Assembly: GCA_001051155.2 (NCBI GenBank)
Contig: JYIP02000011.1
Location: 1,116,001-1,180,000, forward strand
Source of the DNA: Chrysoporthe austroafricana
Taxonomy: Eukaryota > Ascomycota > Sordariomycetes > Diaporthales > Cryphonectriaceae
Reading direction: 5' to 3'
DNA: 64,000 nt
Part shown: positions 1-64,000 of the stretch, in pieces
Position numbering within the stretch: the first letter of the stretch is position 1
Layout: each line of letters opens with the position of its first letter
Notes under the pieces: generated by a model
The model's input: only the letters and a program-made list of their open reading frames with translations
What the model was told of the DNA's origin: nothing
Database searches by the model: none
Translations under genes and position numbers: made by a program

Positions 1-1517
1 CAAAACTATCGGTAGACAAAAGCATATTCTATATCAAATACCTTATATAACCATCCAATCAGCTATAGAATTTTCTCAAAATCGATATATAGAAAGGAGA
101 AATTTTGGGATATAATATTCCCATATTTACAGTCAAGCCTTATCAAAGTAATAGCTATACGTATGCAAAAGCCGCAGCCAGAGCATATCCGAATAAGCCG
201 GATATAAAAGTCTGTATCGATATAAGTGCCAATCGTTATGCTATTGCCGAAAAATTGCTAATGCAATTCCTTAAAGCAAAGATAGACTAAAACGTAAAAA
301 CCAAGTTTAAAGGCATAAGCTAGTCGCTAGCAAAAGGCTAAGCTGAATTCGATTTATATTTCCAGGGCAATAAATATAGCTATTCAATTATATTTTGTAT
401 TCGAATAGGAATTTGAGTATTAGATCGATTAGAAATAAGTATTCTATTAGGATAGGAATATAATATTCCTTATAAACTGAATATTTTGAATTCAGAATTG
501 TTTATACGATTTGGTTATTTTAGTAATACTATAGCGAAAATGGAAATATTTGCTCGAATGCTAATACAATTCCGGCAAGCAAAAGCCGCAATTATTACAA
601 TAATGCCGCTCAAATCTTATAAGCTAATTCCTATTAGTATTAAGCAAATCCTAAAAACGTAATCTTTCTATTTAAACCGAAACAAAAAAGGTAAATGAAT
701 TGCTTAATAGGCTATTAAACTAAGGAAGTCTTAATAACGAATTAAATAGCAACCCTTTTAAAGATCCAGAAAAACTAATTTCTAAGAATAGTCGAATTAT
801 TCCAGACGGATTATATAACCCTGCTAGCAAATTACGATAACTATTATTATATCGCGTAATAATATTTCTTTTAACGAATTAAGGATAGGTTATAGCTTTC
901 AGGAAAGCTGAATTCAGATTAATTATTATTTATTGAATATATTTTCTAACAAATTGCGGAAATTATTGGAAAATAGCTAGAAAAGCACTAATTCCCGGAT
1001 ATAAAAACCTTTGAAATAAGAGATTATTTCGAAAATAGTAATAAATTAAAGATTCGAAAAAATAAAGCTATTAAAGAATCGGAAATTGATTTCGGTATAT
1101 ATATTTGCAAGTATTTACTGGAATTTCTTTATAAAATTATAGAATTAATACAGGCATATGCTAGAATTTTCAAAAATATAAGTCCCGTTAATATACTAAT
1201 CGATTAATAAATAAAGGTCGACCTGGTCGAAAGATAGCAAAATCAGAAAATAAGATAAAAGCTATATTATTCAAGTAAGGAAAATTAAAAAGTAATTAAC
1301 GAAATTTTGGACAAATTATACTAGCAAAGTCGAGCTGAATAGATTATAAGTATAATACTATTCGGTTTATTAATCTTTATAATTTGGAAGAATATAAATA
1401 GCTAAAAGAAAAGATATATAATAATTGATTTACGCGCTTTAAATAAAGTTTTAATCCTTAACGCTTACTCTCTGCTATTATAACAGGAAATTATTAAATA
1501 ATTAAGAAGAAAAATAT
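1..1517 (+). pseudogene. G1 copy A Pol, N-terminal part: aspartic protease and start of reverse transcriptase (RIP-degraded)
   Basis: The longest open stretch (105-290, 61 codons) contains CIDISANRYAI at about 211-243. This is the expected RIP product of a retroviral-type DTGAS protease active site: ACx to ATx, GGT to AGT and AGT to AAT give I, S and N. The protease cleaves the Gag-Pol polyprotein of Ty3 elements. Downstream, RYIIIDLRALNKV near 1410-1455 is the start of the RT fingers domain (usual form R-x-V-x-DLRxLNK). Frames contain many TAA/TAG. The remainder of the RT resumes at 9157 after the nested element. The same segment is present at about 30910-32419 in copy B. Confidence 0.85.
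1513..1517. repeat. Target-site duplication AATAT, left copy, of G2 element 1
   Basis: AATAT directly precedes the 5' LTR terminus TGTTATAA and is repeated at 9152-9156 right after the 3' terminus TTATAATA. Removing 1518-9156 restores the sequence seen uninterrupted in copy B around 32411-32430. Confidence 0.92.
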
Positions 1518-2019
1518 TGTTATAAACTAGCAAGTGGTTCGGACCCTATAAACGAATCGAAATAAGGAAGGACCGGATATGCCAGAATCCGACCCTTATA
1601 ATTACCTAATCAGGGTTAGGGTTAGTTTCACCAATAAGGTCGGATAGCTATGGATATGAGTTATCCAAAGGAAACGACAAGGTCGGATAGCTATGGATAT
1701 GAGTTATCCAAAAGAAATAACAAGGTTGGATAGCTATAGATATAGGTTATCCAAAATTATCCCCTAGAAAACATAATAACTGGAAAAGGATATAAGGATA
1801 GGGCATTTTCCCTTTCGAATAGATAGATTATTAGAGAGTTCCCAGTTATTAATCTAAATATCAATTGGACCCTATTATTGATAGCCGTATTGGCTTATGA
1901 ATATTGCGATACCCAGTAAACCTGTCCTGAATCTTAAGGCTGTACTTAGCATTGCTTTTATTAGCATAAACCCTTTAACCTTACAGTATATCTTAGGATT
2001 TGCTATAGCGTTCATAATA
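1518..2019 (+). repeat. 5' LTR of G2 element 1 (502 bp)
   Basis: Begins TGTTATAAACTAGCAAG and ends GCGTTCATAATA; collinear and equal in length with 8496-8997. It carries a telomere-like AGGGTTAGGGTTAG at 1612-1625 and a three-unit tandem repeat at 1636-1762. Differences from the 3' LTR are transitions. Confidence 0.92.
1636..1762 (+). repeat. Three tandem 43-bp units inside the LTR
   Basis: Units start at 1636, 1679 and 1722, each with the core GGATAGCTATGGATATGAG followed by TTATCCAAA; GGATA and TATCC give each unit partial dyad symmetry. The same three units recur in the 3' LTR (about 8613-8740). The position ahead of the presumed transcription start suggests an LTR promoter or enhancer array, which is inference. 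The solo LTR and elements 2 and 3 have different sequence here. Confidence 0.75.
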
Positions 2020-2099
2020 TTTTGATAACTCTTATTCAAAATCGGTTCAGTATATACCTTTTGAGCAATACTTAAGATATAATAGCGCTTTAAATCCTA

Positions 2100-3960
2100 T
2101 TTTCGTTTAATATCCAGGCCTTTCAGGAAGAAGTACCGGTTGCCCTTACTAACGAATAGCTCTAATAGCAGAATATGGCCCTATATTAATAGCTTGAAGA
2201 AATCAAGAACGAGATTATCCGCCTTAATGCTTTCTAGCAAGCTAAGGCTTTCAAGCTCGATAAACTAAGCCCCTATAAAAGTATTCGAAAAGACTTTTAG
2301 GCATTCTTGATATAATTCAAAGCTTATTTTAAGCATTACGGGACCCAGTTCAGAATTACTTATAACAAAATCGATTTCGCAAGAAGCCGCTTTGAAAGAA
2401 TGGCTTTCCAGTAATAGGAACCAACCTTTCGTAACTATTTGGATAATAGTAAAGAATTCCGCTCAGAAGATATTAAACGCATTTTCCAGCATTATGCTAA
2501 TTTCGAATTAGCTCTCGCTAAGACTTTTGGAAATCTGGACGAATGACATATTGCGGTACGGCAATTAAAAGCATTTCGATAAACCGGTTCAGCCGCAAAC
2601 TATACAGCCAAATTCCGGCAAATCGTCGCCCATTTCGATTACGATAACGATCTTTTCATAGACGCCTATTACGCCGGACTTAAAGAAGAAATCAAAGACG
2701 AACTCTATAAAGAAAACCGACTTGAGGAACTTAGCGAGTTTATTAATAAAACAATCCGTATCGATAACCGATTATACGAACGACGGCAATAATAGCAGAA
2801 AAATTACGGCATTACCCCGCAATATTAGCCGAATATTAGGAAACGCAAGTTTTAGCATAAAGGCAAAAACAGCATAGCCTATTCGAGCATTATGCATGCT
2901 AAGCTTATAGAACTAGATATTCTTATATATAAATAACGCAAGGGGGTTATTTATTATAATTATAGCAGGAAAGGCTATATCGCTTGCAATTATCGGCAAG
3001 AATAAAAGAAGCGAGAATAGAAGCTAATCCTAGAAAGATAGCTTAATATCGCTTAACGATAGGAATCCAATTAGCTAGACAAAAATATCTTACCGAAACA
3101 AGCAGAAAACCCTAATTACGGTAGCTTTAGCTGGATAACCTGCTATTAAGATTATTGCATATTGCATTTTTCGGAAAAGGAAAATTCAGGATAGTTCCTA
3201 TGTAAGCTTTAAGAATAGCAATAACTCGCTATAGGCAGAAAGGGCCTACTTTACGATACTGTTATCCAGGATAGCGATTCCGATTATTCTAGCGAGAAAC
3301 CTTTACAAAATAAGGAAGATTTAGGAAAGTACTTTTTGAATTATTATCTGGAATAGCGATAGGATAATATAGTAAAAGAAGAAATTAGCGTTATATAACC
3401 AGGATTATCGATACTTAGCAATACTGCTAAAGAATTAATATACCCCGACAAATAGCCGGATAACTTACTAATTCCAACTTTCAATAAAGAATTATCAGAA
3501 GAAATAGCTTATTTCTAGCAAAAAGATTGCTAAGATTGCGAATGGATAACCAAATATACGGAAATCGAATATATTATTTATAGGCTTACGACAAAAGAAC
3601 TCTTCCAAAGCATACTATTTCAGAATAGCGGATGCTTACTCTAAAAAGACGGAAAGATTAATTACTTATACCCTCGTTATTATAAACTTGCTTGGATTAG
3701 CTATATTTATTATAATTGCCAGATATATTTTAGCGAGAAAGTCAAATAAGATTGATTCCTATTCAGGGAATAAGACTAATTAATCTATCCCGTTATAAAG
3801 GAAAGGGGAAGATTCAGAAAGGTCCTATATATTAAGGATAATAACGCATATATTGGACTACCGGATAACTGCCTACGAATATATATCGATAGAAAGACTA
3901 TATAAGGACAATGCTATATAATAGCATGCTTTATATATATATAGGATAAGGCTAAAGAAT
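2100..3960 (+). pseudogene. Gag of G2 element 1 (RIP-degraded)
   Basis: The plus frame reads as a capsid-type protein with interspersed TAA/TAG: FKAYFKHYGTQFRITYNKID near 2310-2365 and NYTAKFRQIVAHFDYDNDLF near 2600-2657 resemble the conserved retrotransposon Gag helices (x-Y-x-x-x-F-x-x-x). A zinc knuckle follows at about 2948-2990, read as YYNYSRKGYIACNY. The intact form would be C-x2-C-x4-H-x4-C; two Cys and the His have become Tyr by TGC/CAC to TAC/TAT changes. Gag packages the element RNA. The 3' part (about 3500-3900) is a Gag C-terminal or spacer region with no motif I can name. Confidence 0.75.
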
Positions 3961-3989
3961 GGCACAAGCTGCAGAAGATTGAGAAGAAT

Positions 3990-6900
3990 CGGTAGCGAGG
4001 CTATGCTTAAGCAAAAAGGCTAGTACAGCAAGCGGCAAGGAATGCCCAGGAAACCCCAAAAGGGAAAGATCGCTTATAAAGGGATAATAGCTAATTAAGA
4101 TTACGAAATCCCTATATGCTACTATTAAGGAAAATGAAAAGCATATTATTCTGGAAGCATATATTAAAGGGTAACAATATAATATACTATTGGATAATAG
4201 CATATAAGGAAATTTTATTTTGCCAAAAATCGTTAATAGAAAACGAATTCCCTGGATACAAAAAAAGGATTCTTACAAGCTTAATATTATAGAAAGAAAA
4301 TCGGTTGCGTATAACTTAAATATAATCGATATAGAAACTAATTATCTACTTATTTCGATCCAAGGCTTTATAACGAACGTTACTTTTAATATTACGGATA
4401 TAGCATAATATAAATTAATCTTAAGAATATTTTGGCTTAAAAAGCATAACTTTCGAATTAATTGGACTATTGGCCAGATTTTATAGGAATAAGCCATACT
4501 TACTGAAAAGGTTGCAATTATTAGCAGAGGAAAAGATTTAGTTATTAAGGATAGCACAAGAGAAATACGTTCAAACAAGCTTATAAATACCTTTAAGGCT
4601 AAAAGACAAGCCACAATACAGGGAAAGGTTACGGATACTTTGAATTTCCAGACGAAAGTTAGGGACGGATTAAGACTATAAGTAACTATCAATTAATAGA
4701 AGTACGGTTAGGTACGGAATAATACGAAAAAATGCGGATTATAGAACTATAAAGAAATACAGCTCTTACAGCACGAATATGCCAAAAGACAGTTTGGTTC
4801 GATACTTAATAGATATCCGAAATTACCAGAAATACGGAAGCCTTAAAGACGGGAAGCTAGCGAAGAGAAATACGTATAATAGTATTTAATATTCTTATAG
4901 ATTGCAGAAAAAGAAGAAGGACCAATACCGACATTCGAGAATATATCAAGAGAATATTACGAATTCAAGAAACTATAGCAAGGGAAATTCGATATGGGAT
5001 TACTAGAGCATAGCCTATATAATTACGAAATCCTTTTGAAAGAAAGAACGCAGCTAAAGTTCTTTCCCATTTACGGGCTTGACAAAGCAAGACTCGAAAT
5101 GCTTAGAGAATATATTGACGAAAACTTAAAGCGAGGCTATATACGATTATCGCAATTACTAGCAAAATACCCTATCCTGTTTATACTTAAAAAGAACGGT
5201 AAATTACGATTTTGTATGGATTACCGATAGGTTAACGATATTATTATCAAGAATAGATATTTATTGCTGCTAGCAAATGAAATGAAAGATCGATTAATTG
5301 GAACCAAATGGTTTACTATGCTTGATTTCAAAGAGGGATACTATTATATCAGAATTAAGAAAGATAATATTTGGAAGATAGCTTTCAGAATACGTTACGG
5401 ACATTTCGAATATATAATTATGCCTTTTAGATTTACAAATGCGCTAATATCTTTCCAGGAAATGATTAATTACGTCCTATGCGAATTTCTGAATATTACC
5501 GTTATTATCTACTTTGACAATATCCTTATTTTTTCCAAAAACCTTGAGATATATAAGCAGTACGTACGGGAAGTATTTCAAACATTACAAGATAATAAAC
5601 TTCTAATCGAATTAAGTAAATGCTATTTCTATTAATAAAAAGTCAATTATTTAGGCTATATTATTAAGCCAGGACAGATTAGCATGCAATAAGATAAAAT
5701 TAAAGCAGTACGAGAATAGCTTATCCCGGGAAATATTAAAGATATTAGGGCATTTCTCGGATATGCTAATTTCTACCGATAATTCATCCGAGATTATAGC
5801 AAGATCGCATACCCTTTTACAAACCTTATAAAGAAGGACCAAAAATTTAGATAAACCCCTGAAATACAGAAAGCATTTAATAAAATCAAAAAACGAGTTA
5901 TATCGGAACCTATCCTTTATAAAGCAGACTTAGAGAAACCTTTTGAAATAGAAACCGATATATTAGATTATGTACTAAGCGGACAGTTTGGGTAACGAAA
6001 TAATTAAAGACGTTTCAAGATTATAAGCAATTTTTCAAAAAAATTGAATAGCCCAGAATTCAATTATAGCATTCCAGATAAAGAATTGATAGCAATTGTC
6101 AAAGCATTCGAAAAATAGTAACGATACCTGATCGGGGCCAAGTACCAAATCATAATGCATTCGGATTATAAGAATCTAATAATATTCATAATTATTAAGG
6201 CTTTGAATAAACGACAGATTAGATAGGCAGAATTCCTCTTATAATTCGATTTGAAAATTGTCTATTGCAAAGGATCTGAAAATAGCAGAGCAAACGCATT
6301 CAGCAAACGATCAGATTACCAAAACTTAAAGCTAAAAGAATTCCAGAATATTTTTAAATAAGATAAAGATAATAACCTTATAAACGAAATAAGGGAATTC
6401 AATACGATTATTAAAATCAATAGCAAATAAAGAAAGCCAGAAGATATAATTACCAAAGAATAAGATAAATATATTAGGACTATATATAGCGCATTAGCAT
6501 ATAGCTATTAAGGAATCAGAGCTATTTACGAAAAGATTAAGAAATATTGGAATTTATTAGGATTTTAGCGAAAAATTAAGAATGCTTTACAGGAATGCAA
6601 TAGCTGCAGGAAAAACAAGATTGAATATTACAAGCCTTATAGATTATTCCAACCATTTCCTATTCCAGAAATAGTTTGGCAATCTATTAGCTAGGATTTC
6701 ATTACCAAGCTATTTCTCTTACGAAAACTATTAACCAAAATACAGTACGATAGCATTTTGGTAATAGTTTGCAGACTGAGTAAATACGCTTATTTCTTCC
6801 TTTATAAGGAAAGCAGTACGGCAGAAGACCTCGCATATATATTCCTGAGAACGGTTATAGCCAATTATAGCATGCCCAAAGAAATTATTTCCGATAGAGA

Positions 6901-7730
6901 TAGGAAATTCGTATTAAACTTCTGGATTTCATTTATAAAACTATTCGGAATATAACAGAAAATGTTTATAGCTTTTTACCTATAGACGGACAGGCAAATG
7001 GAAAGAATTAACCAAATTGTCAAGCAATACTTACAATATTACGTAAATTACAAATAGGATAACTAGATTAATTTCTTATTATTAATACAGTTTGCATATA
7101 ATAGCGCAAATATAAATACGATAAAAAAATTACTATTTTACGCGCTCTATAGCTATAACCTGATAGCCTATTACGATAAGATATCAGGAGCAAATGCAGA
7201 AATTGCAAAAAAACGAATCAGAAGAATTAAGAAAGTTCAAGAAGAATTCCAGAAAGAACTAAAATTCGTACAGGAAAAAATAATAAAATACGCCAATTCC
7301 AAAAGGATTGAAAGACCAATCTTACAGGAAAGAGATAAAGTCTACTTTGCTCGACGAAAAGAATATATTAAAATAATAAGACCTTCCTACTCGTTAGATT
7401 ACAAGAGATTGGGACCTTTTAAAATTTTGAAAAAGGTTTCAGATATCAATTTCGAACTTGCACTACTCTATGGAATGAGAATCTATCCGGTATTTCATAT
7501 TTCATTTCTCGAACCAGTACTAAAATCGACCAAAATAGATAAGACTATCCAGGTTAAAAGTAATAAACCAGAATACGAAATCGAACGAATTCTCAAGTAT
7601 TGCGGACCGGATTACGATCCCGAATATTTTATCAAATGGAAAGGCTACTTAATAAATGAAAATTTATAAGAACCTAAATCCAATTTATAAAATGCGCTTC
7701 GAATATTAGCAGACTATTTAGATAGACAAT
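3990..7730 (+). pseudogene. Pol of G2 element 1: protease region, RT, RNase H, integrase, chromodomain (RIP-degraded)
   Basis: RT is seen from 4994 to about 5990: KNGKLRFCMDYR near 5190-5230, TMLDFKEGYYYIRI near 5318-5360, then IIMPFRFTNAL and the catalytic motif at 5510-5521, now YFDN instead of YxDD. RNase H follows (about 5950-6330, ending in the VYCKGSENSRANAFSKR segment). Integrase spans about 6560-7250: a CNSCRKNK zinc-binding remnant at 6597-6620, SKYAYFFL, and IISDRDRKFV near 6877-6915, in which the IISDRD catalytic aspartate is retained. PVFHISFLEPV (7485-7520) and a chromodomain (about 7570-7720: YEIERIL, EYFIKWKGY) close the frame. A chromodomain at the Pol C-terminus targets integration to heterochromatin in chromoviruses. 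Frameless spacers carry multiple stops. Confidence 0.88.
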
Positions 7731-7781
7731 AATAAAGAAAAAAAAAAAAAAGAGAGAGGATAGAAAAGCTGTATACCAGGA

Positions 7782-8393
7782 CTAAGTAAGGCGGCTAATG
7801 CTAGTAAGACTAGCTATTCCTCGAAAGTCAAGCTTTAAATCCAGTTCCGGCCAATTAGACTTAGGCCCAAATTGCTATAAAGCAATATCCAGATCAAAAC
7901 CTTTAGGAAAGGGACTTTTAAGAATCAAGACTTCCGCAATACGGCATTTTGCCTTAGCAGCACAACGCTCTTTTTCAGCCTCTTCGGCTTCCATACGCTT
8001 TAGCTCTTCTATATCCGTAATACCCTGGCGAATAGTATGCATTATCTTTTCAAACTATATGCATTTCTGTTTTCGCAAACGCTTAATTTCCAAAGCAGCA
8101 TTACGCAATCGCTTTTCGGCCGATTCAAGACGGTCTTCAAGATGCTAATACTGAATGCTAATTTTTCGAATTTCGGCAGCAGAAAGGCCCTGCATATCGC
8201 AACGAGAACGCCCTAATCGGATATATTCAGCATACCGAGAAGAGTCAGAAGGCGAAACCTAGCATATCGCGACATTACGACCTTCGCAGAAAGAACAAGA
8301 AAGCATCTCTATAGCATTCCGGAAAATGAGAAATAATAAGGAATCTTTTTTCTTGGTCCTCTCGGAACGGAACGATAAGCGGGTTCTAGTAAC
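7782..8393 (-). pseudogene. Antisense accessory ORF of G2 element 1 (Cys motif plus coiled coil)
   Basis: On the minus strand, opposite to gag-pol and between pol and the 3' LTR, one frame of 204 codons is open except for a few RIP-type stops (for example TAG in CQVSPSD, TAA after SIQY, TAG in ALQQF). N-terminal half: MLSCSFCEGR, a further Cys, then SSRYAEYIRLGRSRCD, which looks like a CxxC-C-CxxC zinc-binding pattern of which part survives. C-terminal half: heptad-rich helices (EDRLESAEKRLRNAALEIK and ELKRMEAEEAEKERCA). Element 3 carries a length-matched homologue in the same antisense position (56789-57375). Small Cys-motif/coiled-coil proteins of this form recur in fungal genomes near repeats; no function is known to me. 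GTT stands where element 3 has ATG. Confidence 0.7.
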
Positions 8394-8495
8394 CCTGGAA
8401 GATATCCTGTTTAGGAAAGTACGAGAATATATACAGGAAAACAGGGTCCATTTACGAAAAAATTTTCGGGACGAAAACCTACAGGAAAGAGATAA

Positions 8496-8997
8496 TATTA
8501 TGAACTAGCAAGTAGTTCGGACTTTATAAACGAATCGAAATAAAGAAGGACCGGATATGCCAGAATCCGACCCCTATAATTACCTAATTAAAGTTAGGGT
8601 TAGTTTTACCAATAAGGTCGGATAGCTATAGATATAAATTATTCAAAAGAAACGATAAGGTTGGATAGTTATAGATATAAGTTATCCAAAGGAAATGATA
8701 AGGTTGGATAGCTATAGATATAGGTTATCCAAAGTTATCCTCTAGAAAATATAACAACTGGAAAAGGATATAAAGATAAGGCATTTTCCCTCTCGAATAG
8801 ATAGATTATTAGAGAGTTCCCAATTATCAATCTAAGTATCAATTGGACCTTATTATTGATAGCCGCATTGGCTTATGAATATTGCGATACCCAGTAAACC
8901 TATCCTGAATCTCAAGGCTATATTTGGCACCGCTTTTATTAGCATAAACCCTTTAACCCTATAGTATATCTTAGGATTTGCTGCAGCGTTTATAATA
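8496..8997 (+). repeat. 3' LTR of G2 element 1 (502 bp)
   Basis: Starts TATTATGAACTAGCAAG (TG to TA at the terminus) and ends GCGTTTATAATA. A purine-rich run (about 8482-8495) lies just before it and may be the polypurine tract. It aligns end to end with 1518-2019. Confidence 0.9.
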
Positions 8998-9000
8998 TAA

Positions 9001-9151
9001 ACCCTATTATTGATAGCCGCATTGGCTTATAAACATTGCGACACCCAGTAAACCTGTCCTGAATCTCAAGGCTATACTTAGTACCGCTCTTATTAGCATA
9101 AACCCTTTGACTTTATAATATATCTTAGGATTTGCTGCAGCGTTTATAATA
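9001..9151 (+). repeat. Extra copy of the last 151 bp of the LTR, outside the 3' LTR
   Basis: The stretch from CCTATTATTGATAGCC to GCGTTTATAATA repeats 8847-8997 head to tail. The AATAT target duplication lies after this extra tail, so the tail belongs to the inserted unit and not to the flank. Confidence 0.85.
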
Positions 9152-9156
9152 AATAT
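9152..9156. repeat. Target-site duplication AATAT, right copy, of G2 element 1
   Basis: Pairs with 1513-1517; copy A sequence resumes at 9157 exactly where it stopped. Confidence 0.92.
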
Positions 9157-12030
9157 ATATTATAATAATAAATATATAGCAATTTTTCTATTAATTCCTA
9201 ATATATCCAGACTATAAAAACCGATTTACTATTATTAGTTATTATAATTAAGAAAGAATAAAAGTTCTATTTATAAGATTTCGAAATTCATTATTTTATA
9301 TCTAGCATTTTATAAATTAATTCTTACAATTATATTATAAGTTTGTTTCCGCTTTTATAAATAATATTATTATTTATTTAATTATTAAATAAGATTATTT
9401 GCAATACTTATAAATTATCTTTTCGCTATTTTTACGCAAAAATATTTTATTAGCTAGACCCAAATTGTTTTTTGGATATCTTTCAGTCCAGATTTTAGGA
9501 TTTAAAATAAATAGACTCGGAATTTCCAATACGGAATACCAAATACAAGCTATTCGCGATTTAGAATTCCCTAAAACATTTTAATAATTGGAAAAGTTTA
9601 TTGGATTTATAAGATATTTATGCTATTTAATTCTTAAATATAGTTATAAAATTAATTTATTTCAGAGAAAGAAAATTAAAATACTAAATAAGGCTTGCTA
9701 ATCGAACTATTTATTTTCAGGTATAGGATAGCGAAATTATATTATATAAGCCATTTTCGATTTAATATTAAACGAAATTAATAGTTTTTATAATTTTAAA
9801 ATAGCTTTAGAAATTAAGAATATTTTATTTTATTATATCCCAAATAAACCTCTCTTTATCTAATTAGATATATTTAAAGAAATAAAATTCTCAAGTATTA
9901 TTTTCTAATTAGCAAATAATTATATATAGAACGGAATATCGCTAATAGCAAATATAGCTATATAATTAATCCTTTATTTAAGCAAGATAATTAATAAAGC
10001 AGAATGAAAGTACTGGCTTATAAAGCTAAAAGTAGCTTATTTAATATAGCTAGTACGAAAATTGCGGACGATAATAAAATCGAACCGAATTAAGCTAGTT
10101 TATATTTTTACCGATTACGCAATAATAATTAGCATTATCCATTTATTATCTATAAATATAGTAAATAAAATCAAGGCAAATATGCGGCTAATTCTCGTTT
10201 CGGAATACTTAAGTTAATTCGACTTGAAAGTATATTATATACCAGGAAAATCGAATATTCTTATAAATGCTATATTAAGATTATTATTTACCCAGAAACC
10301 TATCGATAATAAAAGCATTTTAGATAAGATATAGGAAAACAAATTTATCCAGATTTTCAATAAAATATCTATAAATAGCAAAATGAAAAGGCGTATTAAG
10401 AAAGAATATAAAAAATACCCTTTATAGTCCAAAATAATCGAATAATTGAAAAACCCAAATAAAGTTGCCCGATTATCTTTTATATTAGATTATAATAGCT
10501 TATTATTTCTTAAAGATTATTATAGGAAATAACGATTATATATTCCGAATAAAATAGCATTGGATTTTATTAAGGAAGCTTACGATAGAAAATATTATTT
10601 CGGCATAAATCGCATATAGCACGATTTAATAGATCGATTCGTTATTAAATACTGCTATGCTAAAATACGCAATTATATATCGATATATCGAGCTTATAAT
10701 AAAAACAAAAATAATTTATAGTAACTTTTAAAAGAAATGCAATCCATACTATTTCTATTAATCCTATTTTATATTATTATTATAGACTTTATTATAAGAC
10801 TACCGATAATATTATTTATAAATACTATATAAGCTTTGGCTAAAATGCTATTCTTAAATGCATTTCTTACGATTACGGATAAATATTCCAAAGCTACGAT
10901 TATTATATTAAGTAATGCAATATATATTGCAGCAAACTAAGCAACCTTTATTTTACGAATACTTTATATTATTAGCTAAGGAATACCCAAAAAGATTATT
11001 TCAGATAGAAACTCGAAATTCTTATCGGAATTCTAAAGATATTTATAAAAGGCTATCGGAACGAAACTTGCCTATTTTACTGCTTCGCATTCGCAAACGG
11101 ATAAGCAATCTAAAATAAAGAACCGAATAGTTAAAATAGCAATTCGGCATTTTATAACCGCTTACCCTAATATAAAATAAACCGAAATAATACTAGCATT
11201 ACAATTTAACCTGAATAATATATATAACCGAGTTACTAAATATTCAGCCAGTCAAATGCTATTCGGATTCAACCTATTATCGGGCTAGTAAATAAGGGAT
11301 ATAATACTTTTAGCAAAGAAAGTTTTCCAGGAAAAAGCTTAACTTTTCATTACCGAAATGCAAATAGCAGCCAAATTGCAATATAATAAGCATTATTGCC
11401 AAATAGTTTTCGAATTAGATAATTGAATATATATTCGCTTAAGTTACGGATATTTATTGCTAAATAACCTATTTCTGAATTTTTTATAATAAAGAATAAG
11501 ACTTTTCCAGATTATTCGAAAGATAAGGAATTTAGCATATAAATTGAAATTAATTCCTTATATAAATATCCATCCAGTAATTTCAGTAATATAATTAAAG
11601 CTTGCAAACCCTTTTAAGATAAATCTTTATAGATATAACCTTATATATCAAAATCTAGTAAATATGCTAAAAGATCCGGATATCGAGAAATACCGGAAAG
11701 ACTATCGATATTACGAGCTGGAAAGGATAATTAGCTGCCGTAAACGAAAATATAAATATAGTCCGTATAGAATTGAATATTTAATGAAATGGATAAACTA
11801 CTCTAGCTATTATAATATATAGATGCCCCGTAATGCTTTAAATGCGAACGAAATAATACGTAATTTCGAACGGAAATGCAAAGCTATAGCCGAATTGCAG
11901 GAAAAAGCAAAGCAAGGGCGGCTATTAACGGAAGAAATCTCTAAACCGAGAGATATCGTTATAATTGCCTTACGAAAACGAAGCAGGCCAAAACGCGATT
12001 TACGAATAGAAAATGCACTAAAATAAGCTA
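9157..12030 (+). pseudogene. G1 copy A Pol, rest: RT, RNase H, integrase, chromodomain-like tail (RIP-degraded)
   Basis: The RT active-site region at 9354-9365 reads FINN where FVDD is expected, so both aspartates have become Asn. ILGFKINRLGIS and LEKFIGFIRYL (about 9490-9620) are typical of one widespread fungal Gypsy lineage. RNase H ends with FDLKVYYIPGKSN at about 10210-10250. Integrase: ITDKYSKATIIIL near 10872-10915, IISDRNSKF near 10995-11025 (aspartate of the DDE triad present) and KYSASQMLFGFNLLSG near 11240-11290. NIHPVISVI (11565-11590), then YELERII and RIEYLMKWINYSS near 11710-11810 form a chromodomain-like segment, continued by NALNANEIIRNFE. The frame is broken by TAA/TAG throughout. 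Same order in copy B. Confidence 0.87.
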
Positions 12031-12339
12031 ATCCACTTATTTTAAGAGATCGAAAAAACCCGCGATATAGTAAGCGCGTATTGGAATAAAAGCAATTGCT
12101 AAATAGAGCAAATGAATTTTTAGCAAATGCAAAAAGCTATTATTTCGTAAACCGCTAATGAATTTACTTTATTTTCCTTTTCTTATTAACGCGCTTATAA
12201 CTATTATCTTTATTTACTTATTATAGCTAGCCGCATTGCCTTATCGTTACTACCTTTCATTATACTTTTGAATATTATTTTTGAATACTAAGCTAGTACT
12301 ATTATCAATTTCGCTTTACTTTATCAAACTTCCGTAAAT

Positions 12340-14215
12340 TCGCAAAGACTGTATTAATAAAGCTATTAATATTACTAAAACTAAGATATATTACGCAATT
12401 ATTAAGTCGTATTTTTCCGTAAATGCCTTGCTATAAGATTAAAATTAATAAGAAATAGTATATTTAGCTATATTCAACTTTTATGCAATGTTATATTTTA
12501 TATCCCAAGAGAAACCTTTTAAGGTTTGCCGAAAAAGCAGGACTATATAGTACGCTAAGTATATTTATAAAGTATCGCTTAAGGATCGCTTTTCCCTGGA
12601 AGGATATCGGTAAGCTATATATTTATATAATAGCGAAAGCCGTTTCTATCGTAATATTTACGTAACGAAAAACTACTTGAACGATTTCTTTTACTGCTAA
12701 GAAGCTTATACAATAGCTTTTTATTAAGCGCTAATTAATAAAGATTATACTGATATAATAAACCGAAAAATCGAATATAATATTTACGTTTCCAATACCG
12801 AGCTAAGCAATAGCAATATTAATCGGCTATTAACTATTAAGGAAGCTTAAAAGCTCATTTCATAATATTCTATGCTATTATAAATTAATTGTTCTAGCCT
12901 TATTTACGAAAGATAAAAGCTTTATCTAAATACCCTTACTGGTACGGATATTATTACGAGCAAAGATATAAATAACAAATTAACGAATAACTCTATTAAG
13001 GGAATATTGCTTAAATTTATTTCGAATTCACTTATTATTCGTAATCCTATCCCTGCCCTATATACTCTATTAATAGCTTATCGTATCCTATTTCCTATTA
13101 TAATATTGAGAAATGATCGCTTACGAGATAAGCATAGCCGTTATATTAAGGATAAAGCTAGATAAATAATCCTAAGCGGTTGCAGCAACTTTATTAAAAA
13201 GGAAGTAAATGCCGTACGCTATATAGCCAATATAGCAGAAATCGTTATAGTTTACGAATATAATCGTAATATAGCTTTCGTTATTTGAAAGAAAATAGCC
13301 AAGAATATCAAGCCAGTCTTAGCCAAGCTTAAAGCCCTTAAGCTTATTATGCCAATCGCTAATCTAAGCCTATTTGCTATAATAGAACAAAACTTTATAA
13401 TGCTAGCTAAGCGCTATCGAATTATAAACGATATTATCGACCTAACCGAAAACGACTTACCGAATATAGCTAGCTTATTAACCATATTAAACAAGGCTCT
13501 TTAAGCTAGTATTAGTAATATCCTGCCCTTGCAAGTTATATTTCGCGCTATCCCCGCTTTATCTATCAAATATAATTCCAAATTCAAAGCTATTAAAGCC
13601 GAAATCGCGGTATATTACTGTATGCTAGCCTTTTATATATCCAAAAAATATATATGCTATAATTTTATTTAGGAAAGCAATTTCGGCATTAATCGTCCTT
13701 ACGTTATTAATAGCTTTGCCATTTATAATAATATTAAATTCGGTATTATCGGAATTTACGATAATCGTATTCAGTACTTCTTCCTTTTTACTATAGGAAA
13801 ATATATATACGAATTCATTACTTGGTTCCGCAATCTCGATCTTATTATCTTATTTAACCGGTCGGGCTTGCATTTCATTATAAACCAAATCTTCCGTTTC
13901 GAATACGATTTTAAGGCTATCAAGATCGTCTTTACTAAGGACGATATGGATTACAATTTCAATACTACTTTTCAGAAATAAGCTAACGAAAATAAAGATT
14001 ATTTTAGCGCTGCCCGGTTTTTGCAATACCAAAATCGCATAATAGGCTTCAAGTCCTATATTTAAGCGCATAGGCTAATCAAAACTTTATAGCTTGATAT
14101 CTATAATTATACTGACTTTTGCAATTATATCGGAAAGGAAAAACTATTTATTACATTCCTTTATAATTTATTAAACTTTAAAGCTATTGCTAAAGCTTAG
14201 GAAATTACCCTTAAT
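12340..14215 (+). pseudogene. Unassigned accessory ORF downstream of pol in G1 copy A
   Basis: After the chromodomain tail, a single plus frame of roughly 600 codons continues toward the 3' LTR, interrupted only by stops of the CAA/CAG/TGG-to-TAA/TAG type. Legible segments: INITKTKIYYAIIKSYFS near 12365-12420, YTLLIAYRILFPIIIL near 13058-13107, KDKARxIILSGC near 13153-13190, LAKRYRIINDIIDLTEN near 13399-13450, VYYCMLAFYISKKY near 13608-13650, FGIIGIYDNRIQYFFLFTIG near 13739-13798, and YNYTDFCNYIGKE near 14103-14140. Copy B has the same ORF in the same place (about 35570-37490) with matching length. It is not a recognisable Gag, Pol or Env-type glycoprotein: I see no signal peptide and no obvious transmembrane segment. 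Function unknown. Confidence 0.65.
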
Positions 14216-14901
14216 TAATAAATATAGCTATTATTTATCGATATAATTTTATTAGCAGTATATAATACTGCTTTCTTTCAATAATTTATAAATTTAACTA
14301 TTTATATTAAAGACTAACTATAATATTGCTATACAATAACTATATGCGATTATCGGCTTTGCGTACCGATATATTCTATCGTAATTTCATTTTATATTTA
14401 CTATTATTATACTTATTTAATACCTTATTATCTGAAAGCTATACTTTCTATTAATATTTACGAGCAATTTTGGTTTTTAATTATATTTATACCAAATATT
14501 TCAGCAATAAACACGATTAAGCATTACCGAAATATACTTGAATATTGGCCAGCTTTATTATATACAAGTATTATATATATCTATTTACTTTAAGCATAAA
14601 CCGGTTATAGTAGAAGATTAATTCTAAGCTCCTGGTACAAGCAGGTTTTCTTTTTAATTCCCGGCATAAGCATATTTGTTATTCAAGTTCCCGGTATAAG
14701 CACGTTTATTTATTAGGACTCTAGTACGAGTCGGCTTTATAAAACGATTATTATTTTTTATATAATCTCTTTTGTCCAATAATGCTATCGTATTTTTCCT
14801 TGCCGTATAATCCAAGGTTTTACTATATTGTACTACCGCTACCCAAAACGTCTTTAACTATTAGCTTCTTTTATAAATAAAGGTTATAAAAGGCCGGCAA
14901 T

Positions 14902-15109
14902 TAATAGCAAAATCCATAAACGTAATGAATTTATAATAGATTTGCCTGGTAAATCTATAGTAAATCCCTTAATAAATACGCAATGAATTCATTAAGTGGA
15001 TGCTATACCCTTACCGGGGGGCTTATATAATGCCCTGATAAGCTCTTAGCGTAATTTACTTTTTTAAGAAAACTATGCTTTATAATATATTTCAGTACGT
15101 TTACTATCA
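14902..15109 (+). repeat. 3' LTR of G1 copy A (208 bp)
   Basis: Begins TAATAGCAAAATCC and ends TTTACTATCA. Before RIP the ends would be the inverted pair TGATAG/CTATCA. Length and sequence match both LTRs of copy B (27719-27926 and 38166-38373). The right flank ATAATCGTATTGAA is collinear with G2 interior sequence near 58705. Confidence 0.9.
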
Positions 15110-18000
15110 ATAATCGTATTGAATTTTCTACTTTCGTTTATAAAGTTATTATCCTTATTTTATCGAAAGATATTTTGAAGCTTTTTAAGTTCCGTATTTT
15201 AATAATCCGACTGTTTGCTAAATGCGTTTATTCTGTTATTTTCGGATCCTTTACAATAAATAATTTTTAAATCGAATTATAAAAGGAATTCTGCTTATTT
15301 AACTTATTATTTATTCAGAACTTTTATCGTTATAAATATTATTAAGTTCTTATAATCCGAATGTATTATAATCTAGTATTTGATTCCGATTAAATAGTAT
15401 TGTATTATAAACGCTGCAGTAATCCAAGAATAAACTGTAATATTAAAAGGGTTTATGCTAGCAAGAGCGGTATTAAGTACAGCCTTGAATATTAGGAAAC
15501 GTGCTTAAATTAAAAGGTTTACAATGTTTATAAGCCAATATAGCTATTACTGGGATATAAGTAAGGTCCAAATAATACTTAGATTTACGACTGAAAAGCT
15601 ATAATAATCTATCTGGTAAATGTCCTATCTTTATATATCCAGCTTTTCAGTTCTGGATTACTGGCTTATCAAATGATCCGGTAATCCTGGCTTACTGGAT
15701 TACTTAATGATTTGGTGATCCTTATCTTATCTAACCCTAACCCTGGGTTAGTACTTACTCAAGGTTCCCTGAATTAGGAAAGAGGCTCGGCGCCTGCCCG
15801 CCATCCTTCCTTATTGCAACCTTGGTTCTTGTTGGGTTATAATATATTGCTATTTTTTAAATGCTTTTATAATCGTTATTAATTCTTTATTTGGAATATT
15901 ATAATTGAATTCCGGGCTATTTAGCTTTTTCGAAAAGTTGCTTACGATTTTAAGGCGTTTTTAGTTATTTCGTTAGCCGAGCTGCCCCTTGAATGCATAG
16001 TCCGATATATCAATTTCGATTTCAAATAGCTTATTTGAGTTTGCCTTGCAGAGTATAGATTCTGATATAACTTTTTTCTTGATTTTGTTAAATGCTTTTT
16101 ATGCTTTTTATATTTATTCGAACTTTCAATTTTTTTTTCGTAAAATCTGTAAAAGAGTATGCGATTTTGCTATAGTTTCGAATGAATTATTAGTAAAAAT
16201 TAGCATAGCCGAAAAATATTTTAATTTTTTTAGTTTTCTTTAATATAAGCTATTCTTTTACTGCTTAGACTTTATCTTTTTATATATTAATTCTACTTGG
16301 TTCTATAATATATCCGAAATAATTAACTTTTTATTAATAAAAATAATATTTATTTAATTTAATTAAAAATTTATTATTCTATAAAATTTAGAATATTTGC
16401 TATATATATTGCTTATATAATTCGAAATTTTTCGAATAAATAAAGATATTATTAAAGTAAATAATAATAATAATATTTAAGTATTTGCAAAAAATATCGT
16501 TAATTATTTCCTAGAAAGATACGAGCGCATTAATTAGTCTAAAAGGTAAGATTATATATTCGAAATATCTGTAACGGGTCCTAAATGTTATTTTCCAAAT
16601 GGCGTTTTCTTTAATCCGAATATAATAATATCTTTCTTTAAAATCGAACGTAATAAACCAATTTGTACTAATCAATCGATCTCGCATTTCTCCTATTAAA
16701 AATAAAGAATAGCGATTCTTAATCGTAATATCGTTAAGCTATTAATAGTTTATATAAAATCGTAATTTGCTATTTTTCTTAAGTATAAATAGGATCGAGT
16801 ATTTTGCGAATAATTGCAATTTCCGTATATAGCCTTTCTTTAGATTTTCGTTAATATATTCCCTGAATATTTCGAGTTTTGTTTAATCGAGCTTATAAAT
16901 AAAATAGTTCTGGGGCTTTATCCTTTCCTTTAATGGAATTTTATAGTTAAAAGGGCTGTATTTTAATAAACTAATATCGAATTTCCTTTGCTATAATTTC
17001 TTGAATTTATAGTATTTCTTTAATACGTTTTTGAGTTCTAATAACGGTTTTTCTTTATTTTCTGAGATTTGGAAGAATAAAAAGTATTATTAAGCGTACT
17101 TTATTTCGCTTGCTTCCTATTATTATTTTCGAGGCTTAATCTTTAATAGTTTTGAATATTTATTATTTTTTAACCCGAACTTTTGCCCGTAATTTTCCTG
17201 TATTTATCGTTTTGAAAGCTATATTTCTTTATAGTTTTATAATCTATATAGTTTTATAACGCTTTGCGCTAAATCGATTTTCTATTAATTGCTAATCGCT
17301 TAATTTCCTAATTTGTCTTTAATTTATATTTATAGGTTCGAAATATTCGTAATCCTTCCTTATTTTCTAGCAAGTTTATTTGCTTTAAAAGCATATCTAA
17401 GCCTGTTTAAGCGTATATTTCTGATATTATTTTCAGTAATTAAGATTTTCTTTTCTCTATTAATTGCAACTTTTTCAGTAAGTACGGCTTATTCCTATAA
17501 AATCTGGTTAATAGTTCAATCGATCCGAAAGTTATATTTCTTAAGCTAAAGTATTTTTAAAATTAATTCGTATTATATTATATTTATAATATCGAAAGTA
17601 GTTTTTATTATAAAGCTTTAAATCGAAATAAGTAAATAATTAATTTCTATATCGATTATATTAAAGTTATATATAATCGTTTTTCCTTTTATAATATTAA
17701 GTTTATAAAGGTCTTTCTTTTATATTTAAAGAATTCGTTCTCTATTAATAATTTCTAGTAAAATAAAATTTCTTTATACGCTATTATTCAAAAATGCGCT
17801 ATATTATTACCTATTAATATATGCGTTTAGTATAATATATTTTTCGTTTTCTTTCGTAATTGCATATAGGAACCTTATAATTCTAATCGGCTGTTATCTC
17901 GTTATAAGCGATCTTTTTTTTAAAGGGGTATTCTAAGCTTTTCTCGCTATTTGCCTTGCTAGCTTTCTTGTTTAGCTTTAGCCATATTGCCTTGCCTTCT
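15110..18000 (-). pseudogene. Pol of G2 element 2 (RIP-degraded, interrupted by a solo LTR)
   Basis: The minus strand encodes the RT block; the catalytic motif at 16448-16459 reads YFNN in place of YFDD, followed by IFIYSKNFELYKQYI. The RT N-terminal and protease regions extend to about 18000. RNase H begins left of the solo LTR (15403-15844), whose insertion splits it, and continues to 15110. Plus-strand open stretches here, such as 17313-17549, are antisense shadows: element 1 shows the same shadow at 4342-4692. Confidence 0.8.
15403..15844 (-). repeat. Solo G2-type LTR (442 bp) with TATTG target-site duplication
   Basis: Ends are TATTATAAACGC and GGTTATAATA (RIP-altered TGTTATAA/TTATAACA). 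TATTG flanks both sides (15398-15402 and 15845-15849). The empty site is visible in element 3 at about 58985-59010. A solo LTR arises when the two LTRs of a full element recombine. It contains a telomere-like CTAACCCTAACCCT at 15731-15744. It is less AT-shifted than the host element. Confidence 0.9.
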
Positions 18001-19960
18001 CAGCTTTTTGCAATCGATGCTATTCTTTAGCCTTATCTTGCATATGGATAAAGCATGCCGTAATATAGCATTATTCCTATATCGTTTTTCTTTAAATGCA
18101 TTTCTAAGGATAATTGTCGGGTAGTTCAATATAAGCATTATTATTCTCAATATGCAAGACTTTTCTATATTTTTTTCGGGATTCCGCAATAAACTGGATT
18201 AATTAGTCTCATTCCTTAATTGGAAACCAATTATATCTGATTTTCTTATTAAAATATATTTAGCAATTATAATAAATGTAATATATTTAAGCAAGTTTAT
18301 AGTAATAAGGGTATAAATAACTAATCCTTCTATTTTCTTGAGGTTTGTATTTGCTATTCTGAAACGGAATGCCTTAAAGGAATTCTTATAATATAAGTCC
18401 GTAAATAAAATGTTTAATTTTCGTATATTTGGATATCTAGTTATTCTATTTCGGTTGTTCCTATTTCGCATATTAAGTAGCCGTTTCCTCTATTTCTATA
18501 TCGAGTTTTTCCTTAAATATAGAGATTAGTAAATTATCTGGCTATCTGTCTTGCAATGCTATTTTTTCGAATATAGCGCTTAATATAAGTATTCCTGCTT
18601 ATTAAATGCTTATTTCGTTTTCTATTATTACGTCCTATTATTGATTAAAGTAATATTCTAAGGGAAACTTTCTTAGGTTTTCTTCCTTAATATCCAAAGG
18701 GTTATTTGAATAATCGGAATTACTGCTATTTATAGCCGTATCGTAAATAGAGCCTTTTTTTCTTATAGCGAATTGCTTTTATTTTTTAAATTTGCATAAA
18801 AACTATTTTGAACTTTCTTTTGCCGAGAAGTATAGTAAGCAATAGTTTTAATAGCAAGCTATCTAGCTTATGCTATTATAATTAAGGTTTGCTGCTTATT
18901 CCGGTAAGATATTATTATCCAGCTAATTGGGTTTCTATTGCTATACGATATTAACTTATCTTTCCGGGACTGGTTTCTAATTTCGTTTCTTCTTTTCTTA
19001 ATAATAATTGCATGCGATATAGCCTTTCTTACCGCAATTATAGCAGGTAATTCCTTTGCGCTATTCCCGTATAAAGGTATTCAATTTTATAAATCTAGTA
19101 TATATTGTACTTAAATAGGCCGTATTATTTCGGTTTTTCTGCTAGAACTTGCGTTTTTTCGAATTAAGTTAATATTTCGGGATATTATTATAGTTCTTCT
19201 GCTATTATTAATGCCGTTCGTAAAGCCGGTTATTAATGCGAACTGCTTTATTAATAAATTCGCTAAGTTTTTCAAGTCGGTTTTCTTTATAAAGCTTATC
19301 CTTAATTTCTTCTTTAAGTTCCGTATAATAAGCATTTATAAAAGGTTCGTTTTCGTAATTCAGATAAGCAATAATCTGTTTGAACTTGGCCGTATAGTTT
19401 ATAGCTAAACTAGTTTATCTAAATGCTTTCAATTATCGTATTATAATATATCTTTTATTCGAATCTTTAAAAATTTTAATAAAAGCTAATTCAAAATTAG
19501 CATAATGCTAAAAAATGCGCTTTATATTTTCAGAACGGAAATCCTTATTATTATTTAAGTAATTATAGAAAGTTAGCTTCTATTATTAAAGGGCTATTCT
19601 TTCAAAGCGGCTTCTTACGAAATCGATTTTATTATAAGTAATTCTGAACTAAGCGCTATAATGTTTGAAATAAGCCTTGAATTGAATTAAGAAGGCTTGG
19701 AAGTCTTTTCGAATGCTTTTATAAAGCTTAAGCTTATTAAGTTTGAAAGCTTTAACCTATTAAAATGTATTGAAATAAAAAACCTCATTCTTAACTTCTT
19801 TAAGCTATTAATATAGAACTATATTTTATTATTAAAATTATTCGTTAATAAAAATAATTAAAGCTTTTTCCTAAAAAACTTAATTACTAGAAAAAAATAA
19901 AATCTAAAGCGCTATTATATTTCTAATATTGCTTAAAAAGTATATACTAAACCGTTCTTA
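18000..19960 (-). pseudogene. Gag of G2 element 2 (RIP-degraded)
   Basis: The zinc knuckle at 19008-19045 on the minus strand reads CYNCGKKGYIACN. This is better preserved than in element 1: CxxC and the last Cys are intact and only the His has become Tyr. Upstream, the capsid region (about 19200-19790) matches element 1 at about 2300-2760. Frames contain RIP-type stops. Confidence 0.72.
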
Positions 19961-19977
19961 AATAAAAGTTATAAAAA

Positions 19978-20425
19978 TATTATAAATACTGCAATAATCT
20001 TAGAATAAACTGTAAAGTTAAAAGGTTTATACTAGCAAAAGCAATGCCAAATATAGCTTTAAATACCGGAAATACAATTACTAAAGTATTGCAATATTTA
20101 TAAGCTAATAAGGCTATTACTTGAAAGTATTATAAGGTTCAAATAATACTTAGATTTATAATTGAAAAGCTATAGTAATCTATTTAGTAAATATCCTGTC
20201 CTTATATATTCAGCTTTTCAATATGGATTTATTAGATCTGGAATAAATCTTTAGATTTTAGGTTTGCTAGATTTGGGGCAGATTTCCCAGATTTTCCTTA
20301 TTTTGTAATTCTAATCCTGGGTTACGTAAGCAATTATAGAATCTTTTTTAAGCAGGGCTAAAGGAGAAGCGCTTAGCTAGTTCCCTTTTCCTTTGCATAC
20401 CCCGGTCTCTTATTGAATTATAATA
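19978..20425 (-). repeat. 5' LTR of G2 element 2 (about 448 bp)
   Basis: Plus-strand ends are TATTATAAATACTGC and TTATAATA. The left side joins the element leader and the right side is the external flank. No matching duplication can be tested because the other LTR is outside the window. Confidence 0.82.
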
Positions 20426-21203
20426 TATATAAGCGGGTTTGCTGTTTTTAAAAATACTATATATGCTCCTTATATAGCCCGCAAAGCTAAACGGAAAAGC
20501 GAACGAGAATAATAGAAGGGTTATAAACGAAAGGGCAGTAAGATAAAATAGATATAATAAAAGGGACCCAGAATTATCCCTATATTCTAATTAGAGCAGA
20601 ACGGACAGAACTGGGCCTTTTCGAAAGATAGCAAAGTAGAAAATAAATAGGTTGCGGATTAGGATTTTGGAAGGGAAAATATATTAATTTATATCTGGCT
20701 ATGCCTCTTTCTTATCCTTTAAAGGGGATAAGGGAATGGCATAGCTTAAATATATATATATATATATCTAAGGCCCTGGTTAAGTTTGAAAAATAGCACG
20801 GATGTTAAATCAAGCAAAGGCTAGAGCAAAGATCCTTATTCCTTACGACAACTGTATTTCATCGTAATTCCGCTTGGCTTTATACGAGTGTATTCTAACA
20901 CTGTGGCTAAGCGCTTTTCCGTAAACCCGACAAGCAAAATAACCGATCCTTCTATTCGTCCCTTTCGAGAGCTAAAGGCGCAAGAAGATCTTTATGCTAG
21001 AAAAGCTTGCTGCCTCTAAAAAGCTTATCGAGTTTAAAGAATTCGATATACTAACGACATTTTAAGATGCAATGCTAGTAGCAGCTAGTTTAGATATTAA
21101 TATTTACTATAAACTATTAAAACTCTTATTAATTATAGCTAATAGCTACAAATTTGCTATTTGGCATGCTATATCCGCTTTTACGAAAAATTATTGCGCA
21201 TTA
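20426..21203. other. AT-rich spacer between element 2 and Fot1-like copy 1
   Basis: No gene is recognised. It contains a basic run (about 20477-20545, ARKAKRKSERE then KGYKRKGSK) that resembles the lysine/arginine-rich tail of a transposase. A 48-bp imperfect inverted repeat lies at 20698-20745, followed by an AT dinucleotide run (20750-20770). 20800-21060 is closer to normal base composition, without a long frame. Confidence 0.5.
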
Positions 21204-21262
21204 AGTCTAGTTACCTACTTCCGGACCCCCCCCTATTCCGGACCCCCCCAGAAAGCCATACC
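21204..21262 (+). repeat. Left terminal inverted repeat of Fot1-like copy 1
   Basis: Pairs with 23002-23060. Two direct TTCCGGACCCCC motifs (from 21219 and 21236) probably bind the transposase N-terminal HTH; that role is inference from pogo-family TIRs. Confidence 0.88.
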
Positions 21263-21354
21263 GCCACTTTAACCCCCCTTTAATACTCTTTATTTTCTCT
21301 TTCAGTTTTTCTCAGAACAATTTCATCTTTTCAATATATATTCATTAAGCACTG

Positions 21355-22962
21355 ATAAAGCCATATACTGAAAAGGAAGTGGCTGCGGCCATTTCTGATA
21401 TCGAAAAAGGCCTGTCAATCAAAAAGGCTTCCTCTATCTGGGGGATTCCGAAAACTACTCTTCTTCGCTATCTAGCTAGATTATAACCATACAAAATAGC
21501 CTACGAAAATAGCCAGAGACTCTCTAATCGCTAGGAAGCTCGATTAGCTGAATAGACCTTTGTTCAAGCTAATTTAGGGCTGCTGCCAACCTATTTATAG
21601 CTGAGGATTTTCGCATAAAGAGTTCTCGAAATGCAAAGAGATACTCAACCTATTGGAAAGCGATAGGCTGAAGCTTTTTTATGCCGAAATCCGGGCATTA
21701 AGACCTAGAGAGCTCGACAAATGGCTTTAGAGCGAACAAATAATATAATAATAGAAATAATCAAGTCCTAATTTCGTCTTTTCGATTTTCTTTTTATTCA
21801 AGCTATCAAGTTAGCAAATAGATAGAATATGGATAAGGCTGGGATAATAGAAAGTTAAGGAAAGAACGGTTTGGTTTTAAAGAATTCTTTTTTATATTCT
21901 ATTCAGAGAAAAGACTTTAAATTACGGACCTGGACCTTTTTCCTCGAATATATTTTAGCTTCCGGCATTTATCTCTTCTCTCTAGTTATTTTCAAAAGAA
22001 AAATTATTCAATAATAATAATTTCCTTTCGAAATAACTCTTTTCGAAAGCTAGCTATTTACTGCAATAACGAACGGATAGACTGATAATAAAATAAGGCT
22101 CGAATAGCTAAAAATAGTTTTTATTCCAAGCAATTAGCCAGAAAGCCTTTCGGAAGCCAGATTATTAATTCTTAATAGCTACGGAAGCTATATAATTACT
22201 GAATTTATATAAAAATGCTTTCAGAACAATATTTTATTACTTTATTTACTTCTTTATATTTTATATATCTTTCAACCTTTCGATCTAGATATTTTTTCTT
22301 CTTTCAAAAAAGCTTATAGACGAAAAATTAATTATCTAAACTAATAAAAAGATTCAATAATTTACGGAAAGCATTTATTTCTCGAGAATTATCGCTTAGC
22401 CCGTCTGGAAAGGCTTTCTAGCCAGAATATCAAATCTGGATAGAAAGCAATTAATTTATAGCCTCTTAGCCTAATTAAGCCACTCTTAAGCCCTCTTTTT
22501 CTCGAAAACAGTCAATAACGCTCGCAAATCTATAAGAAAAGAAGCCCAGAACTGCCAAAAGCGCCTCAAATTACCCCCAAACTATTATTTTCTTAACAGG
22601 ATATATATTTTATACCTAGGATAGCCAGAGATTTATATTACCGCTTGCGACAGGATCGTAACTATCTTTCTATAGTCTCTGGGCAACGTATTCTCTTCAG
22701 GAAGATTAAGAAAGCATGGGAAGAGAGAGATCTGGCTCTAGCTAAGGCCTTTGGCGAAAACCAGGCTCTGAAAGCTCAGATTGAGGCTTCTAAGCTATCA
22801 AAAAGGAGGAAGGTTAATGCAAGCCCGAATTCGAAATTTGTGGGTATCAAGGCTATACAGAATGCTCAAAAAGCGGCTAGATCTGAAAAGGAAAACGAGA
22901 ATGAAAAGAGCGATATCGAATTACTTACTGATATAGAGGAATGCATTATAATGGGTAGATAG
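21355..22962 (+). pseudogene. Fot1/pogo transposase, copy 1 (start codon lost, RIP stops)
   Basis: A continuous register of 536 codons (535 aa; Fot1 transposases are about 540). The first codon is ATA where copy 2 has ATG. N-terminal pipsqueak-type HTH: EKEVAAAISDIEKGLSIKKA, then IWGIPKTTLLRYLA. The middle DDE catalytic region is broken by TAA/TAG. The last 105 codons (22645-22962) are open and give a charged coiled-coil tail (WEERDLALAKAFGENQALKA) with a basic KRRKVNASPNSKF motif usual in fungal Fot1 proteins. The enzyme would cut and paste the element at TA sites. Inactive. Confidence 0.88.
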
Positions 22963-23001
22963 GGTTGAAAAATGAATAAATTCGATATATTATATATATA
23001 T

Positions 23002-23060
23002 GGTATGGCTTTCCGGGGGGGTCCGGAACAGGGGGGGGTCCGGAAGTAGGTGACTAGACT
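23002..23060 (-). repeat. Right terminal inverted repeat of Fot1-like copy 1
   Basis: Reverse complement of 21204-21262 with few transitions; ends CTAGACT before the TA duplication. Confidence 0.88.
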
Positions 23061-23586
23061 TATCGATAGCTGCAAAATTTTGCTAAAGTAGCTGAGGTTT
23101 CTGAATTTTGGAATCTTTTTTGCTTATTTAAGCTTCCCTATTTGATCCCGCGCGCCCTTGTCTTTTGCACTGCTTATAATTTTGCGTTCGGATTTAAGAG
23201 GGAAATCTCGTAGCCCAAAGTGCTTAATCATACAATGCAGAAGGTATATAGTTTAAATACTTTGTGTAACAGACGCGAATGTGTTGATTAATATCCCGCG
23301 CTGGCGGCGAGGAGACTCTATAGCTTCGACTTTTCCACATTCCGCAACTGCTGCAATGGTGGTGCCGTAGTCCCCGTGCTGAAGTGGCATGCTCACATCA
23401 AAAACAATATTGTCAAATCTTTATAAGGCACCCTCTTGAAGCCCTGACGCTGGTAAAGTTCGGTAGTCCTCGGTTTGATAACATTGCTGTCAGTCCGTAT
23501 CGTTCTCGAGCCACGGCTCAATTAGAGAACATAACGGCTGAATTATTAGTACAGGACCATAGTATCTTCTGAAAAAGAATTTGCAC
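23061..23586. other. Intergenic, 3' flank of the MFS gene
   Basis: Base composition returns to normal within about 100 bp of the transposon end. I see no gene; it presumably contains the MFS transcript 3' end (minus strand). No other structure noted. Confidence 0.5.
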
Positions 23587-25468
23587 TTACAATGCTAGAT
23601 TTTCTCGATCAGTCAGATCCAGTTGTCTTGCATCAACGACCTCTTCTGTCCGCTGGCCGTTCTCATCGGTATGCTCCAGTACTCCAACCTCCCGAATCTC
23701 ACCATTCTTGGCCAAGGTCTCGCGTCTTTTATTCTCCTTTTGCAAGTAGTAACGCAAGTACAACACGATGACCGTGGGTAGTACGCACGCTACCCAAAGA
23801 ATGACCCACCAGGTTACAATATATCTCGGCTTGTACTGCCCCTGAAATAACTGGGGTGAGAGAATATTGCCCAATCCGTAGCCAACGTGATACAAAGCGA
23901 TGACTAGAGCGGTGGTACATTATCAGCTTGGCAGTCCCAGGCCGGAGTCCGACAAAGTAGAATCCATCTCGGGAGAAGGAGCGCTCACCAGCCGTCTTCT
24001 TCGTATGTCCAGCTGAACAATTTGCAGCCCAGATCATAACCACGCTGTACGCAATGCCCGCCGTCGCCCGGATATAGATGGCTACCAAGAGGCCGGCCTT
24101 GTTGTCCCATGGCAGTGCGATTAGCATGATACAGGAAACGATCGGCAGGACATACGATGCGGCAGACAGCCATGCCCTGGAATCTCGTATTTTCGACAGC
24201 ACAATAGCTGCAGCGCCAAGAGAAATCAGTGCCGTCAAACCATTAACACAGCCCAAAAGCGTTGTTTGCAGTGTGCTGAAGCCGAAGGATTTGATGATCA
24301 GTGAGTACTGATTCGTCAGACCGTTGGCCATCTCCTGGGACCAGGCGTGGAAGAAGAACAGCCAAGTTTTGGGATCCTTCAGCGCCTCGATAAATTGGGC
24401 TTTCTTAAAGTGCTTTTGCTCAATCCCGGAGTGGTTCGAAGCGATACGCAGAATGGACTGCGCCCGTTCTTCAATTGTGAGGAAGTGTGCGGATGCTGGA
24501 TTGTCTGGGAGGAGAAAATAGACCACGATTCCGTATATGATGGTGAGAACGCCGGTGATAACTGGGGCATGTTAGGATCTTCTCATGAGATGCATGTCTC
24601 GGTGAAAGCCAGGGGTGGGCTTATTACTCACCCATAAACCACTTCCATGGCGCGAAGCTGCCCGTGTTGATGAACAAGACCCCGTATGACAGCAACCCGG
24701 ACGTGATGGGGCTGGAGTTGCCGCAAGCCCACATGATTTGCATCAGAACTCCCTGTTCATCATACGTGAAGAACATTGACAAAATGATGAGGAAGGAAGG
24801 TACAATGCACGCTTCTGCCAGACCAAGAAAAAAGCGCACGACGAAAAGGGAGGCAAAGTTGTTGCATGGGATGTGCAAGAGCAAAATGGAGCCCCTGGAG
24901 CGAATTATGCCCGTGTCAGCTTGTGCCGCCCCGATCACGCAGATGAACAGATGACTTACCAGATAATCAGATTTATAGCCAGGTATTTTGCTACGGGGAA
25001 GCGTTGCAAAGCTAGGTTCTGCGGCCATTCTGCTAGCAGATAACCAAGATAGAAGATTGAAGAAAGCCAGTTGTATTGATTTGTATTGAGGTGAGCGTCC
25101 GTCAAGATGCCTAGAATAGATGAGCTCCCCAGCTATCAAGTTGTCAGTTCTCTCGCAGCGACTAATTGTTTGTATAAAATGATTTGAGTTGAGATCCAAA
25201 ACGCTCCCTTCGATTTTCCTAGACCAGAAGTACTTACCGTCTGCTTGTCCACGTACATTAAGTGATATCCCAGACAAATAAATGGAATGATCCAACGAAA
25301 GCATTTCTTTCGAATTCTTTCCGCCTCTTCCGGTGTAGGTGGCTCAACTTTGATCCGAGATAGTAGTTTGTAACTCTCGTCCGCATAGCGATCAGAAAGC
25401 TTAGGCACCGCTGGCGCTGCTTCATCTTGGCTCGAGGCCGTCGTTGCTTTGAATGCTGGCTTCGACAT
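23587..25468 (-). CDS. MFS transporter, anion:cation symporter (DAL5/TNA1-like), five exons
   Basis: Proposed exons on minus: 25468-25238, 25132-24960, 24894-24632, 24561-23989, 23903-23587. Introns are 105, 65, 70 and 85 bp, all GT-AG. They sum to 1557 nt, 518 residues, the usual size for this family. The start ATG follows an upstream region of different character. A soluble N-terminus (about 60 residues, SRIKVEPPTPEEAERIRKK) leads into 12 expected membrane segments. Family landmarks: MYVDKQT joined to LGSSSILG across intron 1, NWLSSIFYLGYLLAEWPQN, VVRFFLGLAEACIVPSF and MIWAANCSAGHTKKTA. The family moves carboxylates, vitamins, allantoate or similar anions with protons across the plasma membrane; the substrate is not predictable. 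The last acceptor (TCTAG) deletes a few residues relative to relatives, so that junction is the least certain. No RIP-type stop in the exons. Confidence 0.9.
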
Positions 25469-26007
25469 TGCTATAGTTGAACGGCTCTCTTCTTTCTGGA
25501 TTGCAAGTTCAAGAGCAAAGGATGTTATCAGGCGTCGCCGATGTCGTCGACAATTATCAATTATGGGACTACCTAAATAATAGATCTCATCCAGCCCGAA
25601 GTTGAGGGGAGTAGCTGAAAAACGTTGTTCCCAGTTTCTCAAGGAATTAGCTAAATTTCCCTGTCACCATCGCTCGTCAAACCCCATGCGAATGGCGAAA
25701 GTCACATCCCTCACTTGAACGGGGTGGGTACAGAATTTTTAGGCTAGGCGATGCTGCATATTCGAAAGCGGTGAATGGTCTTGCGGAGATGATGTGCACC
25801 AGTAAAAATGGCGACGGGGGTCTGTCTGATAAGCCGGCATTTGGGGTGGTCGTCGTCATCTGGAGCTCTTCTCACACCATCGTAGACTCGCGACGACTAC
25901 AAATCCCTTCATATATAATCGACCATGTTGCTATAATGGTTCGTATTACCATGGTTTCGAAGCGCCATTTGGAGGCTTCCATTGATCATTTCTCCCAAAA
26001 TAGAGAC
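25469..26007. promoter_or_regulatory. Shared divergent promoter region of the MFS and FAD monooxygenase genes
   Basis: A 539-bp stretch between the two start codons. In-frame ATGs at 25936 and 25951 on plus could extend the monooxygenase N-terminus, but the FAD-binding fold starts right after 26008. No TATA box or named operator can be assigned with confidence. Divergent pairing suggests co-regulation, which is inference. Confidence 0.5.
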
Positions 26008-27616
26008 ATGGCTGAGCAGACAAAAATCCGTATTGCCGTTGTGGGCGCTGGAATCGCTGGTCTTGCTACAGCTATCGCCCTCAAGAACCACCCAGGGGTT
26101 GATGTGCAAATTTACGAGCGAGCAAGCGCCATCCAAGAAATTGGAGCTTCTATTGCACTCGGACCAAATGGAATGAGGACGCTGGACAGGCTCGGCGTTG
26201 ATAATGCTCTCAGTCGTGACATCGCCTTTCGGAACAAGTCAAGGTGTCCCATGATATACCGGTAGGGACTCGCCATTTACCGCGGCGGTGTTGCTATAAT
26301 CTTACAAAATGCAAACAGACACTACAAGACTGGCGAGATAGTCTCAGTTGATACACATATAGGAAAGGTTGACGACATTCACTTGACGTCGCGCTACTAC
26401 CGAGCGCACCTTCAAAAGGCCCTTCTCGAGCACGTCAAACCCTCACAGATTCATTTGCACAAATCTTTCGAGTCTGTCAAATTTGAAGAAAGTCGTCAAG
26501 AGCTCGCTATCACTTTTGAGAACGGTACGGCTGTATCTGCCGACATCATCCTCGGAGCAGATGGAATTCATTCAAAAGTGAGGACCTTCTTCGTTCCAAC
26601 TTCCAGAACCGGTTGGACCGGATGGGTGGCTTTCAGATCGGTCTTTCCGACCTCTGAGCTGTCTGGAATCGACGTTCCTGAGGAAGCGGAGCACATCTGG
26701 AGCCCAGATCGAACACTGTTTGTTTCCAAACTAGGAAAAGACCTCTTTGTAAGCTTCAGCGTCTGCTACATTTGATCCCCTCTTCGCTTTTTAAGCAATT
26801 TTTACGAGCGTTAGGAATGTTTCTGGACGTATTGCTGTTTGAGCCCGAGAGGAACTAGTGTTTTATGGAGCGGGGAAATACCGCACCTTGCCCATGCTTA
26901 TATCTAAGTTATTACTGTTCGTTTATCATTAGAATTGATTCGAGAGCTAGAGAATCTCAAGCATCGATACCATTCATTCTTGCTGCAAAATTCCCTGTTC
27001 TAGCTACTGCTAACACTTGCTGACGTAGACGGTCGTCGGATCACACCAATCCGATCCTAACGCCCCAGATGCCCCATACAAAGACGCAGTTTGGAACTCT
27101 CCCGGGGATGTGCGTGTTTTGCGTGAGTTCTACAAAGACTGGCACCCTAGGTACCGCGACATAGTTAACGCGACTCCCTACACACACGTCTACCCAAACG
27201 TCGCGGCGCACGCCCTCGACACGTGGGTCTTGGGGAACGGGCGAGTGACGCTTGCAGGAGACGCGGCGCACGCCCATGGAGGGGCCTTTGCCGCAGGCGG
27301 CAGTCTTGCGCTCGATGATGCGTGGGCATTTGCGGCCGCCATTACGTACGTCTTTCCGCCCGAGATCGTGAAGGCACGTCCAGGCCCTGTGGTGGCCGGC
27401 AAGAACGTGGCCAGGGCTTTGCGGATCTACGAGAAGACGCGTAAGGCGCACACGGACCGGGTGATGGCGGTAGCTCACGAGATGAACGAAAAAAAGCTGG
27501 CGAGGCTCGGACATGTCCAGACAGATGAGGACTTGAGAGCCCGGATGAAGAGTCGGCACGATCCGTCCTGGATACATGAGCATGATGTCCAAGTAGCTTT
27601 TGAGCATGCTCTGTAG
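26008..27616 (+). CDS. FAD-dependent aromatic-ring monooxygenase, salicylate-hydroxylase-like, three exons
   Basis: Exons 26008-26261, 26319-26748 and 27029-27616; introns 57 bp and 280 bp, GT-AG. Total 1272 nt, 423 residues, typical for group A flavoprotein hydroxylases. Motifs: dinucleotide fold VVGAGIAGLATAIAL (residues about 11-25), the DG motif GADGIHSKVR, and the FAD ribityl-binding GD motif LAGDAAHAHGGAF, followed by GGSLALDDAW. Intron 1 joins MIYR to HYKTGEIVS; intron 2 joins GKDLF to TVVGSHQSDPNAP, as in fungal relatives. The enzyme uses NAD(P)H and O2 to hydroxylate an aromatic acid in the cytosol; the exact substrate is unknown. It is divergent from the MFS gene, suggesting uptake plus ring hydroxylation. 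The second intron is unusually long. Retrotransposon copy B begins 102 bp after the stop codon, but the coding sequence is clean. Confidence 0.92.
26749..27028 (+). other. Long intron 2 of the monooxygenase gene (280 bp)
   Basis: Donor GTAAGC, acceptor TGCTGACGTAG; GCTGAC fits the fungal branch-point consensus. It is three to five times longer than the other introns of this island and contains no recognised element. Confidence 0.8.
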
Positions 27617-27713
27617 TGCTTGTCTACTGGTTATTCTTTATCGGAGCAGCTTATCTCTCATATAGGCTTGTATTGAAGAATGCTAGAGACTCCTATAGCT
27701 CCCAAAGCTCACA

Positions 27714-27718
27714 GCGTG
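27714..27718. repeat. Target-site duplication GCGTG, left copy, of G1 copy B
   Basis: GCGTG immediately precedes the 5' LTR and recurs at 38374-38378 after the 3' LTR. Confidence 0.93.
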
Positions 27719-27926
27719 TGATGGCAAAACCCATGGACGAGGTGAATTCGTAATGGATTCGCCTGGTGAATCTATAGTGAATCCCCTGATAAATACGCAA
27801 TGAATTCACCAGGTGGATGCCATACCCTTACCAGGGGGCCTATATAATGCCCTGATAAGCTTTTAGCGTAATTCACTTTCTTGGAAAAACCAGGCTTTAT
27901 AATATATTTCAGTACATTTATTATTA
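27719..27926 (+). repeat. 5' LTR of G1 copy B (208 bp), lightly mutated
   Basis: Begins TGATGGCAAAACCCATGG and ends TTTATTATTA. It keeps many CpA and TpG sites that are TpA in the 3' LTR, for example TGATGG versus TGATAG and CCCATGG versus CCTATAG. Confidence 0.93.
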
Positions 27927-28240
27927 ATTAGTAGCTATGCTTTGCATGCCTTTGCTGCGTAATCGGGTTTCGATTATTGGCTTTATAGAATAACAGCTTT
28001 TATAGGAATATTAGTCCTGTAAGATAACGGCTTCTATAAAGGTATTGGCTCTATAAAGTATCGGTTTCTATAAGAATATCGGTTTTATAAGATATCGGCT
28101 TTTATAAAAATAGCATTCCTATAAGAGATATTATAATTATTTATTAATAATTTATTGCTAATTTACTATAGCAATTACTAGCAATAACGTTTTATTATCG
28201 CAGCCTAATTATATCGAGATTAAGCATTCCGCCCAAATAT
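27927..28240 (+). other. Leader of G1 copy B between 5' LTR and first coding segment
   Basis: AT-rich with several degenerate direct repeats of a GGTTTTATAAGATATCGGC type (about 27985-28110). A primer-binding site cannot be recognised after RIP. Confidence 0.45.
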
Positions 28241-30930
28241 ATAAGTTTATATAAGCCTTAAATAATTCTGAAAAGAAGGATTGGGTTATATCGGATATTA
28301 AGATTTTTTTCGAAATCGTATGCGTTTTTATCGATTGGAAACTTTTAGCCGATCGATACAAAAAGGCGAAGCAGAACCCTAGGGAAGCCAATATACTTTT
28401 ACAGAAAGCAAAAGCATAAATAGTTAAATAAAGATAGCCTTTATTGCTTAAGCGCTAGATTTAAGAAAGAAGAAAGTCGAATTTTAATAAGAATCTATTC
28501 TAGTAAATAAGAAAGAATAATATATTTTAAGAGGATTTTTCTAAATATTGTAAATTTCAATAGCTTGCCGAAATAATAACGGAAAAAAAATAATAATAAA
28601 TGCTTATAGAAATAAACGAGAGCGAAAATACTTTTCGATTTAATAATCCGGAAAATCCGTTAGAAAAATTGGCTTAGTAATAGTTTATCGAAAATCGAAA
28701 GCATTATATATTTGAATATATCAATATTAATAGCGGAATTAAATATATTTATCTATTACGATATTCGATTAAAAATCTAAATCTTAAATTTATTAATAAA
28801 TCCGAAAATTCTTTAATTATAATAAGAAAAATAAATAAAAATAAAAGAAAATAATTAGTTTTAAGAAATAAGCATATCTCTTTCCTTTTAATAAAAACCT
28901 AAAATCGGAATATTTCTAAATAAAGTTCTATTACAGCTATTCCGGCTAACCTTATAAACTTTATAATAGAAAGCATGCTAATGCCTTAATCGGATTTATC
29001 AAATTATCTATAACTTTTTAAAGAAAAAAATTATAAAGAAAAAAAACTAAATAAGGGAAAATCGGATAATTATATTACTATCTTTCAGAAATACTTAATT
29101 CTTTTTTCCCTAATTACTAGCTTATTGGACTAATTTTTATAACGACCCGAAATAAAAGCAATTTACCAAAATGGCTTTATTTCGGAAAAAGCAATATATA
29201 TTGGGTTTAAGAAAATATTCCGATTGCAATAAGCTTTCAATATACAAATACTTTAATCGGAACTTATTAAAGAACTTTTTCTTATTTCGGCCACGAAATA
29301 CTATACTAATAACGGATATTGCTTTACCAAACCAGTATTTCCTAATATTAGGGAATATATCCGGCAAATATTTATATTAAGAGCAAGAAGTTAATTAAAC
29401 TAAAGATTATTCTCGGGCCTTAAGCTAGATATTGAAATTGATTTTAATTTCTAAGAAGAACTAATTAATAAGCCAGATAGATTACCGGATTTATTGGATT
29501 TTAGCGATAATGAAAATAATAATTCTCGAAATCTATTATTCGGCTATAAGCAATCTAAAGATTTCCGAGCTTATTAACTTAATTTACTTAAATTTATAGT
29601 ATTGCTTATTAGTATTAATAGGAAATTCAAGAATACGGTTATAAGGCAATTCCGATTTTATAAGAATTAAAACGATTATATTAATTTAATAATTATATTT
29701 ATTATAGATAGCAAAATTATTATCTAGAAAGATTTTCAAGCTTTTATAAACCGGTATAAGATATATATAGCTAGAAATGCAAAATATATTAAATATTTTA
29801 GTTTTTATTTACCCGTTTACTTAGCTAGAATAGCATATATTTAGTTTTATTCTATATTATTTTCCTAAAAATATAAAGACTTTATTTTGCATAAGTATAA
29901 TTAAAGCTAATAGAAAAAGTAATTAAAAAGAGATTTCTTTATATTGCAGAAAATTGCAAAAGATTTGCTAAATGCTTAATAATATTCCAGAAAAAATATA
30001 CGAAATAACCGTAATATTCTGGAATTTACTTATTATATTTATCGATTTACTAAACTGGCCGAATATCCAAATTCGTATTTGGCCAGGAATATTTAAGATC
30101 GGATCGATAAAGAATTAATAGCTAGATATTTCGATAGACCTAGTCGAAATAAGAATACGAAAGATTTCGAAAAACGTTTTAAAGCAAAATAAGAGATATA
30201 GCATATTTTCGAATCAAACCGTATAATAAGATTATCTCGTAAACCCGTATAACCGGTATAGAAAGTTATGCAATCGGCTGCCAATTTTCCTAATATTAAT
30301 ATTCATTTCCCAGCCAATATATTCCCAGAATGCCTTAGAGAATTCAGACCTTAAAGACCTAAATATTTATTTTGTTTAACAAAAATATTTAATTAGCTAA
30401 ATCTATTTAAAAGCATTAAATATATCCCGGAATACGAATTCCGAAAGCTTTTATTAGAATAATAACGAAAATTAATAAATATTCGGAATTAATTACGAAA
30501 GCAGATAGCCAGATAACAAAATATCTCTAATATAGCTAGAAAGATATTAATTAATATTATAAATAATAGCAGAAATTCAATTTCAAAAAACCGAAACTTC
30601 CAATTGCGCTTTTACTATTAATTCGTACGAAAAGATACTAAAGAACGTTTTATCCAGTTAACCCTAGCAAATTTCAATATTAATAACGAAAAATTGCAAT
30701 ATAATTTAGATAAAAAGGATAAGCTGGCTTAAGAAAGCTATTTCCCTATAAATGATAATCTATTTATAGCGAATAGCAATAAATACGATAAAGAGACCGA
30801 AAATAGCGAAAACCTATAGAAATAAAAAAACGAATTGGAAGAACAGGCTAATAAAGAGAATATAATAATCGAAAACGATATCTGGATTTTTCGAGCCGAA
30901 AAAGCAAAATTATTAGTAAATGAAAATATA
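28240..30930 (+). pseudogene. Gag-like region of G1 copy B (RIP-degraded)
   Basis: Plus frames give long stretches separated only by TAA/TAG: EKKDWVISDIKIFFEIVC near 28270-28325, then RYKKAKQNPREANILLQKAK near 28347-28408. Later come YIYRFTKLAEYPNSYLARNI near 30038-30095 and ERFIQLTLANFNINNEKLQY near 30646-30700, with an acidic glutamate-rich region ahead of the protease (30790-30900). Position before the protease argues for Gag, but I see no zinc knuckle. The 5' end is not definable. Confidence 0.5.
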
Positions 30931-33900
30931 TTCTATATTAAATACTTTATATAATTATTTAGTCAGCTATAAAATTTTCCCAAAATCGATATATAGAAAG
31001 AAAAAATCTTGGGATATAATATTCCTATATTTATAGTTAAGCCTTATTAAGGCAGCAGCTATATATATGCAAGAGCTGCAGCCAGAATATACCCGAATAA
31101 GCTGGATATAAAAGTTTATATCGATATAAGCGCTAATCGTTATGCTATTGCCGAAAAATTGCTAATACAATTCCTTAAAGCGAAAATAAACTGGAATATA
31201 AAGGCTAAGCTTAGAAGCATAAGCTAATCGCTAGCAAAAGGCTAGGCTGAATTCGATCTATATTTCTAGAGCAATAAATACGGCTATTTATTTATATTTC
31301 GTACTCGAATAAAAGCTTAAGTATTAAATCGATTAAAAATAAGCATTCTATTAAGATAGGAATATAATATTCTTTACGAACTGGATATTCTGAATTCAGA
31401 ATCGTTTATACGATTTGGTTATTTTGGTAATATTATAGCGAAAATAGAAATATTTGCCCGAATGCTAATACAATCCTAGCAAGCAAAGGCTGCAACTATT
31501 ATAATAATGCTGCTTAGATTTTATAGGCTAATTCCTATTAATATTAAGCGAATTCCAAAAATATAATCTTTCTATTCAAGCCGAAATAGAAAAGGTAAAT
31601 GAATTGCTTAATAGGCTATTAAATTAAAGAAGTTCTAGTAACGAACCAAATAGCAACCCTTTTAAAAATCCAGAAAAACCAATTTCTAAAGATAATTGAA
31701 TTATTCCAGATAAATTATATAACCCCGCTAGCGAATTATAATAATTATTATTATATCGTACGATAATACTTCTTTTAATAAGCTAAAGATGGGTTATAGC
31801 TTTCAGGAAAGCTGAATTCAGATTAACTATTATTTATTAAGCATATTTTCCAATAAACTGCGGAAATTACTGGAAAATAGCTAGAAAAGTACCGATTTCC
31901 GGATATAGAAACCCCCGAAATAAGAGATTATTTCGAAAATTATAATAAATTGGGAATTCGAAAAGATAAAGCTATTAAGGAATCGGAAATTGATTTCGGT
32001 ATATATATTTGCAAGCATTTACCGGAATTTTTCTATAAAATTATAAAATTAATACGGGCATATGCTAGAATTTTCAAAAATATAAATCCTATTAATATAT
32101 TAATCGATTAATAAATAAAAATTAATTTAGTCGAAAGATAGCAAAACCAGAAAATAAAATAAAAGTTATATTATTTAAGTAAAAAAGATTAAGAAATAAT
32201 TAATGAAATTTTAAATAAATTATATTAATAAAATCGAACTAAATAGATTATAAATATAATGCTATTTGGTTTATTAATTTTTATAATTTAGAAGAATATA
32301 AATAGCTAGAAAAAAGGATATATAATAATTGATTTATATATTTTGAATAAAATCTTAATTCTTAATATTTACTTTTTGCTATTATAATAAGAAATTATTA
32401 AATAATTAAGAAGAAAAATATATATTATAATAGTAAATGCATAGCAATTTTTCTATTAATTCCTAGTATATCCAGATTATAGAAACCGATTTACTATTAT
32501 TAGTTATCGTAATTAAGAAAAAATAAAAATTCTATTTATAAGATTTCGAAATTTACTATTTTATATCTAGCATTTTATAGATTAATTCTTACGATTATAT
32601 TACAAGTTTGCTTCCGTTTTTATAAATAATATTATTATCCATTCAATTATAGAACAAAATTACTTGCAATACTTATAAATTATCTTCTTGCTATTTTTAC
32701 GCAAAAATATTTTATTAGCTAGATTCAAATTATTTCTTAAATATCTTTCAGTCTAGATCTTAAAATTCAAAATAAACAAATTCGGAATTTCCAATACAAA
32801 ATACCGGATACAAGCTATTCGCAATTTAGAATTCCCCAAAATATTCCAGTAACTAGAAAAGTTTATTGGATTTATAAAATACTTACGCTACTTAATTCCT
32901 AAATATAATTATAGAATCAATCCATTTTAAAAAAAGAAAACTAGAATACTAAACGAGGCTTGCTAATCGAATTATTTATTTTCAAATATAAAACGGCGAA
33001 ACTATATTATGCAAGCCATTTTCGACTTAATATTAGACGAAATTAATAATTTTTACAATTTCAAAATAGCTTTGGAAGCTAAAAATACTTTATTTTATTA
33101 TATTCCAGACAAATTTCTTTTTATCTAGCTAGATATATTTAAGAAAATAGAGTTTTCAAGCATTATTTTCCAATTAGCAAACGATTATATATAGAATAGA
33201 ATATTACTAATAGCAAATATAGCTATATAATTAATTTTCTATTTAAGTAAGATAATTAACGAAACAAAACGAAAGTACTGGCTTATAAAGCTAGAGATAG
33301 CCTATTTAGTATAGCTAATACGAAAATTGCGAATAATAATAAAATCGAACCGAGCCAAACTAATTTATATTTTTACCGATTATACAATAATAATTAGCAT
33401 TATCTATTCGTTATTTATAAATACGGTAAACAAAATTAAAGCAAATATGCGGCTAATTCTCGTTTCGGAATATTTAAGCTAATTCAACTTGAAAGCATAC
33501 TATATACCGAAAAAGTCAAACGTTTTCGCAAATGCTATATTAAAATTACTATTTATTTAAAAACTTATTAATAATAAAAGCGTTCTAGATAAGATATAAG
33601 AAGACAAACTTATTCAAATTTTCAGTAAAATATCTATAGATAGCGAAATAAAAAGGCATATCAAAAAAGGATACGAAAAATACTCTTTATAATTCAAAAT
33701 AATCGAATAACTGAAAAACTCAAATAAGATTGCCCGACTACTTTTTATATTAAATTATAATAGCTTACTATTTCTTAAGGATTATTATAAGAAATAACGA
33801 TTATGCATCCCGAATAAAGTAGCATTAGATTTTATTAAAGAAGCTTACGATAGAAAATACTATTTCGGCATAAATTGCATATAGCATAATTTAACAGATC

Positions 33901-35340
33901 GATTCGTTATTAGATATTGCTATGCTAAAATATGCAATTATATATTAATATATCGAGCTTATAACGAGAATAAAAACGACTTATAGCAACTTTTAAGGGA
34001 AATGCAGCTTATATTATTTTTATTAATCCTATTCTATATTATTATTATAGACTTTATTATAGGATTACCGATAATATTATTTATAAATATTATATAAGCT
34101 TTAGCTAAAATGCTATTTTTGGATGCATTTCTTACGATTATAGATAAATATTCCAAAATTATAATTATTATATTAAATAATATAATATATATTATAGCAG
34201 ACTGGGCAATTCTTATCTTACGGATATTTTATATTACTAGCTAAGGAATACCCAAGAAAATCATTTCAGATAGAAATTCGAAATTCCTATCGGAATTCTA
34301 GAAATATTTATAAAAGGCTATCGGAACGAAATTTGCTTATTCTACTGCTTTGCATTCGCAAACGGATAAGCAGTCTGAAATAAAAAACCGAGTAATTGAA
34401 ATAGCAATTCGGCATTTTATAACTATTTATTCTGATATAGAATAAACCGAAATAATACCGGCATTATAATTCAATCTGAATAATGCATATAACCGAATTA
34501 CAAAATATTTAGCTAGCCAAATGCTATTCGGATTTAACCTATTATCGGGCTAGTAAATAAGGGATATAATATTCCTAGCAAAAGAAATCTTCCAGGAAAA
34601 AGCTTAACTTTTTATTGCTAAAGCGCAAATAATAGCCAAATTGCAATATAATAAACATTATTGCCAAATAGTTTTCGAACTAAATAATTAAATATATATT
34701 CGTTTAAGCTACGGGTATTTATTGCTAAATAACCTATTTCTAAAGTTTTTATAATAGAGAATAGGATTTTTCCAAATTATTCGAAAAATAAGGAATTTAG
34801 CATATAAATTGAAATTGGCTTTTTATATAAATATCTATCCAGTAATCTCAGTAATACAATTAATGCTTGCAAACTTTCTTAAGATAAACCCCTATAAATA
34901 TAACCCTATATACTAGAACTTAATAGATATGCTAAAAAATCCGGATATCGAGAAATATCTGGAAAACTACTAATATTACAAGCTGGAAAGGATAATTAAC
35001 CGCTATAAGCGAAAGTATAAATATAATCCGCGCAAAATTGAATACTTAATAAAATAAATAAACTACTCTAGCTATTATAATATATAAATACCCCGTAATG
35101 CCCTGAATACGGATGAAATAATACGTAATTCCGAACGGAAATGCGAAACTATAGCCAAATTGCAAGAAAAAGCAAAGCGAAAGCGGCTATTAACGGAAAA
35201 AGTCCTTAAACCGGGAAATATCATTATAACTGCCTTATGAAAACGAGGCAAGCTAAAGCGCGACTTACAAATAGAAAATGCATTAGAATAAGCTAATCTA
35301 TTTATTCTAAGAAATCGAAAGAACTTGCAATACAATAAGC
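30930..35340 (+). pseudogene. Pol of G1 copy B: protease, RT, RNase H, integrase, chromodomain-like tail (RIP-degraded)
   Basis: Protease active site at about 31119-31137 reads DISAN for DTGAS. The RT motif at 32619-32630 reads FINN for FVDD, with ILxFKINxFGIS downstream near 32757. RNase H ends with the SNLKAYYIPKKSN-like segment near 33480-33520. Integrase about 33700-34560: DKYSKIIIIIL near 34145, IISDRNSKFLSEF near 34258, NQMLFGFNLLSG-type segment near 34518. YELERII-like and KIEYLIK segments (about 34975-35060) are the chromodomain remnant. Same domain order as copy A but without a nested insertion, so this is the reference for the empty site of G2 element 1. Confidence 0.86.
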
Positions 35341-35569
35341 GCGCGTTAGGGTAAAAGCAATCGCTAAATAGGGCAAGTGAATTTCTAGCAAATGCAAAAG
35401 GTTATTATTTCGTAAACCGCTAGTGAATTCATTTTATTTTCTTCTTCTTATTAACGCATTTACGATTACTATTTCTATTTATTTATTATAGCTAGCTATA
35501 TTGCCCTATTATTACTATTTTTTATTATATTTTTAAATATTATTTTTGGGTATTAGGTTAGTATTATTA

Positions 35570-37490
35570 TTAATTTCGCTTTATTCCGCTAAGCTTCCGT
35601 AAATTTGCAAAAACTGTATTAATAAGGCTATTAATATTACTAAAACCAAAATGCATTATGCAATTATCAAATCGTATTTTTCCGTAAATGCTTTGCTATA
35701 GGACTAAAACTAATAAGAAACGGTATATTTAGCTATGCTTAATTTCTATATAATATTATACTTTATATCTTAAGAAGAACTTTCCAAAGTTTGCTAAAGA
35801 AATAGAATTATATAATATGCTAAGTATATTTATAAAGTATCGCTTAAAGACTGCCTTTCCCTAAAAGGATATCGGTAGGCTATATATTTATATAATAGCG
35901 AAAGCCGTTTTTACCGTAATACTTACGTAACGAAAAACTATTTAAGCGATTTCTTTCGCTATTAAGAAGCTTATACGGTAGCCTTTTATTGGGCGCTAAT
36001 TAATAAAGATTATACTGATATAATAGACTAAGAGGTCGAATATAATATTTATATCCTTAATACCGAGCTAAGCAGCAGCGATATTAATCGGCTGCTAATT
36101 ATTAAGGAAGCTTAAAAGCTTATTTCACAATATTCTATGCTATTGTAAATTAATTATTCTAGCCTTATTTACGAAAGATAAGAATTTTATCTAGGCATTT
36201 TTACTAGCGCGAATATTATTACGAGCAAGGATATAGATAATAGATTAACGAATAATTTTATTAAAAGAGCATTGCTTGAATTTATCCCGAATTTACTTAC
36301 TGTTCGTAATCCTATTTGTATTCCATATACCCTATTAATAGCTTATCGTATCTTATTCCCTATTATAATATCGAAAGACGATCGCTTACGAAATAAGCAT
36401 AGCCGTTATATTAAAGATAAGGCTAAACAAATAATACTAAGCAATTGCAATAATCTTATTAAAAAGGAAATAAATACTATACGCTATGCAACCAATATAA
36501 TAGAAATCGTTATAATCCATAAATATAATCGTAATATAGCCCTTATTACTTAGAAGAAAATAGCCAAGAATATTAAACCAATTTTAGCCAAACTTAAAGC
36601 TCTTAAGCCTATTATGCTAGTCGTTAATCTAAGCCTATTTGCTATAATAGAACGAAATTTTATAATGCTAGCCAAGCGCTATCGAATTATAAACGATATT
36701 ATCGACTTAACCGAAAATAATTTACCGAATACAGCTAGTCTATTAGCTATATTAAGCAAAGCTTCCCGAGCCAGTATCAATAATACCCTGCCTTTGCAAG
36801 CTATATTTTGCGCTATCCCTGCTTTATCTATCAAATATAATCCCAAATCCAAAACTATTAAGGCCGAAATTGCGGTATATTATTGCACGCTAGCTTTCTA
36901 TATATCCAAAGAATATATATATTATAATTTTACTTAAGGAAGCAATTTCGGTACTAATTATCTTTATATTATTAATAATTTCGCCATTTATAATAATATT
37001 AAATTCGGCATTATCGGAATTTACGATAGTCGTATCTAGTATTTCTTTCTTTTTACTATAAGAGAATATATATACGAATTCGTTATTTGGTTCCGCAATC
37101 TTGATCTTATTATTTTATCCAACCGGTCGGGCTTATATTTTATTATAAACCAAATCTTCCGTTTCGAATATAACTTTAAGGCTATTAAGATCGTTTTTAC
37201 TAAAGATAATATAAATTACAATTTTAATATTATTTTTCAAAAATAAGCTAACGAAAATAAAGATTATTTTAGCGCTACCCGGTCCTTATAATACTAAAAT
37301 CGCATAATAAGCTTCAAATCCTATATCCAAACGTATAGGCTAATTAAAATCTTGCAGCTTAATATTTATAATTATACCAATTTTTGCAATTATATCGGAA
37401 AAGAAGAATTATTTGCTATATTCCTTTGCAATTTATTAAACTTTAAAGCTATTGCTAAAGCTTGGGAAATTATTTTTAATTAGTAAATAT
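35570..37490 (+). pseudogene. Unassigned accessory ORF downstream of pol in G1 copy B
   Basis: One register from about 35570 to 37490 with RIP-type stops only. Two stretches stay open: 36272-36553 (93 codons; YTLLIAYRILFPIIIS, RLRNKHSRYIKDKAKQIILS) and 36614-36937 (107 codons; LAKRYRIINDIIDLTENN, PALSIKYNPKSKTIKAEIAV). It aligns without indel-type shifts to copy A 12340-14215. Same sense as gag-pol and located where some retroelements carry env, but composition and lack of membrane segments do not support a glycoprotein. Possible captured host gene or element-specific factor; no family recognised. Confidence 0.66.
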
Positions 37491-38165
37491 AGCTATTATT
37501 TATCGATATAATATTATTAGCAATATATAATACTGCTTTCTTCTAATAATTTATAAACTTAGCTATTTATATTAAAGACTAATTATAATATTATTATATA
37601 ATAACTATATATGGCTATCGGCTTTGCATACCAATATATCCTATTATAACTTTACTTTACATTTACTACTATTATACTTATTTAATATTTTATTATCTGA
37701 AAGCTATACTTTCTATTAATATTTATAAGCAATTTTGGTTTTTAGTTATATCTATACCAAATATTTCAGCAGTAAATACGATTAAGCATTACCGAAATAT
37801 ACTTAAATATCGGCTAGCCTTATTATATACAAATATTATATATATTTATCCATTTTAAGCATAAACCGATTATAATAGAAGATCAATTTTAAGCTCCCGG
37901 CATAAGCAGGTTTTCTTTTAGTTTTCGGCATAGGCATATTTATTATTCAAGTTCCTAGTATAGGTACGTTTATTTGTTAGGATTCTGGCACGAATCGGTT
38001 TCATGAAACGATTATTATTTCCTATATAATCTCTTTTATTTAATAGTGCCGTTATGCTTTTCCTTACTATATAACTTAGAGTCCTACTATATCGTATTAC
38101 CGCTACTCAAAACGTCTTTAATAATTAGCTTTCTTTATGGATAAAGGTTATAAAGGGCCAGCAAT
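37491..38165 (+). other. Spacer between accessory ORF and 3' LTR of G1 copy B
   Basis: AT-rich; no coding frame recognised. Contains GGCATAAG/GGTACG-type short repeats (37890-38000) also present in copy A (14640-14720). The purine-rich run before the LTR is not clear. Confidence 0.45.
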
Positions 38166-38373
38166 TGATAGCAAAACCTATAGATAAGGTAAATTTGTAA
38201 TAGATTCGCCTAATAAATCTATAGTAAATCCCCTAGTAAATATGTAATGAATTCACTAGGTAGATGCCATACCTTTACTAGGGGGCTTATATAATGCCCT
38301 GATAAGCTTTTAGCGTAGTTTACTTTTTTGGAAAAACCAGGCTTCATAATATATTTCAGTACGTTTACTATTA
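38166..38373 (+). repeat. 3' LTR of G1 copy B (208 bp), heavily RIP-mutated
   Basis: TGATAGCAAAACC to TTTACTATTA; same length as the 5' LTR. It differs from it mainly by G-to-A and C-to-T changes. GCGTG follows at 38374. Confidence 0.93.
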
Positions 38374-38378
38374 GCGTG
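38374..38378. repeat. Target-site duplication GCGTG, right copy, of G1 copy B
   Basis: Matches 27714-27718. Only 9 further bases of the original flank separate it from the TA duplication of the next transposon. Confidence 0.93.
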
Positions 38379-38389
38379 CCTATTATGTA

Positions 38390-40246
38390 AGTCGGACCCG
38401 GTATTTCCGGACCCCCTTTAGTTCCGGACCCCCCTCCCGGACTACACTACCATATAGATAACTAGATACATTCTCGATTTATTTCTTCTATTCAGCTATT
38501 ACAATACATTCCTCTTCAGCAATAAGTAAATCGATATCGCTCTCTCTATCTGAACTATCCTTTTGTTAATTAATTGCATTTTGAGCTCTTTGTATAGCCC
38601 TGATATTAGCAAACTTGGAATTCGGGCTAATATCGACCTTTTTTCGTTTCCTAAGTCTGGATGCTTCAATCTGTACTTTGAAAGCTTTATTTTCTTCGAG
38701 AGCCTTAGCTAGCGATAGGTCTCTCTCGTCCCAAGCTTTTTGTATCTTTCTGAAAAGTAAATGCTATGCAAGTATAGAAGAGAGATAGTGCCGATTGCTT
38801 TGCAGCTAATAGTATAAATCTTTAATTTTCCTAAAGGTCGAATATATATCTGATTGATTCAGGCTAGATTTCGGGATAGGTTTAGGTCTTATTAATTGCT
38901 TTGGACCTGAATCCGATTGCTTAGAAGTACGTTACCGGACGTTCTCGAAGAGAAGAGGGCTGAAGAGTGGTTTAGCTAGCCTGATCGGCTATAGACTTGT
39001 TACTTTCTAGCCAGACTGGATATTCTGGCTAGATAGGCTTTCTTCTCGTGCTAGGCAATAGTTTTCGAGAAAAAATTGCTTGCTTAGAATTGTAAAGTCG
39101 CCCTATTGACCTAGAAAGTTAACCTTCTTTCTGTAAGCCCTCTTAAGCGAAGAAAAAATACTTAGGTCAAGAGGTTAAAATATGTAAGAAATATAAGGAA
39201 GCAAATAAAGCAATAGAATATTGTTCTGGAAGCATTCCCATATAAATTCGTCAATTGTATAGCTGCTATAGCTATCTAGAATTAATAGCTTTGCTTCCGA
39301 AAGGTTTTCTAGCTGGCTATTAGGGATATAAATCTTTTTAAGCCATTCGAATGCCGTTATATTTATTATCTATCCGTTATCTATAATATCGAATTGCTAG
39401 CCTTTAAAAGGTTTTAAGAGAGATAGAAACTATTGCTGCTATATAATCTTCCCTTTAAAAATAACTAGAAAAAGGAAATAGCTGCCCGTCGCTAAAATGC
39501 ATTCGATAAACGAAATCCAGGTTTTAGATCCAGGGTCTTTTTTCTATATAGAACGTAATGAAAAGCTTCCGAGGACTAATCTATTCTCTCTTTAACTTTC
39601 AATTATTCTAGCTTCGTCTATATTCTATCGGTTAGCCGGCTTGATAGCTTGAATCCGGAGAAAGTCCAGTAAATAGAATTAAGACCGAATTACTTCCGTT
39701 ATTATTCCGTTGATTCGATCTGAAGATATCCTTCTAGCCCTTAGAGTTCCTATCTTTGGATGCCTTCTCAAAAAAGTTCTAATCCAATCTTTTCCAAGAG
39801 GCTGAAAATCTCCTTTAATCTCGAAGACCTTCTGGACAAAGAACCTTATTTCTGAATGGCTTGGTAGCAAGCCTAAAGCAGCTTGAGAAAGAACCTATTG
39901 GGCTAGATAGTCTTCTTGGGTAGTCGAGAGTCTCTGGTTTGCTTGATAGGCTGTTTTATATGGCTGTTTGCTAGCTAGACGGCGGAAAAGAGTAGTCTTC
40001 GGAATAGCCCAAGTTGAGGAGGCCTTTTTAATAGATAGGCCATTTCTGATAGCATTAATAGCCTCAGCTATTTCTTTTTCGGAATAGGTTTTCATTGCGT
40101 TTATATTAATGTCTGGTAAAAATATGAAGCTATTTGGAAAAGAAATGAAAGAGAAAACGTTAAGTATATAGAGGTAGTTAAAGTGGCGGTATGGTCCGGG
40201 AGGGGGGTCCGGAACTAGGGGGGGTCCGGAAATACCGGGTCCGACT
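38390..40246 (-). mobile_element. Fot1/pogo-type DNA transposon, copy 2 (1857 bp)
   Basis: Ends AGTCGGACCC...GGGTCCGACT with TA at 38388-38389 and 40247-40248. The TIR again holds two TTCCGGACCCCC-type motifs. The transposase is on minus. Length equals copy 1 to the base; outer TIR sequence is different. It inserted 15 bp from the 3' LTR of G1 copy B. Confidence 0.93.
38488..40095 (-). pseudogene. Fot1/pogo transposase, copy 2 (RIP stops)
   Basis: ATG at 40095, stop at 38488; 536 codons in one register, same length as copy 1. Pipsqueak-type HTH: KEIAEAINAIRNGLSIKKAS, then WAIPKTTLFRRLAS (residues about 6-43). A CENP-B-type second HTH follows: DWIRTFLRRHPKIGTLRARR. DDE region: NIDEARII, then LLILDSYSSYTIDEF, then PLDLSIFSSLKRAYRK, so the three catalytic acidic positions are still Asp. 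The C-terminal tail has the charged helix and KRKKVDISPNSKF. Several in-frame TAA/TAG of CAG/TGG origin disable it. Confidence 0.9.
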
Positions 40247-40405
40247 TATCACACGGATGTTGGTGATTCACCACATGCACGTCTAACGCTCACTGGGGAA
40301 CCCAGAATCACATTAAGCTGAAGGTGTATATAACAGAATGAACTGTTTCCTAATGTAATATGAACCTGTACAATTTTCATCTTTGGCGCATTTATACCCA
40401 AGTCG

Positions 40406-41112
40406 ATGATGTCTTCCACCATAAGTGACCCACACAACAATCCACTTGATATTTATAATCCCCTTCAAACAAGGAACTTCACGCGGATTATAGTATTAAA
40501 AGCAAGGCGTGGCACACACCATATCTACTTCAACCTCAAGCTAGTCAACCTCGACGACGAGCTAGACTTCGAAGTTATATCATGTGTCTAAGGCAGCACC
40601 GTGAAAAGCAGGTTTGTCACGTGTAACGGTGTCCGGATAAAAGTCATTGCGAACCTATAAGAAGCCCTACTACAAGTTTGCTATATGTCGAAACCCCGGG
40701 CGATATGGGCTAACTCGATTTGTATCAATCAAAATGACCCTTAACAGAAAGACTTGCAAGTCGCCCTAATGGGTTCAATATACGCTATAGCACGACGAGT
40801 ACTTCTCCACCTCGTTAGAAGCGACCCTGAGAGTTACATACTACGGGTAGCGTCAACTATATCAGAGGTTAATGCTATAACCCACTAAACGTTGCGCGAG
40901 ACTGGACTAGGGTAAAGCCCTTTCCATATCCAGCGATGGAAATAACCAACCGGATGCTGATAGACATACGATATGAATTATTGCGTTACTTTTTGAATCA
41001 GCTTGAGTTCCAATGCGACTGGGTTTTTCAAAAGGCTAGCCTAGTACGAGACGCCGTTATGCTCTATAGCTCTGATATCGAGATTAGCTAGCGCGCATTA
41101 ATGGCCTACCGT
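40406..41112 (+). pseudogene. HET-domain (heterokaryon incompatibility) protein, RIP-broken
   Basis: The frame starting at 40406 reads IIVLKARRGTHHIYFNLKL and LDDELDFEVISCV, then a TAA where the invariant SYVWG Trp should be. Next come CNGVRIKVIANL, AIWANSICINQNDP, QVALMGSIYAIARRVLLHL, the core HET box (R-x-IW-x-DAICINQ-D). Internal stops replace Trp/Gln. A change of frame leads to CDWVFQKASLVRDAVMLYSS (about 41014-41075), matching the W-x-x-QE-x-x-LAR motif; this may be an intron or a frameshift. HET proteins trigger cell death after fusion of incompatible strains. The 3' part is not recovered. The gene lies 160 bp from the RIP-mutated transposon. Confidence 0.82.
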
Positions 41113-41291
41113 ATATAGTACTTTTATTGCGCTTCTAAAATTCAAATCGGATATGAAATACTCTATATTAATATATACAGAATACTGTACGAATATTAAA
41201 ACTTCTGTAGTCTACCTGTTTCTCGCTCAGAATTTGCAATACGATAGCAAGCGTCTCCCCTAATAGCCAGATCTTGTTCACTCTCCTTACG

Positions 41292-42720
41292 ATGGCAGGT
41301 GGAAAGCCTACAAGCCGATATGTTTGGGTTCAGAACCAGAATAGAGACCCTTCTGTAGCCTTTTCTCGAGCTTCAAAAAAGCTATAGCAAGATGCATATA
41401 ATCCTCGACGCGGTACTGCCAGAGCCTCCCAGGACGATGCAATCCTGATTTCCAGCAATAACGAGTCTGATTGGGGCGTCGGCGATCTCGAAGATATCGA
41501 ATCTGACACGTCTTTCCCGCCAATTGAGCTTCTTCTGGCTGCCAAACGCAAAGATAGTGAATCTGGCAGTACCGCCGGTGCAGGTATGTACCTGAATTCT
41601 CCATGTCTAGGCGGATAGTTATGCTGATACGCTTAAGCCGACGAGAGTTGCAATATTGCATTCGGCAGTAATGGCGATATTGATGTTATCGAGCCATCTG
41701 GTACTGGGGAAGCCGACCTGGACGATAAGATTGGCCCGCAGTGCTCTCATGCACCCCTATCTTCCCCACCACTGGCACGGTTACCACATGCCTCGCCGGG
41801 GCCTTTCCAGGTAGAGCAGGACCAGCCGATTCCCGCTGGCAGTGCCTCGTATAAAGCTGGGCAGGCACCCGCTCCCGAGGACGCCACATATGGTGAGTCG
41901 GCCGAGGAGATGGCTCGCGCGTCGCCGCCAGGAGCAGAGTCTCAGCATATGCCCAGCCCAGGCCGTTTCCTTTTGTGGTATGCATATTGGCGTGATGATG
42001 CATTTGTAGATGCGATCTCATCCTGTCACTGCGCTGTGTGCACAGGAGTGCCCTGTCCAATACGTTGCTGAGAACCGCAAAATGCGGGGGCGGCTGAGAA
42101 CGATTGGCTGTTGAGCACCTTCCATTCGTGCGGTGTAAGTACGGACTAACGAAATGGGTTGGTCCGCGTCGCCGTCTCATGAGGCAACTGGCAAGCGTTG
42201 GCAGCGTCTCCTGCAGACTTCATTCTGGTCGACATTCTGGATCGGAGATCACAGCGTCTGGTTGGACACCTTGTCAATCTCAAACATGGCGTGCGATAGA
42301 ATTATTGGATGGTTATTTCCTAAAGATTCACTCTGTATAGACACCCTTGCACTCACCCTCTCCGTCTCTATCCTCTGGATTCCACGGCACGCTTTGTCAG
42401 CCGCGTGCTTTTCGATCGACCGACCGTACTTGCCCGCCTCCTAGAGCTCCACTATGTTATACTTGCCGTCGTTTCAGATGAAATGGGTGACATTGCAGCC
42501 CTGCTACACAGGATACTCTAGACTCACATAATGCACTTCTATAAGCTAAGCTTGAAAAGTTAGCGTGACGCCTGGCAGTAAGAGCTGGAACAAACTGGCC
42601 GTCTAGCCACTCAATCTGTATCCCATACTCCTGATAATCTCAAATATTAGTGGCGAATCAACCTAGGTTAGAAATTGTGCAACCTATAGTCTAGCATAGC
42701 TAACTAGTAGCGAGTCATAA
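41292..42720 (+). pseudogene. Unrecognised acidic protein gene, one intron visible, several stops
   Basis: From ATG 41292 the frame gives MAGGKPTSRYVWVQNQN, an early TAG, then an acidic stretch (ESDWGVGDLEDIESDTSF). An intron at 41584-41637 (54 bp, GTATGT, GCTGAT branch site, AAG acceptor) restores continuity to DESCNIAFGSNGDIDVIEPS. A Pro/Ala-rich linker (about 41740-41960) leads to LLWYAYWRDDAFVDAI and CHCAVCTGVPCPI. The same register resumes at about 42216 as FILVDILDRRSQRLVGHLVN and VLFDRPTVLARLLELHYVIL, up to about 42720. TAG/TAA/TGA codons interrupt it; some may be unrecognised introns. No family assigned. The CxC-x2-C cluster might bind metal. Confidence 0.45.
42036..42165. repeat. Direct repeat, copy 1 of 2
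   Basis: Shares TGTGCACAGGA, GGGCGGCTGAGAACGA and CCATTCGTGC with 42783-42935 in the same order. The second copy has about 24 bp more after CCAATAC. Both orientations have short frames; nature unknown. Confidence 0.6.
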
Positions 42721-42782
42721 AGTTAGTACCAATCCCGAGACGTCCAACATGCATACGCGGAGCAATTTGAACTTCCTCAAGG

Positions 42783-42935
42783 GTCTATGTGCACAGGATG
42801 CCCCGTCCAATACATCGATCACGACAGACTGGCCTGCTGAGAGCCACAAATTGTGAGGGCGGCTGAGAACGACTAGCTGTCGAGTACCCTCCATTCGTGC
42901 AGTGTAGGTACGGACCAACGAAATGGTTGGGCAGG
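42783..42935. repeat. Direct repeat, copy 2 of 2
   Basis: Second copy of the repeat at 42036-42165, 0.75 kb downstream. The minus strand has a 67-codon frame here (42715-42918), too short to call. Confidence 0.6.
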
Positions 42936-43668
42936 GTTCCGAGGACCAGTGTCAAGACCTAGCCGAATGCCGTTGGTGTGGAGGTAGCTTCCGTTTCACC
43001 GGGTGTGGTCCGGAATGTCAGTGTGGCCTGGATCCCGGATCTCAACGCGGCCCAGTTGGGAGCCTTACTTCAGCGTGCACCGACTCGAGCAGTTCCAAAA
43101 TATATTCACTCAATCTACGTCCCGACAGACGTCGACGGCCCCCACTCCCTTGTCTATGATCCCATATTCTGGCTGCTCTACCGTGCTTCCCATATCCTTG
43201 CTCCGTATCCTAGCTCCCGTATCCATCCATCCGTGTAATGACCACGAGGTCAAGCTCTTGAATCCCATATCGTGGATCCCATAGCAGGTCTTTGCGGAAC
43301 ATTGTGAAGAAATCTATAGCACATGGAAGGAGTTGCTACAGAATAAGACCCTGCTAGATAATACGACAAGCTCTGACAACCGTGTGCTGGACGCAATTAG
43401 GGCCTTGGACAACAGAATGAAATACCCAGAGAACCGTGGCGTAGCGAGGCTTGCATATGGGTCATGAGGAGCCCGATTTCATGCGGGAGGCCAACTACCC
43501 CGCAAACCTTGGGAGGCTTGGTGGTGTCGGGTTGATGGCGTTAGACGAGGTGAAAAGGTCTCATCTATCCAACATACAGATTAGACTCATTCTCGAGCCC
43601 GCTTGCGATCGAAAATTCCCCATCCAATACTGCTGTGGCCCGTCATAATTATTGGATTTCACCTAGAC
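42936..43668. other. Degenerate region upstream of the MATE gene
   Basis: GC-normal. A plus frame at 42978-43238 (VRNVSVAWIPDLNAAQLGAL then VDGPHSLVYDPIFWLLYR) and one at about 43288-43450 (EEIYSTWKELLQNKTLL) look coding-like but cannot be joined or assigned. Probably decayed gene fragments; the end must hold the MATE promoter. Confidence 0.35.
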
Positions 43669-45349
43669 ATGACGGGGAGAATGCTGTCAGCAAAAGACCC
43701 GGACGCTGAAGTTTCCCCTGGCTCGGTACAAAACTCCCACAAGTGGAATGGCATGGTTCTGAGCCGAGAGACGTAATTTACCATCGTCTTTCGTTGCGAT
43801 AATTGAAGCTTACATTCATTTAGATACTGGGGTTCTCTCGCATGGAACTTCGTCGCCTTCCTCCCGCCCGCATTATACTCTACCCTCAGCAAACTCTGGA
43901 TCGCTAACATCGACTCGAGCCAAGTCGTCACAACAGATGTGTACACCTATATTTCCGTGGTTGCCCAGGTCCTCAATGATGGTCTCCCGCGAACCGCTTG
44001 GCTAATCATCGGCGACAATGCTACGCGCACGATTTCTTCACGCATCGCTTTGTCTCACACCCTCGTTCTATTTCAAGCTACCGTGGGTCTCGTGATGACT
44101 GTCGTCTTCGTTGCCGCAGCCAAGTCCTTCGCCGCTGTTTTCGTGCCTCCCGAAGTTAGGCAGTCATCGCTGAACTACGTTCAAATATCTGCTCCTGTGG
44201 CACTGACATCTGCCGTCCAGGTCGCGATATCCTCGTGCACACGGGCTTTAGATCTTCCCGACGTCCCTTTAATAATTAGCTCCACCGGGTTCATTGTCAA
44301 CATAGTGCTGGACTTGCTCTTCATATCGTACTTCCACGTCGGTTCGTTTCAGCCAACCATACTGACCCAAGCCGGTATCCGTCTTGCCTGCGATATGGTC
44401 GCAGCCATCGCCGGCGTAGCATACTTCATCTACACCACGAGGAAGATGCAAGCCCAACTCGGCTCACCCGAGGAACGTATACAACCACAGATGAAAGCCC
44501 TGGCCATCTTGTTCCGTCCGGCCGTATACACATTCGCTGAATCTGTGATTCGAAATTCTATTTACCTCTGGCTTGTCAGCCGAATCATCTCTCTCGGACA
44601 AAGCTATGCGACAGCATGGGGTGTCTTCAATACGATCCGATGGGGCTTGATTATGGTTCCTGTCCAAGCCCTTGAGGCTTCAACATTAACGTTTGTCGGA
44701 CACCACTGGGGCAGGTGGAGGGCGGAAGTCGGAGCTAGCCGCCGCAGGCCTGTTGCAAGTTGGCAAGACATAAAAGGTTCGATCATCGCCTTATGTGAAG
44801 CAGTTTCAATGGTACTAATTTTCACTAGCGATCGTCCGTCCAGCCATTGTTTCTTCGGCCATTGCTCTTGCCATTGAGGTTCCTGTATGCATCTTTCTCT
44901 CTCTATGGGGGATGCGGGAGTTCGCTTTTTACATTTCCGACTCTGATCAAGTGGCATTGATAACCCGTACCATGTGGCGAGTAAGTACTCTCATCCACCG
45001 AATTGTTCGCGGGTATCGGCCCCCAAGACTAATAATATTGACGAAGAACATTGACTGGTGCTATATTTTCTACGCATTAAACTACCAGCTTGCCGCCGTC
45101 CTTCTTGCCACAGTACCACGTTGGTATCTTTATCAAGCTTTGGGTTCAAACTTTTTATGGATGCTGCCGTGGGCGATTATAGTGACTGTGGTTCAACTAA
45201 CTCAAGATCATGCATGGACATTTTATTCTATAATCTTTGGGGGTGCTTTAGTATTCGACTTTTTCAATGTTTCACTTGTGCTTGCGCTCTGGGCTTGGAA
45301 ACTCATGAAAGGCAAGGTCAAGGTTCAACCTGCGACGGGGAGGATGTAG
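43669..45349 (+). CDS. MATE-family multidrug/toxin efflux transporter, four exons
   Basis: Exons 43669-43772, 43824-44776, 44829-44980 and 45047-45349; introns 51, 52 and 66 bp. Total 1512 nt, 503 residues, usual for eukaryotic MATE proteins. Intron 1 ends CTTACATTCATTTAG (branch and acceptor consensus) and joins LSRET to YWGSLAWNFVAFLPPALY. Landmarks: VVTTDVYTYISVVAQVLNDG, LPRTAWLIIGD, FNTIRWGLIMVPVQALEAST, TFVGHHWGRWRAE, and the C-terminal NYQLAAVLLATVPRWYLYQA. About 12 hydrophobic segments. Such carriers export organic cations or metabolites in exchange for H+ or Na+. Donors of introns 2 and 3 are GTTCGA (weak) and GTAAGT; the third acceptor is AAG, so those joins are less sure. The ankyrin gene ATG follows 127 bp after the stop, same strand. 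No RIP stops. Confidence 0.87.
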
Positions 45350-45475
45350 TTAATTCTGGACAGATGAGCGTGAGAATCCGTCCAATGAAGCCACAGCGAT
45401 ATAGAGAATTGCTTGAGCCGCGCTCGTGGTCTGGCTTTCTACGTAGGTGGCCAATCCCGGTTGTTATGGGAGGAC

Positions 45476-46261
45476 ATGATACGTGACATCCGAGAGGGGA
45501 AACGGATCGTCCTCGATGGGAAAAGGCAACCCGCAGGGGTATCGGAATATGTTGCCGCTCTGCTGAAAGAAGGGTGCGAAATAGACTCAGAAGATGAGCT
45601 TGGACAGACACCGTTGCTATGGGCAGTAAGGGATCGACAAGAAGGTATAGTGGAGTGGCTGCTCGACTGTGGACCGAAAACGGATGTCCGCGACGAAGAC
45701 TGGATGACGCTGCTGCATCACGCTGCCCTCTATGGATGGTCTCGCTCTGTCAAGCTACTGCTCCAGCTCGGAGCACCCTTGACTGTAGACGCAGACAACA
45801 TAACCCCTATTTACTACATAGTCGACTCTGGCTCTGAAGAGATAGCGAAAGCCTTCCTCGATGCGCGTATCTCGCCCGACCTTGTAGTGCGCAGACGGGC
45901 TCTTCAGCCAACATATGTTGAAGGGAGGATGGTTTATTTGCCACCCGAGGCTTCGCAACTTGATGGGGGACTCGGCATTTCCTCAGGTCTCACTCCTCTA
46001 TATCGCGCTGTGCTTTTGGGAAGGCGGACAATGGCCAAGTTTTGCTTAAAGAACGGGGCGAACCCAAATGCTATTTCCGAGGACGGCGAAACGCCTTTAC
46101 ATATAGCGCTCCAGCGGGACATCCAGGGATTCAAGAGAATCGCATACGATGATCGGTGGCGCGCCCAGACGCCCGTCTCCCGCTGCAGTTGTGTCGAATC
46201 AGAGCTGAGAGTTCTCAACCGCCGTGACAGAACAATCTCAAGGCCGTGCAAAGACCAATAA
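45476..46261 (+). CDS. Ankyrin-repeat protein, 261 residues
   Basis: ATG 45476 is the first ATG in a frame that opens after a TGA at 45386. Sequence begins MIRDIREGKRIVLDGKRQPA. At least four ankyrin-type units: LGQTPLLWAVRDRQEGIVEWL, WMTLLHHAALYGWSRSVKLL, ITPIYYIVDSGSEEIAKAFL, and SGLTPLYRAVLLGRRTMAKF followed by DGETPLHIALQRDIQGF. Ankyrin repeats mediate protein contacts. Size and lack of another domain suggest either a small adaptor or the surviving C-terminus of a larger NLR/HET-ankyrin gene. The last 40 residues (SRCSCVESELRVLNRRDRTI) do not fit the repeat. Introns are possible but none is needed. Confidence 0.68.
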   Translation: MIRDIREGKRIVLDGKRQPAGVSEYVAALLKEGCEIDSEDELGQTPLLWAVRDRQEGIVEWLLDCGPKTDVRDEDWMTLLHHAALYGWSRSVKLLLQLGAPLTVDADNITPIYYIVDSGSEEIAKAFLDARISPDLVVRRRALQPTYVEGRMVYLPPEASQLDGGLGISSGLTPLYRAVLLGRRTMAKFCLKNGANPNAISEDGETPLHIALQRDIQGFKRIAYDDRWRAQTPVSRCSCVESELRVLNRRDRTISRPCKDQ

Positions 46262-46900
46262 GATCGCTAAGGAAATATAATTCATACGTTTCGCTTGATG
46301 CGCTCATAGTTCTGTTCCGCCAACGCCTTCTCACCGCTGCAGGCTTGTTCTAGTCCAAGTTTGGCTTCCATGCATACAGATATGACGACCTTTTCAATGA
46401 ATGCCGCTTGTCCTCGCCGTACTTGTACTTTCTTACCTAGAAAAATACCTAGGCACCACACAAACCCCGAATTAATACTTCTAATAACACTTCTAGCCAG
46501 TATCTAGTAATAACCCATGCCTACTAATACTAAGGCGCCTCTAGTTCTTCCTGCAATTGGTCTGCGCAGACCTCCTAAATGCTGTGCCGCTGAGCCTCGT
46601 CATCCTGGTTTCCGGAGATTGACTTAGGATCCGGGAGTTCAGTGTCCAATGCATGGAATCTAGAATTTGCTTTTTGCGAGAAATTGCGAAGAAGTGCAAT
46701 GAAGTTCGGTACACGGAGAGCCTAGTCGTCCAAAATATGCATCAGCCTCAGCATGTAGACGTTGGGATCGTTTCGTTTCGACAGTTGCAGCTTGGCTGCC
46801 ATCCTTCGATATGCCTCCTCGGTTAACCATTCTTTACCTCATTCTTGCTATGGCACTCTACTTCCTTAACTTTCCTCATATTTAATACGAGCTACCCTTT
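46262..46900. other. Region between convergent ankyrin genes
   Basis: Mostly non-coding. A short minus-strand frame (about 46425-46281: VRRGQAAFIEKVVISVCMEA, KLGLEQACSGEKALAEQNYE, ending in a stop) reads as a possible C-terminal exon of an unrecognised gene. 46430-46540 is AT-rich. Confidence 0.35.
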
Positions 46901-47932
46901 TCATACCGTATTTCGGCTGCGGCCCACTCCATTTACCGAGGAGAATCTTTTCCGTCCTCTCCCAACGTCCAGTATCGAATATGTCCGGATGGTAATCTTC
47001 CTCAATTCAGATGTGTAATCCAGTGGAGTGTTACCTTGCGTATCCAAATCGTCTGCTGACAGTCCCAGATCCAACAAGAAGTCAAGGGTCGGCCTACTGA
47101 GGGAGCCGCTGATAGAGCAATGATGCATTATTGTCCGACTCTGGCGATTACATTCAGAAAGCAGCACACCGGATTCTTTCAGCAGAACCAAAACTTCCAC
47201 ATCTAGTTCTGCCGATTTCGCGTATAAATGCCCCTAATTGAGTGCATTCGTGTCCATCGTCAAGGTGGCGTCTGCTCCATATCTCAAAAGAAGCTCGGCA
47301 ACGTCCCTCTTGTTGAATGAAAAGAAGGAGCTAAGGAACCGGGCGAGCGGTGAGTGCTCCATATTATCGATATCGTTGACTGGTACTCCATTACTTAAAA
47401 GGACACTAACAGCCTTGCCATCAACCGAGAAATCACGAGACAGTAGATGATATAGTGAATTACGTCCGTGCTTGTCTATTAATGTAACCAGTTCGATAGA
47501 CTGTATATCGGCATATCCAAGCACAGCATCTATCGTCTTGAGATCGCCGCTGTGAGCAGCGCAATGCAGTGCGTTGAGACCATCGCAATCAGTTGCTACC
47601 AGGTCTGCACCTAGGCGAATGAGACATTCTACTGACTCTGCATTCCCGGCTCGAGCCGCCTTATGCAAAGGCGTCTCGTACCGTGAATTAGGAGCAGAGA
47701 CCATGGCGCCGCGACGAACCAGCTCCTGGATAACTTCAAGCTTAGAATCCAGTGTCTGATATCTGATGCTGTGCAGTGGCGAGGCTCCATCGCTGGTTTG
47801 GACATTAACGTCGGTATGAGGCTCACGAATTAGTAAGTTGAATATGTCCATTCGAACGCTCTCAATCCATTTGGCTGTCTCTGAAAATTCCTGATCATTC
47901 TCGAAGTCGGTGATGTCAAGTGAGATTTCCAT
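46901..47932 (-). pseudogene. Ankyrin-repeat protein with one in-frame stop
   Basis: A single register from ATG 47932 to the stop at 46901 (343 sense codons plus one internal TAG). The TAG lies at about 47234, in NALN-stop-GHLYAKS, and fits CAG to TAG. Repeats: GASPLHSIRYQTLDSKLEVI, YETPLHKAARAGNAESVECL, CDGLNALHCAAHSGDLKTI, GRNSLYHLLSRDFSVDGKAV, MEHSPLARFLSSFFSFNKRD; then QSRTIMHHCSISGSLSRPTL and GNTPLDYTSELRKI. Either a recent nonsense allele or two genes; uniform repeat phasing across the stop favours one gene. It is convergent with the other ankyrin gene. An N-terminal domain could lie upstream (48000-48560). Confidence 0.68.
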
Positions 47933-48633
47933 ATGCCCCTTGCATTAGACGAGTATGCCTCGGCCTTGCCCTTTCCGGAGCCAGCTGGCTGACTCTAATA
48001 TTTCTTTCCACCCCTGTTATACGTATGATGATGTTTCTTTGGATGGTGGGAGCTCGACGGAGACTCTGCGAATTTCTGCACTTGGAACGGTCTGTGTGGC
48101 TGTGGCTGCCTGATATGAAGCTCGATGTAAAGCTCGTCGCGAAGCTTGCTGCTGGTTCTTCAGTAGTATCATACGGCAAATATTCTTAGCTTTCGTTTTG
48201 GTTATCGTCCTCAGGGTATTCCTCATAACCCACAAATTCGCCAGGACTTGAGCCCTCGTTTTGCGGCACTGCTGCGCTTGCCGGATTGCCTTAGCGAGAG
48301 CCCTGCACTCTTGCATTTGCTGCTGCGATCAGCTCGTCGCGATGCTCCTCAGCTAAATCTCCCAAATTCTTGAATGCCGTAATGCCATCCACACAAGTAT
48401 CGAGGGCATCAGTCATTTCGTATCCCCTGAGGTTAGTCATATGGTACTGAGGATGAGGCCGAAGCTGTGCAGCAGTTCGATGATCCCGACGACCGCGGCA
48501 GCTCTCGACGCCATCTGGGCCGTCGCCGGCACGACAGTACCGGGCGGGGGATGACAATGTATACTATCCTCCTAAAGGTAGCGAAAGGGAGCAAGAACTA
48601 CGTTCTCTCTCAGTGATCCCTATGGCATTTAAT
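47933..48633 (-). other. Region upstream of the minus-strand ankyrin gene, possible N-terminal exons
   Basis: Minus-strand frames at 48557-48291 (YEMTDALDTCVDGITAFKNL, then GDLAEEHRDELIAAANARVQ) and 48316-48017 (ECRALAKAIRQAQQCRKTRA) look helical and coding-like and overlap near 48300 in different frames. They might be exons of the ankyrin gene or a decayed neighbour; splice sites were not resolved. The F-box gene stop lies at the right end. Confidence 0.3.
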
Positions 48634-49911
48634 CTACAGCTTGCTCCTGTCCCCAATTACGAGACCGTTGATCGCGTCTGTCCAGTCTCGCATAGTCTGG
48701 CCAATTTCGAAACTGTCCAGATATGTCACGTCATCGCGCTCACTCCCGCGATAGTAAACCTCTTTATCCCCCGAAAGACAGTTGTCCATCGTTAGCACCT
48801 GGACCGAGAGCTCGGCGCGTACTGTAGCCAGAAGCGTTTGCCAACTTCCGCCCTCAGCTATGATATCAACAAGAGAAAAGTAAGCCTCCTCTAAGGTATC
48901 TTTGTGACCGAGTAAAAGCGCAACCAGCTCGACGTCGGTACATTGGACCCCACTGATACCCAAAAATCGCAAGTTTTGCAACCGTAGTCTCTGCGAGAGC
49001 TCGGGGAAGTGTTCATGTTCATCTCCTGAGTCAAATTCGAGGAACAGACGCTGTAGTCTCGGAAAGAGCGCGATAAAACCTAGGAGATCGGTCACGTACT
49101 CGCTGTTGGGGCGTGTCCTGTTGCCTGGGTGTACTGAGAGGCTGAGGCTGGTAAGGCTGACAGGATGGCTTCGAATGTATCGCAAGGCGGGCCTTGGAAA
49201 GACCAGCATATCCGGGCTGATGCCTTCACCACGTAAGCGTCCAGGAGAGATGTCCAATTCGTAGAGAGATGTGCTGCTTGTAACGATAGCCAAAACAATA
49301 GCGCGAAGGGCTTGCTCCACGAATTCGACACTGTCAAGGCCTTCTATAGCGTTGGTGAGAGTCAGGCCTGTTTGTTGTATCAGGGTCGTTGCACCCCATG
49401 GTTTGAATGCATCGTGTACCACGACGGTCTCCAAGTTTGGAAGTGTGGCCATCGCTTGCGCCAGGTATGTAGTGTTGACCCCAAACTCCATCATGAATCT
49501 TTGGTTTTCCAGCAGGAGTTCGTATGCCTGTCTATCCACGACAGTCTCTTCATCCATCTCCCTAAGATTCCGATCAAGGATCCCATGATCCATACCCCCT
49601 TCTCGGAGGTCATCACCCCAATACCATAAGGCGTGACTGTCTTCGGGTTCCTCCGTCAGGTGGTCGATACAGATCGTCAAGTCCCTCAAGGCGGGACCGA
49701 AAACACGATGACGAGAGATCTCGATAAGATTTTCGAGGCTATGCTGCTGCAGCATCACGTAACGCGTCTCGAAGCATTGCTTGGAAATTGCCGGCAGCGC
49801 GACACCGTTCAGATTTCTCGACGCTAGCCGAAGGTTGCACAGACTTTTCGAATCTGATGCGCAGGCGATTAGAAATAATATCTCGTTGGGAAGTCGAAGA
49901 AGCGTCGGCAT
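48634..49911 (-). CDS. F-box protein, 425 residues
   Basis: Uninterrupted single exon, ATG 49911 to stop 48634. N-terminal F-box: LLRLPNEILFLIACASDSKS, then LCNLRLASRNLNGVALPAI (residues 4-45), with the LPxEIL core that binds Skp1 in SCF ubiquitin ligases. The rest has irregular leucine-rich segments (DLTICIDHL, LSLSVHPGN, LQRLFLEFDSG, LQNLRFLGISGVQC, VQVLTMDNCL) typical of fungal F-box proteins that recruit substrates. The partner is unknown. A cluster of His/Glu/Asp (DSGDEHEHF) precedes the last repeats. No RIP stops; codon use matches the island. Confidence 0.88.
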   Translation of the reverse strand: MPTLLRLPNEILFLIACASDSKSLCNLRLASRNLNGVALPAISKQCFETRYVMLQQHSLENLIEISRHRVFGPALRDLTICIDHLTEEPEDSHALWYWGDDLREGGMDHGILDRNLREMDEETVVDRQAYELLLENQRFMMEFGVNTTYLAQAMATLPNLETVVVHDAFKPWGATTLIQQTGLTLTNAIEGLDSVEFVEQALRAIVLAIVTSSTSLYELDISPGRLRGEGISPDMLVFPRPALRYIRSHPVSLTSLSLSVHPGNRTRPNSEYVTDLLGFIALFPRLQRLFLEFDSGDEHEHFPELSQRLRLQNLRFLGISGVQCTDVELVALLLGHKDTLEEAYFSLVDIIAEGGSWQTLLATVRAELSVQVLTMDNCLSGDKEVYYRGSERDDVTYLDSFEIGQTMRDWTDAINGLVIGDRSKL

Positions 49912-50179
49912 CGTGGGAGGGGCAAAAGACCTGTGGCCAAGCGGATGGGGGAATGTTGAGAGTCTGAGGGTAACGTTGGCATGCCTCCCGCCAAGGCGGC
50001 TAGTGAGTTAGTTCGGACAACGCTGATCAGCCACCTGGTCACGGTTCTGAGCCACAGAGACGGACCCTGGGGCGGTGCAGCCACAACGCGGGGGTCTGCT
50101 TAGTATTGGCGCCAACGACTGTCCCGTTGATCCGCCCGTTCTCTCCATTGCTCTGCTCTCCTCCTAGGCCTGCTCGAGA

Positions 50180-50771
50180 ATGGAGCAATTGCGAGCCACC
50201 GACTTACAACGTATCCAGGAGGAGTTCAAGGATCTCAGATCTTTAACCACCTCTGTCTTCGATCCCTTGTATACTCAACAAGGTCCTCAATCGCATCTCC
50301 GTACAACATAATAGCAAGCAGCACGACTCTAACCTAGGGTCTCCACAAAGACCTTGGAACGCTCTCTATTTGGATGCTTACTCGTCGGGCGTTTTTCTCA
50401 GCATTCCCGCCAAAGTAGTTGGCCGCACAACGAATACGAAGCACCCGACCGCCACTCCATCTTCGAAGCGTTCGGCTCGTTGGGAGGGCCGGGCGGCCCC
50501 GTGCACCCCCTCCAAGAGACCACGCGTCGCGGACCCTAGGCGGGAATGGGCAAACCCGGCCGAAGGGGACGTGACGCCGCTAGAGCCAACGCGGATCGGA
50601 CAGCACCTCCGCGCAGATGATCTCGTACAATCCCCATCTATATCTGTCCCTTCCTCAGCCACTGCTTGCTCAGAGGAATCGTCCCTTACCTCGACTATAT
50701 ACTTGACCTCTGACGAGGGAATTCGACCATACCGCAACCGGCATGTTCCGAGGAACATGCTACAGACTTAA
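50180..50771 (+). CDS. Hypothetical basic Ser/Thr/Pro-rich protein, probably two exons
   Basis: ATG 50180 opens MEQLRATDLQRIQEEFKDLR and SLTTSVFDPLYTQQG. A proposed 37-bp intron (50301-50337; GTACAA, TCTAAC branch, CTAG acceptor) joins to SPQRPWNALYLDAYSSGVFL and then a disordered basic stretch (TKHPTATPSSKRSARWEGRA, TPSKRPRVADPRREW), ending at the stop at 50769-50771. The two reading registers differ, so either a very short intron or a frameshift is required. No family recognised. Tail-to-tail with the MYND gene. Confidence 0.4.
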
Positions 50772-50992
50772 CGTTAGGCCAGGCTACGGTGAATCAGGTA
50801 GAGTGCTAGAATACGTAGACATAAAATTGAGCCCCTCTGTACGTCGGCTAGTCGTGACTCTCTATAATAGAGATCTACTATCAACTGCTCTCCCCGTGCT
50901 TACATATATAATTCTTCTTATATACCTTCTAATCTGCCTTCTGATCCTCTTCTTGCCGAGACAAGTAGCACTGCGCCATGCTGCACGGCCCA

Positions 50993-51763
50993 CTACTGGT
51001 TCCTCCTGGCCGAATGTATAGTGGCAGTGTTTCCCGTAAGGGCATCTATAGAGGTCGCATGGGATTCCGGTCCCGCAGTCCCCTGCTCCATGGCCACCAG
51101 AGCCTTTCTCATGGCTGTCCCATCCTGTCCTCCTGGGCCACGGCAGTAGACTGCTTCGGCAAGCATGCGCAGTTGCATCGGGAAGCGCGGGTCGCCGTAG
51201 TGCTCGATGATATCGCTCTTCTCCACCGCACAGCGCAGGTCCTGGAACTGCGACGAGTCCATACCGAAATCTTCACACTCGCGCTGCTTCTCACCATTCC
51301 ACCACGGCGGAAGAAGGCCGCGCCGCGAGCCAGCGAGTCGAAGAAAGCGCTCGAGACCCTTCAACCCGTTGGGTGCCCCTCCATAGAGACTATCGGCATC
51401 GGCCTTACCTTCCAGGTTGTAGTTATCCTGGACACGCAGGCGGTAGGCGTCGATGAGGAGGCGGTATACATCCTTCTCAGGGCGGTCGTGCAGCCAGGTG
51501 CCGTTTTCAAGGCGGGTGAAGGGCCTAGTAATGGGCTGGTCGAGGCCCTTGGGCGGCGAGAGCATCGTGTCGGCCATCAGTTCGTCGGGGCTACTGGTGA
51601 AGCCCGAGGCGGTGCTGCCGCCCCTGCCGCATACTCTCTTGTGGGCCTTCCAGTCGGCTTTCTGGCAGTCGCGAGAGCAGTAGGGCGTAACCGAGCACTT
51701 GGCGCAGTGCTTCAAAGTCACCTCTGGAGGCGTCTTATGGCAAGCGGTACAAGACTAGGCCAT
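50993..51763 (-). pseudogene. MYND-type zinc-finger protein with TAG at codon 3
   Basis: The frame from ATG 51763 (minus) reads M-A-stop, then SCTACHKTPPEVTLKHCAKC, SVTPYCSRDCQKADWKAHKR and VC, a complete MYND consensus (CxxC, CxxC, CxxxC, HxxxC). The TAG at 51757-51755 fits CAG to TAG. The next Met (51721, MTLKHCAKC) would lose the first Cys pair. Downstream is a 180-residue region (TRLENGTWLHDRPEKDVYRL, LIDAYRLRVQDNYNLEGKAD, PPWWNGEKQRECEDFGMDSS) typical of fungal MYND proteins of unknown role, ending at 50993. MYND fingers bind proline-rich partners. Read-through, an upstream start or an assembly error cannot be excluded, so it may still be functional. Confidence 0.78.
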
Positions 51764-51769
51764 CTTTGA

Positions 51770-52620
51770 GAATGGAGGTGTCAGAACACACCCGTACAAA
51801 GCCAGGCGGATTCACGATGAAATATAGGGGAACGAGATAGATCGCTTCAGTGGGTGTCTGTATTGTACAGAAGCTGATTCTTGCCTTGTAGCAAGAGAAA
51901 GCGGGGCCGAGCCGCGGGCTAAAGTAGAGTGACGCCGTGACGCCCCCTTCGTTAAGTCAGCGAAATGCCAGCGACTGGGGGTGCGCTCCAGTCCTTGTCG
52001 TAACAGGAGGTTGCGCACAAACCCAATCTTGCACGTCATCACAAAATTTGTGGGGAAATATCGCTCAACCCTGACCCTGTGCTCTCGTCTATCTATACAG
52101 ACTGGAAAAGAATAGCCTTTCGTTTTCCCTGTTCCATGCTCGCAAGGCTCCTGTACTTCTCAAAATTTCCGACTTATCAGATCGACGTTTTGTTCGCACA
52201 TTTGCTGCCCTGCTTTCAGCTCGAGTAGGCTTTCTTGGTATGTAATTTCACTGCTGTCGACCTTGTGAAATTTGCCCTGCATTTCCCGGAACTGAGCCTG
52301 GCGGAGTCGTAAAATCGCTGCACCCTCCCCGCTGACTCAGCTCCTCCCGATGCAGTATAGCGTGCCGTCGCCGTGCTGGTCCGGCCCAAGCTCCGGCTTC
52401 GCTTCGAGGTTCCCAGGTCCGTCCTGCTCTGCTTTCTGCTTCCCTTTGCTCTTTATTTTATCCTTTATTTACCCTGCTACGTATCGGTTTCTAGGAATGC
52501 TTTTATCGCTTTGATACTATTTCGAGCTTTTGTCCAGTTCCCGTTGACTTATATTATTTTCGGAAGCTATTATTATTCTGTTAATTAGCCGTTACGACTT
52601 ATATAATAGGTTGCAAGAAG
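51770..52620. other. Transition zone from gene island to AT-rich block
   Basis: 51770-52440 is GC-normal without a convincing gene. AT content rises sharply after about 52440. It presumably includes the MYND promoter. A plus frame at 52373-52588 (hydrophobic, no start context) is not called. Confidence 0.45.
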
Positions 52621-55600
52621 ATTAATGGATCGCGTTTTAATGCGGAAAATGCGAAACTTAGAAACGATCGAGATATATTACTGGAATTTGATTTTGGAAA
52701 TCCCGAGCTGGCAAAGAATATGCAAAGAAAACGTAATCGAGTAATAGCTGAATAAATTAAATATATTTATTTTTATTTATTCTATTTTAGGCTTTTAGCT
52801 TTCCGAATTAATTTAATATTAAATAAATATGCTATTGCTATCCGGAAATCGATAATTATAAGATATTTTGGGAAAATATTATTCGGAATAATTATATATT
52901 TAAGAAGATTATTGTAAATTTTATTAAGGAATATATTAAGGAATCCGGCTAAGAGATCCGAATTTAGAATATTTCCGGGAAGCTAAAAAAGAGGCTAAAA
53001 CTAGTAATATGCCTTTTAATAGCAAATAATATATTAAAGTAGCTGATTATTGCTGCAAAAGCTATATTTATAAAATTTTAAAGAAAGGAAAATCTTAATA
53101 AAGTTTGGATATATTTCGCTTGCTTTTAAAATATAAATAATATTCGTAATATCGGGTTAATTCGAGATATTATTAAAGTTAGTTTATATTTTTCTCTTGC
53201 GCTGCTTCTGCTTTTCTTATTTAGCCTTTTAATCCGTTTATATTTTAATTTAATTTTCTTTTCTTTCTTAATTATATATTAGCTGCTTGCTTTTGCAGCT
53301 AAATTAATAAAATTAATGCATTTATAAAGGCAATCGCTATTATAAAAGATAAAGGCTATTTAATTATTAATAGCGATTATAGCAAAATAAAAATAATAGC
53401 CGAAAACTTTTAAAGATTATTACGAATATTATAGGAAAATGCAAATTATATTTTTATATTGCTATAAAACCGAATTATATTCTATATATATTTGCTTATC
53501 TTTTTTTTTCTTAGCTATAAATTTGGAATAATGCTTAACCTTTTATAAAAGCATATAATACCGTAATTAAAACGGGATAAAAGCTGCTTAAATAAGCAAT
53601 AACTTAAAGTTAACTTAACTCTTTTCCGTAATAAGAAGAAAAGAAATACCTTATTAATCGGATCAAACGAAAACTGGTATGCTATAATTCCGATACGGCC
53701 CTTTTCTTTTTTTCCCTTTCGATTGCTATTAGATCTGATCGCATTCTAAGTTCGAGCTCGATCTTGCATTAATACTTATCTTGCTCTTCTGCTTTACTTA
53801 TTTGCTTATTTCCCGAACTTAATAGCAAAACGCATTCAAAATATAATATAAATGCTTAAAGGATATTATTTGCAAGCTTATAATCGGTAATAGCAGCTTT
53901 ACGATTTTGGAATAGAAATTAGAAATATTCGAAAAACGGGTAATTATTATAAGCTATTTTATTTTCCGCTTATATTAATATCGGCTTTATATTATTACGG
54001 GTTTTAAAATAATACCGCGCTTTTATTATTTTCGTATTAGTATTAAGGAAATTATTAATAATAAGTTAGCTATTTTCTCTTTTTTCCCTTTTTAAATTCT
54101 TTTCGATATTTGCAATTTAAAAAGTTGCAAATAAAGCATATAATTAATATTACGCGCTATTATATTATAAAATATATAAATAAAATTTTCTAAAAAGATT
54201 ATTAAAGCCGGAATATCCGAATTGATTTTCAAAAGATATATTTCGGCAAATTCGCAAAATTTACAGAAGATTTTGCGCTATCCGATATTTCGCAATATTA
54301 TAATCCTTATACCCCGATTTATATTACGCAAAACGAAATAAGCAAGATTGAAATAAGTATTGCTATATAAGAATTGCGCAATAACCTTAATTTATTGAAA
54401 GCTTAAAATGCCTTTCAAAAAGATATTAAGCAAGCCGAAAATCTCTTAAAATATTAGGTCCCGTTTCGAAAAAGTAAAGCTTTAAGAATGCCGAATATAG
54501 TATTTTGAATAGATTATAAAATTTCGGCAAGAAAGTAATAAAGCCGGTTTCCGAAATATATAAAAAGATCCGTATTTGTATTATAATAGCTCGGGATAAT
54601 ATTTGAAACTAGATATCAACAGATTAATATATTTGTAAGTATTAAGAACTATTTTCAATAAAATAGCAAAAGCCAGATTATTTGCAGCTATGCAATAGCT
54701 AATTTGCTATATAGAAAGCAGCTTTGAATTAATTTCCCAAATCTTTCGTAAAGTCTATCCATTACTTTAGGCTTCTATATGCAATTAAGATAAAAACCAG
54801 ATTGGCTAAATTGCCCAGATTGCAGCTATATAGAAATCCGGCAAGAACGAAAGAGAACCGAATAGCGGGATTCGTAATATATATTTATTATTTCCGGCTT
54901 CTATACTTAACTGAAATAAAGAATAAATTGGCCAGGATAAGAAAGATAAAAAGGAAATTATTAAGCTTATTTATTTGATTTGCGAGCTAAGTTTCGAATA
55001 GCGTAACGAACTTACGAAATACGTACGAATATATAAAGCTATATTTCAAGCTTCGTTTTAATACCTTAAATATAAGCATTATAATTTTATTTTAATAATT
55101 ATATAAATATTATTTTAATAAAGCAATTATATAAAAAGAGTTTACAGAAAGTAATATATTTTTTCTTTTCTTAATTATCTTGCTATTTTAATTTCGAAAG
55201 CCAATATTATTGCCATTATAATTACTTATACTATTTATAATAGCCAAATTCCCGCTTACGGATTTATATATTATATTAACCGGAATTATAACGATAGCTC
55301 TTTTGCCGATAATTGCAAAAGCATTATTTGCTTAATATGCTTTAATATAAATAATTTCAATATCGATATTTATATTTCTTATATTTCTATATAATATGGC
55401 GCTTAATTTATAAAGCGCTATCTCTTTTATTATCTCTTTCTTATTCAGAAAAGCCTGATTGTATATATCCAAGTTTATTTTCGGCAGTTATCGGCCCTAT
55501 TTGCTTGCCCGCTTTACAAGCAGCAAAGCTAAAAGGCTTTACGTTTTAAGGATTACTATTCTTAACGTATATATGCTATTTAGCTTTTTAGCTACTTGCT

Positions 55601-55975
55601 CGAAAATTCTGTTTTGGCGCTATTATATTCTCCCGATATAATTTTAAGTATTAAGCGTAAGGCTAATGAAAAGCTAATAGCATTTCGAGAAGTTCCGGAA
55701 TTTATAAGCGCAGTTCGTATTTAAGCTTAAAGGAAAAATAAGCTTTTTTTTGCTCAAAGTTCAGTTTTTATTGCTTTTCCTTACTAAATAATCGATATTT
55801 GCTATTAAGGAAATTCAATTTTATACTTTATTCCAGAAACTTACGATTAATTATTTTCAAGCAAAAGCTAATAAGCAACTTATTTATTTGAACCCTTTAT
55901 AATTAAAATAGATATAAAGCATTAGCATTACTTATTAACTATTATAGCTATATATATATATCGATTAAATCTGAA
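52620..55975. other. RIP-degraded block with unrecognised coding remnants
   Basis: Readable plus-strand islands: NGSRFNAENAKLRNDRDILL near 52625-52690 with KNMQRKRNRVIAE near 52718-52758; YYNPYTPIYITQNEISKIEI near 54297-54358; and a longer one at about 54591-55060 (IAQIAAIQKSGKNEREPNSG, ELTKYVRIYKAIFQA). Stops are of RIP type. They do not match the G1, G2 or Fot1 elements of this window and I recognise no domain. The rest is AT-rich without structure I can name. Confidence 0.35.
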
Positions 55976-56245
55976 TATTATAAACGCTGCAGTAATTTTA
56001 AGATAAACTATAAAGTTAAAAGGTTTATGCTAATAAAAGCGGTATTAAATATAGCTTTAAATATCGAAATATATTTAACAAAATAATTGCAAAGTTTATA
56101 AGCTTATAAGGCTATTACTTAAATATATAATAAAGTTTAGTAATGCTTAAATTTATAACTGAAAAGCTATAGTAATTTATTTAATAAATATTCTATCCTT
56201 ATATATCCAGCTCTTTAATATAAATTTGCTAGATTTAAAGCAAAT
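55976..56245 (-). repeat. Partial G2 LTR (270 bp) abutting the 3' LTR of element 3
   Basis: Begins TATTATAAACGCTGCAGTAA like a complete LTR end but stops after 270 bp, where the full LTR starts again. Its inner part (TTTGCTAGATTT) resembles the LTR of element 2 more than the adjoining one. Confidence 0.8.
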
Positions 56246-56686
56246 TATTATAAACGCTGCAGTAATCCTAAAATAAACTATAGAATTAAAAGGTTTATAT
56301 TAGCAAAAATAGTATTAAATACAACTTTGAATACCGGGAAACGTATTCAAACAATTTATTTATAATATTTATAAGCTAATAAAGCTATTATTAGGAATAA
56401 TATAGGGTTTAAGTAATACTTAAATTTACGACTGAAAAGCTATAATAATTTATCTAATAAATATTTTATTCTTATATATCCAGCTTTTCAATTCTGGCTT
56501 ATAAGCTTATTAAGTAATCCGGTAATCCTAGCTTATTGAATTACTTAATAAGCTAGTAATACTTATCTTATCTAACCCTAACCCTAGGTTAATACTTATC
56601 GAAATTCCTTTAAGTAAAGATAAGGACCGGGCGCTTAATTGCCGGCTTTTGCTTCTATAATTCTAGTTCTTTATTGAATTATAATA
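56246..56686 (-). repeat. 3' LTR of G2 element 3 (441 bp)
   Basis: Ends TATTATAAACGC and TTATAATA. Contains the telomere-like CTAACCCTAACCCT at 56572-56585. The element interior follows on the right. Confidence 0.88.
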
Positions 56687-56788
56687 TTATCCTTTTCCTA
56701 TTAATTATTGTCTTTAATAATTTCCTATAAGGATCCTTGTCTATAGCTGCTTTATAATCGTTCTTTCTTAATCGGGATATCGAATAGA

Positions 56789-57375
56789 ATGCAAAAAACT
56801 CGTTTCGCTTATTCGGCTAAAACCCAATATCGTAATTCTCTTTTGGAAGCGGTTTTGCAGCATGTTATGCAAATACTTTCCTGCTCGTTTTGCAAGGGTT
56901 ATAGTATTCTTAGCTATTAGGTTTCGGAAAGAAATTCTTCTCGTTATTCGGAATATATATAGCTTAACCGTTTTCGATACGATATTTTAAAAGTTACTCC
57001 AGATAAGCTTTGCAAGATAGCTTATTAATACTAGAAGCTGGAAAAAGAGCTAGAGGTCGCAAAAGAGAAAATATTTCGCTTGTATTAATAAAAACGCAAA
57101 TAGTATAAAAAGATAATGCGAGCTATTTGCTAGAATATTGATAATATCGAAAAATTAAAGCGGTTAGAGGCGGAAAAGACTGAAGAAAAGTATTGTAAAG
57201 CCGAAACTGAATATTGCGTTTTAGAAGTCTTAATCCCCGAAAATCTTCTTTCTGAAAGTTTCGATCTGGATACGGCTTTATAGCAATTTAATCCCGATAT
57301 CGATTGGATTAGTATTAATTTAACTGTAAAATCCGAAATTATTTCGGGTCTTTCTAATTATTCCTTTAGCTAGTT
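56789..57375 (+). pseudogene. Antisense accessory ORF of G2 element 3 (Cys motif plus coiled coil)
   Basis: ATG 56789: MQKTRFAYSAKTQYRNSLLE, then MQILSCSFCKGYSIL, SERNSSRYSEYI, a helical region KLEKELEVAKEKIFRLY, EKLKRLEAEKTEEKYCKAET, and LSESFDLDTAL before QFNPDIDW. Interrupted by TAA/TAG at Gln-like positions. It aligns residue for residue with the minus-strand ORF of element 1 (7782-8393), including the spacing from the N-terminus to CSFC. In both elements it is antisense to gag-pol and next to the 3' LTR, so it is a family trait. Function unknown. Confidence 0.68.
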
Positions 57376-57449
57376 AGTAAGTTTCTTTTCCCAATATTTT
57401 TTGAGTATTTATTACGCATTCTTTAGGTTATTAACCGGTTTTTAGCTAT

Positions 57450-60400
57450 TTTCGGTTGAATAATATCTTTTCTATTTAATCAGATATTCCTTATACTTAA
57501 TTAGTTTTTAATAATAGAAGATTTGTTCGATTTCGTATTCTAATTCATTAATTTCAATTTATATCGATTTATCTGTTTTGGCTATTTTCGGTATTAGCTC
57601 AAAAAGCGAAATATGGAATACTAGGTAAATTTTTATTCTATAAGGTAATGCAAATTCAAAATTAATATCTGAGATTTTCTTTAGAATCCTAAACGGGCTA
57701 AGCTTTTTATAATTTAATAAGTAAAAAAGTCTTATTATTTTGATATATTCTTTTTATCGAATAAGGTAAACTTTATTCCTTTCCTGTAAGATTGGTCTTT
57801 TAATCTTTTTAAAGTTAGCGTATTTCGTTATTCTTTCTTGTACGAATTTCAGTTTTTTCTGAAATTCTTCCTGAACTTTCTTAATTCTTTTAATTCGTTT
57901 TTCTGCTATTTTTGCATTTATTCCTGATAATTCGTTATAATAGGCTATTAAGTTATAGCTATAGAATATATAAAACGGTAATTTCTTTATTATGCTTATA
58001 TTTGCGTTATTATATGCGAATTATGCTAATAATAGCAAGTTAACTTAATTATTTTGCTTATAATTTATATAATATTATAAATATTATTTGATAATTTAAT
58101 TTGTTCGTTCTGTTTATCTATCCGTTTGTAAATATAATACCGTAAATGTTTTTTGCTATATTCCGAATAGCTTTATAAGCGAAATTCAGAAATTTAATAT
58201 AAACTTTTTATTTCTATCGGAAATAATTTCTTTAAGCATACCGTAATTGGCTATAATTATTCTGAAAAATATATATGCGAGATCTTCCGCTATACTGCTT
58301 TCTTTATAAAAGAAGAAATAAGCATATTTGCTTAATTTACAAACTATTATTAGAATGCTATTATATTGTATTTTAATTAAAGGTTTTCGTAAAAAAGGTA
58401 GCTTAATAATAAAATCCTAGCTAATAGATTGCCAAACCCTTTCCGGGATAAGAAATAGTTAAAGCAGTTTATAAGGCTTATAATATTCAATTTTATTTTT
58501 CTTGTAGCTATTGCATTCTTATAAAATAATCTTAATCCTTTTCTTTAATCTTAGAAAATTTTAATATCTTTTAATTCTTTTATACGTAATTCTAATTCCT
58601 TAATAGCCGTATGCAAATGCATTATATATATATCTAATATATTTATTCTATTCTTCTATTATTATATCTTTTAATTTCTTTCCGCTATTAGAAATTCTGA
58701 TAATCGTATTAAATTTTCTGGCTTTATTTACAAAATTGCTATTTTTATCTTATCGGAAAATATTCTAAAATTCCTTGAATTCTGTATCTTAATAATCTGA
58801 TTATTTGCTAAATGCATTTGTTTTGCTATTTTCTAATCTTTTGCAATAAATAATTTTTAAGTCGAATTGTAAAAAGAATTCTGCTTATTTAACTTATTAT
58901 CTGTTCAAGACTTTTATTATTATGAATATTATCAAATTCTTATAATTAGAATGCATTATAATTTGGTATTTAGTTCCGATCAAATAATGCTGTTATTTTT
59001 CAAATGCTTTTATAATTGCCATTAATTCTTTATTTAAAATGCTATAGTTAAGTTCCGGGCTATTTAGCTTCTTTAAGAAATTGCTTATAATCCTGAAATG
59101 TCTTTAATTGTTTCGTTAGTTTAACTGTTTGCTAAATGCGTAATCTGATATATCGGTTTCGATTTCAAAAGGTTTATTTGAATCGGCCTTATAAAGTATT
59201 AGTTCTAATATAACTCATTTCTTAATTTCGTCGAATATTTCTTATGCTTCTTATATTTATTCGAATTTCCGATTTTTTTTTATAAAATCCGTAAAAGGGC
59301 GTGCGATTTTGCTATAATTTCGAATAAATTATTAATAAAAGTTAGCGTAACCGAAAAATATTCTAATTTCTTTAGTTTTTTCTAATATAAGCTATTCTTT
59401 TATTACTTAAACTTTATTTTTCTATATGCTAATTTTATTTGGCTTTATTATATAACTGAAATAGTTAATTTTTTACTAATAGAAATAATATTTATTTAAT
59501 TCGATTAAGAATTTATTATTTTATAGAATTTAAAATACTTGCTATATATATTATCTATACGATTTAAAATCTTTTGAATAAATAAGGATATTATTAAGAT
59601 AAACGATAATAATAATATTCAAATATTTGCAGAAAATATTATTAATTATCTTTTGGAAAGATATAAATGCATTAATTAGCCCAAAAAGTAAGATTATATA
59701 TTCGAAATGCTTATAGCAAATCCTAAATGCCGTTTTCCAAATATTATTTTCCTTAATTCGGATATAATAATATCTTTCTTTGAAATCAAGTATAGTAAAC
59801 TAGTTTATTCCAATTAATCGGTCTTGCATTTCTCTTATTAGAAATAAAAAATAGCGATTCTTAATTATAATATCGTTAAGCTATCGATAGTTTATATAAA
59901 GTCGTAATTTGCCATTTTTCTTTAATATAAATAAGATTGAATATTTTACAAATAATTGCGATTTCCGTATATAGCTTCTTTTCAGGTTTTCGTTAATATA
60001 TTCTTTAAATGCTTCAAGCTTTGCTTAGTCGAGCTTATAAATAGAGTAATTCTATAATTTCGTCCTTTCTTTTAATAGAATTTTATAATCAAAAAAGCCG
60101 TATTCTAATAAGCCAGTATCAAATTTCTTTTGCTATAGTTTTTTGAACTTATAATATTCTTTTAGTACGTTCTTAAGTTCTAATAATAGTCTTTCTTTAT
60201 CTTCTGAAATCTGGAAGAATAAAAAATATTATTAAGCGTACTTTTCTTTATTTGCTTCTTATTATTATTTTCGGGTTTTGATTTTTAAGAATTTCGAATA
60301 TCTATTATTTATTGGCCCAAATTTTCGCTCAAAGTCTTTTTATATTTGTTATTTCTGAAACGGTATTTCTTTATAATTCTATAATTTATATAATTTTATA

Positions 60401-61583
60401 ATACTTTGCGCTAAATTATTCTTTCATTAATTGCTAATCGCTTGAATTTTTAATCCGTTTTTAACTTATGCTTATAAATTCGAAATATTCGTAACTTTTC
60501 TTTTTATTTTAGCAAGTCTTTCTGCTTTAAAGATATATTTAAGCCTATTTGAATGCATATTCCTAATACTATTCTCAGTAATTAGGATTTTCCCTTTTCC
60601 GTTAATTGCAACTTTTTTAATAAATACGGCTTGCTCTTATAAAATTTAGCTAATAATCCAATCAATATAAGAGTTATGCTTTTTGAGCTAAAATATTCTT
60701 AAAATTAACTCGTGCTATGCCGTATTTATAATATCGAAAATAGTATTTATTATAAAGCTTTAAATCGAAATAAGTAAGTAATCAGTTTCCGTATTAATTA
60801 TATTAAAGTTATATGCGATCGCTTTTCTTTCTATAGTATTAAGTTTGTAAGGATTTTTCTTTTGCGTTTAAAAAATCCGTTCCTTATTAACAATTTCTAG
60901 CAAGATAAAATTTCCTTATATGCCGCTATCCAATAGCGCGCCATATCGTTACCTGTTAATATATATATCTAATATAATATATTTCTTATTCTTTTTCGTA
61001 ATCGCGCATAAAGACTTTGTAATCCTGATCGGCTATTATTCCGTTATAAGTAATCTTTCTTTTTTAAAGTATTTTAAGCTTCTTTTGCTGCTTGCCTTAT
61101 TAGCTTTCATACTTGGTTTTAGCTATATTGCCTTGCTTTTTTAGCTTTTTGCAATCGATGCTATTTTTTAGCTTTATTTTGCATATGGATAGAATATGCT
61201 ATAACGTAATATTATTCCCATATCGTTTTTCTTTAAACGTATTTTTACGGATAATCGTTAAGTAATTTAATATAAGCATTATTATTTTCGATATGCAAGA
61301 CCTTTCTATATCTATTTCGGAATTCGGTAATAAGTTAAATTAATTAATCTTATTCTTTAATTAAAAACCAATTATATTTAACTTTCTCGCTAAAATATAT
61401 CTGGCAGTTATAATATATATAATATATCTAAACAAGCTTATAATAACGAAAGTATAAATAACTAATCCGTATATTTTCTTAAAGTTTATATTTGCTATTC
61501 TGAAATGGAATGCTTTAAAGGAATTCCTATAATATAAGCTTATAAACCAAATGCTTAACTTTCGTATATTTGGTTATTCAATT
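57450..61583 (-). pseudogene. Pol and partial Gag of G2 element 3 (RIP-degraded)
   Basis: Minus strand, right to left: Gag C-terminal part (61583 to about 60700), protease region, RT (about 60300-59300, YLNN at 59590-59601 followed by ILIYSKDF), RNase H (about 59200-58800), integrase (about 58680-57830, with the IISDR-type segment near 58225) and chromodomain region (about 57700-57460). Plus-strand frames such as 60920-61144 are shadows. Integrase and the RNase H junction also supply the empty sites of the solo LTR and of G1 copy A in element 2. Confidence 0.78.
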
Positions 61584-61640
61584 ATTATGCTTTTATTATA
61601 GCTGCTTTATACTTAAGATATCGTATTTCTCTAATCTTAT

Positions 61641-62106
61641 CTTTAAGTAAAAGTATTTTCAAAGTAAAGGATTATTTTTTTGTATAGGCAAAAATTTAGC
61701 GCTAGTAAAAACCGGGGGTAAAGGATCGTTTTCAGATTATACAAACTATATTTAATCCGTTTTTCAAAATATTTATATCGCTTCAATTCGATCTCTTATT
61801 TATCTAATATAATTTATAATATATCTAAATATAAGAACTGTATAACGTTTAAGAGGATTGCAATTGCAAACCTTAAATTTTTACCCAGAAAATTAATAAG
61901 GCAAGCTTTATTTTTTGAAATAACCAATCAAAACGAAACGGGTTTTATACTAGTCCTGATTCGGAGCTCTGATTAAGTAATTAATAGATTAAAGAACTTT
62001 CTATATTATTTCTAACCCGCCCGCATTTTTAATCAGAAAATAAATTAGTAAGATAAATAAAAGAAAAAGCTAAAACTTGCTATTCTTTCAAATTCTTTTT
62101 TCCTAT
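61641..62106. repeat. 466-bp direct repeat, unit 1
   Basis: Tandem with 62107-62572. Shared landmarks: AAGTAAAAGTATTTTCAAAG, GGCAAAAATTTAGCGCTAG, AAACCGGGGGTAAAGGATCG, and AACCCGCCCGCATTTTTAAT. The copies differ mainly by transitions. No coding frame. Confidence 0.85.
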
Positions 62107-62572
62107 CCTTAAGTAAAAGTATTTTCAAAGTAAAGGATAGTTTTTTTGTATGGGCAAAAATTTGGCGCTAGTAAAAACTGGGGGTAAAGGATCGGTTTAA
62201 AATTATACAAATTATATTTAACTCGTTTTTCAAAATATTTATATCGCTTCAATTCGATCTCTTATCTATCCAATATAGTCTATAATATATCTAAATATAA
62301 GAACTATATAACGTTTAAAAGGATTGTAATTGCAAACCTTAAGTTTTTACCCAGAAAATTGATAGGGCAAGCCTTACTTTTTGAAATAACCAATCAAAAC
62401 GAAACGGGTTTTATATTAATCCTAATTCGGAATTTTAATCAAATAACTAATAGATTAAAGAACTTTCTATATTACTCCTAACCCGCCCGCATTTTTAATC
62501 AGAAAATAGATTAGTAAGATAGATAGGAGAAAAAGCTAAAACTTGCTATCTTTTCAAACCTTTCTTTCCGTA
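62107..62572. repeat. 466-bp direct repeat, unit 2
   Basis: Second unit, immediately adjacent to unit 1. Could be two LTRs left in tandem, or a satellite-like duplication; no terminal TG/CA or target duplication is evident. Confidence 0.85.
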
Positions 62573-62652
62573 TATCGTAAATATCTATTTCGAATATAGC
62601 TAATCAAATCCATCTATTCGTTTTTTATCTTTAATTACATATTATAATATAT

Positions 62653-64000
62653 AAAGAATGCTATTTCGGCATTCTAGCAGACGAAATTCTAGCGTATTTA
62701 GCTATTTTATACTACTGAATGCTAAAAAAATAGCGATAATCTATTGCTTGCATTATTCAAAGCTTGCTTAATATTTATTATACGCAATAAAACTTGCAAG
62801 ATTTCCGATTTCTAGATCTATTAAGCAATTCTATCCCGTTTTTCGGTAATATCCAGATAGATAGCCTTGCTTACTAAGAATGCTATTTTATTAACTGGCA
62901 ATATAATAAAATGCGAGATTATTATTGCATTTCGTACGGATGGGTTAATTCTCGTACAAATAGCCGTCCGTTTGCTTATAAAGCTATTTTCCCAGTCCTT
63001 TAGCAAATGCAAGTACGCTATTAATAGCTCTTTCCGAACCGGTAGGCTAGCAAATGGTTCGAAATAGAACGGCAGAGCAGTACTGCAAAAGACGGGCATA
63101 GCAGCAAGGAATTTCCGAAATAGCAAATTATTATATCTTTTTGCCGAATATAATAGATATTTACCGATTAGACGGATAAGCAAATCCAGGAAAAAGACAA
63201 GCAGCTAGAACTTAACTTATAGCTTTGCAAAGTAAGCTAAGCTGCTTATTTGCAAAGTTTCGACCTAATTAGAACTAAGGATTTCGTTATACTGATCCGG
63301 GAAAATAAGCCGGTTTTGCAAGCTATATGGGATAGCTTTTAGCGGAACGCCCAGCAAGTATGGGATATAGCAATCGCTATTATTATTAGCTATTTTGTCT
63401 TTTTCGAAATTAACCGGAAAGATAAGCATACGAAACCCAAGCAGCCGTTCGATAGCCGGTTCGAACCTAGTTCGTAAGAACGGTATTTGGATATCTAGCG
63501 CCAGATTATTAACTATATCGTGCAAATCCAGGCTATTCTGTCTAATTAGCGGCCAGAATATTAATTAATAACCGTATAAAGCCGTTTATATCGATAGCTT
63601 TTATATTGGGCCGAAAGCATTTTAGCATACTCGTATACGGATATTCTATTGCAATATAATCGGGCTTATTTGGATTTTACAATTCAGCTTCTCGATTATC
63701 CGTTTCAGGATATTGAATATTATAGCGCCTTTTTAAGCGCTTTAGCTATTTTTAGCATCCGAGACAATAGCGGCTAAACAATGCTATTTGATTATATTAA
63801 TATTTATTCTGCTATAATTAAAATAGCCCGAATGCTCGTTATTTCGCAAAATTATCTCGAATGCGAAAACGAGATTATAGCAGAACGGGCCGAAACTAGC
63901 ATAGCAATTTCCGAATAATAAGTAAAGGAATAATGCTATAAGCTTTTCGAAATTATTCAAGCTAAAATCTATCAGTATATAATAATTATTGGCTTTGAAA
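62653..64000 (+). pseudogene. OrsD / telomere-linked-helicase-type protein, N-terminal part, RIP-broken, runs off the window
   Basis: One register (62653 to 64000, 449 codons) stays in phase with no indel; only TAA/TAG break it. In order: SIACIIQSLLNIYY near 62732-62773; KMRDYYCISYGWVN near 62905-62948, a degraded C2H2-like finger where His has become Tyr; QLFPNRxASKWFEIER near 63020-63070. Then VWDIAIAI, FFEINRKDKHTKPKQPFDSR near 63400-63460, a YTDILLQYNRAYLDFTIQLL stretch and DYPFQDIEYYSAFLSALAIF near 63690-63750, then IYSAIIKIARMLVI near 63800-63845. This order is what I know from the N-terminal OrsD-type zinc-finger region of fungal proteins often fused to RecQ-like or PIF1-like helicases and common in subtelomeres. 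The catalytic part would be right of the window. Minus-strand frames here are shadows. Confidence 0.6.

What the first reader, a model, noticed from the sequence alone, without database searches (positions are those of the whole stretch)
35570..37490. Conserved unassigned ~600-codon ORF downstream of pol in both G1 retrotransposons
Seen: copy B (35570-37490) and copy A (12340-14215) both have a long same-sense frame between the chromodomain tail and the 3' LTR. They match in length and phase and are broken only by RIP-type stops. Established: canonical Ty3/Gypsy elements end shortly after integrase or chromodomain; extra 3' ORFs are usually env or captured genes. Inference: this is an accessory gene carried and selected with the element. 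No glycoprotein features are evident.
Basis: partly seen in the sequence, partly recalled or inferred. Interest (0 to 1): 0.75.

Follow-up and report, generated by a model that had tools for sequence, protein, structure and literature searches.

The report
Extra gene in a fungal retrotransposon
A fungal jumping gene that spread to many copies and was then wrecked by the fungus's own mutation defence once carried an extra protein gene of unknown kind after its usual enzymes; extra genes in that position are a known feature of such elements, but this protein matched nothing searched here.

Summary
Copy B is a complete 10.65-kb Ty3/Gypsy element (window 27719-38373) with 208-bp LTRs and a 5-bp target duplication. 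Between its integrase end and the 3' LTR lies a same-sense reading frame. In 62 genomic copies no stop is shared by all copies from 36182 to 37480 (433 codons), while 36179 and 37481 are stops in 62 of 62. The other five frames nearby have 172 shared stops in 3982 codons. A RIP-proof purine/pyrimidine test agrees. The frame belongs to the family: 115 scored matches including A and B, and 28 of 39 pol copies have it at the expected spot (11 not readable). Its product matched nothing in Pfam, NCBIfam, PDB sequences, 5.8 billion proteins, or viral and prokaryote contigs; a single-sequence fold failed (pLDDT 33). Best reading: an 'aORF-3S', a sense ORF between pol and 3' LTR, a class described in plants, with unknown additional ORFs also reported in fungal chromoviruses. 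Function cannot be tested from these RIP-damaged copies.

The parts
27719..38373 (+).
   Evidence: LTR pair by self-BLAST; ends and target duplication read
27714..27718 (.). Target-site duplication, left copy GCGTG (right copy 38374-38378)
27719..27926 (+). 5' LTR, 208 bp, begins TG
   Evidence: 27 differences from the 3' LTR, all transitions
34212..34586 (+). Integrase catalytic-core region (pol frame)
   Evidence: The same region of copy L043 matches retroviral integrases (3dlr 2.2e-10, foamy-virus integrase 1e-9) and Ty3 Gag-Pol (5.8e-7) in the PDB by sequence. RNase H upstream in copy B at E 6.6e-4, below Pfam's curated cut-off
34971..35141 (+). Probable chromodomain
   Evidence: Weak PDB sequence matches of copy L043 to chromodomain proteins (E 0.19 and 0.25) plus by-eye reading; no Pfam chromodomain match
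35352..35354 (+). Likely end of pol: first pol-frame stop after the chromodomain that is present in every copy read (60 of 60); next at 35424 (61 of 61)
35570..36178 (+). Uncertain upstream extension of the extra frame
   Evidence: For: period-3, third position highest; 17 stop-capable codons of 203. Against: stops in every copy read at 35600, 35699, 35714, 35876; 8 of 18 stop-capable codons fixed as stops in 22 copies, pol 11 of 78
36182..37480 (+). Extra ORF, firm part: 433 codons with no stop common to all copies; each of 58 gap-free copies carries 2-11 stops of its own here
37481..37483 (+). Likely ancestral end of the extra ORF: TAG/TAA in 62 of 62 copies, with a second stop at 37484 in 61 of 62
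37484..38165 (+). 3' stretch before the 3' LTR, apparently non-coding
   Evidence: No period-3 (p = 0.83 and 0.44); 25 indel runs against copy B in a 22-copy alignment of 37490-38165, 3 distinct events by BLAST
38166..38373 (+). 3' LTR
12917..14215 (+). Same ORF in copy A (firm part, 433 codons)
14904..15111 (+). 3' LTR of copy A

Best explanation
The frame is the RIP-damaged remains of a third gene of a Ty3/Gypsy, probably chromovirus-type, element: an additional sense ORF between pol and the 3' LTR ('aORF-3S') of at least 433 codons. Shown: the ancestral frame was open, it is a regular part of this high-copy family, and the copies read have since been mutated by RIP-like transitions. Inferred: it was made from the element's own RNA as a separate protein, because pol ends about 0.8 kb before the firm part, in another frame, with stops between; that would need a spliced or internally started message, as has been reported for env-like ORFs. 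It then helped the element's own cycle as an accessory protein (particle assembly, nuclear traffic or host interaction). The functional step is a guess, roughly 1 in 5 for any one of these roles.
For: Shared-stop test in 22 and 62 copies: 0 of 433 codons. Control in 22 copies: 11 of 883 codons in the pol frame against 61 of 883 and 37 of 882 in the other two forward frames of pol. RIP-proof YRR test: 20 of 433 codons against 316 of 2161 in the other five frames, p about 2e-11, treating codons as independent. Period-3 composition in the last 430 bp, p = 1e-10, none in the stretch after the ORF. Family-wide presence. Complete element with target duplication.
Against: No sequence or fold relative was found, so no function is indicated (fold pLDDT 33). 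No test of selection was possible: transversion-variable columns show no third-position excess (5, 2, 4 by codon position in 22 copies), though they are too few to judge. The first third of 36182-37480 shows no significant period-3 (p = 0.19) and its highest position is the first, not the third; the pol control shows a low second position rather than a high third, so the signature is not uniform. No start codon could be fixed.
Confidence: 0.75

Rival explanations
1. A host gene or piece of another mobile element picked up by one master copy shortly before the burst. It then hitch-hiked to high copy number without serving the element.
For: The copies look like one recent burst: few transversion-variable columns among 22 copies (18 of 2650 in pol, 11 of 1299 in the ORF). 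A passenger would then be as widespread and as open as a useful gene. No relative of the protein was found.
Against: The shared-open frame lies in the slot used by aORFs and ends before an apparently non-coding stretch. No transposase, reverse transcriptase or other mobile-element domain was found in it (8 copies). No host donor was seen, but the genome search scores only the best candidates, so a diverged host gene could not appear.
Confidence: 0.15
2. An envelope-like gene: the protein once acted in transfer between cells or hyphae, as proposed for env-like ORFs in other Gypsy elements.
For: Position and orientation match env. One marginal hydrophobic stretch in 5 of 5 copies scanned.
Against: The hydropathy scan (top five windows per copy) showed no clear leader or C-terminal anchor; its one recurrent peak scores 1.6-2.2 on Kyte-Doolittle in RIP-biased residues. 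No Pfam envelope match. No signal-peptide predictor was run.
Confidence: 0.05
3. Chance open frame or artefact of RIP base composition.
For: RIP and AT-richness distort stop counts; the upstream 200 codons behave much like a non-coding frame in the shared-stop test (5 of 204 against an expected 8.8, p = 0.12).
Against: The purine/pyrimidine test is unaffected by RIP and gives p about 2e-11 for the 433 codons; the shared-stop test gives 5e-9.
Confidence: 0.03

Closest known systems
Plant LTR retrotransposons with aORF-3S (sense additional ORFs between pol and 3' LTR; PMC7264820, abstract and passages seen)
   Same: Position, orientation, high-copy presence, unknown or env-like function
   Different: Fungal host; no env-like features established; not compared in sequence with those proteins individually
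Fungal chromoviruses with 'add. ORF' of unknown function, element lengths to more than 13 kb (PMC2864245, passages and Figure 3 legend seen; figure and supplement not seen)
   Same: Fungal Gypsy elements, long elements, additional ORF of unknown function
   Different: I could not see where their ORFs lie or compare sequences
Botrytis BcGypsy1/Boty-like elements with brtn (PMC8365987, passages seen; Zhao et al. 2011 seen only as a reference title)
   Same: Additional gene in a fungal Gypsy element
   Different: brtn is antisense by that title; here the frame is sense and the reverse frames have stops in all copies read
dUTPase-bearing fungal Gypsy elements (PMC2864245, passages seen)
   Same: Fungal Gypsy elements with an extra domain
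   Different: There the domain is part of Pol; here no dUTPase match in the 8 copies scanned against Pfam

Membership tests
Ty3/Gypsy LTR retrotransposon | LTR pair with short target duplication | tested here: met
   208-bp LTRs 27719-27926 and 38166-38373, duplication GCGTG on both sides
Ty3/Gypsy LTR retrotransposon | RNase H before integrase in pol | tested here: met
   RNase H in copy B at E 6.6e-4, below Pfam's curated cut-off; integrase downstream in copy L043, best 2.2e-10, and Ty3 Gag-Pol 5.8e-7. Reverse transcriptase read by eye only (motifs recalled)
Chromovirus | Chromodomain at the C-terminus of integrase | tested here: inconclusive
   E 0.19-0.25 to chromodomain proteins at the expected place; no Pfam chromodomain hit, only a Tf2-1-like SH3 domain at E 0.012 before it
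[quoted passage not shown]
   36182-37480, + strand, after pol stops at 35352/35424 and before the LTR at 38166
LTR element with aORF-3S | Present in all or most copies | tested here: inconclusive
   28 of 39 pol copies shown to have it at the expected spot; 11 of 39 in neither scored list and not readable
LTR element with aORF-3S | Transcribed and translated | not testable with these tools
   No RNA data; each of the 58 gap-free copies read has stops
Env-like gene | Signal peptide and transmembrane segment | tested here: inconclusive
   One marginal hydrophobic stretch in a simple hydropathy scan of 5 copies, RIP-biased residues; no signal-peptide predictor
dUTPase accessory domain | Pfam dUTPase match | tested here: not met
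   No such family at E up to 1 (2 copies) or up to 5 (6 copies); RIP damage lowers sensitivity
brtn-type antisense ORF | Open frame on the reverse strand between pol and 3' LTR | tested here: not met
   Reverse frames over 35290-37700 carry 30, 24 and 57 shared stops in 62 copies; longest gap 543 bp

The most novel reading that the evidence does not exclude
The ORF encodes a protein family not described before, carried by a fungal chromovirus as a dedicated accessory gene for getting round fungal genome defence or for moving between fused hyphae. That would pin such a function on an additional ORF of a fungal Gypsy element.
Probability: 0.08. Interest if true: 0.7.

Novelty: new member of a known kind. 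Interest (0 to 1): 0.3.

Why it matters
It adds a clear case, read through heavy RIP damage, of a fungal Ty3/Gypsy element that carried a third, orphan gene to high copy number. It also shows a simple way to test for lost reading frames in RIP-damaged repeats without rebuilding them: stops shared by all copies, plus a purine/pyrimidine stop-codon count that RIP cannot alter. The protein itself gives no functional lead yet.

Tried and rejected
Family and homology searches with stops read as X found nothing for the ORF: Pfam on 2 and 6 copies (only TOM7 at E 0.05), NCBIfam on 2 copies (only E 0.054), PDB sequences (E 0.6 or worse), 5.8 billion proteins twice (none at E 10 and E 1, scoring the 7995 and 7512 word-sharing candidates), viral contigs and prokaryote contigs with a 354-residue piece of one copy. 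Sensitivity control: a PDB sequence search still found integrase in a RIP-damaged pol copy of GC 0.29, the least AT-rich of 18 gap-free pol rows. Pfam did not find integrase there or in copy B, so the Pfam silence is weak evidence. The protein set does hold Sordariales proteins.

Single-sequence AlphaFold of a naturally stop-free 354-residue piece gave mean pLDDT 33 and was not searched further.

A recurring weak match of ORF residues 246-266 to window 18668-18606 (E 0.096-0.15 in three of seven copies, weaker in two more) was inspected and rejected: it lies in a stop-broken frame of another Gypsy-like element whose zinc knuckle is in a different frame. Absence of indels in the ORF (0 in 79,239 copy-bases) was not used as proof because the copies were picked by their match to the ORF.

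I first suspected Leptosphaeria and its RLG_Rolly element (and passages of PMC4210507); a neighbouring gene points to Sordariales instead.

The odds given did not change.

Full report
What is there. Copy B is a complete LTR element: 208-bp repeats at 27719-27926 and 38166-38373, flanked by GCGTG on both sides. The LTRs differ at 27 sites, all transitions. Copy A matches B in two blocks (24-1525 and 9151-15107) with other repeats in between. The window lies in a 48-Mb genome of 22 contigs. Its AT-rich blocks (GC about 0.19-0.37 per kb) alternate with gene blocks at GC mostly 0.43-0.59. One gene in a GC block (48634-49911, minus strand) has its best match, 83% identity, in Thermothelomyces hinnuleus, and the other named hits are, from recalled taxonomy, also Sordariomycetes. 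The host is therefore probably a member of the Sordariales.

The element. RNase H was recognised in copy B at E 6.6e-4, below Pfam's curated cut-off. Integrase was recognised in a second copy, L043: 2.2e-10 to the best retroviral integrase chain, 1e-9 to foamy-virus integrase and 5.8e-7 to Ty3 Gag-Pol. A chromodomain is probable at 34971-35141 (E 0.19-0.25). The reverse transcriptase region upstream was read by eye only. After the chromodomain, the first pol-frame stop present in every copy read is at 35352 (60 of 60), then 35424 (61 of 61).

The extra frame. I compared 22 copies: A, B and 20 of the other 38 scored. In the + frame that contains 35570, no stop is shared by all 22 copies between 36179 and 37481; the next longest such gap in any of the six frames is 597 bp. 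Position 36179 is a stop in 62 of 62, 37481 in 62 of 62 and 37484 in 61 of 62. The other five frames over 35290-37700 have 172 shared stops in 3982 codons; at that rate the chance of none in 433 codons is 5e-9, uncorrected for frames and positions. As a control, the pol frame has 11 shared stops in 883 codons of 22 copies, and the other two forward frames of pol have 61 of 883 and 37 of 882. Each of 58 gap-free copies has 2-11 stops of its own in the 433 codons. At the commonest stop sites inside the stretch, other copies read CAA, CAG or TGG, the expected sources of RIP stops. The copies were chosen by similarity to the ORF, and the last 40 by protein similarity, which could favour less-broken frames; the first set was ranked by DNA similarity and gives the same stretch.

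A RIP-proof check. RIP makes transitions only, so the purine/pyrimidine pattern of a codon survives it. Every stop is pyrimidine-purine-purine. In copy B this class makes up 20 of 433 codons in the ORF frame, 316 of 2161 in the other five frames of the same stretch, and 78 of 883 in the pol frame. GC-bearing columns show period-3 composition in 37051-37480 (p = 1e-10) and 36601-37050 (p = 0.027). They show none that is significant in 36182-36600 (p = 0.19, first position highest), and none in the stretch after the ORF. In pol the mark is a low second position rather than a high third.

The upstream 200 codons. For 35570-36178 the evidence is divided. The third position is the richest (p = 0.0025 and 0.026), and stop-capable codons are few (17 of 203, p = 0.02), though frame 2 has as few. 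Several stops resolve into sense codons when more copies are read. Against this, four stops inside the stretch and one at its end are in every copy read. Among stop-capable codons, 8 of 18 were fixed stops in 22 copies, compared with 11 of 78 in pol (p = 0.007). Some may be saturated RIP sites: a resolved site at 36146 is a stop in 60 of 62 copies. I therefore treat 433 codons as firm and about 640 as possible.

Is it part of the family? 40 DNA matches and 115 protein matches were scored, A and B included; 113 of the 115 cover the query nearly end to end. Both lists are capped, so these are lower bounds. Starting from pol instead, 39 copies other than B were scored. Of these, 26 had an ORF match at the expected distance's list and 2 more: 28 of 39. 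The remaining 11 were in neither list and could not be read.

What is the protein? Nothing searched here resembles it: Pfam on 8 copies, NCBIfam on 2, PDB sequences, 5.8 billion proteins, viral and prokaryote contigs. Sensitivity to RIP-damaged protein is limited: Pfam also missed integrase and chromodomain in the pol pieces given, while the PDB sequence search found integrase. AlphaFold on a natural stop-free 354-residue piece, without an alignment, gave pLDDT 33, too poor to interpret. Hydropathy shows one marginal stretch in 5 of 5 copies.

Selection. The 22 copies carry almost no transversions: 11 of 1299 ORF columns and 18 of 2650 pol columns vary that way. They look like one burst followed by RIP, so within-genome comparison cannot show selection on the ORF. 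No related genome was available to the tools.

Comparison with what is known. A review of plant elements says additional ORFs lie more often between pol and the 3' LTR, in sense (aORF-3S) or antisense, and that many elements carry them in all or most copies (PMC7264820, abstract and passages). [quoted passage not shown] A second fungal survey does not use the words 'additional ORF' (PMC3248453, passages). Botrytis BcGypsy1 carries brtn, and further additional ORFs are mentioned there (PMC8365987, passages). The kind is therefore known. I found no description of this particular ORF in the literature searches, which cover only the held open-licence library; most papers listed there were seen as listings only.

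Mechanism. Shown: an open ancestral frame in the aORF-3S slot, widespread in the family, later destroyed by RIP-like transitions. Inferred: expression as a separate protein from a spliced or internally started message, since pol ends about 0.8 kb before the firm part in another frame. Guessed: an accessory role in the element's own cycle. A passenger gene copied along in a single burst remains the main rival.

Noticed in passing
window 15403-20229 (minus strand), 55974-61577 (minus), parts of 1509-9151: A second Gypsy-like family in damaged copies (self-BLAST); the copy at 15403-20229 has a zinc-knuckle-like and RT-like motif read by eye. Related sequence also lies between the two blocks of copy A.
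   Followed up: partly
window 35100-35399, minus strand, frame -1: An antisense frame opposite the pol C-terminus has no stop in any of the 22 copies over 100 codons; probably a by-product of codon use on the sense strand.
   Followed up: no
window 61635-62106 and 62101-62573: A ~470-bp tandem direct duplication, 90% identical.
   Followed up: no
window 48634-49911 (minus strand): F-box-like gene (below Pfam's cut-off), best match 83% to Thermothelomyces hinnuleus, pointing to a Sordariales host.
   Followed up: partly
window 27927-32000: The element's 5' part before reverse transcriptase is about 4 kb, long for gag plus protease; no clear single frame was seen in copy B.
   Followed up: no
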